Source of the DNA: Fulvia fulva
Lineage: Eukaryota; Ascomycota; Dothideomycetes; Mycosphaerellales; Mycosphaerellaceae
Direction: 5' to 3'
NCBI RefSeq assembly: GCF_020509005.1
Contig: NC_063021.1
Coordinates: forward strand, 682,001 to 746,000
DNA: 64,000 nucleotides
In this document: positions 1 through 64,000 of the stretch, one piece after another
How positions within the stretch are numbered: position 1 is the first letter of the stretch
How the letters are laid out: every line of letters begins with the position of its first letter
Program-made: the position numbers and the translations under genes
Notes under the pieces: model-generated
The model's database searches: none
What the model saw: only the letters and a program-made list of their open reading frames with translations
Told to the model about the DNA's origin: nothing

Positions 1-178
1 GCGGCCTATATAATTAGTAATAGCAATTATAAGCTATATTTCGAGAATAGCGCGTATCTAAGGTAGAGTACCGTAAGTATTAAAGCTTCGTAGTACGTCC
101 CCGAGCTCCGAGGCGCGATTAATAAATAACTACTAGTTAGCTCTAGTAAAGATACTAACGAGGTTAGTTATAGCTATT
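1..178. other. RIP-mutated DNA of unknown origin
   Basis: This stretch is rich in TpA and poor in CpA and TpG, like the remnants that follow it. It lies outside the 5' LTR that starts at 179. I recognise no coding motif, and it is too short to assign. Confidence 0.5.
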
Positions 179-373
179 TGTTACGGTTCACCTCGTAAGA
201 CTATACTTAGTGTTACGTGACCTAGTACGCTAGCGCGCCCGGATCCTAGACCCTAACCTCGACGTTTACTTTATCGCGGCTTCGCGACTTTCTTATCTTC
301 TCTTCTTTATAGAACTTATTCGATTCTAAGGTATTAATACGTTTACGCCCTATCTTACGCTTTATCCGTATTA
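179..373 (+). repeat. 5' LTR of Gypsy-3 (RIP-mutated)
   Basis: This 195-bp LTR-like block begins TGTTACGG. A second copy of exactly 195 bp lies at 57186-57380 in the same orientation, beginning TATTACGG and ending CCGTGTCA. Differences between the two are mainly C/T and G/A changes at CpA/TpG. The ends are near inverted repeats (TGTTACGG and CCGTGTCA), as in LTRs. No 5-bp TSD is seen at either side, so assignment to one element is inferred from the gag-pol remnant that follows it. Confidence 0.6.
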
Positions 374-770
374 TTAAGTTCTACCGCCCTTAGATCGCCG
401 AGCCGTACGATTATAGACTACGTATCGCCGCTACGACCGCGTACGACCGAGACTCGAATAGCCGTAGGTACTAATACGACTATTAGACTAGACGAATCAT
501 CCTTTATCCTAAGACTTAACCTAAACCCTTTTATGAAGGCGTTCCTCCGAGAAGCCTAATAAAAGTAGAACGGTATACTTAGCGTAGCGTAGTAAGAGGT
601 AGAAGACGAGTCGTAGTAGGATCCGGATTTCAACGATACCGTAGGTATAGAACGACTACGTAATATAGCGTAAGAGATATAGAACGAGACTTAGGGTCGC
701 GGAGATACTAAGTAGGCTCGTTAGTAAGAGGAAGAACGTCGGCGCTAGAAGTACTAAGAGCTACTATATA
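374..770 (+). pseudogene. Gypsy-3 gag N-terminal remnant
   Basis: The sequence follows the 5' LTR directly. One plus-strand frame reads as a hydrophilic Arg/Ser/Thr-rich gag-like protein broken by stops. There is no diagnostic motif; the call rests on position between the LTR and later gag-pol pieces. LINE G interrupts it after the TSD at 757-770. Confidence 0.4.
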
Positions 771-3266
771 GATAGATAGATAGATAGATATTTCATTAAG
801 CTATTATAGTGCCCTTTAGCCTATATAGCTATACTATCTTGTTTTTGTATATATAGAGGGGAAACCGTATTAGTAAAAACCCCTCCTCCTTCCCGCCTAT
901 CTTTTCCTCCTAGTTATCGTCTTAAATTTCCCTTATTAGGGGTACGCTAGTGTTATAGGCCTACCCTAATAACTACCCTATATACAACCCCCCTCGCTTC
1001 CGCCTCTTGTCTATCTACTCCTCCGTCTCGCTAGCGAGGCTAAACTACTAGAGGTATCCCTACTATAGTATCTACCGAGAGATTCGGCGAATGTTATCTT
1101 TATCCCTAATAATTGACTTATAGTCTCTCCTTCCCGCTTAGTGCCTCTAATTTCTCCTACCTCTCGCCTACTACGGGCATCGTAGTAGCATATGTTCTAG
1201 GTTTTACGATAGGTAGCTACACTATAGGTAGACCCGGCGCTACGGTAGAGGAAGTACGTATAGGCAATATTACGGAAAGCTAAACAGAATATAGTATTAT
1301 ACTAGAGGCTCACTACGTCTATATAGGGGGCGGACTTCCGGTAGTTACGACTTCTATATACGGCTATTATACGGCCAGTCCTTACCTATAGTAGCTAAGT
1401 ATAGTCCTTAGGCGAGAGGGCCTACCTATCGAAGGGACTCGTCGCGCCGCTAGCGAAGATCTAAAACTAATGCCTAAGGAAGGTCACCGGGGCATATAAG
1501 TCGATACTAACGAGGATGCTTAAGTACGAGACCGCTATACCGCCGATCGACCTATATATCTAGGGACTACGGACCTCCTACTTAGGCAAGTCGGTATAGT
1601 ACCTAGTATAGAAGGTCATCGCTAGTATAGTCGTAAGGGCCCGTAAATTAGTACTAGCGTATAAGGGCATTCGACCCGGAAACGAGCCGAACTACCGGGC
1701 AAGGGACGAATAGCTAGTAATATAATAGGAAGGTAAGAAATCGTTTATAGAGCAACTATAGAAAGAGAGGTAGAACAACTAGGTTGTAGGGCATAGTAGA
1801 CGCCCTTAGCTAGCGGGACAACCTAAGGAATAGTTAGCTACAAAATCCGCGGTTAAGTACCCCCCGAAGCTTATCTACTACCGCCTTACGAGGGTATAGA
1901 GTAGCATAGTAACCTAACTACGAAGCGAACACATCGGCCTCTAGGGGTACCTATTATAGAGGAAGGTTCTAGGATACACGAATACTAGCTACCCCTACGG
2001 CTATCGCTCCTAGAACGTACGGCACGTACTCCTCGTCTGTCCGAGGTAGTTACTAGGAAGGGGGGAGTAGATAGCAAAGGCGAGGAACCGGACGATTAGG
2101 GCACTTCTTAACAACGCTAAGGACCTACGGCGTATTACGAACTAGATACTAGAGAAGGGCTAGCTAGAACAGTACCGCCTAGTAGGAGTAGTATAGGAAG
2201 AGAGGATACAACGTAGCGCGACGAGACCGGCTAGGAGCGGGGGCTAACGGGGTAGTGACATAGACTACGTACGTTTAGAGGGAAAGCTAATCTAGATAAG
2301 GAGTAGTCGGGGGCGGGAAGGGTTTTCACCTATTCGGGTTTCCCTTTGTATATAACAATAGATATATACCTATATAGGCCGGATAGGGTCCTAGAACAGG
2401 GGAATAACAAATCTATCTATCTATCTATCTATCTATTATAGTATATTCTCGCTTTACTAAAGTGTATAAGTTAGTACTTTTTAGGGGCGAACCGGGCACT
2501 ATACTTCTTTGTCTACTCCTCGCATTTCTTGTACCTATCTTTAAGGAGGCGACAGTTCTCTTCTATCGAGTCTAACTAGGCTAGGATGTTTATATCGTCT
2601 ACGAACCCCGATACTAAGGTTTACGGAGAGGTAAGTAGGGGGATTAGATCCGACATAAATATTAGAAACAGGATAGGGGAGAGAGTAGATCCCTAAGGTA
2701 TTCTAGTCTCTACCTTTACCGGGTCGGACGTATACCTTCCTAGGACTAGGTATGTCGTCCGTTCCTAGAGAAAGGAGTAGACAAACGTCGTTACCTACTA
2801 GGGGATGCCTTTCTACTATAGGATATGTATTAGCCTTTAGTATAAGACGTTATCGAAGGCCCCTACAATGTCGAGGGATAGTAAGGACGCCGCTCGGTTC
2901 CTACCGTAGTGCTAGAGGGTCTGAATTTACTCCGTAATTAGCTCTATTACTATTAGTATCGATCGCTAGCTTCTTCCCCCTATCTATATTACTAGGAGTA
3001 CGTAGTTGTCCTCGGTAAGCTACGTAAGTCTCTAGGCTACTATCTTTTCTAGGACCTTCCCTATCGTATTTAGAAGTACTATTAGTCTATACGACTTGGG
3101 CTAAGTATAGTCTTCCTTCTATAGCTTACGTAGTACTACTGTTATAGACTCTCTATACGGCTTCGGGTAATACCCTAGCCGTAGGTACGCGGTAAATAGG
3201 TTTATAAGGCTCGGCGCAATCTCTTCTCTATACTCTTTTAGTAGTACGTTTAGTATCCTATCTAGG
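771..3266 (-). mobile_element. LINE G, 5'-truncated non-LTR retrotransposon, RIP-mutated
   Basis: The 3' end lies at low coordinates and carries five GATA units on the plus strand (771-790), that is an (ATCT)n tail in sense. A 14-bp TSD, AGAGCTACTATATA, flanks it at 757-770 and 3267-3280. The 3' UTR closely matches LINE E apart from CpA/TpG to TpA changes. RT sequence around the FVDD box is readable on the minus strand near 2.6 kb. It is interrupted by LINE A, and about 0.9 kb of RT that should lie between the halves (by comparison with LINE F, about 41.16-42.02 kb) is missing. Confidence 0.8.
1221..2436 (+). mobile_element. LINE A, 5'-truncated copy of the LINE C family, heavily RIP-mutated
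   Basis: It aligns by eye to 16852-18005 plus the tail at 24310-24330 of LINE C. Almost every difference is TG to TA or CA to TA. It keeps the C-terminal part of ORF2 and the 3' UTR and ends in six ATCT units (2411-2434). It sits inside LINE G. I could not define a convincing TSD, and LINE G has lost sequence at this point, so the left boundary is good only to a few bases. Confidence 0.8.
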
Positions 3267-3280
3267 AGAGCTACTATATA

Positions 3281-3660
3281 ATAAGTATAACTCACGTTAG
3301 TCTAAGAAGGAAACTCGACTCCGTATAGGTAGAGAGGATAAGACCTTATAATAAGGTATACGTACGCGGAAGGAGGAACATTTTAGCTACCGCTATACGA
3401 TACCGATTAACCTTACCTAGAAGGGCAAAGAGGTAGAATATAGGCTACGGTATAACCCTACTAAGTTCTAGATCGCTATAGCCGAGGAGCTTTCTCGCTC
3501 GGTTACTAAGAACCTAGAAGTCTAGCTAGATATCCTAGACGAACACCGTCTCGCCTACCTCGGTCTTAAGGAGGTACGGGAGGTATTAACTACTTAGAAG
3601 AGTCGGCTATAGGCTAAGGCTAATCGGTATAAGGATAAGTTAGTATCGCTCTAAGTAATA
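3281..3660 (+). pseudogene. Gypsy-3 gag fragment between LINEs G and B
   Basis: RIP-mutated sequence that resumes after the LINE G TSD and continues across LINE B at 5047. The frame has several stops. No domain is recognisable; the assignment is positional. Bases 3647-3660 are the left TSD copy of LINE B. Confidence 0.4.
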
Positions 3661-5046
3661 GATAGATAGATAGATTTATTATTCCCCTATTCTAGGACCC
3701 TACTCGGCCTATATAGGTATATAGATAGATAGATAGATTTGTTATTCCCCTGTTCTAGGACCCTATCCGGCCTATATAGGTATATATCTATTGTTATGTA
3801 CAAAGGGAAACCCGAATAGGTGAAAACCCTTCCCGCCTCCGACTACTCCTTATCTAGATTAGCTTTCCCTCTAAACGTACGTAGTCTATGTCACTACCCC
3901 GTTAGCCCCCGCTCCTAGCCGGTCTCGTCGCGCTACGTTGTATCCTCTCTTCCTATACTACTCCTACTAGGCGGTACTGTTCTAGCTAGCCCTTCTCTAG
4001 TATCTAGTTCGTAATACGCCGTAGGTCCTTAGCGTTGTTAAGAAGTGCCCTAATCGTCCGGTTCCTCGCCTTTGCTATCTACTCCCCCCTTCCTAGTAAC
4101 TACCTCGGACAGACGAGGAGTACGTGCCGTACGTTCTAGGAGCGATAGCCGTAGGGGTAGCTAGTATTCGTGTATCCTAGAACCTTCCTCTATAATAGGT
4201 ACCCCTAGAGGCCGATGTGTTCGCTTCGTAGTTAGGTTACTATGCTACTCTATACCCTCGTAAGGCGGTAGTAGATAAGCTTCGGGGGGTACTTAACCGC
4301 GGATTTTGTAGCTAACTATTCCTTAGGTTGTCCCGCTAGCTAAGGGCGTCTACTATGCCCTACAACCTAGTTGTTCTACCTCTCTTTCTATAGTTGCTCT
4401 ATAAACGATTTCTTACCTTCCTATTATATTACTAGCTATTCGTCCCTTGCCCGGTAGTTCGGCTCGTTTCCGGGTCGAATGCCCTTATACGCTAGTACTA
4501 ATTTACGGGCCCTTACGACTATACTAGCGATGACCTTCTATACTAGGTACTATGCCGACTTGCCTAAGTAGGAGGTCCGTAGTCCCTAGATATATAGGTC
4601 GATCGGCGGTATAGCGGTCTCGTACTTAAGCATCCTCGTTAGTATCGACTTATATGCCCCGGTGACCTTCCTTAGGCATTAGTTTTAGATCTTCGCTAGC
4701 GGCGCGACGAGTCCCTTCGATAGGTAGGCCCTCTCGCCTAAGGACTATACTTGGCTACTATAGGTAAGGACTGGCCGTATAATAGCCGTATATAGAAGTC
4801 GTAACTACCGAAAGTCCGCCCCCTATATAGACGTAGTAAGCCTCTAGTATAATGCTATATTCTATTTAGCTTTCCGTAATATTGCCTATACGTACTTCCT
4901 CTACCGTAGCGCCGGGTCTACCTATAGTCCGAGGATCCTAAGCTAATTTGCCGGGTTAGTCGTGTGCCCCTATATCTAGATAGAAGTATATATATTATAG
5001 AACCGTAGCCGGCGCGTAAAGTGTATTAGATTGTACTTTTCTAGGG
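3661..5046 (-). mobile_element. LINE B, 5'-truncated LINE C family copy with duplicated 3' end
   Basis: Flanked by a perfect 14-bp TSD, CGCTCTAAGTAATA, at 3647-3660 and 5047-5060. On the minus strand it matches LINE C from about 16.7 kb to its 3' end. Two LINE 3' ends lie in tandem, at 3661-3721 and from 3722 on, each with its own GATA/TAGA tail. Heavily mutated CpA/TpG to TpA. Confidence 0.85.
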
Positions 5047-5171
5047 CGCTCTAAGTAATACTCGACGAGCTTAGGGATAATAAGGACTTAGTAGCTAAGA
5101 TCGCTTACCTAAAGAAGTTAGGTAAGAAGGCGGCCGCTAAGATTAAGAACTTACGTAGTCGTAATATAGAT
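5047..5171 (+). pseudogene. Gypsy-3 gag fragment between LINEs B and D
   Basis: Short RIP-mutated stretch with Lys-rich coding character on the plus strand. It joins 3660 on the left and 10082 on the right once LINEs B and D and their duplicated target sites are removed. No motif is visible. Confidence 0.4.
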
Positions 5172-5371
5172 AGATAGATAGATAGATGATTCATTTACCC
5201 GTTATGGTGCCCTCCGGCCTATACGGGTTTATGTCTATATATGTTACTGCATAAGGTAGGAAACCTATTCCTAGGTAAAAACCTCCTCTCCTTCTCTAAT
5301 AGCTTCCTTGCCATGAGTTCTCAGTTTTCCTTCCATTAGGGTGCACTAGTGTCATGGTGGTTAGCCTCTGA

Positions 5372-8300
5372 CTACCTTGTCTGCAACCCTAGAGTTGTCC
5401 CCCTCTTCCTGCTCTCCTCCTCCTTCTTTCTCTCCTCAATCCATCTCTCTGTTTCCCTAGTAAGAGAGAACTGCTCCAAAAATCCTTGGTGGATGATCCA
5501 CCTTGTAATTCTCTGGAGGTCTCCCTTATTGCTGATCATGGCTTGGAAGTTTCTGTTCCTTGCCCTTGCCCTCCATTCACCTCTCCCTGTACTCCATTCT
5601 TTGCAAACCAGAAGTCTATGTTCGACATTCTGGGACAGGTAGCCGCATGGGCAACTCTTGTCTTCGATACCTGGGACTTTTCTCTGATGCAGGTATGCCC
5701 TGACTCCGATGTGTTCAGAGCGGATTTGTATTGCTATGCTTGCTTCTGACCTGGTCAGGTCTGAGTACAGTAGGTAGTTGTGGCTACCAAACTGTTGGAG
5801 TGCCTTTGGGGTTCCTGGCCTCTGTGGGGTTCTTGTCCATTCAGTCTTCCAGAGGAGTCCTGCCATCCTTTCAGCTAGAGACTGTTGCTTCTTCCCTTGG
5901 CTGGCTGCTGATCCTCTCCCTTGAGCCCTTCTGTCCTGTTCCTGCTGGGCTAGGTGCAGCTGTTCTGTTAGTTCTTTGAACTTCTGCAGGTCCTGCTGCT
6001 TCTGTGGGGCTGGATTGGGTCTTGCTTGTCTGTGCCTTCTTGTGCACTGGCTCCTGATTTTGCTGACTGCCTTCTGGATTACTAGCTGGGCTGGGTATGC
6101 AGACGTCTTTCCTGCATACTGGTATCTCAACCCTTGAAGGTAGAGCTTGGCTGGTGGGGAGCCAGACTCCATTTCGACCACCCTTGTTGGAGTTGACTTG
6201 TATGCTCCAAGCACCTTTTTCAGACAGGAGGCTTGGGCTCTGCTGATGGGATCTGCAATTCTCTTTGGGATCTTGTCTTGGGCTGACCAGATCTGGGCTC
6301 CATATAGCATGGCTGGCTTCACAATGGCCTTGTACATAACCTTTGCTTTCGCAAATGTGGCTCCCCATGTGGAGGCTGTAAGCCTGTCAATTGATTGCCT
6401 GTTGTTGTCTGCTCTTGCCTGTGCTTTCTTGACCTGTGGTCCCCAGCTGAGCTTTGGATCCATCCATATTCCTAGCACCCTTAATTCACTTAAGGGTTCT
6501 GTTGTGTGTCCCTGAATAGTGATTGGGGCTTGCATATTGTGTCTGTTTCTAGCTCTACTGAAGTGGATGAGTTGATACTTCTCTAGGGCAAATCTGGCTC
6601 CATGTTTCCTGGCCCATTCCTCACATTCCTGTTGTTTCTTCTGCAAGATTCTGCAGTTCTCTTCTGTGCTGTCTGACCAGGCTAGGATGTTTGTGTCATC
6701 CACAAACCCTGAGGCTGATGTGTTTCTGGAGTTTAGCTTTGCTGGCAGGTCTGCTATAAAGAGGAGAAACAGGATTGGAGACATTGTTGATCCCTGTGGG
6801 ATTCCTGTCTCTGTAGGCATGCTATCAGATTTGTATCTGCCCAGTCTTAGTCTTGTGGTTCTGCCTCTAAGGAAGGACTGGATGAACTGGACTGTCCAGT
6901 TAGGGATAGCCTTCTGTTTCAGGATGTGGATCAGCCTCTGGTGTGAGACATTGTCAAAGGCTCCTAATATGTCCAGTGAGAGGAGTGTGGCTGCTTTATT
7001 GTTCCTAAAGTGCCACAGGGTCTTGATCTGCTCTGTAATAAGTTCCACAGCTGTTAGTGTTGATCTTTGTTTCCTGCCTCCTATCTGTTCTTCAGGAAGG
7101 ATTCTATATTCTTCAGCTAGGTTTGTCAGCCTTTCTGCTATGATCTTTTCCAGGAGTTTGCCTAGTGTGTTGAGCAAGGCAATAGGTCTGTATGCCTTTA
7201 GCTTTGTGTAGTCCTCTTTCTGTGGTTTTCTCAAGACCACAGTCAGTGACTCCTTGAAGTGTTTAGGGCAGTGTCCTTAGGCCATACACTATGAAAAGAT
7301 GTTTGACAGTGCAGGGGAGATCTGGTCCTTGCATGTCTTGATGAACAAGTTTGGAATCCCATCTGGTCCTGGGGCCTTGTTTCCTAAGAGTCTCTTAATG
7401 ATGCTCTTGATCTCTCCCTCTCCCACTGTGCAGGATTGCTCTAGTGGTGTTGGATACACACTGCCCTCCAGATCCTGCAGGTCAGCTTCTACCTGTGTGC
7501 CAAAGAAATGTTTCCCCAATGCCTGTGCCTTTCCTGGGAGAGTGTGTTGGATTACTCCTTCCTGGTCTTCAATGTTTGGAAACTGGGGCAGCATGTTTCT
7601 GTCCTGTGTGGGTTGTCTTGCCCACTTTGCTAGTTTCCACATCTTCTCAGGATTCTGGGTAATGGATCCAACTGTTGACCTCCACTCCAGCATCTTGTCC
7701 CTCTTGATCTGGGCCTTCTTGTCTCTGGTTGCCTGGTTGTATCTGTCCTATGCTTCCTGGGAGTGACTCTGGGTAAGGGCTCTCCTGGCCTGCCTGGCTG
7801 CCTTGACCTTCTCTGAGCATTCCTTTGTCCAGAATGGCTTCTGGTACAGTGACTGTTTCTTTTCTCTGGTGTGGGCTGCCACAGTTTCCTGCATTGTTCT
7901 AACCAGTTCTGCCACTGCTTGGTCTATGTCTAAGGCTGTTTCCAGTCTCCTGGTCTCTAGTCCAGCTAGCTTCTGTTCCAGGTCTTGTCTGATCTGTTCC
8001 CAGTTGGCTGCCTTCCAGGCCAGCTGAGGTTCTAGGTCTCCTTCCTGCTGTGTCTGTGTTTCAAACTCCACCTGAATTGGGAGGTGATCTGATGAGGACT
8101 CCAAGTCCTGGTTAACCCAGCATCTGGTGACCTTCTGCTGCAGGTCATGTGATGCAAAGCACAGGTCAATGGTGCTTGAGCTTGCTCTCTGTGACCAGGT
8201 AGTTAGGCCCTTTGGGGTAACTAGGTGCATGTTGTTGCTTTGGGTAGTAGAGAGGAGTCTGTTAGCTAGGAAGTGATGGGCAGGTGCAAAGTCTGATCCC

Positions 8301-8758
8301 CATGTAGGATGGTGCAAGTTGAAGTCTCCCAGCACGATGTGTTGGGAGTCACTCTGCAGGATGTCTGGCAGCTGTTGTAGTGTGCCCAGCTGGGTGCTGC
8401 TTCTGGAGCTGGGGGGTGGGTTGTATACACTGTGGATGTGGATGCTGCCTTGGTTGGTGTTGAGTCTGACTGAGGTGATGTCTCCCCCTTCCTGTTGGAT
8501 TTGTTCCCAGCTGTCTGTTGCCATCTCTTTGCTGATGTACATGCATGTTCTAGGGGTGCCTTGTTTGGCTAGGAGTGTGTGATACCTTGGGTCGTTAGCA
8601 GTAGATGGTCTGTTAGATTTGCTGTTGATCCAAGGTTCCTGGACTGCAATAACTAGGTGTTTCTTTGGGTCCAGTGCTTGGAGAAAGCTTCTCTGGACCT
8701 TGTGCTGGCTGTTGTTGACGTTGTACTGGATAGTGGTAAGATTAGGTGTCTCAATCAT
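5372..8758 (-). pseudogene. LINE D ORF2 (endonuclease-reverse transcriptase) with three nonsense codons
   Basis: One frame of about 1129 codons runs from the ATG at 8758 to TAG at 5372-5374. It is broken only by TAG at 7748-7750, TAG at 7289-7291 and TAA at 7277-7279. Residues 1-225 form an APE-type endonuclease with VQEPW, GDFN followed by HHP, TIDLC and SSDH motifs. RT follows, with the FVDD catalytic box near residue 684. A Cys-His motif (CPCG, then H and C) lies near residue 1034. All three stops could each come from a Gln codon by one CpA to TpA change, the RIP signature. It would nick DNA and prime reverse transcription at the target if intact. As read, only the endonuclease part would be made. 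Confidence 0.88.
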
Positions 8759-10014
8759 GACTCATCTATGCTGGTCTCCTGCTGGTCTTCTCGTGCTTCC
8801 TGCTGCTGGCTGCTATTTGGGATTGTGGTAAGGTTGAGCCTGCTTTGTGACGGGTCTCTTCCTGCAACCACAATTGATTTTGGTCTACCCATAGCAGGGT
8901 GGCCTTGGGCCTGTGTGGTCTCTTCTGTTCTGCCTCTTTTCAGAGGGTTGTAGACAGTCCTTAGGGGTTCTTGGGTGATTGTCCCTGTCTGGAATCTGAT
9001 AGGGGTGTTGATCCTCGCTTCTCTTGCCCTCCTCTTTGCCTCAATCCTAGCTGTGCAGTCTTGGGACCAGGAAGGGTGTTTCTTTCCACAGCATGCACAT
9101 CTGGCTTCACTCTTTGGGGCTGTGCAATTCTGTACTTTGTGGCTACCAGCACAGTGGGAACAAGTGTCCTTTTGGCTTGGGCATCTAGTAGAGATATGAC
9201 CATACTGTTGGCACTTGAAACATTGCAGTAGTCTGTGGGTGCTTCTATGGATTTCTGTGTCCATTCTTTCGCATTCCCAGAAGATGCCCTTGTCAAGCAC
9301 GGTGTTTGCCTGTTCTACAGTGCCTATCCAGAGCACTAGAGAAGACTCTCTCTTTGTGTCCTTTGTCTTTCTGTTGACCCATGCTGCTTTTGTGATCTGT
9401 AGCCCTGGGCATACAGCCTGGTTCTGGTCCTGCAGCCTCTTAAGGTCTCCTTCAATGTCAAACTTTGTGGTCATCCCATGGGCAATAACCATATTTTGTT
9501 GGTGTGAGACCTTAGCCGTCTTGCCTAGTTTGACTGTCCACTCCTTCTGTGTCTCTAGCCTCTTCCTGTCTTGCTCCTGTGCTGTGAACAGCTTAAGGAC
9601 ACCTCCCTTCTCTTTCCTGGCTCCAATGATGCCTTGTATCCCAATCTTCTGTATGATCTCCTTGCCTGACAGGCCCTCAATCTCTTTCTGCTCTTGCTGG
9701 TCGGAAATGTAGACCTTGATAGCTGTTTTCTGGGGGGGAGGGTTTTGGGATGCAACTGCTGCCCAGGTTGGTTGGCTTAGTTTCTGGCCTTCCTGTGTCC
9801 TCTTCTTTGCTGCTGCTGCTACTGTCCTGTTAATGATCTGTCCTGTTTGGCTCCTTAGTGCCTTTAGCCCTCCAAGGAGCTCCAAAATCATCCCCTTAAG
9901 TGCTCTTTCTGGGTGCTCGCCATCTCCTGCCATTGCCATTGTTTCTGCCTTCCTGCAGACCTCTTTCCACTCGTTACTCTCCTGCTCCTGGTCGTTTCCT
10001 GCGATCGCTATCAT
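8755..10014 (-). CDS. LINE D ORF1, CCHC zinc-knuckle RNA-binding protein
   Basis: A 419-residue open frame starting at the ATG at 10014; the frame is open further upstream but only from a TTG. ORF1 proteins of this kind bind the LINE RNA and form the retrotransposition RNP. Three tandem Cys-rich knuckles lie near residues 265-322: CFKCQQYGHISTRC, CSHCAGSHKVQNC and CACCGKKHPSWSQDC. The N-terminal half is Gln/Lys-rich and the central part may hold an RRM-like fold (inference). Its stop overlaps the ORF2 start as ATGA (8755-8758), so ORF2 is probably translated by termination-reinitiation. The frame has no internal stop. Confidence 0.9.
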   Translation of the reverse strand: MIAIAGNDQEQESNEWKEVCRKAETMAMAGDGEHPERALKGMILELLGGLKALRSQTGQIINRTVAAAAKKRTQEGQKLSQPTWAAVASQNPPPQKTAIKVYISDQQEQKEIEGLSGKEIIQKIGIQGIIGARKEKGGVLKLFTAQEQDRKRLETQKEWTVKLGKTAKVSHQQNMVIAHGMTTKFDIEGDLKRLQDQNQAVCPGLQITKAAWVNRKTKDTKRESSLVLWIGTVEQANTVLDKGIFWECERMDTEIHRSTHRLLQCFKCQQYGHISTRCPSQKDTCSHCAGSHKVQNCTAPKSEARCACCGKKHPSWSQDCTARIEAKRRAREARINTPIRFQTGTITQEPLRTVYNPLKRGRTEETTQAQGHPAMGRPKSIVVAGRDPSQSRLNLTTIPNSSQQQEAREDQQETSIDES

Positions 10015-10081
10015 CGTGTCACTATCGTAGGTGTCGTTAGCGAATATAGTCAAGCCGCTTTAATACTTGTCAAAGATGCCT

Positions 10082-12737
10082 CGTAGTCGTAATATAGATC
10101 TAGCTAGTAAACTCGAAGCGACCTAGACTAAGTTAGCTACTAAGTAGAGCTTAGGTAAGCGTACTACCGCGTTTATTACGGATCTATAAGCCTAGCTAAA
10201 GGAGCGCGATAACTATATCGCTTAGCTAAAGCCTAAGGAACTAATACCTCTACTACCTCCTACGAGGTAGAAGTCCGCCCTCGAGAAGCTACTCGACGGC
10301 GAGGACTCTAGTATTAAGATAGGTATAACAAAGACTAAGAAGGCTACCTCTACCGTAGCTAGCGACAATAATAACACTACGGTAGTCTTAGTTAACGCCG
10401 CTATCTAGCGTAGTAACGGCGGTACCCGTAACCTAATTAACTCGAGGAAGATTCCTATATTCTTAGCTAATATACCTAATTCTAAGGATGAACTAGGATT
10501 TATAGAGTAGAAGGAGAAAGTAGAGGACTATATAACTATAGAAGAGTTATATAGCCGATTATCTATAGTATACTTAGTAGTATTTAATAACTTTATCGTC
10601 GGTAATACTAACGCCCGCCTACGGCTATATAAGAAGAAGGTGACCGGTTAGCGTGAGTTAATAATTGTCACGGCCCTAGGCCTAGCGAATGTCTAGCTAG
10701 TACATAGGTCACGTGACCGCGCGCACTAGCGTAGTACCTCGGCTTATATATAGCCTCGGCGTACCTTACGCTCCTCTTTCCTACGTACCTAGCTACTTTA
10801 TATTAACACGACTATAAACCGTCACAATAATAGTGCTAAACGACTCTTACGGCGAGTACTATAAGCTTAAGAAGTATAAGAAGGCTTATAATAACTATAC
10901 CTAAGGTAATCGTATATTTAACGTATTTTATACTAAGTTCCTAGAGTACGGGTACTACCTAGAGAAGATAGATAAGGAACTTATCGACGATATCTAGGAC
11001 AAGCTAAACGATAAGTTAAAGTAGGTACTAGTATATCGCGACGACTTTAATAACCTCCTAGCCCTTTAGCGATACCTTTGCGATGTCGAACTAAAATTAG
11101 ATAATATTAAGGGTTCCGGCGGAGGCGGTAGCGGCCGTAATAATAGTAGCCGTCGTAGTAGTAACAAAGGTAAGCCTAAGTATATCTACTATAACAAGAA
11201 GATTCGTAAGGAATATAATCTTAAAGCCGCTAAGTATGATAGTTATACCTTCCGTAATCTTACTAAGGAAGAAGTAGCTAAGCCTAAGGAGGATATATTC
11301 TACTACGTATATAAGGCTATAGACTATAAGGGTACCTAGTCGCCTAAGTGCCCCTTTAAGAAGTATAAGAAGACTAGTAGCGACGCTAATAACGCTACGA
11401 AGAACGTATCGATCTAGGTCGGCGACGTACTAGTAGAGCTTAAGGCTACCGAGTCGGGGGAAGCCTAGGCTCTAGTCGTATACGTACCGACTAGTAGCCT
11501 ATACTCGCGCCTAGTACTAATCCTCCGAAGACGGTACTACTAGAACCTCCTAAGGTTACGCCCTTATTATATTACAGTTATAGAGGAAAGAGGAACTCTA
11601 TATAGTAGGAAATAGTAATTAGTAATATCCCTATAATCTTTAGTCTAGAGGTTATACTATATACTATAAAGACGATAGACCTTCCGCTAAGAAGCTCGTA
11701 TATTATAGTAGTAGGTATAGTAGGTAGTAAGCTAGTACGTATTCTAATAGATCCCGGTACTAAGTTGCTATTTTATAATACGAAGTTTACGAAGAAACAT
11801 CTATTACGAACACGACTACCTTAGGCTTAGAAGATAGGCCTATAAGCTAACCCTAAAGTATCTAGTTAAGCTATAGAATGTATAAAGACTAAGGTCGACC
11901 TAAACGGTTATATCGAGGAAGTTAGTTACTTCGTTACTAACCTCGACTACGACTTTATATTTAGTATACCCTAGTTCTAGAAGCACTGCCCTATACTAGA
12001 CTAGAGAGCTAATATATTTATATTTACTAAAAAGTACTATACGGATCATTACGATCCTTACCCTACGACTATCGGTAGTACGAAGGTTCGTATATAGTAC
12101 GCTATCCCTTATTTATAGACTCTAGAACCTAATATCTAGGTGTCTAGTATAACGATTAGCGAAGTCTACGAAGAAAACCTAGACGAAGGTTACCTTATTT
12201 AGGAAATAGAGACTCTTAACCCTAATAAGCTAGAGCCTATAACTAAGGAACTTATTTACGACATTAGTATACGGCTCAGTACTATATTAGCTAAAGACAA
12301 GGCTATCTACGTAAATAAGAAGCAAGCGACTATACGAGAAGTCGAATCCTTACTACCCTAATAGCTAAAGGACCTAAAGCACGAATTTGACCCGTCTGTC
12401 GCTAAAGGTCTACCTCCCTATCGCCCCGAATCAGATTTAGCGATTGAATTTGTTAAAGGCGCTAAGCTACCTTTTAAGCGTCCTTATTCTATATCGAAAC
12501 TAGAGCTCGATATAACTAAAGCCTACGTTAATAAGGAAGAAGCCGCTAGTAAAATCCGACGCTCTACGTCCTAGATTGCTAGTCCTATTATTATTATTAA
12601 GAAGCTAGGTAGAGGACTCCGTGTCTACGTAGACTATAGAGCTATTAACGCTATTACTATTAAGAATAGGTACCTAATACCTTAAGTCCGTAAGACCCTA
12701 GCTCGTATAAGCGGCGTATAGTAGTTTACTACCTTAG
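10082..12737 (+). pseudogene. Gypsy-3 gag-protease-RT remnant
   Basis: Many stops, but the gene order is recognisable. A gag-like region is interrupted by a solo LTR at 10666-10826. Near 11.18 kb is a knuckle-like sequence in which the expected Cys codons read Tyr (TAC/TAT). A protease-like block near 11.73-11.76 kb reads LIDPGTKLLF. RT begins near 12.60 kb with [22 protein letters not shown] is cut about 35 residues later by the Gypsy-2-prime LTR. Loss of Cys, Trp and Gln codons fits TpG/CpA mutation. Confidence 0.7.
10666..10826. repeat. Solo LTR, 161 bp, with 5-bp TSD
   Basis: Begins TGTCACGG and ends CCGTCACA, flanked on both sides by ATAAT (10661-10665 and 10827-10831). The gag frame resumes after it. 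Ends and TSD fit an LTR left by LTR-LTR recombination. It resembles the Gypsy-2 and Gypsy-3 LTRs only at its tips. Orientation is not fixed by sequence. Confidence 0.8.
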
Positions 12738-12921
12738 TATAAGGGCGCGTATACTATAGGGTCCGAATAAGAGAGTTGTTATTCTACGAAGCTACGAAAG
12801 AGGAGCGCGAGGCGCGGCGAAGTTATAAAGTAAAGCTAAGCCGCGCTAACCCGATACGGAAGGTCTGCGGTTTACCCGGGCCGACGTAGCTATAGTAAGG
12901 GTTCGCGGGCTACCCGTAATA
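12738..12921 (-). repeat. 3' LTR of Gypsy-2-prime (RIP-mutated)
   Basis: 184 bp, the reverse complement of the Gypsy-2 LTR (26634-26817) with CpA/TpG to TpA changes. It is followed on its inner side by a C-rich tract matching the Gypsy-2 polypurine tract and the end of pol, which fixes the orientation. Confidence 0.88.
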
Positions 12922-13289
12922 GTACCCCCCCTCTTAAAATACGTCTTAGTCCTCTAAGCGTTATCTATCTTATACGGCTACTTACCTATACTACTCTATA
13001 ACCGTACGAAAGTCTAATTATCCTCTAATACCTTATTATTGTCTAGTGACCTACTATATACTATATATCGGAAGATCATCGATCTCTGCGCCAAAACACG
13101 ACACATTCGAAAGCTCTTATCAAGGCCATTCCAACGATATAAAAAGCAGGCCACTGCCCCTAGGACTGAGGGAGTTCTACCTCATTCAATCTGGACAGCT
13201 TAAAGCTCTCTTCACCCTGTTTCTTCAGCTCCAAACGCCGCGGAGGTGCCTAGCTACATTAGGCAACTCCTAGGCAATAGTAGCCTAGG

Positions 13290-14554
13290 CTACGGTACTA
13301 ACGGCGCCTACGGCCCTATAGGCGAAGCCCCCCTAAGACAACTAGCAGCAACTTATAGAGGACGCAAAAAGCATAGAAACTAACGATCAGCTCCCTTACC
13401 GGTCTCTATAGGTAATGATCACTTAGCTACGCACGGCGCTTGTACTATCGTATCACCGAGGGCAACAAGAAATGAGGACGACGTCCTAGGCGATTAGCAA
13501 GGCCACCCGGAATCAACACCCCTATAGCTAGGCATCGGTCGCGGCATCGATACTAGGCCCCCGCCTAACGCACGATGTAGTTACGATCCGTATTGTAGCA
13601 AAGGAAGACTAGGCCGAAGTTACGAAGCTATCGAACAAGGAGCTCGCCTAACGAATCAACTAACTAGGGGTGGTCGTAGTGAAGTAACAGTCTAACGGCA
13701 CTCTATAGATCTATACTAGCTCTACTACTACTAGGAGGCACCTAGAGGCACAGCCACAGTGGGCATCTAAGGTTGCGGCATTAGCGAAGGTCTTAACGAA
13801 ACAATTCACGATCCTAGTCCACGACATGCCTAAGGAGTTTGACCTAACTAACTAGGGTCACCTACGCGCTCTCTAAGAGGACAACCCGGTCACTCTTAAC
13901 TCTCCAATCCAGAAGGCGACTTGGCTCTATAGGAAATGGCCAGAAGGTAAGAAGGCCTCGGCGCTAATAGTATAGCTACAAGACGCGAAAGCGGCGGATC
14001 TAGCGATAGAACAAGGCCTAGTCTAGCAATATAGCCTCAAGATAGTAGAAAAGCACTCCTTATCCTTTCGTGTCCTCCAATGCTTCAAATGCTAACAGTA
14101 TAGACACCAAACCTATACGTGCACAAACAAGCAGGCCTGCTCGAACTGTATAGGAGACTATATGTCTAGGGACTGTACATCGACTACGAGACGGTACGCG
14201 AACTGTCCGGGGCACCACCTATCGTATAGTACGGAATGCCTATAGCGGAAACTAGCGAAAAACAAGGCAATCACAAACAGAACCGTCGCCCTAAGATTCT
14301 ACGGCGACCGTGAGGCTAGCCCACACCGGAACTAACTAGCGGCGGTCGGGCACAAGCGCCCTAGGGCCGAGAACGATATAAAGGATGCGCAGCCTAGGGC
14401 GTACGGGAGGCCACGTGCTCTACTAGCTACGGCGAGGGAATCTAACTAGGCCCGGCTCCCCTTTAGTACACAGCCGATAGGCGTAGACTAGGACGTACAG
14501 GGTAGTAGGACATAGGACGATATAGAGGAAATGATTGTCGATACCGATGACTAG
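13290..14554 (+). pseudogene. LINE C ORF1 remnant (zinc-knuckle protein)
   Basis: The plus frame of about 420 codons holds the knuckle sequence CFKC near 14081, followed by a TAA where LINE D has Gln, then two further Cys-rich repeats. Many Trp or Gln positions are TAG or TAA. It ends with TAG at 14552-14554, overlapping the ORF2 ATG at 14547. The start position is inferred from the LINE D ORF1 length. Confidence 0.75.
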
Positions 14555-17500
14555 CCTCGACACGCTTAGCATTATCCAGTATAACGTTAACTATAGCAAG
14601 GATATAGTCCAGAACCATTTCCTATACGAGGCGGACCCGCGCGTCCACTACGTCCTTACAATCTAGGAGCTATAGATTAACCCGCACTATAAGAGACTAA
14701 CGACCTGCAAGTCACTAGGCTACACGACATGCCTACGAGACGACGGTAGACCCCGCACGTGCTTCTATGTTAGCAAGGATATACTAGAATCCGACTGGGA
14801 GGTAGTGTACTACGTAGACGAAGAAGGCGGGGGCGATATTACCTCCCTCTACGTAGGTAGCACCTGGATATACAACCTATATATACAACCGCTAGCCTCG
14901 AGGTCTAGCCGCGACCTAGGGGTCTATAGACACCTAGACAGTACGCTTAAGAGATAAGGGTGCCACATCGTAGTAGGAGACTTTAATATACACTACCCTT
15001 CCTAGGAAAGCCTTATACAGCCGCACCCTATAGCCGACGAAGTACTCGACTTAATGGCGAGCAACGCAATTGCCCTCAATACCCCGAAGGACCTAGGTAC
15101 CTAGAAGAGAGGGGGACTCTAAGGCACGATCGACCTCTCCTAGATCTCAGATAGCTACTACTACACGGTAACCTACTGTAGGATCGAATATAAACTCGAG
15201 GCGTCGTTAGACCACATGCTAGTCAGGACCTCTATTACGACACAGATACAACGCACACTAGCGAGAACCCCTAAGCCAAACTAGGGAAAGGCCCACTAGG
15301 CCAACATCTAGGCGTACCTCGATAACTCTAAGAGGCTAGTCTAGATCGCGTAGTAGTAATACAACAGTAAAGACGAGATAGACGAAGCAGTCTAGGGGTT
15401 GACAGACGAAATAAGAAAAGCGACCTTACTTCACGTTCCGCTTGCCTAACTAACGACATAGTCCAAACCATACTAGACGCCGGAGTGCACTACGGTAGTA
15501 AGAGAAGCAAGGAGAGCCCGCCGGGTGTGGACGAGTAGCTATAGCGAGGAGGCCTAGAACGTATATAGGGAGGCATACTAACAGAAGAAAGCTATAATAC
15601 GGAGGGAGAAAGCAGTCGGCTAGAGGGCTACAGTAGAAGAAATCGCCGGCAAGCTAGAGAGGATATAGAAGCTAGCGAAATGGGCCCGACAGGACCCTAT
15701 ACAGGGCCCCTCCTTCTCTATCCTAGCGCTACAATCGCCTAGTAGCCCGGTTAGCGACCCCGAGGCCAAGGCGCGTCTACTAGCTAGCAAGTTCTTCCTA
15801 CCCCTAGTCGAGGCTAATCTAAGCGACATAAACAGCTCTACTCCCCTAGCCCCTAGCATCGCGGTCTAACAGGAGGTGTCCGAGGGAGAAGTTACCGCTG
15901 TACTAATGAAGTTACCGGCGAAGAAAGCCCCGGGGCCGGATAGGATCCCAAACGAGCTACTAAAGAAGTGTAGAGATCAACTAGCCCTAGTAGTTATAGC
16001 GATCTTTAACGCCTGCCTATAGACCGGATACCACCCGATAGCTTTTAAACAATCGACGATAGTGGTCCTACGCAAGCCGTAGAAGGAAGACTATACGCAG
16101 GTGAAGTCGTACCGCCTAATTGCGCTCCTTAACACTCTTGGGAAGGCGCTTGAGAAGCTAGTTGTAACGAGACTCTCCGAGGCGGCAGAGGAACACTCCC
16201 TACTCCCGGACACCTAGATGGGTGCGCGCCTATAGCGATCGACGCTATCCGCGATGGAACTTATCACCTCTTAGGTAAAGGCCATCTAGTATAAGAATAG
16301 GGACAAGGTGGCTTCCTTACTTAGCCTAGACATATCGGGAGCCTTCGACTACGTGTTATACCCGCGGCTTCTCTATATCCTAAGGTCGAAAGGACTCCCT
16401 AAGTGGCTTGTCAACTTCGTACGGTCCTACCTCCAAAACCGCAGTACGTCGATCCTAGTCGGCTAGTACAGAAGCCCATTTTAAGTAGTCTATACTAGAA
16501 TCCCGTAAGGCTTAACGCTAGTACCTATTCTGTTCCTCTTCTTTATAGCGACGCTGCTCCTAGCCCTAGAATCCTAGAACACCGCTACGAGCGGCTTCGT
16601 AGACGACATAAACATCCTAGCGTGGTCTTCCTCGACTAAGGAGAACTATAGGCTACTAGAAGAGAAGCACAAGATCTGCGAGGACTAGGCTAGGAGGCAC
16701 GGGGCTCGGTTTGCCCCAGAAAAGTACAATCTGATACACTTTACGCGCCGGCTACGGTTCCACAATATGCAAGCTTCTTTCCAGATACAGGGGCACACGA
16801 CTAACCCGGCAAATCAGCTCAGGATCCTCGGACTATGGGTGGACCCGGCGCTACGGTGGAGGAAGCACGTACAGGCAATATTACGGAAAGCTGAACAGAA
16901 TATGGCATCATGCCAGAGGCTCACTGCGTCCACATGGGGGGCGGACTTCCGGCAGTCACGACTTCTATATACGGCTATTATACGGCTAGTCCTTACCTAT
17001 AGCAGCCAAGTATAGTCCTTAGGCGAGAGGGCCTGCCTATCGAAGGGACTCGTCGCGCCGCTAGCGAAGATCTAAAACTAATGCCTAAGGAAGGTTACCG
17101 GGGCATATAAGTCGACACTAACGAGGATGCTTGAGCACGAGACCGCTATACCGCCGATCGACCTATATATCTAGGGACTACGGACCTCCTACTTAGGCAA
17201 GTCGGCACAGTACCTAGTATAGAAGGTCATCGCTAGTACAGTCGTAAGGGCCCGCGAATCAGTACTAGCGTATAAGGGCATTCGACCCGGAAACGAGCCG
17301 AACTACCGGGCAAGGGACGAACAGCTAGCAACATAATAGGAAGGTAAGAAATCGTTTGTAGAGCAACTATGGAAAGAGAGGTGGAACAACCAGGTTGTAG
17401 GGCATAGTGGACGCCCTTAGCTAGCGGGACAACCTAAGGAATAGTCAGCTACAAAATCCGCGGTCAAGCACCCCCCGAAGCTTATCTACTACCGCCTTAC

Positions 17501-17870
17501 GAGGGCACAGAGTAGCATAGCAACCCAACTACGAAGCGAACACATCGGCCTCTAGGGGTACCTATTATAGAGGAAGGTTCTAGGATACACGAATACTAGC
17601 TGCCCCTGCGGCTATCGCTCCTAGAACGTACGGCACGTACTCCTCGTCTGTCCGAGGTAGTCGCTAGGAAGGGGGGAGTGGATAGCAAAGGCGAGGAACC
17701 GGACGATTAGGGCACTTCTTAATAACGCTGAAGACCTACGGCGCATTACGAACTGGATACTAGAGAAGGGCTGGCTAGAACAGTACCGCCTAGTAGGAGC
17801 AGTGCAGGAAGAGAGGACACGACGTAGCGCGACGAGACCGGCTAGGAGCGGGGGCTAACGGGGTAGTGAC
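14547..17870 (+). pseudogene. LINE C ORF2 (endonuclease-RT) remnant
   Basis: Reads from ATG at 14547 with IQYNVN near the start, GDFNIHYP near 14.98 kb (endonuclease), the FVDDINILAW RT box near 16.6 kb, and a C-terminal CPCGYRS motif near 17.6 kb. Stops in the endonuclease lie mostly where LINE D has Trp (TGG to TAG), some where it has Gln. A stretch at 16767-17015 stays open for 82 codons and looks little mutated. The end is approximate. Confidence 0.8.
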
Positions 17871-18013
17871 ATGGACTACGTACGTTCAGAGGGAAAGCTA
17901 ATCTAGACAAGGAGTAGTCGGGGGCGGGAAGGGTTTTCACCTATTCGGGTTTCCCTTTGTACATAACAATAGATATATACCTACATAGGCCGGATAGGGT
18001 CCTAGAATAGGGG

Positions 18014-18533
18014 TGTCAGGGCGAGAGCCTGGCCTGTGAGATGCAAGGGTGAAAGCGAGAATGCAGGTGCGAAGTGCAGATGCAAAAGGGTATGGTATGA
18101 TTGCTACACAAAACAAAAGACGAAGAAAGCAAGAGAGGCCTGGGGAAGGCCAGATATTTATACGCGACCCTCGCGAGTGCGTGTCCCCGCATCAACAGGG
18201 CTAACCCGTGCGAAGCCGCGCTCAGCAGCTTTGCTCAAAACCTTATTCCAACCTGCCCTACGTTCCGAGTCTTCCACGTGCTTCTTCCAGGGTCCAGCGC
18301 AGTCGCGGGTGCTCGCGGGAGTGCCGTGAGTCACACAGTCACGAGCCGAAGTGAATCTGTCAAGGTTTGGTAGAGGGGTGAATTTGGAGGGCTGGGTCCC
18401 GTAGTGAATGTTGCGGGGCATGTGATTCTTGGCGCTCACACACCAAGCTGGACTGTCACTTCTTGACGACTTCTGAGCACTCTGAGGCTCTTCTGTCCCC
18501 ACCTTCTGTACACTCTGTGGGGAGACCATGACA
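18014..18533 (-). repeat. Gypsy-1 3' LTR (520 bp)
   Basis: Begins TGTCAGGG and ends CATGACA on the plus strand, with TG..CA termini. It matches the LTR at 23785-24304 throughout by eye. The pol frame runs into it and stops at 18158, so about 125 codons of pol are LTR-encoded. Confidence 0.95.
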
Positions 18534-21500
18534 GTAGCCCCCCCGAACAAAGCTGAGTTCCTACGAAGCCGTAGTAGTTCCACATATCGAGGATGTTCAG
18601 CTTCAGTACCAGGCCTAGGCCTGATGTCATGGTCGATACACCATTGGTAAGCCCCGTCGAAAAGCTCAGATTCGAAGAGCCTGCCGATGTTGACTTCTGG
18701 GCCGTCTGCGCGGGCGTGGTATTCTTCGATTGCTTGACGATTGAAGATGATATGTTGGATAGGTTCCCATGAGGTATCCCACTCAGGGCAACCTTGCCAT
18801 TCGACTTCATACTTGATCGGCGGTAGTCCTTCAACGTCGTTGGGCTCTACGCGGATTCCCCGGATCTTGCGGACGGCATAGTCGTCAGAAGGTAGGTTAA
18901 CAGGCTCGTCGACTTCTACTTCATCGGGAGGACCTGGCATGTCTTGGTTTTGGTTCGGGAATGGGTCCTCAGCCGACGGCCGAAGGCGTACGGGATGGAA
19001 GACGTCGTGGATCTTTATGTTCGCAGGAAGAGCTAGACGGTAGGCGTGTGAACTGATACGCTCGGTGATCTCAAAAGGACCTAGGTTCTTCCAGTTCAGC
19101 TTCTTGGAGGGGCGGTCTGTCTTGATGTTCTTGGAGTTGAGGTAGACCATATCGCCTACTTGGTAGTCGGGAGCTGGCTGGCGACGACGATTGGCTTGAT
19201 CCTCGTAGATTGCTTGTGCGTACACCATCTCGTCGTGAACTTCTTCATGGATCTGTGAGAGCATAGTAGCGAACTCGTCTGCTGCTTGCTCGTTTGCGTC
19301 TTCGGTAGGCGGGAGAGGTCCTTCTGGTTCCATGCCTGTACGAGGGTGGTAACCTCTCGTAGTATAGAAGGGGGAGTAGCCAGTAGTCTCCGAGTCCCAG
19401 TTACGAGTAGCGAACTCCACCGCAGGGATATGCTGAGGCCAATCCTTCTGGTGGTAGTCGACGAAGCAACGAAGGACCTGCTCGAGGATAGCGTTCGTAA
19501 TTTCGGTCTGGCCGTCGGTCTGTGGCTGAAAACTGGTCGAGAGGTTATGCTTGATGCCCAGGATAGCACACAGACGCTTCCAGAAGTGCGAGATGAACTG
19601 GGTGCCTCTGTCAGAGGTGATGCTATCCGGGAGGCCTTGAAAGCGCCAGACGAATTCGTAGAACAAGCGAGCAGTCTCCTTCGCGGTCATGCTCCAGCAC
19701 GGGATCATGTACCGGTCCTTGGAGTGACGGTCCACGATCACTAGAAGGGCCTTTGCTTTCACGCCGCTGAAGGTCTTGCCGTGAGGAAGATCGGTGATAA
19801 AGTCCATAGTGATGTGCTTCCACGGACGATCAGGAGCCGGGAGAGGGTGCAAGAGACCGTGGGGACGGTGGCGGTTAGCTTTGGCTCTTCGGCAAGCAGC
19901 GCAGTTCAGCACGTAGCGGCGGACGTCCTTCCAGGAATGCGGCCACCAGTAATACCTAGCGAGGAGCTTGTGGGTCTTGGCTACGCCTGGGTGACCCCCA
20001 GAGGCGGAGTCGTGGATGATTTGAAGAATCTCAGCTCGGATATTAGAGCCTTCGGGCTGCGGTACGTAAAGCTTCTTACGGAAGTAGACGACACCTTCCT
20101 GGAGCTCGCACTCGGACAGCGAGAAGCCCGGGAATGTCCTCGCGCCAGATTCAAGGGCCTGAACTAACTCTTGGGCGTCTATGTCGGCATCGTACGCTGT
20201 GCGTACTCGTGCCATGATGCCTTCGGGCTGCTCCTCATTATCAAACCCCTCAAAGTCTGATTCGGATGAGCCGTCGGTCGTTACTGAGCCCTCTTCATCG
20301 TCGTTCAAGTCCTCAGCGTCCGAGGCGTATTCTTCAGGCTCGGATTCATCGTCACTCTCGTCAAGGTAGGCAGGAGCGAGCACGAGAGTAGCAAAGGAAG
20401 CGGCGAGCGTAGGCTGGCCATTCGATAGGTACTCTCGAAGCTCGGAAGAGAGGTTGTGCTCTTTGATGACTTGTTGCCCTGCGATTTGCCGGCCCCCTCT
20501 TCGATCAACTGGAGAGTCACCAGGGCGGCGGGTAAGGGCGTCGGCCATCGAGTTGGCCTTGCCGGGCGTGTACGAGATCACGAAGTTGAACCGGGAGAGG
20601 AACTCGCTCCAGCGGGCCTGGCGACGATTGAGCAGCTTGCTCTTCATAAAGTAGACGAGGTTCTTATGGTCGGAGCTTACTTGGACGGGCATAGCAGAGC
20701 CTTCGAGCTCGGGGCGCCACTCTTCGAAAGCTTTGACGATGGCGAGAAGCTCCTTGTCGTAGATCTCGTAGTTACACTCCGTGGCGGTCATCTTCTTGGA
20801 GAGGAAGGCGACAGGTAACCAGGGGGATTCAGGCGAGCGGCGTTGTAGCAGGACACCGCCCACCACGCCGTCGGATGCGTCGGTCTCTACACGGGTCTCC
20901 AGTTCGAAATCGAAGTGCCGTAGAAGCGGGTTCTCAACAAACTTCGCTTTGAGCAAGTCAAAAGCCTCCTGGCATTCGTCGGTCCAGGCGAACTTCTCAC
21001 CCTTGCGCGTGAGCTTCGTCAAAGGGCGTACCACGCCCGGAAATGCGTGGATGAAGCGGCGGTAGAAGTTGGCAAAGCCTAGGAAACCCTGGACCTCTTT
21101 GACGTTCGTAGGAGCATCCCATTCGACGATAGCGTCGATCTTCTCTTGGTCCATCTTGATGCCGTCTGCGGTAATGATCAAACCAAGGAACTTGACTTCG
21201 GTCTTCTCAAACTCGCACTTGTCGATGTCGAGCTGCAAGCCGGCGTCTGCGAGCTTCTGAAGGACCTTACAGACGTGCTCGCGGTGCTCCTCCTTGGTCT
21301 CGCTGTAGACTAGGATGTCGTCGATGTAGGCAGTGCAGAACTGATCGAGGAACTCCTGAAGGATGTCGTTAATGAAGTTCTGGAAGGTACTAGGCCCGTT
21401 ACAAACGCCGAAGGGCATAACGAGCGACTCGAACAGCCCGTAGCGAGTACGGAAGGCTGTGAGATACTCGTGTCCTTCTGCCATTCGTAACTTGTTGAAC

Positions 21501-22597
21501 GCAGCGATGACATCGAGCTTGGTGAAGTACTTGGCCTTAGAGAGGCGCTCGAGCGTCTCCTGAATCAACGGTATTGGGTAGCGGTTCTTCTTTGTAACAG
21601 CGTTCAAGCCTCGGTAGTCTACGCAGAAGCGTAGACCACCGCCGGGCTTCTTGACGAACATGACGGGACTGCCAGCGCTGGAACGGCTCGCTCGAATGAA
21701 CCCCTTCTTTAGGTTCTCTTCGAGGTATCTCTTGAGGACGATAAGCTCTTCTCGGGACATGGAATATAACGGTCCGAACGGTGTCTCTGCACCTTCTTCT
21801 AGCTCAATCTTGTGGTCGTGAGGGCGATGAGGAGGCAGCTCGTCTGCGGCTTTAGCATCGAATACGTGGAGGATGTGGTGTGCCCAAGGAGGGACCTTCG
21901 TAGCAGGGTCGGTAGGTGTACGCTTCTTGTCGAGCTTCTCGAGGGCGATGTCGATATCGCGGAGAGAGGCGGCGAAGACTTGAGCTTTGGGCTGCTTAGC
22001 AGCAGTGGTGAAGGCAGCGGCGTTCACCTGGAAGATCTTGGTATACTCAGGACCGCGCTGAGGCGGCGGAGAAGGCGGAGGTGCCGGAGGAACTTCTGGA
22101 GGGAAGCTGACAGTAAGGGAAGTCCAGTCGATGATAGGTCGGTGTCGTCTGAACCAGGGGAGGCCGAGGATAAACTTCTGATGCGGTAGGGACGTAAGGA
22201 AGCTGGTGATCGACATACGCTTGCCTCCGAGGGTGATTGACGTGTGTACAACATGAGTAATCTTACCAGTGGTAGTCTCCGTGCCGTCAAAGAGTTCAAG
22301 GGTGCGAGGGTACTTCAGTTCCTGGGGTTCGAGGTTGAGAGAGGTCGCGAGTTTATAGTCCATAAAAGACTCGCCTAGTGCGCCAGTGTCCATGAGAGTG
22401 AGATTGGAAGAAGAGAGTTTCTTTGAGCCGATATTTACATTCGTGACGAACGGTTTGCAAGCGTGGTCCTTGCCCGTCTCGTCGTACAGGTCTAGCTGTG
22501 CTGTATTGATCCTCAACTTCTTTCCTCTCTTCACTTTCGGTAAACGTTGTTCTTGGTCTTCATCGCGTCGATGAGGAAGACCTAGGCTTTTTCCTGC
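18158..22597 (-). CDS. Gypsy-1 Pol: protease, RT, RNase H, integrase, chromodomain
   Basis: Uninterrupted frame, open from just after an in-frame TGA at 22598-22600; no early ATG, so it is probably made by -1 frameshift from gag. Numbered from the GTG at 22534: protease DTGA near 49; RT with VDYRGLN near 305 and YIDDIL near 403; RNase H TDASD near 551; integrase zinc region with CAAC at 879-882; catalytic D911, D975, E1011 (35 residues between the last two). A chromodomain lies near 1218-1275 (YEVEWQGCPEWDTSWEP), which in this family steers integration towards marked chromatin. Residues from about 1334 to 1458 are encoded by the 3' LTR and are Ser/Pro/Arg-rich without a known domain. No stop or frameshift seen, so it is potentially active. 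Confidence 0.94.
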   Translation of the reverse strand, partial: AGKSLGLPHRRDEDQEQRLPKVKRGKKLRINTAQLDLYDETGKDHACKPFVTNVNIGSKKLSSSNLTLMDTGALGESFMDYKLATSLNLEPQELKYPRTLELFDGTETTTGKITHVVHTSITLGGKRMSITSFLTSLPHQKFILGLPWFRRHRPIIDWTSLTVSFPPEVPPAPPPSPPPQRGPEYTKIFQVNAAAFTTAAKQPKAQVFAASLRDIDIALEKLDKKRTPTDPATKVPPWAHHILHVFDAKAADELPPHRPHDHKIELEEGAETPFGPLYSMSREELIVLKRYLEENLKKGFIRASRSSAGSPVMFVKKPGGGLRFCVDYRGLNAVTKKNRYPIPLIQETLERLSKAKYFTKLDVIAAFNKLRMAEGHEYLTAFRTRYGLFESLVMPFGVCNGPSTFQNFINDILQEFLDQFCTAYIDDILVYSETKEEHREHVCKVLQKLADAGLQLDIDKCEFEKTEVKFLGLIITADGIKMDQEKIDAIVEWDAPTNVKEVQGFLGFANFYRRFIHAFPGVVRPLTKLTRKGEKFAWTDECQEAFDLLKAKFVENPLLRHFDFELETRVETDASDGVVGGVLLQRRSPESPWLPVAFLSKKMTATECNYEIYDKELLAIVKAFEEWRPELEGSAMPVQVSSDHKNLVYFMKSKLLNRRQARWSEFLSRFNFVISYTPGKANSMADALTRRPGDSPVDRRGGRQIAGQQVIKEHNLSSELREYLSNGQPTLAASFATLVLAPAYLDESDDESEPEEYASDAEDLNDDEEGSVTTDGSSESDFEGFDNEEQPEGIMARVRTAYDADIDAQELVQALESGARTFPGFSLSECELQEGVVYFRKKLYVPQPEGSNIRAEILQIIHDSASGGHPGVAKTHKLLARYYWWPHSWKDVRRYVLNCAACRRAKANRHRPHGLLHPLPAPDRPWKHITMDFITDLPHGKTFSGVKAKALLVIVDRHSKDRYMIPCWSMTAKETARLFYEFVWRFQGLPDSITSDRGTQFISHFWKRLCAILGIKHNLSTSFQPQTDGQTEITNAILEQVLRCFVDYHQKDWPQHIPAVEFATRNWDSETTGYSPFYTTRGYHPRTGMEPEGPLPPTEDANEQAADEFATMLSQIHEEVHDEMVYAQAIYEDQANRRRQPAPDYQVGDMVYLNSKNIKTDRPSKKLNWKNLGPFEITERISSHAYRLALPANIKIHDVFHPVRLRPSAEDPFPNQNQDMPGPPDEVEVDEPVNLPSDDYAVRKIRGIRVEPNDVEGLPPIKYEVEWQGCPEWDTSWEPIQHIIFNRQAIEEYHARADGPEVNIGRLFESELFDGAYQWCIDHDIRPRPGTEAEHPRYVELLRLRRNSALFGGATVMVSPQSVQKVGTEEPQSAQKSSRSDSPAWCVSAKNHMPRNIHYGTQPSKFTPLPNLDRFTSARDCVTHGTPASTRDCAGPWKKHVEDSERRAGWNKVLSKAAERGFARVSPVDAGTRTREGRV
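22582..22597 (-). promoter_or_regulatory. Gypsy-1 gag-pol overlap, candidate -1 frameshift window
   Basis: The pol frame is closed by TGA at 22598-22600 and gag ends at 22582, so a -1 shift must occur within these 16 nt. They contain GGAAAAAG in sense. Slippage at GAA AAA into GGA AAA is the most plausible event, though this is not a perfect X XXY YYZ heptamer. Direct evidence is the frame relation; the mechanism is inferred. Confidence 0.65.
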
Positions 22598-23742
22598 TCA
22601 GCGGGAGCAGCAGGAGCAGGCTCGATAGCGCCGACAGCGCCGCGAACCGGGTTGCGGGCGTTACGGGCAGCGAGCTGCGGACAGTTGGCTGCGATGTGGC
22701 CTGGACCGCCGCAGTAGGTGCAGAGTCCGGCCTGGCGACGGCGAAGCTTCTCTTCGGGAGTGAGCTTACCGTTGACGAGGCCCTGGACTCGAGGGACGGC
22801 GGCACCAGCGCTGAGATCCATAGCGTCACCTACAGAGACGGGAGGGAGAGCCGTAGGAGCGGCGGCGCCTAGTGGAGCAGCGAAGTGGCTTCCGGGACCA
22901 CGAGGCTGACGACCTTGAGAACGGGAAGCGAGGAGAGAGGCGGTGTGTTTCATGTTGGAGTCGAGGCGCTGGCAGGTCTCGACGAGCTCACGGAAGCTCA
23001 TAGCACCGACGTCCTTGTCCTCGAGGGCTCGAAGAAGCTCTGCTGACAAACCACGGCGGAGAGTGCTCTTCTTGGTCTCTTCGTTGTAGCCGGTGAACCC
23101 GATGTCGCGGTTGAAGGCCGCGAGGTACTCGGCGAAGCTCTTGTTCTTCTGGAGGAGGTTGTGGATGGCGTTCTGGGCGGTGGCTCTACGGTCTGGATCA
23201 CCAAAGGCAGCACGGAGGTCCTGCATCAAGGTGAGGACGTCCGGGCAGCCGATAGTCTGCGTGGCGTTGTCGATGTAGTGTTGTACCTGAGCCGCGGCGT
23301 CTCCCCGAAGGAGGGAGAAGACGTACGTGACTTTGTCCTTCTCTTGCGGAAAGTGGTCGGCATTAGCCAACAGCTTGATGGTGAGCTGTGTCTCAAATGC
23401 CTCAAACTTGCTCTTGTTGCCGTCGAACTCGTCTGGGTCGTTGACCTTCTTGGAGAAGTGCTGGCGGCGGTTGTCGTCGGCGTGCGGGGCGAGGTTCTGG
23501 AAGGTGTTCACAATACCTTGAAGGTATGTTGCTTGGTTGTTTGCTTGCTCGACCTGCTGGGCGGTCTCGCGGAAAGAGGAGACGGTGCGGTTGATGAGAG
23601 CGTAGGCGGTGTCGGGGTTGGCGTTTGCCCAGGCACCGAAGGCAGCGGCGTTCGAGAAGGGGATGTCAGTCCACTCACTGAAGTGGAATGGAGTGTCTTG
23701 GTTGTCGAGGTTGACACCTCTATCGGTGGCGTGGTCACCCAT
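22582..23742 (-). CDS. Gypsy-1 Gag
   Basis: 386 residues from the ATG at 23742 (MGDHATDRG). The frame is open upstream into the LTR, but that would place the start inside the LTR, so the first ATG beyond it is preferred. Gag forms the cytoplasmic particle that packages the RNA. The central region is an alpha-helical retrotransposon gag domain (DPDEFDGNKSKFEAFETQL is typical). A single CCHC knuckle near the C-terminus reads CTYCGGPGHIAANC. The C-terminal tail is Ala/Pro-rich. It ends with TAG at 22582-22584, just after an A5 run (22588-22592 in sense), where a -1 frameshift into pol is likely. Confidence 0.93.
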   Translation of the reverse strand: MGDHATDRGVNLDNQDTPFHFSEWTDIPFSNAAAFGAWANANPDTAYALINRTVSSFRETAQQVEQANNQATYLQGIVNTFQNLAPHADDNRRQHFSKKVNDPDEFDGNKSKFEAFETQLTIKLLANADHFPQEKDKVTYVFSLLRGDAAAQVQHYIDNATQTIGCPDVLTLMQDLRAAFGDPDRRATAQNAIHNLLQKNKSFAEYLAAFNRDIGFTGYNEETKKSTLRRGLSAELLRALEDKDVGAMSFRELVETCQRLDSNMKHTASLLASRSQGRQPRGPGSHFAAPLGAAAPTALPPVSVGDAMDLSAGAAVPRVQGLVNGKLTPEEKLRRRQAGLCTYCGGPGHIAANCPQLAARNARNPVRGAVGAIEPAPAAPAEQEKA

Positions 23743-23784
23743 GAGGATGACTCGAGTGGTTGACGGTTTGTTGGTCTTTTGTGA

Positions 23785-24304
23785 TGTCAGGGCGAGAGCC
23801 TGGCCTGTGAGATGCAAGGGTGAAAGCGAGAATGCAGGTGCGAAGTGCAGATGCAAAAGGGTATGGTATGATTGCTACACAAAACAAAAGACGAAGAAAG
23901 CAAGAGAGGCCTGGGGAAGGCCAGATATTTATACGCGACCCTCGCGAGTGCGTGTCCCCGCATCAACAGGGCTAACCCGTGCGAAGCCGCGCTCAGCAGC
24001 TTTGCTCAAAACCTTATTCCAACCTGCCCTACGTTCCGAGTCTTCCACGTGCTTCTTCCAGGGTCCAGCGCAGTCGCGGGTGCTCGCGGGAGTGCCGTGA
24101 GTCACACAGTCACGAGCCGAAGTGAATCTGTCAAGGTTTGGTAGAGGGGTGAATTTGGAGGGCTGGGTCCCGTAGTGAATGTTGCGGGGCATGTGATTCT
24201 TGGCGCTCACACACCAAGCTGGACTGTCACTTCTTGACGACTTCTGAGCACTCTGAGGCTCTTCTGTCCCCACCTTCTGTACACTCTGTGGGGAGACCAT
24301 GACA
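23785..24304 (-). repeat. Gypsy-1 5' LTR (520 bp)
   Basis: Promoter LTR for the minus-strand element. A TATAAATA box read on the minus strand lies at about 23925-23933, which would put transcription start near 23.9 kb and leave roughly 110 nt of R-U5. The gag ATG at 23742 is about 40 nt beyond the LTR. It also holds a duplicate of the pol tail frame (23929-24300), a by-product of LTR duplication. Confidence 0.93.
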
Positions 24305-24345
24305 AGGGGAATGACAAATCTATCTATCTATTATTGTCTAGTAAC

Positions 24346-26628
24346 ACATCTATATCCTATCTATCTATAACTAGCCTATCCGCGACCGGCTCCCTTCGAG
24401 AAATATACTGCCTAGTTAGCTAGTTTACCCTAGACCTAAGTCTATCTTCGGCTAGTACTCGCGTATAATCCTTATAGCTAAGGTTAGGTATTATTATAGG
24501 CTCTATAGGTTTTACTCGAGCATCGGTATAACTACCGGTACTACCGTAGAGCTAAGGGTAGTAGGTAACACCGGAGTCCTTAGTTAAGATAGTAGGCTTT
24601 CCCGTAACCTAGCTAGTATAGCGGTACGTAGTAAATATATACTAAGTAGATTCTATTAGAGGTATAGCTCGAGACAACTTATTTGTAACGGTGTTACTAT
24701 TAACCCTAATCGTGTTAAGCCCGAGGACCTTATTACTTAGGAGGACCTAATTAGATAAAGCTACGAAGCCTATAGGCGTAGATAACTCCGGCCGGTTATA
24801 GTAAAAGTCTATAATAGCGGCGGCCGCGTGTTTAAACATGTTCTTAGCCGGTTACTAGGTCTTACTATCCTCCTTATTCTAATATCTAAGCTATTTTACC
24901 TTATACTAAGTGTCTAATTTACGCTTCTACCCCTTCTTTACTTTACCTACTCGCTTACGGGTATATATATCTAAGATCTTCTCTACCTTATATATATATA
25001 TATAGGTATTACGACTATATTAGCGACTATATCGGCTTCTATAGTATCGGGCTCGATAGTTATCGGCGGTAGTAGTACTAGATACTAGCCTTCGAGTAGT
25101 AGGAAGTCGGGATGATCGGCTCGCTAAAGTAACAAAGTATAAAAGTAGTTATCGAGTCCTACTATAGCGTCCGATAATCTCAGTTTATATAAGAGCTTAG
25201 CTAGTATAACTTCTGTAATCTAGTACGGGCTAGCGTATCTTCTATCGAGCTTCTTAGATAGTCGAGTCGTACGGATGTTCTTAGTACTTAGGTATACCTA
25301 GTCGCCTACTTTATAGTCTAGCGGGATGCTTCGGTAGCGGTTTAATACTTTAGCTTAGAGAGCTTATAACATCTATATGTTTTCTTAAAGGTGCTTATAA
25401 AGGTCGTAAATCCGGCGTATAAAGGCTTTAGCCGATCGCGTATCTAGTCGCTAGAGAGTAGTTAAACCTCCCTCTTTTCTAGCGCTTAGGTCTATACGCT
25501 CTATAAACTTAGGGTTATAGCCTAAAGTAGCGTAGAATAGCGATATACTAGTAGTTTTAGAAAGGTGATTATCAATCGCGAACTAAGCTAGATAAAGCTA
25601 TTCTGCCTCGTTATCTTATACCTCGTTAGTAAATATACGGAGATACTGTTCTATTACTTAGTTAGTACGTTCCGACTATCTATTAGTTTCTAGGTAGTAT
25701 AAAGAACTTAGCTTACGACTTATACGAAGCATCTTATAAAGTTTCTTCTAGAAGGTAGTAACCTAGTACTTACCGCGGTCTAAAGTAATAGTGTTAGGAA
25801 ATCCGCGTCGGGAGAATATATACTTAAGGAAAAGTCTTACCGTATTCTATATAGTTATCGCTCTAATCGGAATTAGCTCGACTTCCTTCGTTAGCCTATC
25901 TATTACGGTTATAATATTGTTATAGGTTATACTATCGAGGGTGCTATTAGGAAGTCTGACTACGAAGTCTACCACGATATACCTCTAAGGTCGGTCCGGT
26001 ACTAAAAGTAGGTATAATAATCTAGGTAGCTAGGAGTATAGAGATTTCGTCGTACGGTATATACGGTAATTTACGGTATATCTACGTACTAATCTTGCTA
26101 AGCTAGGCTAATAGAATTCTCGTGCTACGAGTTTATAGGTTCGAGCTCGTTCTAGATATCCTACTACTAGAGCGTTATAATTTATTCTAATAAGTCGAGT
26201 CCGTAGGGCCTAGTTATCGAGTACCTATAGGCTCTAACTATCGTACTAGTTTCGTATATATAACATATTACTATCTACCTTATAGTACGTAGGGTGTATC
26301 TTCGCCTTCTATAAGAGTAGAGGGATAGCACTATCTTTCCGTAGTATCTTAATTACCGCCTTAAGTTCTTAGTCTAGGGCGTAAGTAGTCGTTATACGGT
26401 ACTCGAGTTTAGCTTCGACTTCGGCTTTATTCGTAGTCTATACTTCCTAAGCTAGTACTAGCTATGTTTATAGTACCTATTCTAGTTCTAGAATAAACTC
26501 GATTACTTTAGGATTTAGGGGAGTCGTCTCTTCTTCTTCGGGCATATCTTTAATAGTAGCTCGTATAGAGTCGATCTTAAGGAATCGCTCTAGCGGAAGT
26601 AATATCTAATACTAGTACTAATTTCTCG
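24346..26628 (-). pseudogene. Gypsy-2-prime integrase/chromodomain-region remnant
   Basis: The reverse complement follows Gypsy-2 positions of about 33540 down to 31395. The integrase catalytic region is readable near 25.65 kb, with an SERTN-like core. Many TAG/TAA stops. It ends at the Gypsy-2 insertion point. Confidence 0.8.
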
Positions 26629-26633
26629 GATCG

Positions 26634-26817
26634 TGTCACGGGCAGCCCGCGACCCCTCACTGTAGCTGCGTCGGCCCGGCTGAACCGCGGACCTTCTGCA
26701 TCGGGTTAGCGCGGCTTGGCTTTGCTTTATAACTTCGCCGCGCCTCGCGCTCCTCTTTCGTAGCTTCGTAGAACAACAACTATCTCATTCGGACCCTATG
26801 GTACGCGCGCCCTTACA
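26634..26817 (+). repeat. Gypsy-2 5' LTR (184 bp)
   Basis: TGTCACGG to CTTACA. A TTATAA element at 26727-26732 may serve as TATA box. The LTR is short for Gypsy. No TGG primer-binding motif follows directly. Confidence 0.92.
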
Positions 26818-26953
26818 GTTTGTTCTACCTTACTACCCAGATCGCGGATCTAGGTAAGGGACGCGTAACAACAGGAACAGACAGAACCGCAGAACTCGAG
26901 AACGCGCAGAGCCGCATCAGAACACAGAACACGGTAAGGCGCATAGCGCGCAG

Positions 26954-29080
26954 ATGCCTAGAGAACGCAACGCGGCGACACCATCAGCAGGTGGTCGCGC
27001 GCTCGTAGACAGTCAGGATACAGGCACCGTCACGCCTCCCCCGAACCTAGACAACATGACTTCACAAACAGCGAACGGCGGCATGCCACCGCCACCTAAG
27101 CCTAAGGGCAAAAGCAAGCAGCGCACATCTCTTTTCCCCGACCTCTCCTCTTTTCCTTAGAGTCAGACATAGGACGACAACCGGCGGGTCACAGTAGACA
27201 CCGGTGTCGCGCTACAACAAGAGATTGATAAAGCTTACCAGAAGGCCTTCGAGCGAGAAGAAGGTGGTGAGATTGACTTTACAGAACTGTTCGAGTTCAA
27301 GCTCGAAGAGAACCTAGGCGGCGACCCAGACGAGGTGTATCTATCACTCGACGAGGCAGAACACATTCTCGCATCCGAATACCAGAATGTCACCCCAGAC
27401 AACCTCACGACCCTTGCATCCCAACACCCGAAGACCACCCACGACTTCGTGCTACAAGCAGTCAACACGGCAATTACTAAGGGCAGACAACTCGATGTAA
27501 TAGAGCGAGCCAACGACCTCTAGAACACCCAGTACACCACGCTGTACACCGAATACGACCGCATCTACAAGATGCTGCGAAGTGAAGAGCTTGTCACATA
27601 GAAAATGGCAGCAGATCTCAAGAGTAAGAAGGATTGCGACCTAGCTAAGTTGCAAGAGCTGGGGAAGAAATACAAGGAAGCCAACAACCTGTGCAAGCAG
27701 TTCAGCGAGATCTACGAGAAGGAGAAGAAGAAGGCACAAGATGCTGAGGCGAAGAACTAGGCCCTGCAACAAGAAGTCGATGACCTGAAGGCTCGGCTTG
27801 AGGCAGGAGACACCACACAGAACGGAGGCAGGGGCCGCTCAGGCCGCCGACCCTCTCGTTCCCGCCCACGCGAGACCTCACTCGAGCAGCTGTTGCGTAG
27901 GTATCGCGAAGCTGCTGGTGGAGGGGGCGGTGGCGGTGGTGGTAATAACGATAACGATGGAGACGACGATGACCGTGGCGACAATGGCCGAGGACGTGAC
28001 AACGACCGTCCGCGACCAGGACCCAACAACAGTCGTGACTCGAGAATGCGCAACACCCGCACCCAGACACCACTGGTTGACCTTCCAGAACGTCTCTTCA
28101 CCATTGACCGCACCCTCACTCGCGGCATAGAGATCGGCAAGGGTGTGCCCGACCCTAAGCACTTCAAGAACGATGACGACCCCAATTTCGACAGCTGGTA
28201 CAGCAGTGTTCTCCTAAAGCTGACTGTAGCAACCTTCCGCACTGAGGCAGATAGTCTGCGCTTCGTGTATAGGTGGACACAAGGTGATCCTCAGCGAAGC
28301 ATCAAGCCGAGGATCCCTGTGCCTAGACAGCAGTCCTTCAACGAGTTCAAGACTGGAGAAGAGTTGTTAGACTGGATGACACGCCAATATAGCACACGTA
28401 ATGAGGGAACCAAGGCTATGGTTGACATTGCTACCTATAAGCAAGAACAAGGCGAAACCTTTGTAGCCTTCTATGCCCGCTACTCGAAGTTGCGCGCCTA
28501 GATGTCATGGACCGATGAGACCGAGCTCATGCTGTTCCGCAACCGACTGAACCGCAAGTACTTCATCAAGACCTTCGGCGACCGCGAAGTCGACCGCCGC
28601 CTAGACAGTATACAAGACGTTATCGAGGAGTGCACCGTACTGGACGAGAGTTTCTACGAGGCAGATCGACTATACCCGCAGAAGGAGCGCCCCCGGGGCA
28701 ATGGCAACTCGAACAGCAATGGCGGCCAGAACAACCAGAACAACGGTAACGCAGTTGCTAGTGCCGCTGCCGGTGTAGCAGGTGCCTTGGTACAGCGCCT
28801 ACTACAGTACGCTGGTACTAAGAAGAAGGAGGATCTGCCGACACATCTACAGAACCTGCCTGCGCTCAACCGTGAGCAGCGCGAAGACCTTAAGAAGTAG
28901 GGTAAGTGCTACCGCTACCGTACAGGTTCTTACGTGTCGACCAACCCTGAATGCCCAATGTATAGGTACGATAGCGACTATCGCCCACCGCGTCTACGCA
29001 ATACCACGCCGAATCCGAACGCGAACCTCAGTTCCCTAGCCGCCGATCCGCGGCAGGGAAATGGCACGACCGCTGCCTAA
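26954..29080 (+). pseudogene. Gypsy-2 gag with RIP-type stops
   Basis: One frame of about 709 codons from ATG 26954 to TAA 29078-29080. It is interrupted by several TAG codons, among them 27158-27160, 28499-28501 and 28898-28900, at positions compatible with Gln or Trp. A Lys/Glu-rich coiled coil lies around 27.57-27.77 kb and a Gly run near 27.92 kb. The gag core with RKYFIKTFGDREVD-like helices is near 28.55 kb. A Cys/Tyr-rich region near 28.9 kb may be a decayed zinc knuckle. The start is uncertain because the frame is open slightly upstream. Confidence 0.82.
29056..29062 (+). promoter_or_regulatory. Gypsy-2 slippery heptamer GGGAAAT
   Basis: In the gag frame this reads G GGA AAT, a perfect X XXY YYZ -1 slippery site. 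It lies 16 nt before the gag TAA at 29078. Slipping back one base gives GGG AAA and enters the pol frame, which then stays open through the gag stop. Confidence 0.82.
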
Positions 29081-32000
29081 GCGTGGCAGACAGCGGTCAC
29101 CCGAACTTCCTAGGACAGAAAGAGCATGAGATTGAGAGACACGGAACGCAAGAGACGGTAACAGACTATAGTGAGGAGCTTAAGATATCGGCATGCGCAC
29201 TAGATAAGCAACAGCCAGCTGTGTACCCTCATATAGTGTTACCCGTAATGATACAACAGAGAAAGGCTCGAGGCCTTGTAGATTCTGCTTCTACCTCTCT
29301 CTTTCTTGACTGGAAATTCACACGCAAATACACAATACCCCTGATCCCTTTGACGCAAAGCCGACGACTAACACTGGGAGATGGAACGGCCACTGCGCGG
29401 CAGATTACACACGCGGCCCCTGTAGACGTAGTCATAGGCGATCATCACGAGCAAATGTTATGCTACGTCACCGACCTCGAATACGACATCGTCTTTGGCC
29501 TGCCGTGGCTTACAGCGCACAACCTAAACATCTTCTAGGAGACAGGCGAGGTGGCATTCAGGTCGGATTACTGCTTTGGTCACTGTCTACAGAATAAGAC
29601 ACCGATAACAGTGCAATCCCTGAACCACCGCGAGAAGAAGAAGCAGGCACTAGTACGGTACGGACCAGAGCCCTTCACTGGAGATGCCGCGAGCTTCACA
29701 GCAGGAGGGGCAGAGCTGAATGTCTCATTATATGACCTGGAAGACATAGACGATGAAGAAGTGGACTGCCAGGGCGTTTCTCAACGCGCGTGGGGGATGT
29801 ACGCGCACCGGCCTGGGGCTGAGTGCTTCTACATCATGCCCACTAGGCGTGAGAGCGACGGCGGAGAGCTTAAGCTGAGTGCAATGGCTGCTGATGATCT
29901 GGACCAATTCTTGAACAAGCAGTTCAATCACAACCCGAAGGAGAAGTTACCGCCAATGTACCACGATATTGCGGACGCTTTCTTAGCTAAGGATCATGAA
30001 GGACTCCCGCCTCACCGACTAGGCGTAGATCATGAGATTCACATTAAGCCTGATGGTCCACAAGAGCCACCATACCGCAAGCCCTACGGCCTAGCTGAGA
30101 AGGAGAACGAGGCAGTTAAGAAATGGCTAGACGAGCAAACATCTGAAGGGAAGGTGCGGAAAGCAGGGCAAAAGACGAACTAGTCTCCTGCACTAGTGCT
30201 AGTGGTACGTAAGCCTGGAGGTGGGCTGCGTGTTTGTATCGACTACAGAGGATTGAATGCGATCACTATTAAGAACCGGTATCCGATTCCCTTGATACAA
30301 GAGACGCTCAACCGCATGCACGGCAAGAAGTACTTCACAAAGCTAGACATTGTAGCAGCCTTCAACAAGTTACGGATAGCTAAAGGGCACGAGTGGTTGA
30401 CAGCGTTTGCGACACGATACGGCATCTACGAGTGTCTAGTGTTGCCATTCGGCTTGTGCAACGGACCAGCATCGTTCCAATCATACATCAACAAGGTCTT
30501 GCAAGAACACCTAGACGACTTTGTGTCGGCCTACCTGGATGACGTACTTATCTTCAGTGACACCTTAGAGGAGCACATTGAACACGTGCGGAAGGTTCTC
30601 ACCAAGCTACGCGATGCAGGACTTATAGTGGACATCGACAAAAGCGAATTCCACCAACAGAAGGTGAAGTATCTTGGGCTAATTATAACCCCTGACGGCA
30701 TCGAGATGGACCCCGAGAAACTTGAATGTATTCAGACATAGGAAGCTCCTGAGAACCTGAAGGATGTCCAGGCCTTCCTTGGATTTGCCAACTTCTACAG
30801 GCGATTCATCGAAGCATTTTCGCGCATAGCTGCTCCTCTCACAAACCTGACCAAGTCGGACGGACCAAGCAATCACAAGAACAGAAGGATTCAATAGTCA
30901 CTAGATTGCCAACGAGCCTTTGACAATTTGAAAGCTGCGTTCAGCAAAGCCGGCATGCTCGCACATTACGTACTAGGCAGGGAAACAGTAATAGAGACAG
31001 ATTCTTCAGATTTTGTGAACGCCGGCGTGCTTTCGCAGTATGACGAGAATGGTGTGCTATATCCTATGGCCTTCTACTCGAAGAAGTTGAGTCCACAGGA
31101 GTGCAATTATGAAATCTATAATAAGGAACTGTTAGCTATCATCAAGGCTTTTGAGGAATGGAGACCCGAGCTCGCCTACGAGGCAGATGATAAGGACTCA
31201 CAGCCAGTCAAGATTTACACCGACCATAAGAACCTGGAATACTTTATGACGACAAAGCAGCTAAATCGGCGACAAGCGCGTTGGGCTGAGTTCTTGTCAC
31301 AGTTCAACTTCAAGATAATATACCGTCTAGGACTTCAAGGTACAAAGCTAGACAGCCTGACGAGACGCAGCTAGGACCTTCCGTAGGGGGTGGACGACCC
31401 TCGGAACCAGCATCAGCATCAGACATTGCTGCCTCCTAAGCGATTCCTTAAGATCGCCTCACTACAGGCAACAGTAGAAGATGCGCCGGAAGAAGAGGAA
31501 CTAGTACCGCTAAACCCTGAAGCTAAAGAGTTTATGCCTATAGAACGAGATGCGCCTACTGAACAACCGGCGACGCGTGAAAGTCAGCGGGAAGCCGAAC
31601 TCGAGTATCGAATGTCGACGGCGTACGTAACCGATAACGAGCTTAAGACCGCGATTAAGGACCTGCAGAAAGACCGTACTCCTACACTACTACAGAGAGC
31701 GAAGATTCACCCAGCACACTGTAAAGTGGATGGCGACCTGCTATATGTTCGAAACCAATACGACGGCTGGAGCTTATAGGTACCAAATGACCAAGCTTTA
31801 CAGACCAGGATAATCAAGATAAACTATGACGCTCCAGCAGCAGGCTATCCAGGACGAGCTCGCACTTATGAACTCGTAGCACGTGAATTCTACTGGCCTG
31901 GATTAGCGAGATCCGTGCGCAGATACACCGCGAATTGCCGCACCTGCCGTACAACAAAATCTCTGCACTCCTAGCCACTAGGATTACTACAGCCACTTCC

Positions 32001-33747
32001 TGTTCTAGATCGGCCTTAGAAACACATTGTAGTCGACTTCGTTGTCGGACTCCTAGACAGCACTCTTGACGGCATGGTCTATAACAACATTATGACCGTC
32101 ACTGACAGGCTCACTAAGGAAGTCGAGCTGATCCCTATTGGCGTAATGACAGCACAGAATGCGGCAAGGCTTTTCCTCAAACATGTGTTCTGTCGGCGCG
32201 GGTTTCCTAACACCATTACATCAGACCGTGGCAAGCAGTGGGTTGCTACCTTCTGGAAGAAACTCTGCAAGATGCTCCGCACAAATCGTAAGCTGAGTTC
32301 TTCGTATCACCCAGAAACTGATGGACAGTCAGAACGCACTAACCAGGCGATAGAACAGTATCTCCGTATGTTCACTAACGAGGCACAGGATGACTGGGCA
32401 GAATGGCTGTGCCTTGCTCAGTTCGCGATCAACAATCACCTGTCTAAGACTACTGGTGTGTCGCCGTTCTACGCCACCTTAGGATACAACCCTGAGTTCA
32501 TAGAGCGAGTTGACCTAAACGCTAGAAAGGAGGGAGGACTGACCACTCTCTAGCGACTGGACGCGCGATCAGCAGAAACCTTTATGCGTCGAATTTACGA
32601 GCTTCACAAACACCTTCAAGAGAATATGCGAATGTCACAAGCTCTCTAAGCAGAGGCAGCAAACCGCCACCGAAGCATTCCTCCAGACTACAAGGTAGGT
32701 GATTGGGTATATCTTAGCACCAAGAACATCCGCACGACTCGACCATCTAAGAAGCTAGACAGGAGATATGCCGGCCCTTACCAGATCACGGAAGTTATGC
32801 CGGCCAGACTCTCTTATCGACTGAAACTATCAGACGCTCTAGTAGGACTTGATAACTGCTTCCACACCTCACTACTACAACGAGCCGACCACCCCGATTT
32901 CCCACCACTTGAAGGGCAGCATCTGGCGCCGCCACCACCGATAACTATCGAACCTAACACCACCGAGGCTGATGTAGCAGCCGATGTAGTGGCAGCACCT
33001 ACGCACATGTACGAGGTGGAAAAGATCCTTGACATGTACACCCGTAAGCGGGCAGGCAAGGTGAAGAAGGGGCACAAGCGCAAAGTAGATACATGGTACA
33101 AGGTGAAATGGGCTGGATATCAGAATGAGGAGGATGGTGAGACCTAGCAACCTGTAGAGGACATGCTTGAACACGTAGCCGCCGCTGTTGCAGACTTTTA
33201 CCATAACCGGCCGGAGTTGTCTACGCCTGTAGGCTTCGCAGCTCCATCTGACTGGTCCCTACCAGCCACTGAGATACTCGGGCTCAACTCGATCAGGGTC
33301 ATTCCGAAAGACACCGTCACGAATGAGTCGCCTCGAGCCTTGCCTCTAATAGAATCTGCTCCGCACATATTCGATACTCGAGTGGAGCCTACAGAGCCTG
33401 CAATGATACCCAACTTTGGTCATAAGGATCATACGCGAGTGCGAGCCGAAGACAGACTTAGATCTGGGGCAAGCCAGCTAACTAGGCAACATGTTTCTCG
33501 AAGGAAGCCGGTCGAGGATGGTCTTAATAGAGCGAATGCGATGTTATCGGATGACGACAGGGCACTAGAGGATGATTCGGCGTTCGCGCGATTATGGAGC
33601 TCGACAGGCAAGTGGCCTCATAAGGTGAATAACGCTCAGAGGACTGAGGCGTGTTTTGGGAGGGGGGGTACTGTCACGGGCAGCCCGCGACCCCTCACTG
33701 TAGCTGCGTCGGCCCGGCTGAACCGCGGACCTTCTGCATCGGGTTAG
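29056..33747 (+). pseudogene. Gypsy-2 pol with RIP-type stops
   Basis: One frame, -1 relative to gag. Protease LVDSAS near 29.28 kb; RT with CIDYRGLN near 30.24 kb and YLDDVLIF near 30.54 kb; RNase H from about 30.96 kb; integrase about 31.8-32.55 kb with ITSDRG and ERTNQAIEQ; chromodomain about 33.01-33.19 kb (WYKVKWAGY). Stops seen at 29536, 30181, 30739, 30895, 31372, 31777, 32551, 32647 and 33145 (first base), with more near 31.39 and 31.97-32.02 kb. All but one (TAA at 32647) are TAG, and they fall where relatives have Trp or Gln. No frame-changing indel was noticed, so the damage looks like point mutation only. Confidence 0.85.
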
Positions 33748-33855
33748 CGCGGCTTGGCTTTGCTTTATAACTTCGCCGCGCCTCGCGCTCCTCTTTCGTA
33801 GCTTCGTAGAACAACAACTATCTCATTCGGACCCTATAGTACGCGCGCCCTTACA
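33672..33855 (+). repeat. Gypsy-2 3' LTR (184 bp)
   Basis: Matches the 5' LTR except for one G to A change. The pol frame runs into it and stops at TAG 33745-33747, so the last residues of pol are LTR-encoded, as in Gypsy-1. Confidence 0.92.
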
Positions 33856-33860
33856 GATCG

Positions 33861-34933
33861 TCCACCCCCTACGGAAGGTCCTAGCTACGTCTTGTTAGGC
33901 TATCTAGCTTCATTCCTTATATACCTAGGCGGTATATAATCTAGAAGTTAAATTGTAATAGAAATTCTATCTATCGCGCTTATTAGCAATTTAGCTACTT
34001 CGTAGTCATAAAATATTCGAGGTTCTTATAGTCTATAAACACTTTGACTAGATCGCCGTCCTCGTCTACTTTGTAAGTAAGCTCCGGGCGCTACTCTTCG
34101 AATGCTTTAATAATCGCGAGGAGTTCCTTATCGTAGATCTCGTAATTATACTCCTAGAGGCTTAGCTTCTTCGAATAGAAAGCTATAGGATATAATACTC
34201 CCTACTCGTCGTATTATAAGAGTACACCTATATTAATAAAGTCTAAGGAGTTAGTCTTAACGACGGTCTACCTACCCGGTATATAGTATACTAGTATACC
34301 CGCCTTACTAAACGCTACTTTTAACGCCTCGAATACCCTCTATTAATTATCAGTCTAGTTAATTCTACGGTTCTTATAATTGCTAGGCCTATCTGACTTC
34401 GTTAGGTTAGTTAATAGGGATGTAATACGAGAGAAGGCCTCGATAAACCTACGGTAGAAGTTCGCGAATCCTAGGAAGGCTTAGACATCCTTAAGATTAG
34501 TTAGTGCTTCCTAGGTCTATATATATTCCAATTTCTCCGGGTCTATCTCAATACCCTAGGGTGTAATAATAAGGCCTAGATATTTTATACGTTCCTAGTA
34601 GAACTCGGACTTATCGATGTTAATAGTAAGCCCGGTATCTCGTAGCTTAATTAATACCTTTCGTACGTATTCGACGTGTTCCTCTAGAGTGTCGCTAAAG
34701 ATAAGGACGTTATCTAGATATACTAATATAAAGTTATCTAGATGTTCCTATAGAACCTTATTAATATATAACTAAAAGGTTACGGGTCCGTTATTGATAC
34801 CGAACGGTAATACGAGGTATTTATATATACCGTAGCGTATTACGAAAGCTATTAGCTACTTGTGCCCTTCCGCGATACGTAACTTGTTAAAGGCTACTAT
34901 AATATCTAGTTTCGTAAAGTACTTCTTTCCGTA
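33861..34933 (-). pseudogene. Gypsy-2-prime RNase H and RT remnant
   Basis: The reverse complement matches Gypsy-2 from about 31393 back to 30320, including RNase H and the RT catalytic region. Stops throughout. It ends at the pogo insertion. Confidence 0.82.
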
Positions 34934-34935
34934 TA

Positions 34936-36068
34936 ACGTGCTTTACTACCGAGCGGTCTATACTACCGAGCGGGCTACTTTTACTAAGAACTATACTACT
35001 TCTACTTTAATTACGACGGTATCTTAATACGACGACATCCTATAGAATCGTTACTAGGAGGATAATTCCTCTTTAGATTCTTCGCTATCTAGCGAGTCTA
35101 CTTAATAGGTACGTATATTATACCCCGACTTACTATATTACTTATAGCGTCGTAGCCTTAGTACTAGCCGAACACTATCTAGCGACTCTCTACTTACTTC
35201 CTACCTCCTAGTATCCTCTAGAGGTATTAATTACGACGCCCTATTGAAGGTTAGAGACCCTCTAGACTAAATGTACTTGCGCTTTCGTACTTTCCGCTAT
35301 ATAAGGGCCTCGTTAGACTTACGTAGCTTACTAATCTCGCTTCGTATAAGAGCTATCTAATACGCTATCTCTCTACTCCCTCTCTATTACCCTATTAAAC
35401 GACCTTCCTCTTTCTACTACGCCTTTCTAAACCCGTAACGACGCTCTAAGACGTAATAACACCTATTATAAACCCTGTCTCGTCGAAGTTATAGGTGTCC
35501 TAGTTAAGGATGCTATACTTCTCCTTTATATTACGTATAAGTAAGAACTACTTCTCGATAACGTCTAGATCTTCTATTAGGGCTCGCTAACGATCGTATC
35601 TACGTGTTATACAAACCTTTAGCTCACGATACCGTCTAATAAACCTGTCTATCTAATTAAGACTAGCGGGCTTAAGACCCTTCTCTTATAGTAATAAATC
35701 GGCCATTACTCGTATACTAGCCTTTAATAGCGGGAAACCTCTAAGATCTAGCTCGAGTATATACTCAAGTATCACCCTCTCTTCTAGCTCTATAAGCTTC
35801 TTCGAATTAGGCTCGTAGTCACCCCGAGGAGGTCGTCTATTTAATCAATACCCTAGTATAGTTCGAGACGCGTCGTATACCTTTATAGTAAGTCGATTCG
35901 TAATTATCGCGTCGAGTCTCGTAGCCTAGACAGCTAAGGTCAGTTTGGCCTCGTTTATAGACAATATACGCTATAATAGTAGTTATATAGCTATATCTAT
36001 AGAAGTGGTATAGTTCTTAGCAAAAGTAGCCTGCTCGGTAGTATAGCCCGCTTAGTAGTAAAGCACGT
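34936..36068 (-). mobile_element. pogo/Fot1-type DNA transposon, internally deleted and RIP-mutated
   Basis: 1133 bp with TA target duplication (34934-34935, 36069-36070). Terminal inverted repeats of about 50 bp match at 45 of 50 positions; both start ACGTGCTTTACTAC. Each contains two copies of an 11-bp-like unit ACCGAGCGG. On the minus strand a decayed transposase reads YNFDETGF near 35.5 kb, then VVTG and a GNRE-like motif, the signature of pogo/Fot1 DDE transposases. The reading then jumps to a C-terminal Lys/Arg-rich region, so much of the catalytic core is missing. Fot1-type elements are usually near 1.9 kb. Confidence 0.85.
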
Positions 36069-36070
36069 TA

Positions 36071-37158
36071 TACGGTTAAGCGTTTCCTATATTAATAGAA
36101 TAGGATAGCGATTCTTAATAGTAATAGCGTTTAGCCTACGGTAGTTTATATATACTCGTAGCCCTCCTCTAGGCTTTCTTACTACTAATACCGGTGCCGG
36201 TAACTAGCTTGTTTTCTAACCGGCCTTACGTACCTTACCTTCTAAAGTCTATTCGAGTAAATATTTCTTAACGGCTTTATTCTCCTTCTCGGCTAGTCCG
36301 TATAGCTTTCGATATAGTAGTTCTTAAGGTCCACCGGGTTTGATATAAATCTCGTAGTCGATACCTAGTCGGTAAGGTAGGAGTGCCTCGTAGTCCTTTC
36401 CTAAGAAAGTATCTATAATGTCGTAGTATATAGGTCGGAGCTTCTCTTTAGGATTATAGTTAAACTGCTTATTTAAGAACTGATCTAGGTCATTAGCTAC
36501 TATCGCGCTTAGTTTAAGGCTATTATCGTTATTGTCGTTATCCTCGCGCCCCGTAGGTATAATATAGAAGTACTCGGCCCTAGGCCGGTACGCGTATATC
36601 TCCTATACGCGCTACGAGACTTCCTAGCAATCTACCTCTTTATCTACCTCTAGAGCGGACATATTCAGCTCCGCTCCTCCGGCTATAAATCCTACTAATT
36701 CGCTAGTAAAGGGCTTTAGTCTATATTTCGTTTACTAGGTTCTACCGATATAGTTTAGAGATTATACTATTATCGATATCTTGTTATATAGATAGTGACC
36801 GAAGTAGTAGTTAGATCTGAACGCTACCTCGCTAGTTTCCTAGAAGATGTTCGGGTTGTACGCGGAGAGCTACGGTAGTCTAAAGACGATATCGTATTCG
36901 AGGTCGGTAACGTAGTATAGCATTTACTTATAATAACCGCCGATAACTACGTCTATAAGGGCTATATATATAATCTGACGCGCTATAGCCGATCTATCTC
37001 CTAGTATTAATCGTCTGTTCTTTGTCAAAGGGATTAAGGGGGTTATATATTTACGTATAAATTTCTAATTAAGAAAGAGAGAGGTAGAGGTAGAATCTAT
37101 AAGGCCGCGAGCCTTTTTTATATTATATTATTACGGGTAATACTATATAAGGGTGTAT
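36071..37158 (-). pseudogene. Gypsy-2-prime RT/protease remnant
   Basis: Continues Gypsy-2-prime on the far side of the pogo element. The reverse complement matches Gypsy-2 from about 30315 back to 29240 (RT N-terminus and protease). Bases 37143-37158 are the left TSD of LINE E. Confidence 0.8.
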
Positions 37159-38240
37159 GGTCGACGACGAGAATCACCTATACGTGGTGTCGGCTACGAA
37201 CCTCTCGTCTAGCTACGAGAGAGCCAAGTATTCTCACGCTGGAGCGTCGTGGGCGCGACGGGCGCGTAGCGTAGGCAAAGCCGCGGCGAACAGAGGACTA
37301 CTAGCAAAACGGGTATGAAAACCATCCGACGAGCGTGTACTCGTGTCGGGAGCGAGTCCCTCTTCTTTCTACGTGTAAGAAGGGCGCGGAACCGTGGCCT
37401 ATACGCTCGACAGGACACCTCTAGTATGAGTGTAGAATTTTCACCTCCGGAGACCGCAAACCGAGCGGGCTAAGCGACGAACATTGGACGAGCGGACTAC
37501 AGAACAACAACTGAGCGGACTATGCAACGGCGTCGAGCGGACTACGAAACAATCTGGTGTTTGCCAGCGGGCAATACGGTGGGTAGGTGGACACGCGACG
37601 AAGCCTGTAAGGGCCTGTTGAATACCCGGTATAGGAACGAGGGTTTTGCCTAAGGCACTGCCTGTCCCGCTACATAACGCACCTAGTCTGACATGGTAGA
37701 TTGCGACGAGGAAAAGACGATAGCCTGAGCAAGGAAAAGACGGCTGTTAGGACGGGGAAAAGACGTACAATGCAAGTGGATTAGTTCTATGATCGGGGAG
37801 GATCGAGGGCAGGGTGATAAGGAACTTCATATTAGTTAGTAGGTGGAAACGCAAGGAGTACGCTGCCCGGCGTGGTGTGTGCCACGAGCAGACCTGCGAG
37901 GCATAGACGGCCGCTTTCTAGAGATAGGCTGCGGTAACGCGAAGGGCGTCAAAACCTGGGGCGTGGTGTATACTAGTAGCGACGGCTGACACTGTCTGTA
38001 TAGCCCGAGAGGACGGATGCGCATGTCGGTCAATAGAGAGCACTAAAGGGCTCAGGCCTATGGAGGTGGATATTGGCTTAAGGAGCAAACAGGGAGGGAG
38101 GGCGTAGAGGGAAGCTTTTGCTCCGGGCTAACCTCTCGAAACGAGGCTACACGGTGGTGCTAGATAAGTAGGAAAGCGCGGTTAAGACTTGTCACCTTAT
38201 CTCGTAGCTAGCTTGCTAAATACGATTCCTTCCTTACTCA
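37159..38240 (+). other. Unidentified 5' moiety of the LINE E chimera
   Basis: About 1.08 kb with a fairly normal CpA/TpG content compared with its surroundings. It contains a degenerate short repeat GAGCGG(A/G)CTA at about 37.47-37.55 kb and a repeated GGAAAAGACG motif near 37.71-37.77 kb. The longest frames (about 69 and 65 codons, minus strand) look like chance. No domain recognised. It could be a non-coding retrotransposed RNA. Confidence 0.55.
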
Positions 38241-39550
38241 GCATCGGGGTTCGTAGACGATACAAACATCCTAGCCTAGTCAGACTCGACAGAAGAGAAC
38301 TGTCGCCTCCTTGAAGATAGGCACAAGAAATGCGAGGAGTGGGCAAAGAAGCATAGTGCCCGGTTCGCCCCTGAAAAGTACTAACTTATACACTTCAGTA
38401 AAGCGAGAACACACTATAATATAAAGGCGGCGGTAAGAATCCAAGGCCACGAGACCAAGCCATCAGCGGAGCTACGAGTACTAGGGATCTAGCTCGACCC
38501 GAAGCTAAGCTAGAATGTATAGATTAAGAAAGCCCAGAGTCGAGCGCAAGTCAATGAAGCCTCGATAAAGAGACTTACGGCATCTACATAGGGAGCAACA
38601 TTCGACAAGGCAAGAGTAATGTATAAGGCGATCGTCAGACCAGCTATGTTGTACGGGGCACAGATTTAGGGAACAGGAGGCGTAGGCAAGCCGATCCCGA
38701 AACGGATAGAGCAACCCCTAAACAGGACATAGGCAGGCAACCTACGTAGGGTACTAGGCGTATACAAGACAACGTCAACAAGCACGGTAGAAATGGAGAC
38801 AGGAATACCACCAATCGGCCAGTACATCTAGGGAATGAGAATTCAATACGCGGCAAAGACGACAGGTTACCTAGCACAAACCACGATCTAGGAGGCAAAG
38901 AATAAGATAGAAAGCCGCTACCGGAGAGGGGCAGGATATAGGACAAGCCAAAAAGAGGATGACCTTACTACCTTTACGGCCGTACAGACAAGCACCGAAT
39001 GGCTAGCACGAAAGGAGGAGGAGCGTAGGACTCGCCAGGCCGGCGGGAGCAAGGCTAAGACCCAAAACCTAGCGGAACAGATAGCGAGCTGCCTATAGGA
39101 GCAGGACTGGAAAAGGAAGCCCCCTAAGACAACAGGCCCGATAGCGCTCCGAGCCTTCTAGAGACACAATTACTAGCTATATAGGGACCTAACAAGGGCC
39201 GAAGCAAGCATAGCGATCCAAATCAGGTCCGAACACATTGGATTAAGGGCCTACCTGTTCAGGAGACGCGCACTAGATATCTATAGCCTAGCCTGCCAGT
39301 GTGGCTACCTATCGCAAAACCCAGAACATATGCTACTACGATGCCCGCAGTGGGCGAGAGGCAGGGGAAATTGGAGGCACCAAGCGGGAAGGAGAGACTA
39401 CAAGTCAATTATTAGGGACAAAGGCAACATTCGCCGAATCTCTCGGTAGATACTACAGCAGGGATACCTCCAGCAGTTTAGCCTCGCGAGCGAGACGGAG
39501 GAGTGGATAGACAAGAGGCGGAAGCGAGGGGGGTTGCAGATAGGGTAGTC
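38241..39550 (+). pseudogene. LINE E ORF2 C-terminal fragment
   Basis: Begins in the RT core (FVDDTNILA) and continues through the thumb region to the Cys-His C-terminal motif near 39.3 kb (CQCGYLSQNPEH). Several TAG codons replace expected Trp or Gln. Collinear with LINE D from its FVDD box to its end. 5' truncation is usual for LINE copies. Confidence 0.8.
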
Positions 39551-39745
39551 ATCAGGGCAGGCCTATGACACTAGCGTACCCCTAACAAGGGAAATTTAAG
39601 ACGACAACGAGGAGGAAAAGACAGGCGGGAAGGAGGAGGGGTTTTCACCAACACGGTTTCCCCTCTATATATACAAAAACAAGATAGCATAGCTGCATAG
39701 GCCAAAGGGCACTACAACAGCTTAATGAAATATCTATCTATCTAT

Positions 39746-40635
39746 CTATATAAGGGTGTATAGCTAGTTGTTATTTGTTTAGTATATATACCGATATCTT
39801 AAGCTCCTTACTATAGTCCGTCTCTTATATTCTATGTCTCTTAATCTTATACTCTTTCTGTCTTAGAAAGTTCGGTTACTAACCGCTATCTACTACGCTT
39901 AGGTAGCGGTCGTACCATTTCCCTATTACTATAGGTCGGTAGTAAGGGAGCTAAGGTTCGGGTTAGCGTTCGCGTTATTTCGTAGGCGTAGAGGGCGGTA
40001 GTCGCCGTCGTAACTATATATCGGGTATTCGGGATTCGTTAATACGTACGAGCCTATACGGTAGCGGTAGTACTTACCCTACTTCTTAAGGTCCTCCCGC
40101 TACTTACGGTTTAATAAAGGTAGGTTCTATAAGTAAACTAGTAGGTCCTCCTTCTTCTTCGTACCTACGTATTATAGTAGTCGCTAGACAATTATAGCGG
40201 TCGTACTAGTAGCTACGGCGCCTACGGTATTACTACCGCCCTATACGCCGTTATTGTTCGAATTAGGGTTACTACGTAGACGCTCCTTCTATAGATATAG
40301 TCGGTCGGTCTCGTAGAAGCTCTTATCTAATACCGTATATTCCTTAATAACATCCTATATATTATATAAGCGTCTATCTACTTCCCTATCGCCGAAAGTC
40401 TTAATAAAGTACTTACGGTTTAGGCGGTTACGAAATAGTATTAGCTTAGTCTCGTCGGTCTACTCTATCTAAGTACGTAGCTTCGAGTAGCGAGCGTAGA
40501 AGGTAATAAAGGTCTCGCCCTACTCCTACTTATAGGTAGCAATATTAACTATAGCCTTAGTTCCTTCGTTACGGGTACCGTACTAGCGCGTTATCTAATC
40601 TAGTAGTTCTTTACTAGTCTTAAACTCGTTAAATA
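39746..40635 (-). pseudogene. Gypsy-2-prime gag C-terminal remnant
   Basis: The reverse complement matches Gypsy-2 from about 29240 back to 28335. Many stops. Bases 40621-40635 form the left TSD of LINE F (TAAACTCGTTAAATA). Confidence 0.8.
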
Positions 40636-40849
40636 GATAGATAGATAGATAGATTATTCATTCGCCTGTTTTAGTGCCCTATGGCCTATGCAGGTCTCTC
40701 GCTATTTAGGTCTATTTATGTAGGTAGGAAACCCGATTAACGGATGAAAACCTCCTCGTCTTTGCCCTCCTCGTTCTTTCCTGTCTTGTCCTTTCGTTCT
40801 CCTTCCTTCAGGGTACGCTAGTATTATAGTTATTACCCTATAACTACCT

Positions 40850-43800
40850 TGCCCGTAACCCTAGTGATGTCCTCCTCTCGATTCCCTTTCTCCCTTCTGT
40901 TTCCCCGGCTCTTCTCTCTCTCTCCCTCCTCTCTATCTACCTTTCCGTTTCTACTACTAGGGAGAATTGCTCTAGATAGTCCTCGTTAAGGATCTATCTT
41001 GTCACTCTCCTTATATCTTGTCTGTCCTAGATGATGGCCTAGTATTGCCTATCTCTTGCCTTCGCCCTCTACTAGCTTCTCCCTTTTACCTACTTAGTAC
41101 AGTTCAGTACTATGTGCTCCGGGTTTTAGGATAGGTAGCTATAGGGGCAACGTTTAGAATCGTATCCTAGGACTCTTCTTTAGTGCAAGTATACTCTTAG
41201 CCTAATGTACTTAGAGCGAATCTGGATAGCTATGCTTGCTTCCGCCCTCTTTAGGTCTTTATAGATAAGGTAGTTATACCTCCCGAAGGTCCTGGCCGCT
41301 AGTAGGGCTCCTGGCCTCACCGGTTTTTGGTTCTAACGCGTTTCCTATAGGTGACCTACGATCCTTTCTGCTTAGCTTTGCTTCTTTTTCCCTTTGTCCC
41401 CTATATTAGCTTACTCCCTCAGAGCTTCTCTCTATTTAAGGGCTACTAGGATTTCCTATGATGTTTTTAGGTCTGCTTCCTTCTATAGGATTATATATAG
41501 CCGGTTAGGTCTTCTCCTCCTCTCCTACTAGGTTCTTATCCTTTAAGTAGCTGCTTAGATAGTTCCCTAGGCTGGGTATACTAATGTCTTCTCTACGTAT
41601 TGACACCTTATGCCCTAGAGGTACTCCCTAATAGGGGCTGTACCTGATTCCATTTCTATTGTCCTGTAAGGGGTTGACTTATATGCCCCTAGTACTCTCT
41701 TTAGGCAGGCTGCCTACGCTCTATTAAGGGGGTCCTCAATTCTCTTCGGGATGTGTTTTTCCGCTACCTAAATTGCTACTCTATATAGCATTACGGGCTT
41801 AATAATGGCCTTATATATAGTCTAGGCCTTTGTGAAGGTCGCCCCCTAGGTTAACGTAGTGAGTCTCTCGATTAATTGTCTATTAGTGTCCGCTCTCGCT
41901 TACGCCTTCTTCACTTGTGGTCCCTAGCTAAGTTTCGGGTCTAGCTATATCCTAAGGACTCTGAGTTCCCTTATAGGATAGGTCTCGAACCCCTGGATTT
42001 TTACTAGTACTACTAAGTTATGTTTTGTCTTTACCTTACTAAAATAGATAAGTTAGTACTTGTCCGGTACGAATTTTGCCCTATACTCTCTTGCCCACTT
42101 TTCGCATTGTCTATGTCTCTCCTCTAGGAGTGCGCAGTTTTCCTCTATAGACCCCGACTACGCTAGGATATTTGTGTTATCTACGAACCCCGATACTAAG
42201 GTGTTTACTGTTTCTAGGAGTAGGGTCAGGTCGGCTATAAAGAGGAGGAACAGAATTGGGGAGAGTGTAGAGCCCTATAGGATGCCCGTGTTCGTAATTA
42301 GGGTCTACGGGGCTTTGAAGGACCCTAGGAGGATCTAGGTTGTTCTGTCCTTAAGGAATGACTACACAAAGTATACTATCTAGGCTAGGATGCTTTTTAT
42401 TCTAAGGATGTGTAGGAGCCTTACGTAGGACATATTGTCGAAAGCCCCTGATATGTCTAGTAAAAGCAGTGAGGCTACCTTATTGTTACTATAGTACTAG
42501 ATGTGTCTGATTTGCTCTATGATCAGTTCGACTGCTATAAGGGTAGATCTCTTTTGTCTCCCCCCTATTTACGTTACCGGGAGGAGGTTATGTTCTTCTA
42601 CTATTCCGGTGAGCCTTATAGCCACGACCTTCTCTAGGAGCTTCCCTAGTATGTTCAGCAACGCAATTAGTCTATATGACTTCAACTTAGTATAGTCTTC
42701 CTTTTAGGGTTTCCTTAGGACGTAAGTCAGTGATTGCCTAAAGGCCTTTAGGCAATACCCCTACTTTATGTACTAGGTAAAGATTAGCGTAAGCACTAGA
42801 GTGATAAGGCTACTACTAGCTTTTAGGTAACAGTTAGGGATCTTGTCTAGGCCTAGGGCTTTGTTGCCCTTCAGTTTCTTGATAATGTTTCCGATCTCTA
42901 TAGTAGATACTTACTAGTTAGCCTCCCTTAGCGGAGGAATGTGTGTTCCTAGGATGTTGCTTAGGTCTGCCTCTACCTAAGTCCCGAAGAAGTGGTCTAC
43001 GAATGCTTTCGCTTTCCCTATCGGAGTGGTTTGCGTTTCCCCGTCTTGGTCCTATATTAAGGGAAACTAGGGCGGGGAGTTTCGTTCCTCGTCTAGTTTC
43101 CTAGCCTATTCTACTAGTCTCCAGATTTGTTCCGGGTGTTCTATAATCATCCCTATAGTTGACCTCCACTCCTACGTCTTGTCTCTTCTGATCTACGCCT
43201 TCTTTGCTTTATACGCGTTGTTATAGGCTTCCTAGTTTGCTTAGGTGCGTCGTTACTCCTATCTCCTTCTTGCTCTCCTTGCCTCCTTAACTTTAGCTAT
43301 ATACTCTAGTGTCTAGTATAGCTTCTAGTATAGCGACTATCTCTTCTTAGGTATATAGGCCTAGGCTACCCTTTGTATAGCTTCTATTAGCTGCTCCACT
43401 GCTTAGTTAATCCCCTCCGTTATATGTATATTATTAATGTTCACCTGTTCTAGTTCGCCTTCTAGCCGCTACTATACTAGTGTCCACTCGGCCTACTTCT
43501 AGCAGAGCCTCCTCTTAGGTTCCCTCTCCTCCTTAACTATAAGTTGGATGTCGGTTTGGATTAGATAGTGGTCTAATAAGGACTCTAGTTAGTCATTGAC
43601 TATATAGCTTTCTACCCGTCGTGTTAAGGCGTAGGACATAAAGCATAGGTCTAGCGTGCTAGAACTGTTGTTTCTAGCCCAAGTTTCTGTTCCCTTTAGC
43701 GTGATTAAGTCCATTTAGGCTGTTTCTATCTAACTAATAAGCCTCCCTACTAAGAAGTAGTATACTAGGGTGAAGTCCGATCCCTACTTTAGGTAGTAGA

Positions 43801-44245
43801 GGTTGAAATCTCCTATTACGATGTTGTGGTTTTGTTAGTCTATTGCTTCCGGGAGCCTTCCTAGCGTATATAGTTGTGTACTGCTTCTAGACTCTAGAGG
43901 TGGGTTATATACGCTATAGATTAGGACTTGGCCTTAAGTTGTTTTGAGCTGTACTATAGTAATATCCCTGTCGGTTCTCGGCTAGGCCTACTAGTCCTCT
44001 ACTAGTACCTTCTTACTAACATAGATACAAGTTCGTAGGACTCCCTCGGTTCTGTTTATTACTACGTAGTATCTCGGGTCTCGCATAGTTGATGGAATCC
44101 TAGAGTATAGGTTGATCTATAGTTCCTATATTACTATAATATAGTGTTCCTCCGGGTCTAAGGCTTGTAGAAAGCTCCTTTAGACCTTGTCTTTGCTTCT
44201 GTTCACATTATACTAAATGATTGATAGTCTGTTAGTATGAGGCAT
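40850..44245 (-). pseudogene. LINE F ORF2 remnant
   Basis: ATG at 44245, followed by an SIIxYNVN endonuclease start. The FVDD-type RT box is near 42.18 kb, at the same spacing as in LINE D. Multiple nonsense codons. The downstream end is approximate. Confidence 0.7.
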
Positions 44246-45537
44246 TAGGACATGTTTATATCTAGGTCCGTTTGGTCTTACTATTGGTCTTGCTATTAGT
44301 TTTCCCGTCCCTCCTCCTGTTCTTCCCTTTAGGGTTAGCTCCCTATCATTTAGTTGATTCTTATTTGTCTATTGCTCTACGCTGCCTTGTATAAGAACGT
44401 TAGTCTCCCTATTACTAGCACTATTTATAGCTCCTCTTGTAGCCGGGGTCTCTTATTCGGGTGGGTGGTTCTCTCTAGTTGTTTCTGTTCACCTACTAGG
44501 AACCTAGTTAGTGTTATTACCCTTGCTTCCCGCGCTCTCCACTAGGCTGATAGTCTAACTAGGCATTGGTTTGACCATGCCGGGTGTTTTCTCCTATATA
44601 CTACGCATCTTGTGTCCTCCTTCCGTTTTTGGCACTCTTAGGTCGCGTGATCACTAGCATAGTGTAAGCAGACTAGTGTAGCTTTGCTACACTTTAGGGC
44701 AATATGTCCGTACTGTTAATAGTTGAAACATTGAAGGATTCTATAGTTGCTCTAATAGATTTCTATATCTAGCCTCTCAAAGTCCTAGTACAACCCTTAG
44801 TCTAAGACCTTGTTCGCTTGCTCTAGTGTTATAACCTATAAGATTAGCGAGGAGGCCCTCTTGCCCTCCTCTATCTTCTTCTTAACCTACGCTATCTTTG
44901 TGATCTATAGTCCTAGTGCTGTTACCTAGTTTTGCCTCTAGAGGTTTAGTGTATCCCTTTGTGTGTCAAAGGTTCGTAGGACCCTATACGTAATTACTAT
45001 GTACTGTTGATAGGAGACTTTCGCTATGCTCCCGATCTTTAGTATCTACTCCTTATTTATTTCGAGGGCCTTCTTATCCTATACGTGTGCTATAAACAGC
45101 TTGACCCCTTTGTTGTCTGCCCTTGCCCCTACTATTCCCTTTACTCCGATCTTCTTAACTATCTCCCTCCCGGTCATCTTTCCTATCTCTTCCTTCTCTT
45201 TCTAGTCCGTAATATAGACTCGTAGTACTATGCTTTAAGGGGGGGTGGGTTGGCTCGCGATTGTTGCCTAGGTCGTTAGGCCCTAGGTCTGTCTCGGGTC
45301 TCTTTGAGGGTTATTTCTTGCGTTTCGTGTTACTGCCTCGATTGCCATGTTGATCGTAGTGCTTGTTTGTCGTTTGAGCGCCTTTAGTCCCCCGAGCAGT
45401 TCGCTTATTACTCCTTTTAGTACTCTCTCCGGAAACCTCCCTTCTTCTACCGCTACTATCTCTTCCGCCTTCTTATAGAGCGTCCTCTACTCGTCTCCCC
45501 CTTACTCTCGGTCGTCTACTGCCGTCGTCGTCGCCAT
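44246..45537 (-). pseudogene. LINE F ORF1 remnant
   Basis: Starts MATTTAVDDRE at 45537. It contains a decayed run of Cys/His knuckles around 44.58-44.73 kb. Broken by stops. The position directly before ORF2 matches LINEs C and D. Confidence 0.65.
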
Positions 45538-45576
45538 TTCCCGTTAAAGCGAGAATATCACCTACGCTATATAATA

Positions 45577-45809
45577 TGTTAAACAGGTACGAGTTGCGCA
45601 GCAGTGGAAGACGGCGGATCACACAAAAGACGAAGAAGGACCCAATGGGATAGCGTGTATCTACATACAGTATCGCCGGTGTTGGTGTAGGTAGATGCTA
45701 GGTGTCCGGATGTTGGCCAGCCTATAGGCTGGCAAACCCTAGTCACGTGATCTATCACATGACACACCCACACCTACATGCTTGTCCTGCGGCCTGTATG
45801 TTCTCAACA
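45577..45809 (-). repeat. Copia LTR 1 (3' LTR of the downstream unit)
   Basis: 233 bp, TGTTAAAC to CTCAACA. Contains the perfect 18-bp palindrome GCCAGCCTATAGGCTGGC at 45716-45733 and a CACGTG box. In sense, the tract GAGTGGGAG (45810-45818) just before this LTR is a candidate polypurine tract. Confidence 0.95.
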
Positions 45810-45844
45810 CTCCCACTCAGGCCACATGGTCTCCTACAATCCCT

Positions 45845-48800
45845 TTACGCAAGCTGGAGCTGCCTTACAAAGTTTTGGAACTGCTGGCCATTGAGGGGCT
45901 TTGTTAACCCATCAGCAGCCATGTCCTTTGTATGGCAGTAGTCCACTGCAATCTTCTTCTGCCACCAGAGATGTCTGACATAGTTATATGCAACATCAAT
46001 ATGCTTTGACCTTTCATGCACATGGGCATCTTTGACAAGTGTCAAAGCGGCTTGGTTGTCACCCATGAGCTTGACTGGCCTTAGCTCGTCAACAGTGCCC
46101 TTGCTTGCCCTTACACTCGGCTGGAAAGAGCTCTTTCCCACCAGTTCTGGGCACCCCATTTCCCTGAGGACAGCAGCAAGAAATTGTGACTGCTTTGCGG
46201 CTGCGTTCATAGCCATGAACTCAGCTTCAATTGTTGATGTTGCAACAGACTTCTGCTTCCTACTCATCCAGGACACAGGTGATCCACAAAGGAACCACAC
46301 GTATCCCAGAATTGAGACTCTATCCACTTTGTCCATAGCGTAGTCAGAGTCCGAGTATCCCTGGAGATTGCCCCCTCCCTTTCTATACATAAGACCTAGG
46401 TCTGGGTACGACCGCAGGTATCGGGAGAGCTTCTTCAAAGCCTTCATATGCTGCTGCGAGGGATCAGCAACAAATGAGCTAATTCTTCCAAGGGGGAATG
46501 CTAAGTCTGGCCTTGTCATTGTCATTGGCCACATCCAGGTACCATTGTGGCTCTGGTAATCCTGTTTGTTGCACCTCTCATCCATAGGTGCCGTAGGCAC
46601 TAAATGCTCGTAGCTCTCCATAGGTGAGTGGGTTGGCGTAGCCTTCTCTCTAGCCATGTTCATCTTGGCTAAGTTAGCGTGGACATAGTGTCCTTGATCA
46701 AGCTTCAAAGTGCCTTGGGACCTGTCTCTTGTAATCCTCATTCCAAGGATCTTCGTAGGTTCACCAAGATCTTTAATCTTAAACACTTTTCCAAGCTCAG
46801 CCTTAAACCACTGAACATCTGACAGCTTCGGAGCTGCAATGGGTATGTCATCCACATGGGTAAGGACCATAAGGTCTCTATCCGTATGGATAAGTAGGCA
46901 TGGATCTACCTGGGACTGGGTAAATCCAATCTTCTCTAGCTTCGCAACACAGAGCTTGTTCCAGTCTCTAGCTGCTTGCTTAAGCCCATAAAGGCTTCGT
47001 AGGACCTTGAACACCATGTTTGGAGGTGCTTCAACTCCTGGGGGTGGGATCATATAGATGTCTTCAAGAAGGCTGCTTTGGGTAAAAGCATTATTCACAT
47101 CCACTAGGTGCATCTCGAGATCTCTCTCACATACTACTGCCATGAATACTCGGAGAGTATCATGTCTAACAGTAGGTGCAAAGGTCTCTTCGAAGTCAAC
47201 CCCATATTTCTGTGAAAACCCTCTTGCAACTAGTCTTGCCTTGAACTTCTCAATGGCTCCACTAATCATTCTTTTCACATCAAAGACCCACCTAGAAGTA
47301 ATTAGATTCGCACCCTTTGGCGGTACAACTGCTTCCCAGGTGTTGTTGCTTGCTAAGGCAATAAGTTCGTTCTCGATTGCCTCTCTCCACATATGTCCCC
47401 ATTCGGGGTCTCCTACGGCTGCCTTATAGGACTTTGGGATTGGCACTTCCTGCTGATAGGCTATGGCCTGCCCAACAGCAGCAAATGCATGTTCTTCCAC
47501 GTCGTTCAGAATCTCCTCTACCCAGCTCATTGTAGGGTCTAGATGGAACATCTGGGCGATAAGAGCCTTATGGTGTTTAGCCTCATGCTCTTCAGAGTTA
47601 TCATCTCCGTCCCCCCTTGACCTCTTGTTGCCTGCAACCTGAGGTGGCGCTAGGTGTTCGGATGGGTCGAACTGAACGACATCTTCTTTTTCTTTCATTG
47701 GAGTACCCTGATCTCCAAACTTCTGGTATTCCCCAATGTCCTTTGGGGGAGGGGGAAGTTGCACAAACAGCGGTTGCTGTGGTGTTGATGACTTGGGTAG
47801 GTTCTGTACAGATCCACCGTTATCGGCCTTCGACAGTGTTGAAACCGCCTCAATATTTTCTCCTGGCCTTCGTAACGGTGTCTCTGATAATCCCCTATCG
47901 GAAAATTTCGCCCCAAAGGGCTTCCTCCCAACAGGATTGCGCTGTGGCGCTCGACTCGGCTGGTTAGTGAAGGTGATACCAAGATCCATATCTCCCCCCT
48001 TCTCATTCTCAAACCAGTCGACGTGACTATGCGCTTTTATTGCTTTCATGTCGGGATCCCAGAACAGCCATTGTTTTGTGGTGTTTTCTGAGTAGCCCAC
48101 AAACACGGCTTCTTTTCCTCGGTTCATCAACTTGTCTCTCCTCAAGCCTTGAGGTTGGGCTCTTGGGTCTACATAGACCACAGCTTTGCATCCCCAGACG
48201 CGGAAATGGTCGACTGACGGTACTTGGCCAGTAAAGGCTTCTTCTGGTGAAAGAGCAATACCATCAATGATCGGACCATTAGGCAGTCTGTTTCTGATCA
48301 CAGTCTGTGCTTGCAAAGCTTCTGGCCAGAACTCAACTGGCATGCCAGAGTCTTCAAGCATAGCCCGGACTGTGTTCTCAGAGGCTTGAATTGACCTTTC
48401 CACAGGTCCATTTTGAAGAGAGTTGTAGGCATCAGTTGTGTCCATCTGAGTGCCAAACTCCTTCTCCCACTCTTTTAGCAAGGCGAGAATTTCCTTTGCA
48501 CCATCACTGCGGATCGCAGACAGAAAGCACCTTGACTGCCGTTCTGCCTGGACCTTCCAATCCCGTAGGGCTGCAGGAGCGTCGCTCCTGGCCTTCAAAG
48601 GGATTACCCACTTCTTCCTAGAGAAGTTGTCTACAATCTCAAGCCAATATTTGTATCCTAGCCTAGAGACTGCGCCCTGAAAAGGCCCACAGATGTCAAT
48701 GGAGATGAGGGCCAGCCTCTCCCCTTTCCTCTCTGTGGCAGGTCCTTTGAACTTCCTCATGTTTGCAAGGGAGCAGACCTTGCAATTCTGGTGTTCAGAA

Positions 48801-50371
48801 GGAACAGGAATGGGATCTTTCTTGTCAGTGACTCTATGCAGGTTTCTTAGCAGTCCCTTGCCAAGGTGTGCACATCTTCTATGCCATAGCTCCCACTGAT
48901 CTTCGGACTCAGTGTTAGCCATAGCGGTACCGTCACGTTCTTGAGAGAGTATGCCAGCATGCTGTGGCTCAAGAATTTCCGAGATCGAGTGGATAAACGG
49001 TACTCCTCCTCGAAGTTTGGTCTGGACAACGGGTTTACCAGACAAGGATTTTAGGGTGAAACTGGGTGGTTGGACAGCAAACTGTTGGCTGAACTGATTC
49101 CACGAAACAAGACTAACTCCAAGGCCAGGAACAAACAGGACATTTTCTAAGACAATTTGCTTTCCAGAAGGACCACCCATTACTGCACTTCCCATATGTG
49201 TAGCTTGTAGATAGCCACCCCCAACCTTGATCCACTTCCTCTTTTGAAGAGGCTTCAGTGTCCTGAATAGTGAATCTTGGTCAGTCATATGTGATGATGC
49301 ACAAGAGTCAAGCAACCACTCGGACGAGGGGTACTTGCCTTTGGCTTCCACAGTGGAATGGGCAACCTCATCAACATCATCATCTTCTGATGGTATCTCA
49401 GGGTCTGATGCGTCTTCCTGGGTCGCATGGGCCCTTGCAGGCTTACTAGAGGAGGCCTTTGGCTTGCGGCTCTCCTTCATCTGCTTTGCAAGGTCCGTCA
49501 TCACCTTGAGGACATCACGAAGGTTTGGTGATGATGACCTCCTACGAGGTGGTGACGGTTGTCTCTTAGCAGGGTAGGTAACCCTAGCTAGTTTGTCCTT
49601 GTTCCTAACAGCCTGCTGAGCTGCAGAAAGGTGTGGGCACTTGCTCATAAAATGGTCACCACCGCAGAGATGGCACGTGAGCTTGCCCTGGAAACCCTTC
49701 TTAGCGAACATGGCTGTCCCTTGATGAATCATTGATTCTTGCTTCTCCCTAAGAATTGCAAGAATGTCTTGTGGTGAGAGATTCACCTGGGCATCAATTG
49801 CATCGCGAATTGAGCCAAATGAGTCTGGCAGAGCTGCTAAGAGTTGCTGGATCTTTCTGTCCTCAGTCTTGATGTCTTGGAACTGAGGCGAGATTGAAAC
49901 AGCCCTCCTTGCAATTGAGCTAAGCTCCTGCCAGGCGTCATCTATAGACTGGTCTTCTGTCATCACGAAATTGGTGTATTGCTGAAGCAAACTTCTTCCA
50001 GTAGCGAGAAGTCTTCTCTTATATTTAGCTTCAGCCCATTCCCACAACTCCTTCGCATGCCGGATCTCGTATGTCATCTCTTGGTCATCTGTCGACAGAC
50101 AGATGTACATCTCATACAGGGCCGTTGCATTGTGCCGTCTGTACGATGCCTTCCTTATCGCTTGATCCAAAGGAAGGGATGACTCCGATGATGCAGAGGG
50201 TGTCGCTATAGATGGGGTTGCAGCGGGAATGTCCGTGATGATGTCTTCGAGGACCCAGTCAACCTGCTTTGATACCAGGTGTATTCTCATCAGCTTGAAC
50301 CATGTTTCGTGGTTCTCTCTTGTCAGAAGAGGTGCTGCTCTCTTTCTTATGAACCCAGTCTCGTTCTCCAT
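45845..50371 (-). CDS. Copia Gag-Pol polyprotein, downstream copy
   Basis: 1508 codons in one frame from ATG at 50371. Copia elements make Gag-Pol as one polyprotein cut by its own protease. The N-terminal gag region is followed by a CCHC knuckle (CHLCGGDHFMSKC, 233-245). Protease LDSCASSH is near 354-361. The GAG-pre-integrase has WHRRCAHLG near 495. Integrase carries D559, D623 and E658. RT has RWVFDVK near 1027, VDVNNAFTQ near 1090, SLYGLKQAARDW near 1126 and catalytic HVDD near 1172. RNase H carries YSDSDYA near 1339 and TKPLNGQQF at the end. The catalytic box is HVDD rather than the commoner YVDD. It ends 35 bp from the 3' LTR. All domains are present, so it may be functional. Confidence 0.95.
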   Translation of the reverse strand: MENETGFIRKRAAPLLTRENHETWFKLMRIHLVSKQVDWVLEDIITDIPAATPSIATPSASSESSLPLDQAIRKASYRRHNATALYEMYICLSTDDQEMTYEIRHAKELWEWAEAKYKRRLLATGRSLLQQYTNFVMTEDQSIDDAWQELSSIARRAVSISPQFQDIKTEDRKIQQLLAALPDSFGSIRDAIDAQVNLSPQDILAILREKQESMIHQGTAMFAKKGFQGKLTCHLCGGDHFMSKCPHLSAAQQAVRNKDKLARVTYPAKRQPSPPRRRSSSPNLRDVLKVMTDLAKQMKESRKPKASSSKPARAHATQEDASDPEIPSEDDDVDEVAHSTVEAKGKYPSSEWLLDSCASSHMTDQDSLFRTLKPLQKRKWIKVGGGYLQATHMGSAVMGGPSGKQIVLENVLFVPGLGVSLVSWNQFSQQFAVQPPSFTLKSLSGKPVVQTKLRGGVPFIHSISEILEPQHAGILSQERDGTAMANTESEDQWELWHRRCAHLGKGLLRNLHRVTDKKDPIPVPSEHQNCKVCSLANMRKFKGPATERKGERLALISIDICGPFQGAVSRLGYKYWLEIVDNFSRKKWVIPLKARSDAPAALRDWKVQAERQSRCFLSAIRSDGAKEILALLKEWEKEFGTQMDTTDAYNSLQNGPVERSIQASENTVRAMLEDSGMPVEFWPEALQAQTVIRNRLPNGPIIDGIALSPEEAFTGQVPSVDHFRVWGCKAVVYVDPRAQPQGLRRDKLMNRGKEAVFVGYSENTTKQWLFWDPDMKAIKAHSHVDWFENEKGGDMDLGITFTNQPSRAPQRNPVGRKPFGAKFSDRGLSETPLRRPGENIEAVSTLSKADNGGSVQNLPKSSTPQQPLFVQLPPPPKDIGEYQKFGDQGTPMKEKEDVVQFDPSEHLAPPQVAGNKRSRGDGDDNSEEHEAKHHKALIAQMFHLDPTMSWVEEILNDVEEHAFAAVGQAIAYQQEVPIPKSYKAAVGDPEWGHMWREAIENELIALASNNTWEAVVPPKGANLITSRWVFDVKRMISGAIEKFKARLVARGFSQKYGVDFEETFAPTVRHDTLRVFMAVVCERDLEMHLVDVNNAFTQSSLLEDIYMIPPPGVEAPPNMVFKVLRSLYGLKQAARDWNKLCVAKLEKIGFTQSQVDPCLLIHTDRDLMVLTHVDDIPIAAPKLSDVQWFKAELGKVFKIKDLGEPTKILGMRITRDRSQGTLKLDQGHYVHANLAKMNMAREKATPTHSPMESYEHLVPTAPMDERCNKQDYQSHNGTWMWPMTMTRPDLAFPLGRISSFVADPSQQHMKALKKLSRYLRSYPDLGLMYRKGGGNLQGYSDSDYAMDKVDRVSILGYVWFLCGSPVSWMSRKQKSVATSTIEAEFMAMNAAAKQSQFLAAVLREMGCPELVGKSSFQPSVRASKGTVDELRPVKLMGDNQAALTLVKDAHVHERSKHIDVAYNYVRHLWWQKKIAVDYCHTKDMAADGLTKPLNGQQFQNFVRQLQLA

Positions 50372-50535
50372 TTTTTGTAAGTTGAGGGACAGGTTGGCTG
50401 CCCTCAGGTAAAAGGATGTATTCGGTCGTACGCGATCGGATCGAAATGGGATAAACCGAACGCGAGGTTGATAGCGGAGAGGATGGCTATCCGCCGGGAA
50501 GAGGAGGAAAGTCGGTCGGTAAGGATCGTGTTAGT

Positions 50536-50600
50536 GCTGAGACACTGTAGCGTAACTCTCTCAGCAGAGGGGGTTTCTGAGACACTGCGGCTCTCTCAGA
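50536..50600 (-). other. Two tandem hairpins in the Copia leader
   Basis: On the plus strand 50536-50565 has arms GCTGAGA and TCTCAGC, and 50576-50600 has arms TCTGAGA and TCTCAGA. Both share the motif CACTG next to the first arm. The end pair differs (G-C against T-A) but still pairs. They lie between the primer site and gag, where packaging or dimer signals often are. A second set is at 55838-55902. Confidence 0.5.
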
Positions 50601-50851
50601 TGGAACAGTTAGTCGATGCGAACGCGATGTCCGGAGAGCGACTCTTCTCAGTAAGCTCGCCCACTTGTCTGAGGTATTGGCACAGGCTCCCTGACTCGGA
50701 GTCTGACAGTGCCTCACTAGGCTCTTTCACGTCTTATATGCACCTACAGCACGGCTGTAGCTTCCTGTGCAAGGCGGGTGCGGCCTCCAGTCTGCCTTCC
50801 TTTTGTTCTGAAGAGGAATAACTCCAATACGACTTTGTCGAGGGTGAAACA

Positions 50852-50878
50852 CCGAGTTGCTAACCCGGGCTCATAACC
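50852..50878 (-). promoter_or_regulatory. Copia primer-binding site, Met-tRNA anticodon-arm type (downstream copy)
   Basis: Directly after the 5' LTR in sense is GGTTATGAGCCCGGG. Its complement reads as a tRNA anticodon arm with loop CTCATAA (50870-50876), holding CAT, the Met anticodon. Drosophila copia is primed by an internally cleaved initiator-Met tRNA half in the same way. Copy 2 of this site lies 5302 bp on. Confidence 0.72.
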
Positions 50879-51111
50879 TGTTAAACAGGTACGAGTTGCG
50901 CAGCAGTGGAAGACGGCGGATCACACAAAAGACGAAGAAGGACCCAATGGGATAGCGTGTATCTACATACAGTATCGCCGGTGTTGGTGTAGGTAGATGC
51001 TAGGTGTCCGGATGTTGGCCAGCCTATAGGCTGGCAAACCCTAGTCACGTGATCTATCACATGACACACCCACACCTACATGCTTGTCCTGCGGCCTGTA
51101 TGTTCTCAACA
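50879..51111 (-). repeat. Copia LTR 2 (shared middle LTR)
   Basis: Same 233-bp sequence. It serves as 3' LTR of the unit at higher coordinates and 5' LTR of the unit at lower coordinates. Confidence 0.95.
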
Positions 51112-51146
51112 CTCCCACTCAGGCCACATGGTCTCCTACAATCCCT

Positions 51147-54100
51147 TTACGCAAGCTGGAGCTGCCTTACAAAGTTTTGGAACTGCTGGCCATTGAGGGG
51201 CTTTGTTAACCCATCAGCAGCCATGTCCTTTGTATGGCAGTAGTCCACTGCAATCTTCTTCTGCCACCAGAGATGTCTGACATAGTTATATGCAACATCA
51301 ATATGCTTTGACCTTTCATGCACATGGGCATCTTTGACAAGTGTCAAAGCGGCTTGGTTGTCACCCATGAGCTTGACTGGCCTTAGCTCGTCAACAGTGC
51401 CCTTGCTTGCCCTTACACTCGGCTGGAAAGAGCTCTTTCCCACCAGTTCTGGGCACCCCATTTCCCTGAGGACAGCAGCAAGAAATTGTGACTGCTTTGC
51501 GGCTGCGTTCATAGCCATGAACTCAGCTTCAATTGTTGATGTTGCAACAGACTTCTGCTTCCTACTCATCCAGGACACAGGTGATCCACAAAGGAACCAC
51601 ACGTATCCCAGAATTGAGACTCTATCCACTTTGTCCATAGCGTAGTCAGAGTCCGAGTATCCCTGGAGATTGCCCCCTCCCTTTCTATACATAAGACCTA
51701 GGTCTGGGTACGACCGCAGGTATCGGGAGAGCTTCTTCAAAGCCTTCATATGCTGCTGCGAGGGATCAGCAACAAATGAGCTAATTCTTCCAAGGGGGAA
51801 TGCTAAGTCTGGCCTTGTCATTGTCATTGGCCACATCCAGGTACCATTGTGGCTCTGGTAATCCTGTTTGTTGCACCTCTCATCCATAGGTGCCGTAGGC
51901 ACTAAATGCTCGTAGCTCTCCATAGGTGAGTGGGTTGGCGTAGCCTTCTCTCTAGCCATGTTCATCTTGGCTAAGTTAGCGTGGACATAGTGTCCTTGAT
52001 CAAGCTTCAAAGTGCCTTGGGACCTGTCTCTTGTAATCCTCATTCCAAGGATCTTCGTAGGTTCACCAAGATCTTTAATCTTAAACACTTTTCCAAGCTC
52101 AGCCTTAAACCACTGAACATCTGACAGCTTCGGAGCTGCAATGGGTATGTCATCCACATGGGTAAGGACCATAAGGTCTCTATCCGTATGGATAAGTAGG
52201 CATGGATCTACCTGGGACTGGGTAAATCCAATCTTCTCTAGCTTCGCAACACAGAGCTTGTTCCAGTCTCTAGCTGCTTGCTTAAGCCCATAAAGGCTTC
52301 GTAGGACCTTGAACACCATGTTTGGAGGTGCTTCAACTCCTGGGGGTGGGATCATATAGATGTCTTCAAGAAGGCTGCTTTGGGTAAAAGCATTATTCAC
52401 ATCCACTAGGTGCATCTCGAGATCTCTCTCACATACTACTGCCATGAATACTCGGAGAGTATCATGTCTAACAGTAGGTGCAAAGGTCTCTTCGAAGTCA
52501 ACCCCATATTTCTGTGAAAACCCTCTTGCAACTAGTCTTGCCTTGAACTTCTCAATGGCTCCACTAATCATTCTTTTCACATCAAAGACCCACCTAGAAG
52601 TAATTAGATTCGCACCCTTTGGCGGTACAACTGCTTCCCAGGTGTTGTTGCTTGCTAAGGCAATAAGTTCGTTCTCGATTGCCTCTCTCCACATATGTCC
52701 CCATTCGGGGTCTCCTACGGCTGCCTTATAGGACTTTGGGATTGGCACTTCCTGCTGATAGGCTATGGCCTGCCCAACAGCAGCAAATGCATGTTCTTCC
52801 ACGTCGTTCAGAATCTCCTCTACCCAGCTCATTGTAGGGTCTAGATGGAACATCTGGGCGATAAGAGCCTTATGGTGTTTAGCCTCATGCTCTTCAGAGT
52901 TATCATCTCCGTCCCCCCTTGACCTCTTGTTGCCTGCAACCTGAGGTGGCGCTAGGTGTTCGGATGGGTCGAACTGAACGACATCTTCTTTTTCTTTCAT
53001 TGGAGTACCCTGATCTCCAAACTTCTGGTATTCCCCAATGTCCTTTGGGGGAGGGGGAAGTTGCACAAACAGCGGTTGCTGTGGTGTTGATGACTTGGGT
53101 AGGTTCTGTACAGATCCACCGTTATCGGCCTTCGACAGTGTTGAAACCGCCTCAATATTTTCTCCTGGCCTTCGTAACGGTGTCTCTGATAATCCCCTAT
53201 CGGAAAATTTCGCCCCAAAGGGCTTCCTCCCAACAGGATTGCGCTGTGGCGCTCGACTCGGCTGGTTAGTGAAGGTGATACCAAGATCCATATCTCCCCC
53301 CTTCTCATTCTCAAACCAGTCGACGTGACTATGCGCTTTTATTGCTTTCATGTCGGGATCCCAGAACAGCCATTGTTTTGTGGTGTTTTCTGAGTAGCCC
53401 ACAAACACGGCTTCTTTTCCTCGGTTCATCAACTTGTCTCTCCTCAAGCCTTGAGGTTGGGCTCTTGGGTCTACATAGACCACAGCTTTGCATCCCCAGA
53501 CGCGGAAATGGTCGACTGACGGTACTTGGCCAGTAAAGGCTTCTTCTGGTGAAAGAGCAATACCATCAATGATCGGACCATTAGGCAGTCTGTTTCTGAT
53601 CACAGTCTGTGCTTGCAAAGCTTCTGGCCAGAACTCAACTGGCATGCCAGAGTCTTCAAGCATAGCCCGGACTGTGTTCTCAGAGGCTTGAATTGACCTT
53701 TCCACAGGTCCATTTTGAAGAGAGTTGTAGGCATCAGTTGTGTCCATCTGAGTGCCAAACTCCTTCTCCCACTCTTTTAGCAAGGCGAGAATTTCCTTTG
53801 CACCATCACTGCGGATCGCAGACAGAAAGCACCTTGACTGCCGTTCTGCCTGGACCTTCCAATCCCGTAGGGCTGCAGGAGCGTCGCTCCTGGCCTTCAA
53901 AGGGATTACCCACTTCTTCCTAGAGAAGTTGTCTACAATCTCAAGCCAATATTTGTATCCTAGCCTAGAGACTGCGCCCTGAAAAGGCCCACAGATGTCA
54001 ATGGAGATGAGGGCCAGCCTCTCCCCTTTCCTCTCTGTGGCAGGTCCTTTGAACTTCCTCATGTTTGCAAGGGAGCAGACCTTGCAATTCTGGTGTTCAG

Positions 54101-55673
54101 AAGGAACAGGAATGGGATCTTTCTTGTCAGTGACTCTATGCAGGTTTCTTAGCAGTCCCTTGCCAAGGTGTGCACATCTTCTATGCCATAGCTCCCACTG
54201 ATCTTCGGACTCAGTGTTAGCCATAGCGGTACCGTCACGTTCTTGAGAGAGTATGCCAGCATGCTGTGGCTCAAGAATTTCCGAGATCGAGTGGATAAAC
54301 GGTACTCCTCCTCGAAGTTTGGTCTGGACAACGGGTTTACCAGACAAGGATTTTAGGGTGAAACTGGGTGGTTGGACAGCAAACTGTTGGCTGAACTGAT
54401 TCCACGAAACAAGACTAACTCCAAGGCCAGGAACAAACAGGACATTTTCTAAGACAATTTGCTTTCCAGAAGGACCACCCATTACTGCACTTCCCATATG
54501 TGTAGCTTGTAGATAGCCACCCCCAACCTTGATCCACTTCCTCTTTTGAAGAGGCTTCAGTGTCCTGAATAGTGAATCTTGGTCAGTCATATGTGATGAT
54601 GCACAAGAGTCAAGCAACCACTCGGACGAGGGGTACTTGCCTTTGGCTTCCACAGTGGAATGGGCAACCTCATCAACATCATCATCTTCTGATGGTATCT
54701 CAGGGTCTGATGCGTCTTCCTGGGTCGCATGGGCCCTTGCAGGCTTACTAGAGGAGGCCTTTGGCTTGCGGCTCTCCTTCATCTGCTTTGCAAGGTCCGT
54801 CATCACCTTGAGGACATCACGAAGGTTTGGTGATGATGACCTCCTACGAGGTGGTGACGGTTGTCTCTTAGCAGGGTAGGTAACCCTAGCTAGTTTGTCC
54901 TTGTTCCTAACAGCCTGCTGAGCTGCAGAAAGGTGTGGGCACTTGCTCATAAAATGGTCACCACCGCAGAGATGGCACGTGAGCTTGCCCTGGAAACCCT
55001 TCTTAGCGAACATGGCTGTCCCTTGATGAATCATTGATTCTTGCTTCTCCCTAAGAATTGCAAGAATGTCTTGTGGTGAGAGATTCACCTGGGCATCAAT
55101 TGCATCGCGAATTGAGCCAAATGAGTCTGGCAGAGCTGCTAAGAGTTGCTGGATCTTTCTGTCCTCAGTCTTGATGTCTTGGAACTGAGGCGAGATTGAA
55201 ACAGCCCTCCTTGCAATTGAGCTAAGCTCCTGCCAGGCGTCATCTATAGACTGGTCTTCTGTCATCACGAAATTGGTGTATTGCTGAAGCAAACTTCTTC
55301 CAGTAGCGAGAAGTCTTCTCTTATATTTAGCTTCAGCCCATTCCCACAACTCCTTCGCATGCCGGATCTCGTATGTCATCTCTTGGTCATCTGTCGACAG
55401 ACAGATGTACATCTCATACAGGGCCGTTGCATTGTGCCGTCTGTACGATGCCTTCCTTATCGCTTGATCCAAAGGAAGGGATGACTCCGATGATGCAGAG
55501 GGTGTCGCTATAGATGGGGTTGCAGCGGGAATGTCCGTGATGATGTCTTCGAGGACCCAGTCAACCTGCTTTGATACCAGGTGTATTCTCATCAGCTTGA
55601 ACCATGTTTCGTGGTTCTCTCTTGTCAGAAGAGGTGCTGCTCTCTTTCTTATGAACCCAGTCTCGTTCTCCAT
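51147..55673 (-). CDS. Copia Gag-Pol polyprotein, upstream copy
   Basis: The same 1508-residue protein as at 45845-50371, shifted by exactly 5302 bp with no amino-acid difference. Same domain order and motifs: gag with CCHC, protease, integrase, RT (RVT_2 type) and RNase H. Its 5' LTR is at 56181-56413 and its 3' LTR is the shared middle LTR at 50879-51111. Identity of two long repeats would normally attract RIP in a sexual cycle, so the duplication is recent, or RIP is inactive, or the assembly duplicated it. Confidence 0.94.
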   Translation of the reverse strand: MENETGFIRKRAAPLLTRENHETWFKLMRIHLVSKQVDWVLEDIITDIPAATPSIATPSASSESSLPLDQAIRKASYRRHNATALYEMYICLSTDDQEMTYEIRHAKELWEWAEAKYKRRLLATGRSLLQQYTNFVMTEDQSIDDAWQELSSIARRAVSISPQFQDIKTEDRKIQQLLAALPDSFGSIRDAIDAQVNLSPQDILAILREKQESMIHQGTAMFAKKGFQGKLTCHLCGGDHFMSKCPHLSAAQQAVRNKDKLARVTYPAKRQPSPPRRRSSSPNLRDVLKVMTDLAKQMKESRKPKASSSKPARAHATQEDASDPEIPSEDDDVDEVAHSTVEAKGKYPSSEWLLDSCASSHMTDQDSLFRTLKPLQKRKWIKVGGGYLQATHMGSAVMGGPSGKQIVLENVLFVPGLGVSLVSWNQFSQQFAVQPPSFTLKSLSGKPVVQTKLRGGVPFIHSISEILEPQHAGILSQERDGTAMANTESEDQWELWHRRCAHLGKGLLRNLHRVTDKKDPIPVPSEHQNCKVCSLANMRKFKGPATERKGERLALISIDICGPFQGAVSRLGYKYWLEIVDNFSRKKWVIPLKARSDAPAALRDWKVQAERQSRCFLSAIRSDGAKEILALLKEWEKEFGTQMDTTDAYNSLQNGPVERSIQASENTVRAMLEDSGMPVEFWPEALQAQTVIRNRLPNGPIIDGIALSPEEAFTGQVPSVDHFRVWGCKAVVYVDPRAQPQGLRRDKLMNRGKEAVFVGYSENTTKQWLFWDPDMKAIKAHSHVDWFENEKGGDMDLGITFTNQPSRAPQRNPVGRKPFGAKFSDRGLSETPLRRPGENIEAVSTLSKADNGGSVQNLPKSSTPQQPLFVQLPPPPKDIGEYQKFGDQGTPMKEKEDVVQFDPSEHLAPPQVAGNKRSRGDGDDNSEEHEAKHHKALIAQMFHLDPTMSWVEEILNDVEEHAFAAVGQAIAYQQEVPIPKSYKAAVGDPEWGHMWREAIENELIALASNNTWEAVVPPKGANLITSRWVFDVKRMISGAIEKFKARLVARGFSQKYGVDFEETFAPTVRHDTLRVFMAVVCERDLEMHLVDVNNAFTQSSLLEDIYMIPPPGVEAPPNMVFKVLRSLYGLKQAARDWNKLCVAKLEKIGFTQSQVDPCLLIHTDRDLMVLTHVDDIPIAAPKLSDVQWFKAELGKVFKIKDLGEPTKILGMRITRDRSQGTLKLDQGHYVHANLAKMNMAREKATPTHSPMESYEHLVPTAPMDERCNKQDYQSHNGTWMWPMTMTRPDLAFPLGRISSFVADPSQQHMKALKKLSRYLRSYPDLGLMYRKGGGNLQGYSDSDYAMDKVDRVSILGYVWFLCGSPVSWMSRKQKSVATSTIEAEFMAMNAAAKQSQFLAAVLREMGCPELVGKSSFQPSVRASKGTVDELRPVKLMGDNQAALTLVKDAHVHERSKHIDVAYNYVRHLWWQKKIAVDYCHTKDMAADGLTKPLNGQQFQNFVRQLQLA

Positions 55674-55837
55674 TTTTTGTAAGTTGAGGGACAGGTTGGC
55701 TGCCCTCAGGTAAAAGGATGTATTCGGTCGTACGCGATCGGATCGAAATGGGATAAACCGAACGCGAGGTTGATAGCGGAGAGGATGGCTATCCGCCGGG
55801 AAGAGGAGGAAAGTCGGTCGGTAAGGATCGTGTTAGT

Positions 55838-55902
55838 GCTGAGACACTGTAGCGTAACTCTCTCAGCAGAGGGGGTTTCTGAGACACTGCGGCTCTCTCA
55901 GA
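55838..55902 (-). other. Two tandem hairpins in the Copia leader, upstream copy
   Basis: The 5302-bp-shifted duplicate of the pair at 50536-50600, without differences that I can see. Confidence 0.5.
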
Positions 55903-56153
55903 TGGAACAGTTAGTCGATGCGAACGCGATGTCCGGAGAGCGACTCTTCTCAGTAAGCTCGCCCACTTGTCTGAGGTATTGGCACAGGCTCCCTGACTCG
56001 GAGTCTGACAGTGCCTCACTAGGCTCTTTCACGTCTTATATGCACCTACAGCACGGCTGTAGCTTCCTGTGCAAGGCGGGTGCGGCCTCCAGTCTGCCTT
56101 CCTTTTGTTCTGAAGAGGAATAACTCCAATACGACTTTGTCGAGGGTGAAACA

Positions 56154-56180
56154 CCGAGTTGCTAACCCGGGCTCATAACC
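56154..56180 (-). promoter_or_regulatory. Copia primer-binding site, Met-tRNA anticodon-arm type (upstream copy)
   Basis: Identical to 50852-50878 and next to the outermost 5' LTR, so this is the copy a transcript of the upstream unit would use. Confidence 0.72.
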
Positions 56181-56413
56181 TGTTAAACAGGTACGAGTTG
56201 CGCAGCAGTGGAAGACGGCGGATCACACAAAAGACGAAGAAGGACCCAATGGGATAGCGTGTATCTACATACAGTATCGCCGGTGTTGGTGTAGGTAGAT
56301 GCTAGGTGTCCGGATGTTGGCCAGCCTATAGGCTGGCAAACCCTAGTCACGTGATCTATCACATGACACACCCACACCTACATGCTTGTCCTGCGGCCTG
56401 TATGTTCTCAACA
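56181..56413 (-). repeat. Copia LTR 3 (5' LTR of the upstream unit)
   Basis: Same 233-bp sequence; followed by TAATA, the right TSD copy. Confidence 0.95.
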
Positions 56414-56433
56414 TAATATAAACTCGTTAAATA

Positions 56434-57185
56434 ATTGTTATCTAGGTATAGGGATCCTCGGCTTAATACTTCTCTAAGGGTCACCCTATATCTATCTATA
56501 TATAAAACGTAGGCTATCTACCTCGGAGCGGAAAGTAGTTATAGTTAGCTTAAGAAGCACGCTACTATACTAACTATCGAAGTTAGGGTCGTTATCGTTC
56601 TTAAAGTACTTCGGGTTAGGTACGCCCTTACTAACCTCGATACCGCGTATTAGAGTACGGTTAATAGTAAATAGGCGTTCTAGAAGTTCGGTTAGAGGAG
56701 TCTATATACGGGTGTTACGCGCTCGAGAGTCGCGACCGTTATTATTATTAGGTCGTAGACGGTTTCTATTACGTCCTCGGTTATTATTACTATCGCCGTT
56801 ATTATCGTTACTACCGCCTCCGCCGCCGCCGCCTCTACTAGTAGCTTTACGATACTTACGTATTAGCTACTCGAGTAAAGTCTCGCGCGGAGGTAAATAG
56901 GAGGGTCGGTAACTAGAGCGGCCCTTACCTCTATTCTATATAGTGTCTTTAGTAGCTTAGAGTCGAGTCTTTAGATCGTTAACCTCCTTCTATAGAGCCT
57001 AGTTCTTAGCTTCGGTATCCTATACCTTCTTCTTCTCCTTTTCGTAAATCTCGCTAGATTACTTATATAGATTATTAGCCTCTCTATACTTCTTCTCTAC
57101 CTCTTATAACTTTGCTAGGTTATAATCCTTCTTACTCTTTAGGTCTACGGCTATCTTCTATATTATAGCTTCCTTACTTTGTAGC
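56434..57185 (-). pseudogene. Gypsy-2-prime gag N-terminal remnant
   Basis: The reverse complement matches Gypsy-2 from about 28335 back to 27570. The Gly run of Gag appears as CCG-rich codons near 56.82 kb and the coiled-coil segment near 57.0-57.1 kb. It stops at 57185, where a Gypsy-3-type LTR begins; the true 5' end and LTR are lost. Confidence 0.8.
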
Positions 57186-57380
57186 TATTACGGTTCACCT
57201 CGTAAGACTACACTTAGTACTACGTAATCTAGTACGCTAGCGCGCCCGGACCCTAGACCCCGACCTCGACGTTTACTTTATCGTAGCTTCGCGACTTTCT
57301 TATCTTCTCTTCTTCGTAGAACTTATTCGATTCTAAGGTATTAATACGTTTACGCCCTGTCTTACGCCTTGTCCGTGTCA
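57186..57380 (+). repeat. Gypsy-3-type LTR, right-hand copy
   Basis: 195 bp, the same family and orientation as 179-373; ends CCGTGTCA. It abuts Gypsy-2-prime without TSD. It may be the 3' LTR of Gypsy-3, with the rest of Gypsy-3 pol and the Gypsy-2-prime 5' end deleted between. Confidence 0.65.
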
Positions 57381-57590
57381 TAATCTCGGTATTCTTACCC
57401 TTAGCTATAACTAATTTCTAGGCTATTAGTAGTTTACTAAGTAATATATTCTAGGCTATTAGTAGTATTCTAAGGAGAGTATTATAGGAGGTTAGTAGAG
57501 ACTTAAGGTAAAGGTATAATATAATAGAGGGTGAGTAGTAGGTTTATAAAAAAAGGTAGAAGATACGTTAATCTACCTCTAAGCCTTATT
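57381..57590. other. AT-rich border with a 33-bp-spaced direct repeat
   Basis: No gene seen. TTCTAGGCTATTAGTAGT occurs at 57416-57433 and again at 57449-57466. TpA-rich composition ends near 57590, where ordinary sequence begins. Confidence 0.6.
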
Positions 57591-57770
57591 TGACTAGCGC
57601 CCGTATTCAGCGCGGTCGTTTCGCGTTTCTATGGTCTTGCCGAGGTCGTAGTGCCGTCTCGATCCTGACCACAGGCATCAAGGTAGACCCACCGATGGGC
57701 GTCGTAGGGTTGCTACGAGACGATTGGCGCTGTTCAGCATGCGCGACACTGGGAGCAGTAGACACGGTAG

Positions 57771-57777
57771 TATATAA
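57771..57777 (+). promoter_or_regulatory. TATA-like box of the CYP505 gene
   Basis: TATATAA lies 73-79 bp before the ATG at 57850, in non-RIPed sequence. The intergenic region back to the transposon island is only about 260 bp, so the promoter must be compact or extend into repeat DNA. Confidence 0.5.
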
Positions 57778-57849
57778 TGGTAGACTGAGCTGTCCCCTCT
57801 TGGAGTCTCTGGGCTACAGTAAGTTACAAGCTTCTTGAACCAGTTCATC

Positions 57850-60800
57850 ATGGGTTCGACAGACAACAACGGCTGTGAGCCGATCCCACAACCACCACAG
57901 CATCTCTACGGCCTGCTGGGGAACCTTCCAGACATCGACCCTGCCTTTCCCATCAAAGAGGTATGGCGGCTGGCGCAGCTCTACGGCCCCATCATGAGAC
58001 TGAACTTGAACGGCGATCACATTTACGTCTCCAGTCGGGAGCTTGTCAACGAAGTATGTGACGAGAAGAGATTCCACAAACACATTGGCCAAGTGCTCAA
58101 GGAGGTGAGAGCTCTCTTGGGAGATGGCCTCTTCACTGCATTTCCCAAGGAACCGAACTGGGGCAGAGCACACAGAATGCTCGTACCGGCCTTTGGTGAG
58201 TTGAGACAAAGCGGACGTACCGATCTCGACTGATGTATCAGGACCGATTGGCATTCGCAAGATGTTCGATGGTATGCAAGACATCGCCAGTCAAATGGTC
58301 CTACGATGGGATCGATTGGGCCCTGAGCACGAGATTGATTGCGGCGATGACCTCACGAGACTCGCCTTCGACACAATCGGACTGTGTGCCTTCTCATACC
58401 GCTTTAACGAGTTCTACACCGACAACGCCCACCCATTCGCCCAGCAAATGGCCGACGTGCTCGTAGAATCAGGCAAGAAAGCCAACCGGCCCCCCTTACT
58501 GCAGCGTCTATATCACAGATCAGAACAGCAGCGCCAGGACCAAGTCCAGGAGATGTGGAAGCTGTGCGACAAGATTGTTGCCGACAGGAAGAAACACCCA
58601 CAACCCGACAACCACGACTTGCTTAACACCATGCTCAACACTGTCGACCGCGGGACCGGCGAGGGTCTCTCGGACGAAAATATCCGCTTCCAGCTGGCAA
58701 CCTTTCTGGTAGCAGGACACGAAACCACATCGGCAACCCTCTCCTTCACGTACCTCAACATGCTCCAGAACCCCGCAACCCTCCTCAAAGCCCAGCGACA
58801 AGTCGACGAAGTCGTCGGCGATGATGTCTTGACCGTCGAGCACCTCTCGAAGCTCGACTACATCGATGCCTGCATCAAAGAGACCCTCCGCCTCAGCTCC
58901 CCCATTGGGGCCTTCACCGTCGGCTCAGACGAAGACCAAGTACTAGCTGGCAAATACTTCGTCCCCAAGAACACCGAGATAACAATCCTGAACAAACTCC
59001 TCCACCGCGACCCAGCCGTCTGGGATGACCCCGACTCCTTCAAACCAGAGCGCTGGCTCAACGGCGGTCTCCAAAAGCTCCCTCCCAACTCATTCAAGCC
59101 TTTCGGAAGCGGGATGCGTGCCTGTATCGGCCGGGGGTTCGCAGAGCAGGAGATGATTATAAATTTCGCGATGGTGCTGCAAAGGTTCCAGCTGGAGCTG
59201 GCGGATCCGAGTTATGAGTTGCAACTCAAGTCGACATTGACGATTAAGCCTTGGCAGTTTAGGATGAAGGTGCGGCGGAGGCAGGGCAAGTCGCCTCATG
59301 TGGGGATACCTGGTGGGCTGCAGAAGGCTACAGAGAAGGAGCATCGGACGCATCAAGCTGCGCATCGGCCGGCTAAGGATGATGGGGGGGAAGAGGCCTT
59401 TGGCGGTGTATTTTGGTGGTAACTCTGGTATGTTGCAGTCTGACGACTCTGTTCAATGTCACTAACGCTGTTGACTAGGAACGTGTGAAGCTCTTGCTCA
59501 GAGTCTACAGACTGCATGCAGTGATCACGGGTTTGAAGCTACCATTGCTGGACTGGATGCTGCGACAGAGCATGCTCCGACTGACCAGCCCGTCATCGTC
59601 ATTACATCTTCGTCCGAAGGCCAGCCACCTGACAACGCGAGGAAATTCGTCCACTGGCTAGGAGAGCTTGATCCTCAGAAGCAGGCTCTCAAGCATGTCA
59701 AATACGCTGTCTTCGGCGTAGGGAACTCAGACTGGGCGAGCACCTACCACAAAATCCCCCGTCTCGTCGATGATCTCGCCGCCAAGAACGGCGCACAACA
59801 GATCATCTCAGCTGGCTTCTCGAACGTCAAAGAGGACCCAATCGGACCCTGGGAAGACTGGTCCGACAAGCTACTCGAGGTCCTCAGCGGCGACAAAAGT
59901 GTCACGAAGGAGAAAACCACCCTCCAAGCCAACATCGAGCCCGACCCGCTCAGCCGCACACTGGGAGGCATGGAGATGAACTACGGCACTATCATAACCA
60001 ACAGAGAGCTTGCAGGGACTGAAGTAGGCCCTGCTAAACGTCACCTCGAGATCCAACTCCCGCACGACGCCGATTACCAGGCCGGCGACTACCTCGTCGT
60101 CCAACCCCACAACCCTCCCGAAAGCATCCACAGAGTCCTCGCCCACTTCGACCTAAACGACACCGACCTAGTAACTTTCACCAACTCCCCCAAGAAATAC
60201 CTCCCCTCAACTCCAACCCCCGTGGGAACCTTCCTAGCCGAAGCCGTCGAGCTCGCCACGCCGATTACGAAACGCCAACTTGAAAGCCTGGCGCCCTACG
60301 CCACCACTTCTGAGCAAAAATCTGCCCTGCAGAACTACATCACCACCTACAACACCACAACCCTCACAAACCGCTACAGCCCCCTCGACATCCTCACCAC
60401 CCTATCCCTCACCACCGTCCCCTTCCCCCACTACATCGACCTCCTCCCCCCGCTCTCTCCCCGCCAATACTCCATCTCCTCCTCCCCCCTCGTCCAACCC
60501 GAATCCGTCTCATTGACCATCGACGTCCACTCCTCCCCGGCGTTAAGCGGCACCGGTCTATTCCAGGGCGTAGCCTCCACCTACCTTGCCACGCGCAGAA
60601 TAGGAGACCGAATCTCCTGCTTCATCCGCCCGACGAACGTCGGCTTTCGAATTCCATCCGTGGACGTCCCTCTCATCATGATCTGCGCCGGCACCGGAAT
60701 AGCCCCCATGCGCGCCTTCCTCCAGGAACGCTCCGCCATCGCCGCCGCTGGTACGTCAATGTTCAGGGCAGGCAGGAGGCATCGTCCGTCTTCGACATGC

Positions 60801-61264
60801 ATGCTGCGTCCCCATCCCCGCACTTGTTGCTCTGAGATACACTGGCACGTGGTGTTCGAGTACCTTATAGCTAACACCCTTCTGTTTACCTAGGTATTAA
60901 AACCCTCGCCCCGGCGCTCCTCTACTTCGGCTGTCGCCACCGCGACCACGATAACCTCTACACCTCCGACCTATCCACCTACGAAACCGCCGGAATCGTC
61001 AAGATACGCACAGCCTTCAGCAAAGTCGGCCCAAACGCACCGTCGTACGTCCCCGACTTGGTTTGGGAGGATCGGGAAGAAATTGCGGATTTGTTCACAG
61101 CTGGTGGGAAGATTTTCCTTTGCGGGAGTGCAGCTAGACTGGGGAGGAGTACGGACGATGTGTGTAAGAAGATTTGGGTCGAGAGGACGGGGAAGACATC
61201 AGAGGAGGCGGAGGAGTGGTTAAGGGGGGTGAGGATGGAGAGGTATGTTAGTGATGTGTATTGA
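57850..61264 (+). CDS. CYP505-type P450/NADPH-P450 reductase fusion, with apparent 1-nt frameshift
   Basis: Exons 57850-58195, 58242-59427, 59479-60750 and 60894-61264; introns of 46, 51 and 143 bp with GT-AG ends and CTGAT/CTAAC branch sites. About 1057 residues, the usual size of P450foxy-like enzymes, which hydroxylate fatty acids near the omega end without a partner. I-helix AGHETT is near 273; heme loop FGSGMRACIG has Cys410. Flavodoxin FMN domain follows (YFGGNSGTCEALAQ across intron 2), then FAD (RQYSISSSP) and NADPH (ICAGTGIAPMRAF) domains. The start is ATG 57850 (MGSTDNNG). Oddity: the P450 and reductase frames disagree by one base in the linker, most likely at the G7 run 59384-59390. 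As read, translation stops at 59420-59422. It is a fresh pseudogene or a base-call error. Confidence 0.9.
59384..59390 (+). other. G7 homopolymer, likely site of the CYP505 frameshift
   Basis: Upstream codons (P450 domain) are in one frame and codons from 59391 on (flavodoxin domain) are in another. The reductase frame is closed upstream by TGA at 59265-59267, so the shift must lie between 59268 and 59391. A run of seven G is the only long homopolymer there; six would join the frames. Confidence 0.75.
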
Positions 61265-61542
61265 AGGGACTGCATCTATCTGGGTTGGGGGATGATGGTG
61301 GAGCAAGCGTCAGCCGATCCGCATTTATGGAGGAGGATACGCTTGTGAGAAGACGCTTCGGTAAAGACGTTGCTTCGTCACACGTTGATATAATATTCTT
61401 TAACCCGCCAAATCGCTGGCCATGCACGTCTACGTTTACAACTCCGGTGATGCATCGCGATGCGATATCGTGCGCCTTTATACAATTCGCTCAGAACGCG
61501 CAAAATAAAACAAAATGCAGAAGTCCTTTACACTCAAAAGTA
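61265..61542. other. Convergent intergenic region
   Basis: 278 bp between two tail-to-tail genes. AATAAA at 61504-61509 on the plus strand is a candidate poly(A) signal for the CYP505 gene, about 240 nt after its stop. No other gene seen. Confidence 0.55.
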
Positions 61543-64000
61543 CTACCTCTTCCTCGGTGACTTCTGGTCCAAGGTTGACAGACCCAACCCTGTACCTCTA
61601 TCCGCGACTCGATTCGGCTGGTCCTCTCGATTCGCTCTCGCTTGCCGTGGTGTCCGTCCAGCATCCGGCGTGGACGACATATCTGGTGTTGAAGGTTGGC
61701 TAGCCTTCTGCGCAGGCGACTGGGCTCCGCCGCGCGAGTCTTCCAGTTCTAGCTCGAAATCCGGCTCACTCTCATCCTCTTCCTCGTCGAATTCTTCTTC
61801 ATCGTCACCTTCCAGCTCTTCATTGTCGAGCATTGGCTGTGTCATCTCGTCGTCGTCGAGCGTTTCCGCGATCGACTGATCGAGACTGGCCCGCGGGTCG
61901 GAGAGATAGCTGTCAGCCATGTCTCCTGCCTCGTCCTCACTCAAGACGCTGCCATGAGTGCCAGCGGTACCGACTCTGGCGAGGGCATTGACAAGCGGTT
62001 CGTCCCCTTCATCTTCACTGTCTGTGAAGTCGATGATGTCGAGCGGCTTGTCTCGCCAGTAGTTGAAGTCTGTGAACTCTTCACCGCCGCCCTTGACCAG
62101 TAGTCCCACAGGTGGGAAGTAGTGGTCAACAATCTCACGCATGGTGCTGTAAGCTGTTTTGTAGTTGTTGAGACTTAGCAGATCTAGTGACACCTCAGAG
62201 TTACTGTTGATGGTGAAGATCCTCGTACTGGGTATGTTGACTGATCGGTAGCTCAACGCATCTGTGAGACGGTTGCCGAAACCAGCATAGAACGGGCTGC
62301 CTGATTTGCCCTTGCCGGTACCTAGATTTTGAAGATCTGGGTTTGGCTTGAGACCGGCCTCGACGGATTCGTGAGTGTTATTCGAGCCGCCATGGCCTGC
62401 AAACAACGCCATTATGTCCCGCAAGCAGGCCATTTTGAATATCTCCGGCTTTCTCAAGTACACCTCACGACGAAGCGCTGCTATCATGCGGTCTGGACTG
62501 AGAATGACAGGCCCAGGTGGCAGCTTGTATCCCTCCTGGACCACGCCTTTCAGATAGCCCCGCGTCATATCGGCTTGCCCAACACTTCGGCTCGTCAGAT
62601 ACAGAAAGTTATATCCATTGGACGCAATCTCGGTGTACAGCTTAGCAACGCCTTGATGGGTCCAGTCTCTACCAATGGTAGTCATCACATGCCCAAGCAC
62701 ATCCGACTTGGTAATTGTGCCATCGATATCGCTGATGACAATGGGTACATCATGCTTCCAATACCACAATGTAGCAGTACAGGTGGATCTGTTCACGGTG
62801 AAAGCCATGTTATTGGCACCTGATTCGAGGTTCATTGACTTGAGTTGATCGGAAGTCAATCGCAACGTCTTGGCATAGTTCTTGTTAGGATCGCCAGCAA
62901 CGGGAGAGCTCGGCTGTGATGGCATCCCGACCGCGCTATCGGAGTCTCTCCTGATGTGCGTGCCAGTGTAGTCTGCTGACTTGCCGTCACTGCGAGCATC
63001 ATCGCTATGATACCCAGGATCCGAGATGGCATCCGTGGAAGCATATGCCGCCGGATTGAAGCCACCAAGTGCGGTCGCAGCTGCGGCTCTCTTGTTGGCA
63101 GCTTCTTTGGCCTCTTCGCTGCCGTAGATCCAGATGTTGCCCATCTCGTCAGCTCCGATGAGCGCACCAATATCATAGGGACCATCAACCTCTTCCGACA
63201 AAAGTTGTCGTGCAATGCCTTCTGCCTGTAGTGCTTCCATGTTACCGCCTTTAAAGCCTGCCATGTCCAGCATCAGGTCGCCGGACTCCGTCACCTGATT
63301 GCTGATGTTCGATGTCCATAATTTCTTTGACAAGTTCATTGCACGCTGCTTCGCCTCTTGTTGATCGACGGAAAGGTCGCTGTTCGATCTGGCCAGATCG
63401 GTCCGTAGGGGCGATCCGTCCAAGTCGGACATGGCAGACGGGAGAAGCTGACTGTGATCCATTGCGCTTTTCATTGCCGCCTTCGCAGCTATGATAGCAG
63501 TGTCCGATTCCGATCTATCGAGCTTCGGTAGATGAGGATTCTCGATGCCCGAAAAGCTGCCCGAAGGCTGTCGTTTGACCGGCTCGTTTGGTGAGCTCGA
63601 CAGCGGAGTGAGCTGGCCCATGTCGCTCTGCGCTCTACGCGAGAAGGAAGGTATAGGCATCCCCTCTGTTGTACTCCTGCTGTGTCCCCGCGGAGGTTGT
63701 CTCAAGGTATCTTCGGTGGGCGTCTCGCTTCGATCGTTGAGGGAGAAGGGGTCTGGCTCCTGCAGCGTAGGAGTCGAGGGTCGACTGGGCTTCAGTTCGG
63801 GACTCGCAGCAGGCGAGACGACTGGACTCGTCTGGAACTCTGTGGGCACGCTCTGCAAAGTCTCAAAGACGAAGAAAGCCTCTCCTCCCTCACCCAGCTT
63901 CATGGGGTAGTCCTGCTTCTCGCCATTGACCTTGAACTCCACCTTCTTCTCGTAGGGCCGTAGCAAGCTGAACTTGCCGAAGCGAATGTGGAAGGGAGAG
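61543..64000 (-). CDS. Lipin/Pah1-type phosphatidate phosphatase (5' end outside the window)
   Basis: The frame runs from the window edge to TAG at 61543-61545 without introns; about 818 codons visible. The first visible residues (PFHIRFGKFSLL) are inside the N-terminal lipin domain, so the start lies beyond 64000. A long Ser/Pro-rich linker follows, typical of phosphoregulated lipins. The C-terminal LNS2 domain has the catalytic DxDxT motif DIDGT (62716-62730), SDVLGH and a KPEIFK segment. Lipins dephosphorylate phosphatidate to diacylglycerol on the ER/nuclear envelope and so set membrane versus storage lipid. The NYWRDKPLDI segment and an acidic tail (GDDEEEFDEEEDESEPD) are present; in yeast an acidic tail recruits the activating phosphatase Nem1-Spo7. 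The tail ends KSPRKR. The gene looks intact. Confidence 0.93.
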   Translation of the reverse strand, partial: SPFHIRFGKFSLLRPYEKKVEFKVNGEKQDYPMKLGEGGEAFFVFETLQSVPTEFQTSPVVSPAASPELKPSRPSTPTLQEPDPFSLNDRSETPTEDTLRQPPRGHSRSTTEGMPIPSFSRRAQSDMGQLTPLSSSPNEPVKRQPSGSFSGIENPHLPKLDRSESDTAIIAAKAAMKSAMDHSQLLPSAMSDLDGSPLRTDLARSNSDLSVDQQEAKQRAMNLSKKLWTSNISNQVTESGDLMLDMAGFKGGNMEALQAEGIARQLLSEEVDGPYDIGALIGADEMGNIWIYGSEEAKEAANKRAAAATALGGFNPAAYASTDAISDPGYHSDDARSDGKSADYTGTHIRRDSDSAVGMPSQPSSPVAGDPNKNYAKTLRLTSDQLKSMNLESGANNMAFTVNRSTCTATLWYWKHDVPIVISDIDGTITKSDVLGHVMTTIGRDWTHQGVAKLYTEIASNGYNFLYLTSRSVGQADMTRGYLKGVVQEGYKLPPGPVILSPDRMIAALRREVYLRKPEIFKMACLRDIMALFAGHGGSNNTHESVEAGLKPNPDLQNLGTGKGKSGSPFYAGFGNRLTDALSYRSVNIPSTRIFTINSNSEVSLDLLSLNNYKTAYSTMREIVDHYFPPVGLLVKGGGEEFTDFNYWRDKPLDIIDFTDSEDEGDEPLVNALARVGTAGTHGSVLSEDEAGDMADSYLSDPRASLDQSIAETLDDDEMTQPMLDNEELEGDDEEEFDEEEDESEPDFELELEDSRGGAQSPAQKASQPSTPDMSSTPDAGRTPRQARANREDQPNRVADRGTGLGLSTLDQKSPRKR

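Follow-up and report, generated by a model that had tools for sequence, protein, structure and literature searches.

A shared-LTR tandem of a Ty1/Copia retrotransposon inside one 5-bp duplication in Fulvia fulva, and its probable origin by doubling in place

How does an LTR retrotransposon come to stand twice at one genomic site, with an LTR common to both copies and a single pair of short duplications (TSD) around the whole? The question is raised by a locus of Fulvia fulva (NCBI RefSeq assembly GCF_020509005.1, contig NC_063021.1), where the window, by which we mean the whole stretch of 64,000 nucleotides analysed here, holds a Copia tandem at 45577-56413, known here from the assembly sequence alone and in one isolate. 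A direct-repeat search of the window places the unit starts 5302 bp apart, and three LTRs alternate with two internal regions in the same orientation, in the order LTR-int-LTR-int-LTR. All three LTRs are 233 bp long, letter-for-letter identical and bounded by TG...CA, and the middle one is a single complete LTR, common to both units, with internal sequence on both sides. The features of the tandem are as follows:

45572..45576, no strand: left copy of the 5-bp TSD, TAATA, in the flank sequence
45577..45809, minus strand: LTR 1, the 3' LTR of the minus-strand array, 233 bp, TG...CA
45810..45820, minus strand: stretch purine-rich in its minus-strand sequence, directly inside LTR 1
45845..50371, minus strand: gag-pol frame of unit 1, 1508 codons without an internal stop
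46229, no strand: private variant site of unit 1, nonsynonymous, residue 1381
50859..50878, minus strand: sequence adjoining LTR 2, like a primer binding site (by sequence likeness)
50879..51111, minus strand: LTR 2, the shared middle LTR, 233 bp
51147..55673, minus strand: gag-pol frame of unit 2, identical to the unit 1 frame
51531, no strand: private variant site of unit 2, same base as in unit 1
56181..56413, minus strand: LTR 3, the 5' LTR of the array, 233 bp
56414..56418, no strand: right copy of the 5-bp TSD, TAATA, in the flank sequence

Compared base by base at an offset of 5302, from 45577 to 51111, the two units show 0 mismatches over 5,535 comparable bases (one unit plus one LTR), which gives a 95% upper bound of about 5.4e-4 per site on their divergence. 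TAATA stands at the outer ends only, and a scan of the whole tandem found neither it nor its reverse complement inside. An earlier note on this DNA had described two 5302-bp units with a common middle LTR and TAATA at the outer edges; its coordinates proved exact, and a search for a hidden TSD around the middle LTR, which is flanked by internal sequence, returned none. The note had also called the copies identical over more than 10 kb: the identity holds, and the figure is the span of the tandem rather than the length compared, which is only 5,535 bp.

Judged from its sequence features, the element is a minus-strand Ty1/Copia LTR retrotransposon, and each unit contains one intact gag-pol frame. 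Scanned with Pfam in three consecutive pieces, the unit 1 frame matches Retrotran_gag_2, Pol_BBD, rve, SH3_retrovirus and RVT_2, an order of gag, integrase and reverse transcriptase that is that of Ty1/Copia elements, and the TG...CA ends of the LTRs and the 5-bp TSD are features of the same group. The match to rve, the integrase core, is weak (26.9 bits, below the curated Pfam cut-off of 32.6), and the three-piece scan reported no match to a protease domain. The purine-rich stretch is presumably the polypurine tract, by analogy, and 50859..50878, which resembles the anticodon arm of methionine tRNA, we take as a lead only to a putative primer binding site; an initiator tRNA pattern searched for in the genome as the primer gave 0 matches.

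Does the outer TAATA mark one integration? Of the family, 40 copies were fetched. All but one gave an unbroken alignment longer than 5 kb (L017, with a split alignment, was omitted), and 34 of these 39 single copies have a perfect 5-bp TSD, or 35 of 40 with the window tandem included; one of the five failures (L022) aligns with the greater part of its second LTR missing. When left and right flanks of different elements were paired as a control, they matched in 3 of 1560 pairings. Because a 5-bp TSD is the norm of the family and cross-pairings rarely match, the outer TAATA marks one integration, TAATA in AT-rich DNA being a weaker tag than most. The earlier note had argued for one integration rather than two independent insertions, and the single outer TSD and the shared middle LTR agree with it.

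The relationship between the two units is addressed most directly by a single base, at 46229 and 51531, which both units carry and which occurs in 0 of the 40 fetched family copies. The change is nonsynonymous. Genome-wide, a 31-base probe, which sees only family sites with at most 1 mismatch, found 77 sites, all of which were read. The only 2 exact matches lie in the window, and each of the remaining 75 sites has a different base at the private position. Across the 5302-bp unit, the window unit differs from each of the 40 fetched copies at at least 4 positions (median 14), and the two units of the tandem differ from each other at 0. Identity of the units is by itself no proof of local duplication, because full identity over the unit is also found between dispersed copies, in one of 780 pairs. 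That pair, L032 on contig C4 and L035 on C3, occupies different sites with a TSD of its own at each, and represents a very recent transposition pair. It is the private base, present in both units and at no other matching site, that makes local duplication of this copy the simplest account: the mutation would most simply have arisen once and then been duplicated in place. The private base also makes such a duplication more likely than a dimer made from the RNA of other copies. The argument depends mainly on this one base, and two units that differed at first could have been brought to the same state by gene conversion.

A single integration, followed by homologous recombination between LTRs out of register that doubled the element, is in our judgement the probable origin of the tandem. 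One Ty1/Copia element would have integrated at 45576/56414 and in doing so duplicated the 5 bp TAATA; its two LTRs would later have recombined out of register between sister chromatids (or homologous chromosomes), giving LTR-int-LTR-int-LTR on one product and, as the reciprocal product of such an unequal exchange, a solo LTR. This reading fits best, since it accounts for the anatomy and the one TSD as well as for the identical units and the private base, and requires no source copy elsewhere. We infer the exchange itself, a sister chromatid as its partner and its timing, after RIP (repeat-induced point mutation) of the surrounding repeats. The earlier note had offered unequal LTR recombination or integration of a dimer; that proposal is supported, and the private base adds weight on the side of local duplication.

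Tandem junctions of this kind are rare in the genome searched (67,169,167 bases in 14 contigs). A pattern in which internal sequence adjoins both ends of a middle LTR matches once without mismatch, in the window, and a 533-base junction query matches over its whole length only in the window (among the best 40 of 1270 candidates). A chance repeat was rejected, the junction occurring once in 67 Mb and its reversed control 0 times. A looser pattern, allowing 3 mismatches at most and an LTR 234 long, finds one further junction site, C5:18753-19002. It lies in a family relic that has its three LTRs stacked (L069, C5:18150-19650), where internal sequence is followed by an LTR, by 33 bases of internal sequence and by two more LTRs, preceded by 19 and 6 internal bases. 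In the longest match of this relic, 69 of 90 differences are C-to-T or G-to-A and thus RIP-like, and the relic is perhaps what decay and internal deletions have left of an older tandem array. No family match beyond the relic was found at C5:13300-13900, and one internal-region match (75%) lies at C5:23850-24450.

Solo LTRs are also present in the family. An LTR probe gave 94 exact matches among the best 100 of 352, and 14 sites without an evident partner were picked by eye from the coordinates of these 94; the other 80, including the three of the window, were taken, from coordinates only, to have a partner or to adjoin internal sequence. Two of the 14 are solo LTRs with a 5-bp TSD (L058 and L063), 11 border on internal sequence at one side, and the right end of one was not recognised. 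Since two of the 14 are solo LTRs with a TSD, recombination between LTRs does occur in this family. Counts obtained with up to 3 mismatches (811 and 338 for the boundary patterns, 352 for the LTR pattern) disagree, probably include related families, and are not used as element counts.

The site into which the element went is itself a repeat inside a repeat, with these features:

40621..40635, no strand: left 15-bp target duplication of the LINE-like element
40636..45576, minus strand: RIP-mutated LINE-like element with the Copia at its right end (63-67% collinear matches to a LINE-like copy)
56419..56433, no strand: right 15-bp target duplication of the LINE-like element

The LINE-like copy used for comparison, at about 5.2-9.8 kb of the window on the minus strand, has Pfam matches to RVT_1, an endonuclease and a zinc knuckle, and the element at 40636-45576 has a (GATA)4 tail at its left end. 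TAATA forms its last five bases, and the tandem sits exactly at the LINE boundary, a position that may be coincidence. The right flank belongs to a dispersed repeat, of which the sequence that precedes it in six other fetched copies is found at 40521-40635 of the window. An empty-site query of the joined flanks was matched half by half only (among the best 40 of 649 candidates), because the left flank is a LINE-like element inserted, with a 15-bp duplication, into the repeat of the right flank. The composite RIP index is 1.47 for 40001-45571 and 1.94 for 56419-57800, as against -0.68 for unit 1; since the flanks are RIP-marked and unit 1 is not, the Copia element arrived after RIP of its surroundings. 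The likely order is the repeat, insertion of the LINE-like element, RIP, insertion of Copia at the right end of the LINE-like element, and doubling.

Several other routes lead to the same or a similar structure. The one that survives best, unlikely as we judge it, is that extrachromosomal DNA, either a circle with one LTR or a linear cDNA, entered an LTR of a resident single element by recombination and so added a unit, which would give the same anatomy and keep the TSD. Parts of the literature speak for such events: circles of the rice blast fungus element Copia1 show the read pattern expected of homologous recombination (PMC9694575), and tandem Ty1 elements are known in yeast (PMC3102749). 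The extrachromosomal DNA must, however, have stemmed from the window copy, the private base being present at 0 of 75 other matching sites, any of which was a possible source; a unit with the variants of another copy would favour this route, and none was seen. That the circle was the element's own, one-LTR and reintegrated into its own LTR, likewise seems doubtful. If true, the gain would be self-targeted and integrase-free, in a fungus that heavily mutates repeats, and the lack of damage to the tandem would be a record that no sexual cycle with active RIP has taken place since.

Quite improbable is a dimeric cDNA that arose by a template switch from one RNA to a second in the same particle and was integrated once by integrase. 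Sabot and Schulman, writing on cereal Copia complexes (PMC1950507), name a flanking 5-bp TSD and similar outer LTRs as signs of such dimers, and the window tandem has both, its outer LTRs being highly similar. These two signs do not separate a template-switch dimer from unequal recombination within one element, and against the dimer stands the private base, which both RNAs would need and which has to come from a source copy that still exists or has been lost; 0 of 75 other matching sites carry it, a count that a source copy since lost, or more diverged within the 31 bases of the probe, would escape. A dimer with an LTR-LTR junction was rejected, the window having a single complete middle LTR; the exact junction pattern gave 0 matches genome-wide, a search that would miss mutated junctions, and the relic on contig C5 has closely stacked LTRs.

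We consider it very improbable that the genome has one unit and that the assembler doubled it. The complete identity of the units would be expected of such an artefact, and a later paper by the group that described the Cladosporium fulvum Race 5 assembly, presumably the one analysed here, mentions that the long reads used for it were error-prone, with a possible effect on the accuracy of repeat assembly (PMC10823647). According to its description (PMC9453070), however, this assembly (14 contigs, 67.17 Mb) rests on PacBio reads with a mean length of 14,638 bp and a depth of about 125x, and the structural-variant and coverage checks reported there by the authors found few problems, namely two candidate structural variants, without Illumina support, and three possible collapsed regions. 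By a rough computation about 47 reads would span the 10.8 kb plus 1 kb if read lengths are exponential, and no other family copy has a mismatch-free tandem junction. Finally, two independent neighbouring insertions, fused through their proximal LTRs with loss of the intervening DNA, as is usual for plant shared-LTR complexes according to work cited in PMC1950507, have next to no chance here and were rejected, because they predict no matching outer TSD (cross-pairings match in 3 of 1560) and usually different units, and leave the shared private base unexplained.

Our preferred reading, unequal recombination between the LTRs of one integrated element, can be set beside known systems. Complex LTR retrotransposons of plants (for example those of Angela in Triticeae) likewise have three LTRs and two internal regions in the order LTR-IN-LTR-IN-LTR, and the Triticeae complexes described in PMC1950507 resemble the window tandem in having one flanking pair of 5-bp TSDs and near-identical outer LTRs; 10 LTR-IN-LTR-IN-LTR elements were reported in Arabidopsis by LTRtype (PMC5379124). 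In contrast to the Triticeae complexes, the LTRs and units in the window are fully identical and carry a variant found at no other matching family site, which argues for duplication after integration and not for a dimeric cDNA. In Saccharomyces cerevisiae, YJRWTy1-1/YJRWTy1-2 and YMLWTy1-1A/B are each given as a tandem pair of Copia-group elements sharing a site (PMC3102749), in another host and another family, and are likened to the window tandem by their tandem position. A Ty1/Copia element of Cladosporium fulvum, 5.6 kb long with 240-bp direct repeats, is similar in length, LTR size and domains (PMC10823647) and, compared by description only, probably belongs to the same or a sister family; the passages of that paper that link it to loss of Avr9 speak of truncated copies and a translocation and of no tandem.

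No report of the window locus was found in the main texts of the open-access literature among the matches listed. The tandem is a clean, young example from a filamentous fungus of a structure of which shared-LTR forms are already known in plants and tandem Ty1 elements in yeast. It matters in that tandem LTR retrotransposons allow element number to rise without transposition. Its presence or absence in four other sequenced isolates would date it relative to RIP and sex, the latter being thought rare in the host fungus; the many near-identical dispersed copies already allow a similar inference, so that the gain would be modest.

Some further observations concern the family and the window. Pairs of matches to the same LTR probe are spaced 4511 bp apart, as against about 5303, at C1:5037684/5042195, C2:713094/717605 and C7:4572955/4577466, and 5226-5227 bp apart at C7:2852754/2857981 and C9:1472556/1477782, which suggests shorter, perhaps non-autonomous, subfamilies with a common LTR. 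Two near-identical family copies, L038 (C2:2734467-2741001) and L037 (2743258-2749792), lie about 3 kb apart in opposite orientation and could allow inversion of the DNA between them. Elsewhere in the window, a largely unmutated Gypsy-type element with a chromodomain occupies 18158-23742 (frames of 1411 and 386 codons), and at 58262-60893 one strand carries a cytochrome P450 domain and then an FAD-binding reductase-type domain; the two may form one fused P450-reductase gene. A lipin-like gene at 61543-63903 has 88% identity to that of Dothistroma septosporum, the closest named species among the 120 matches listed.
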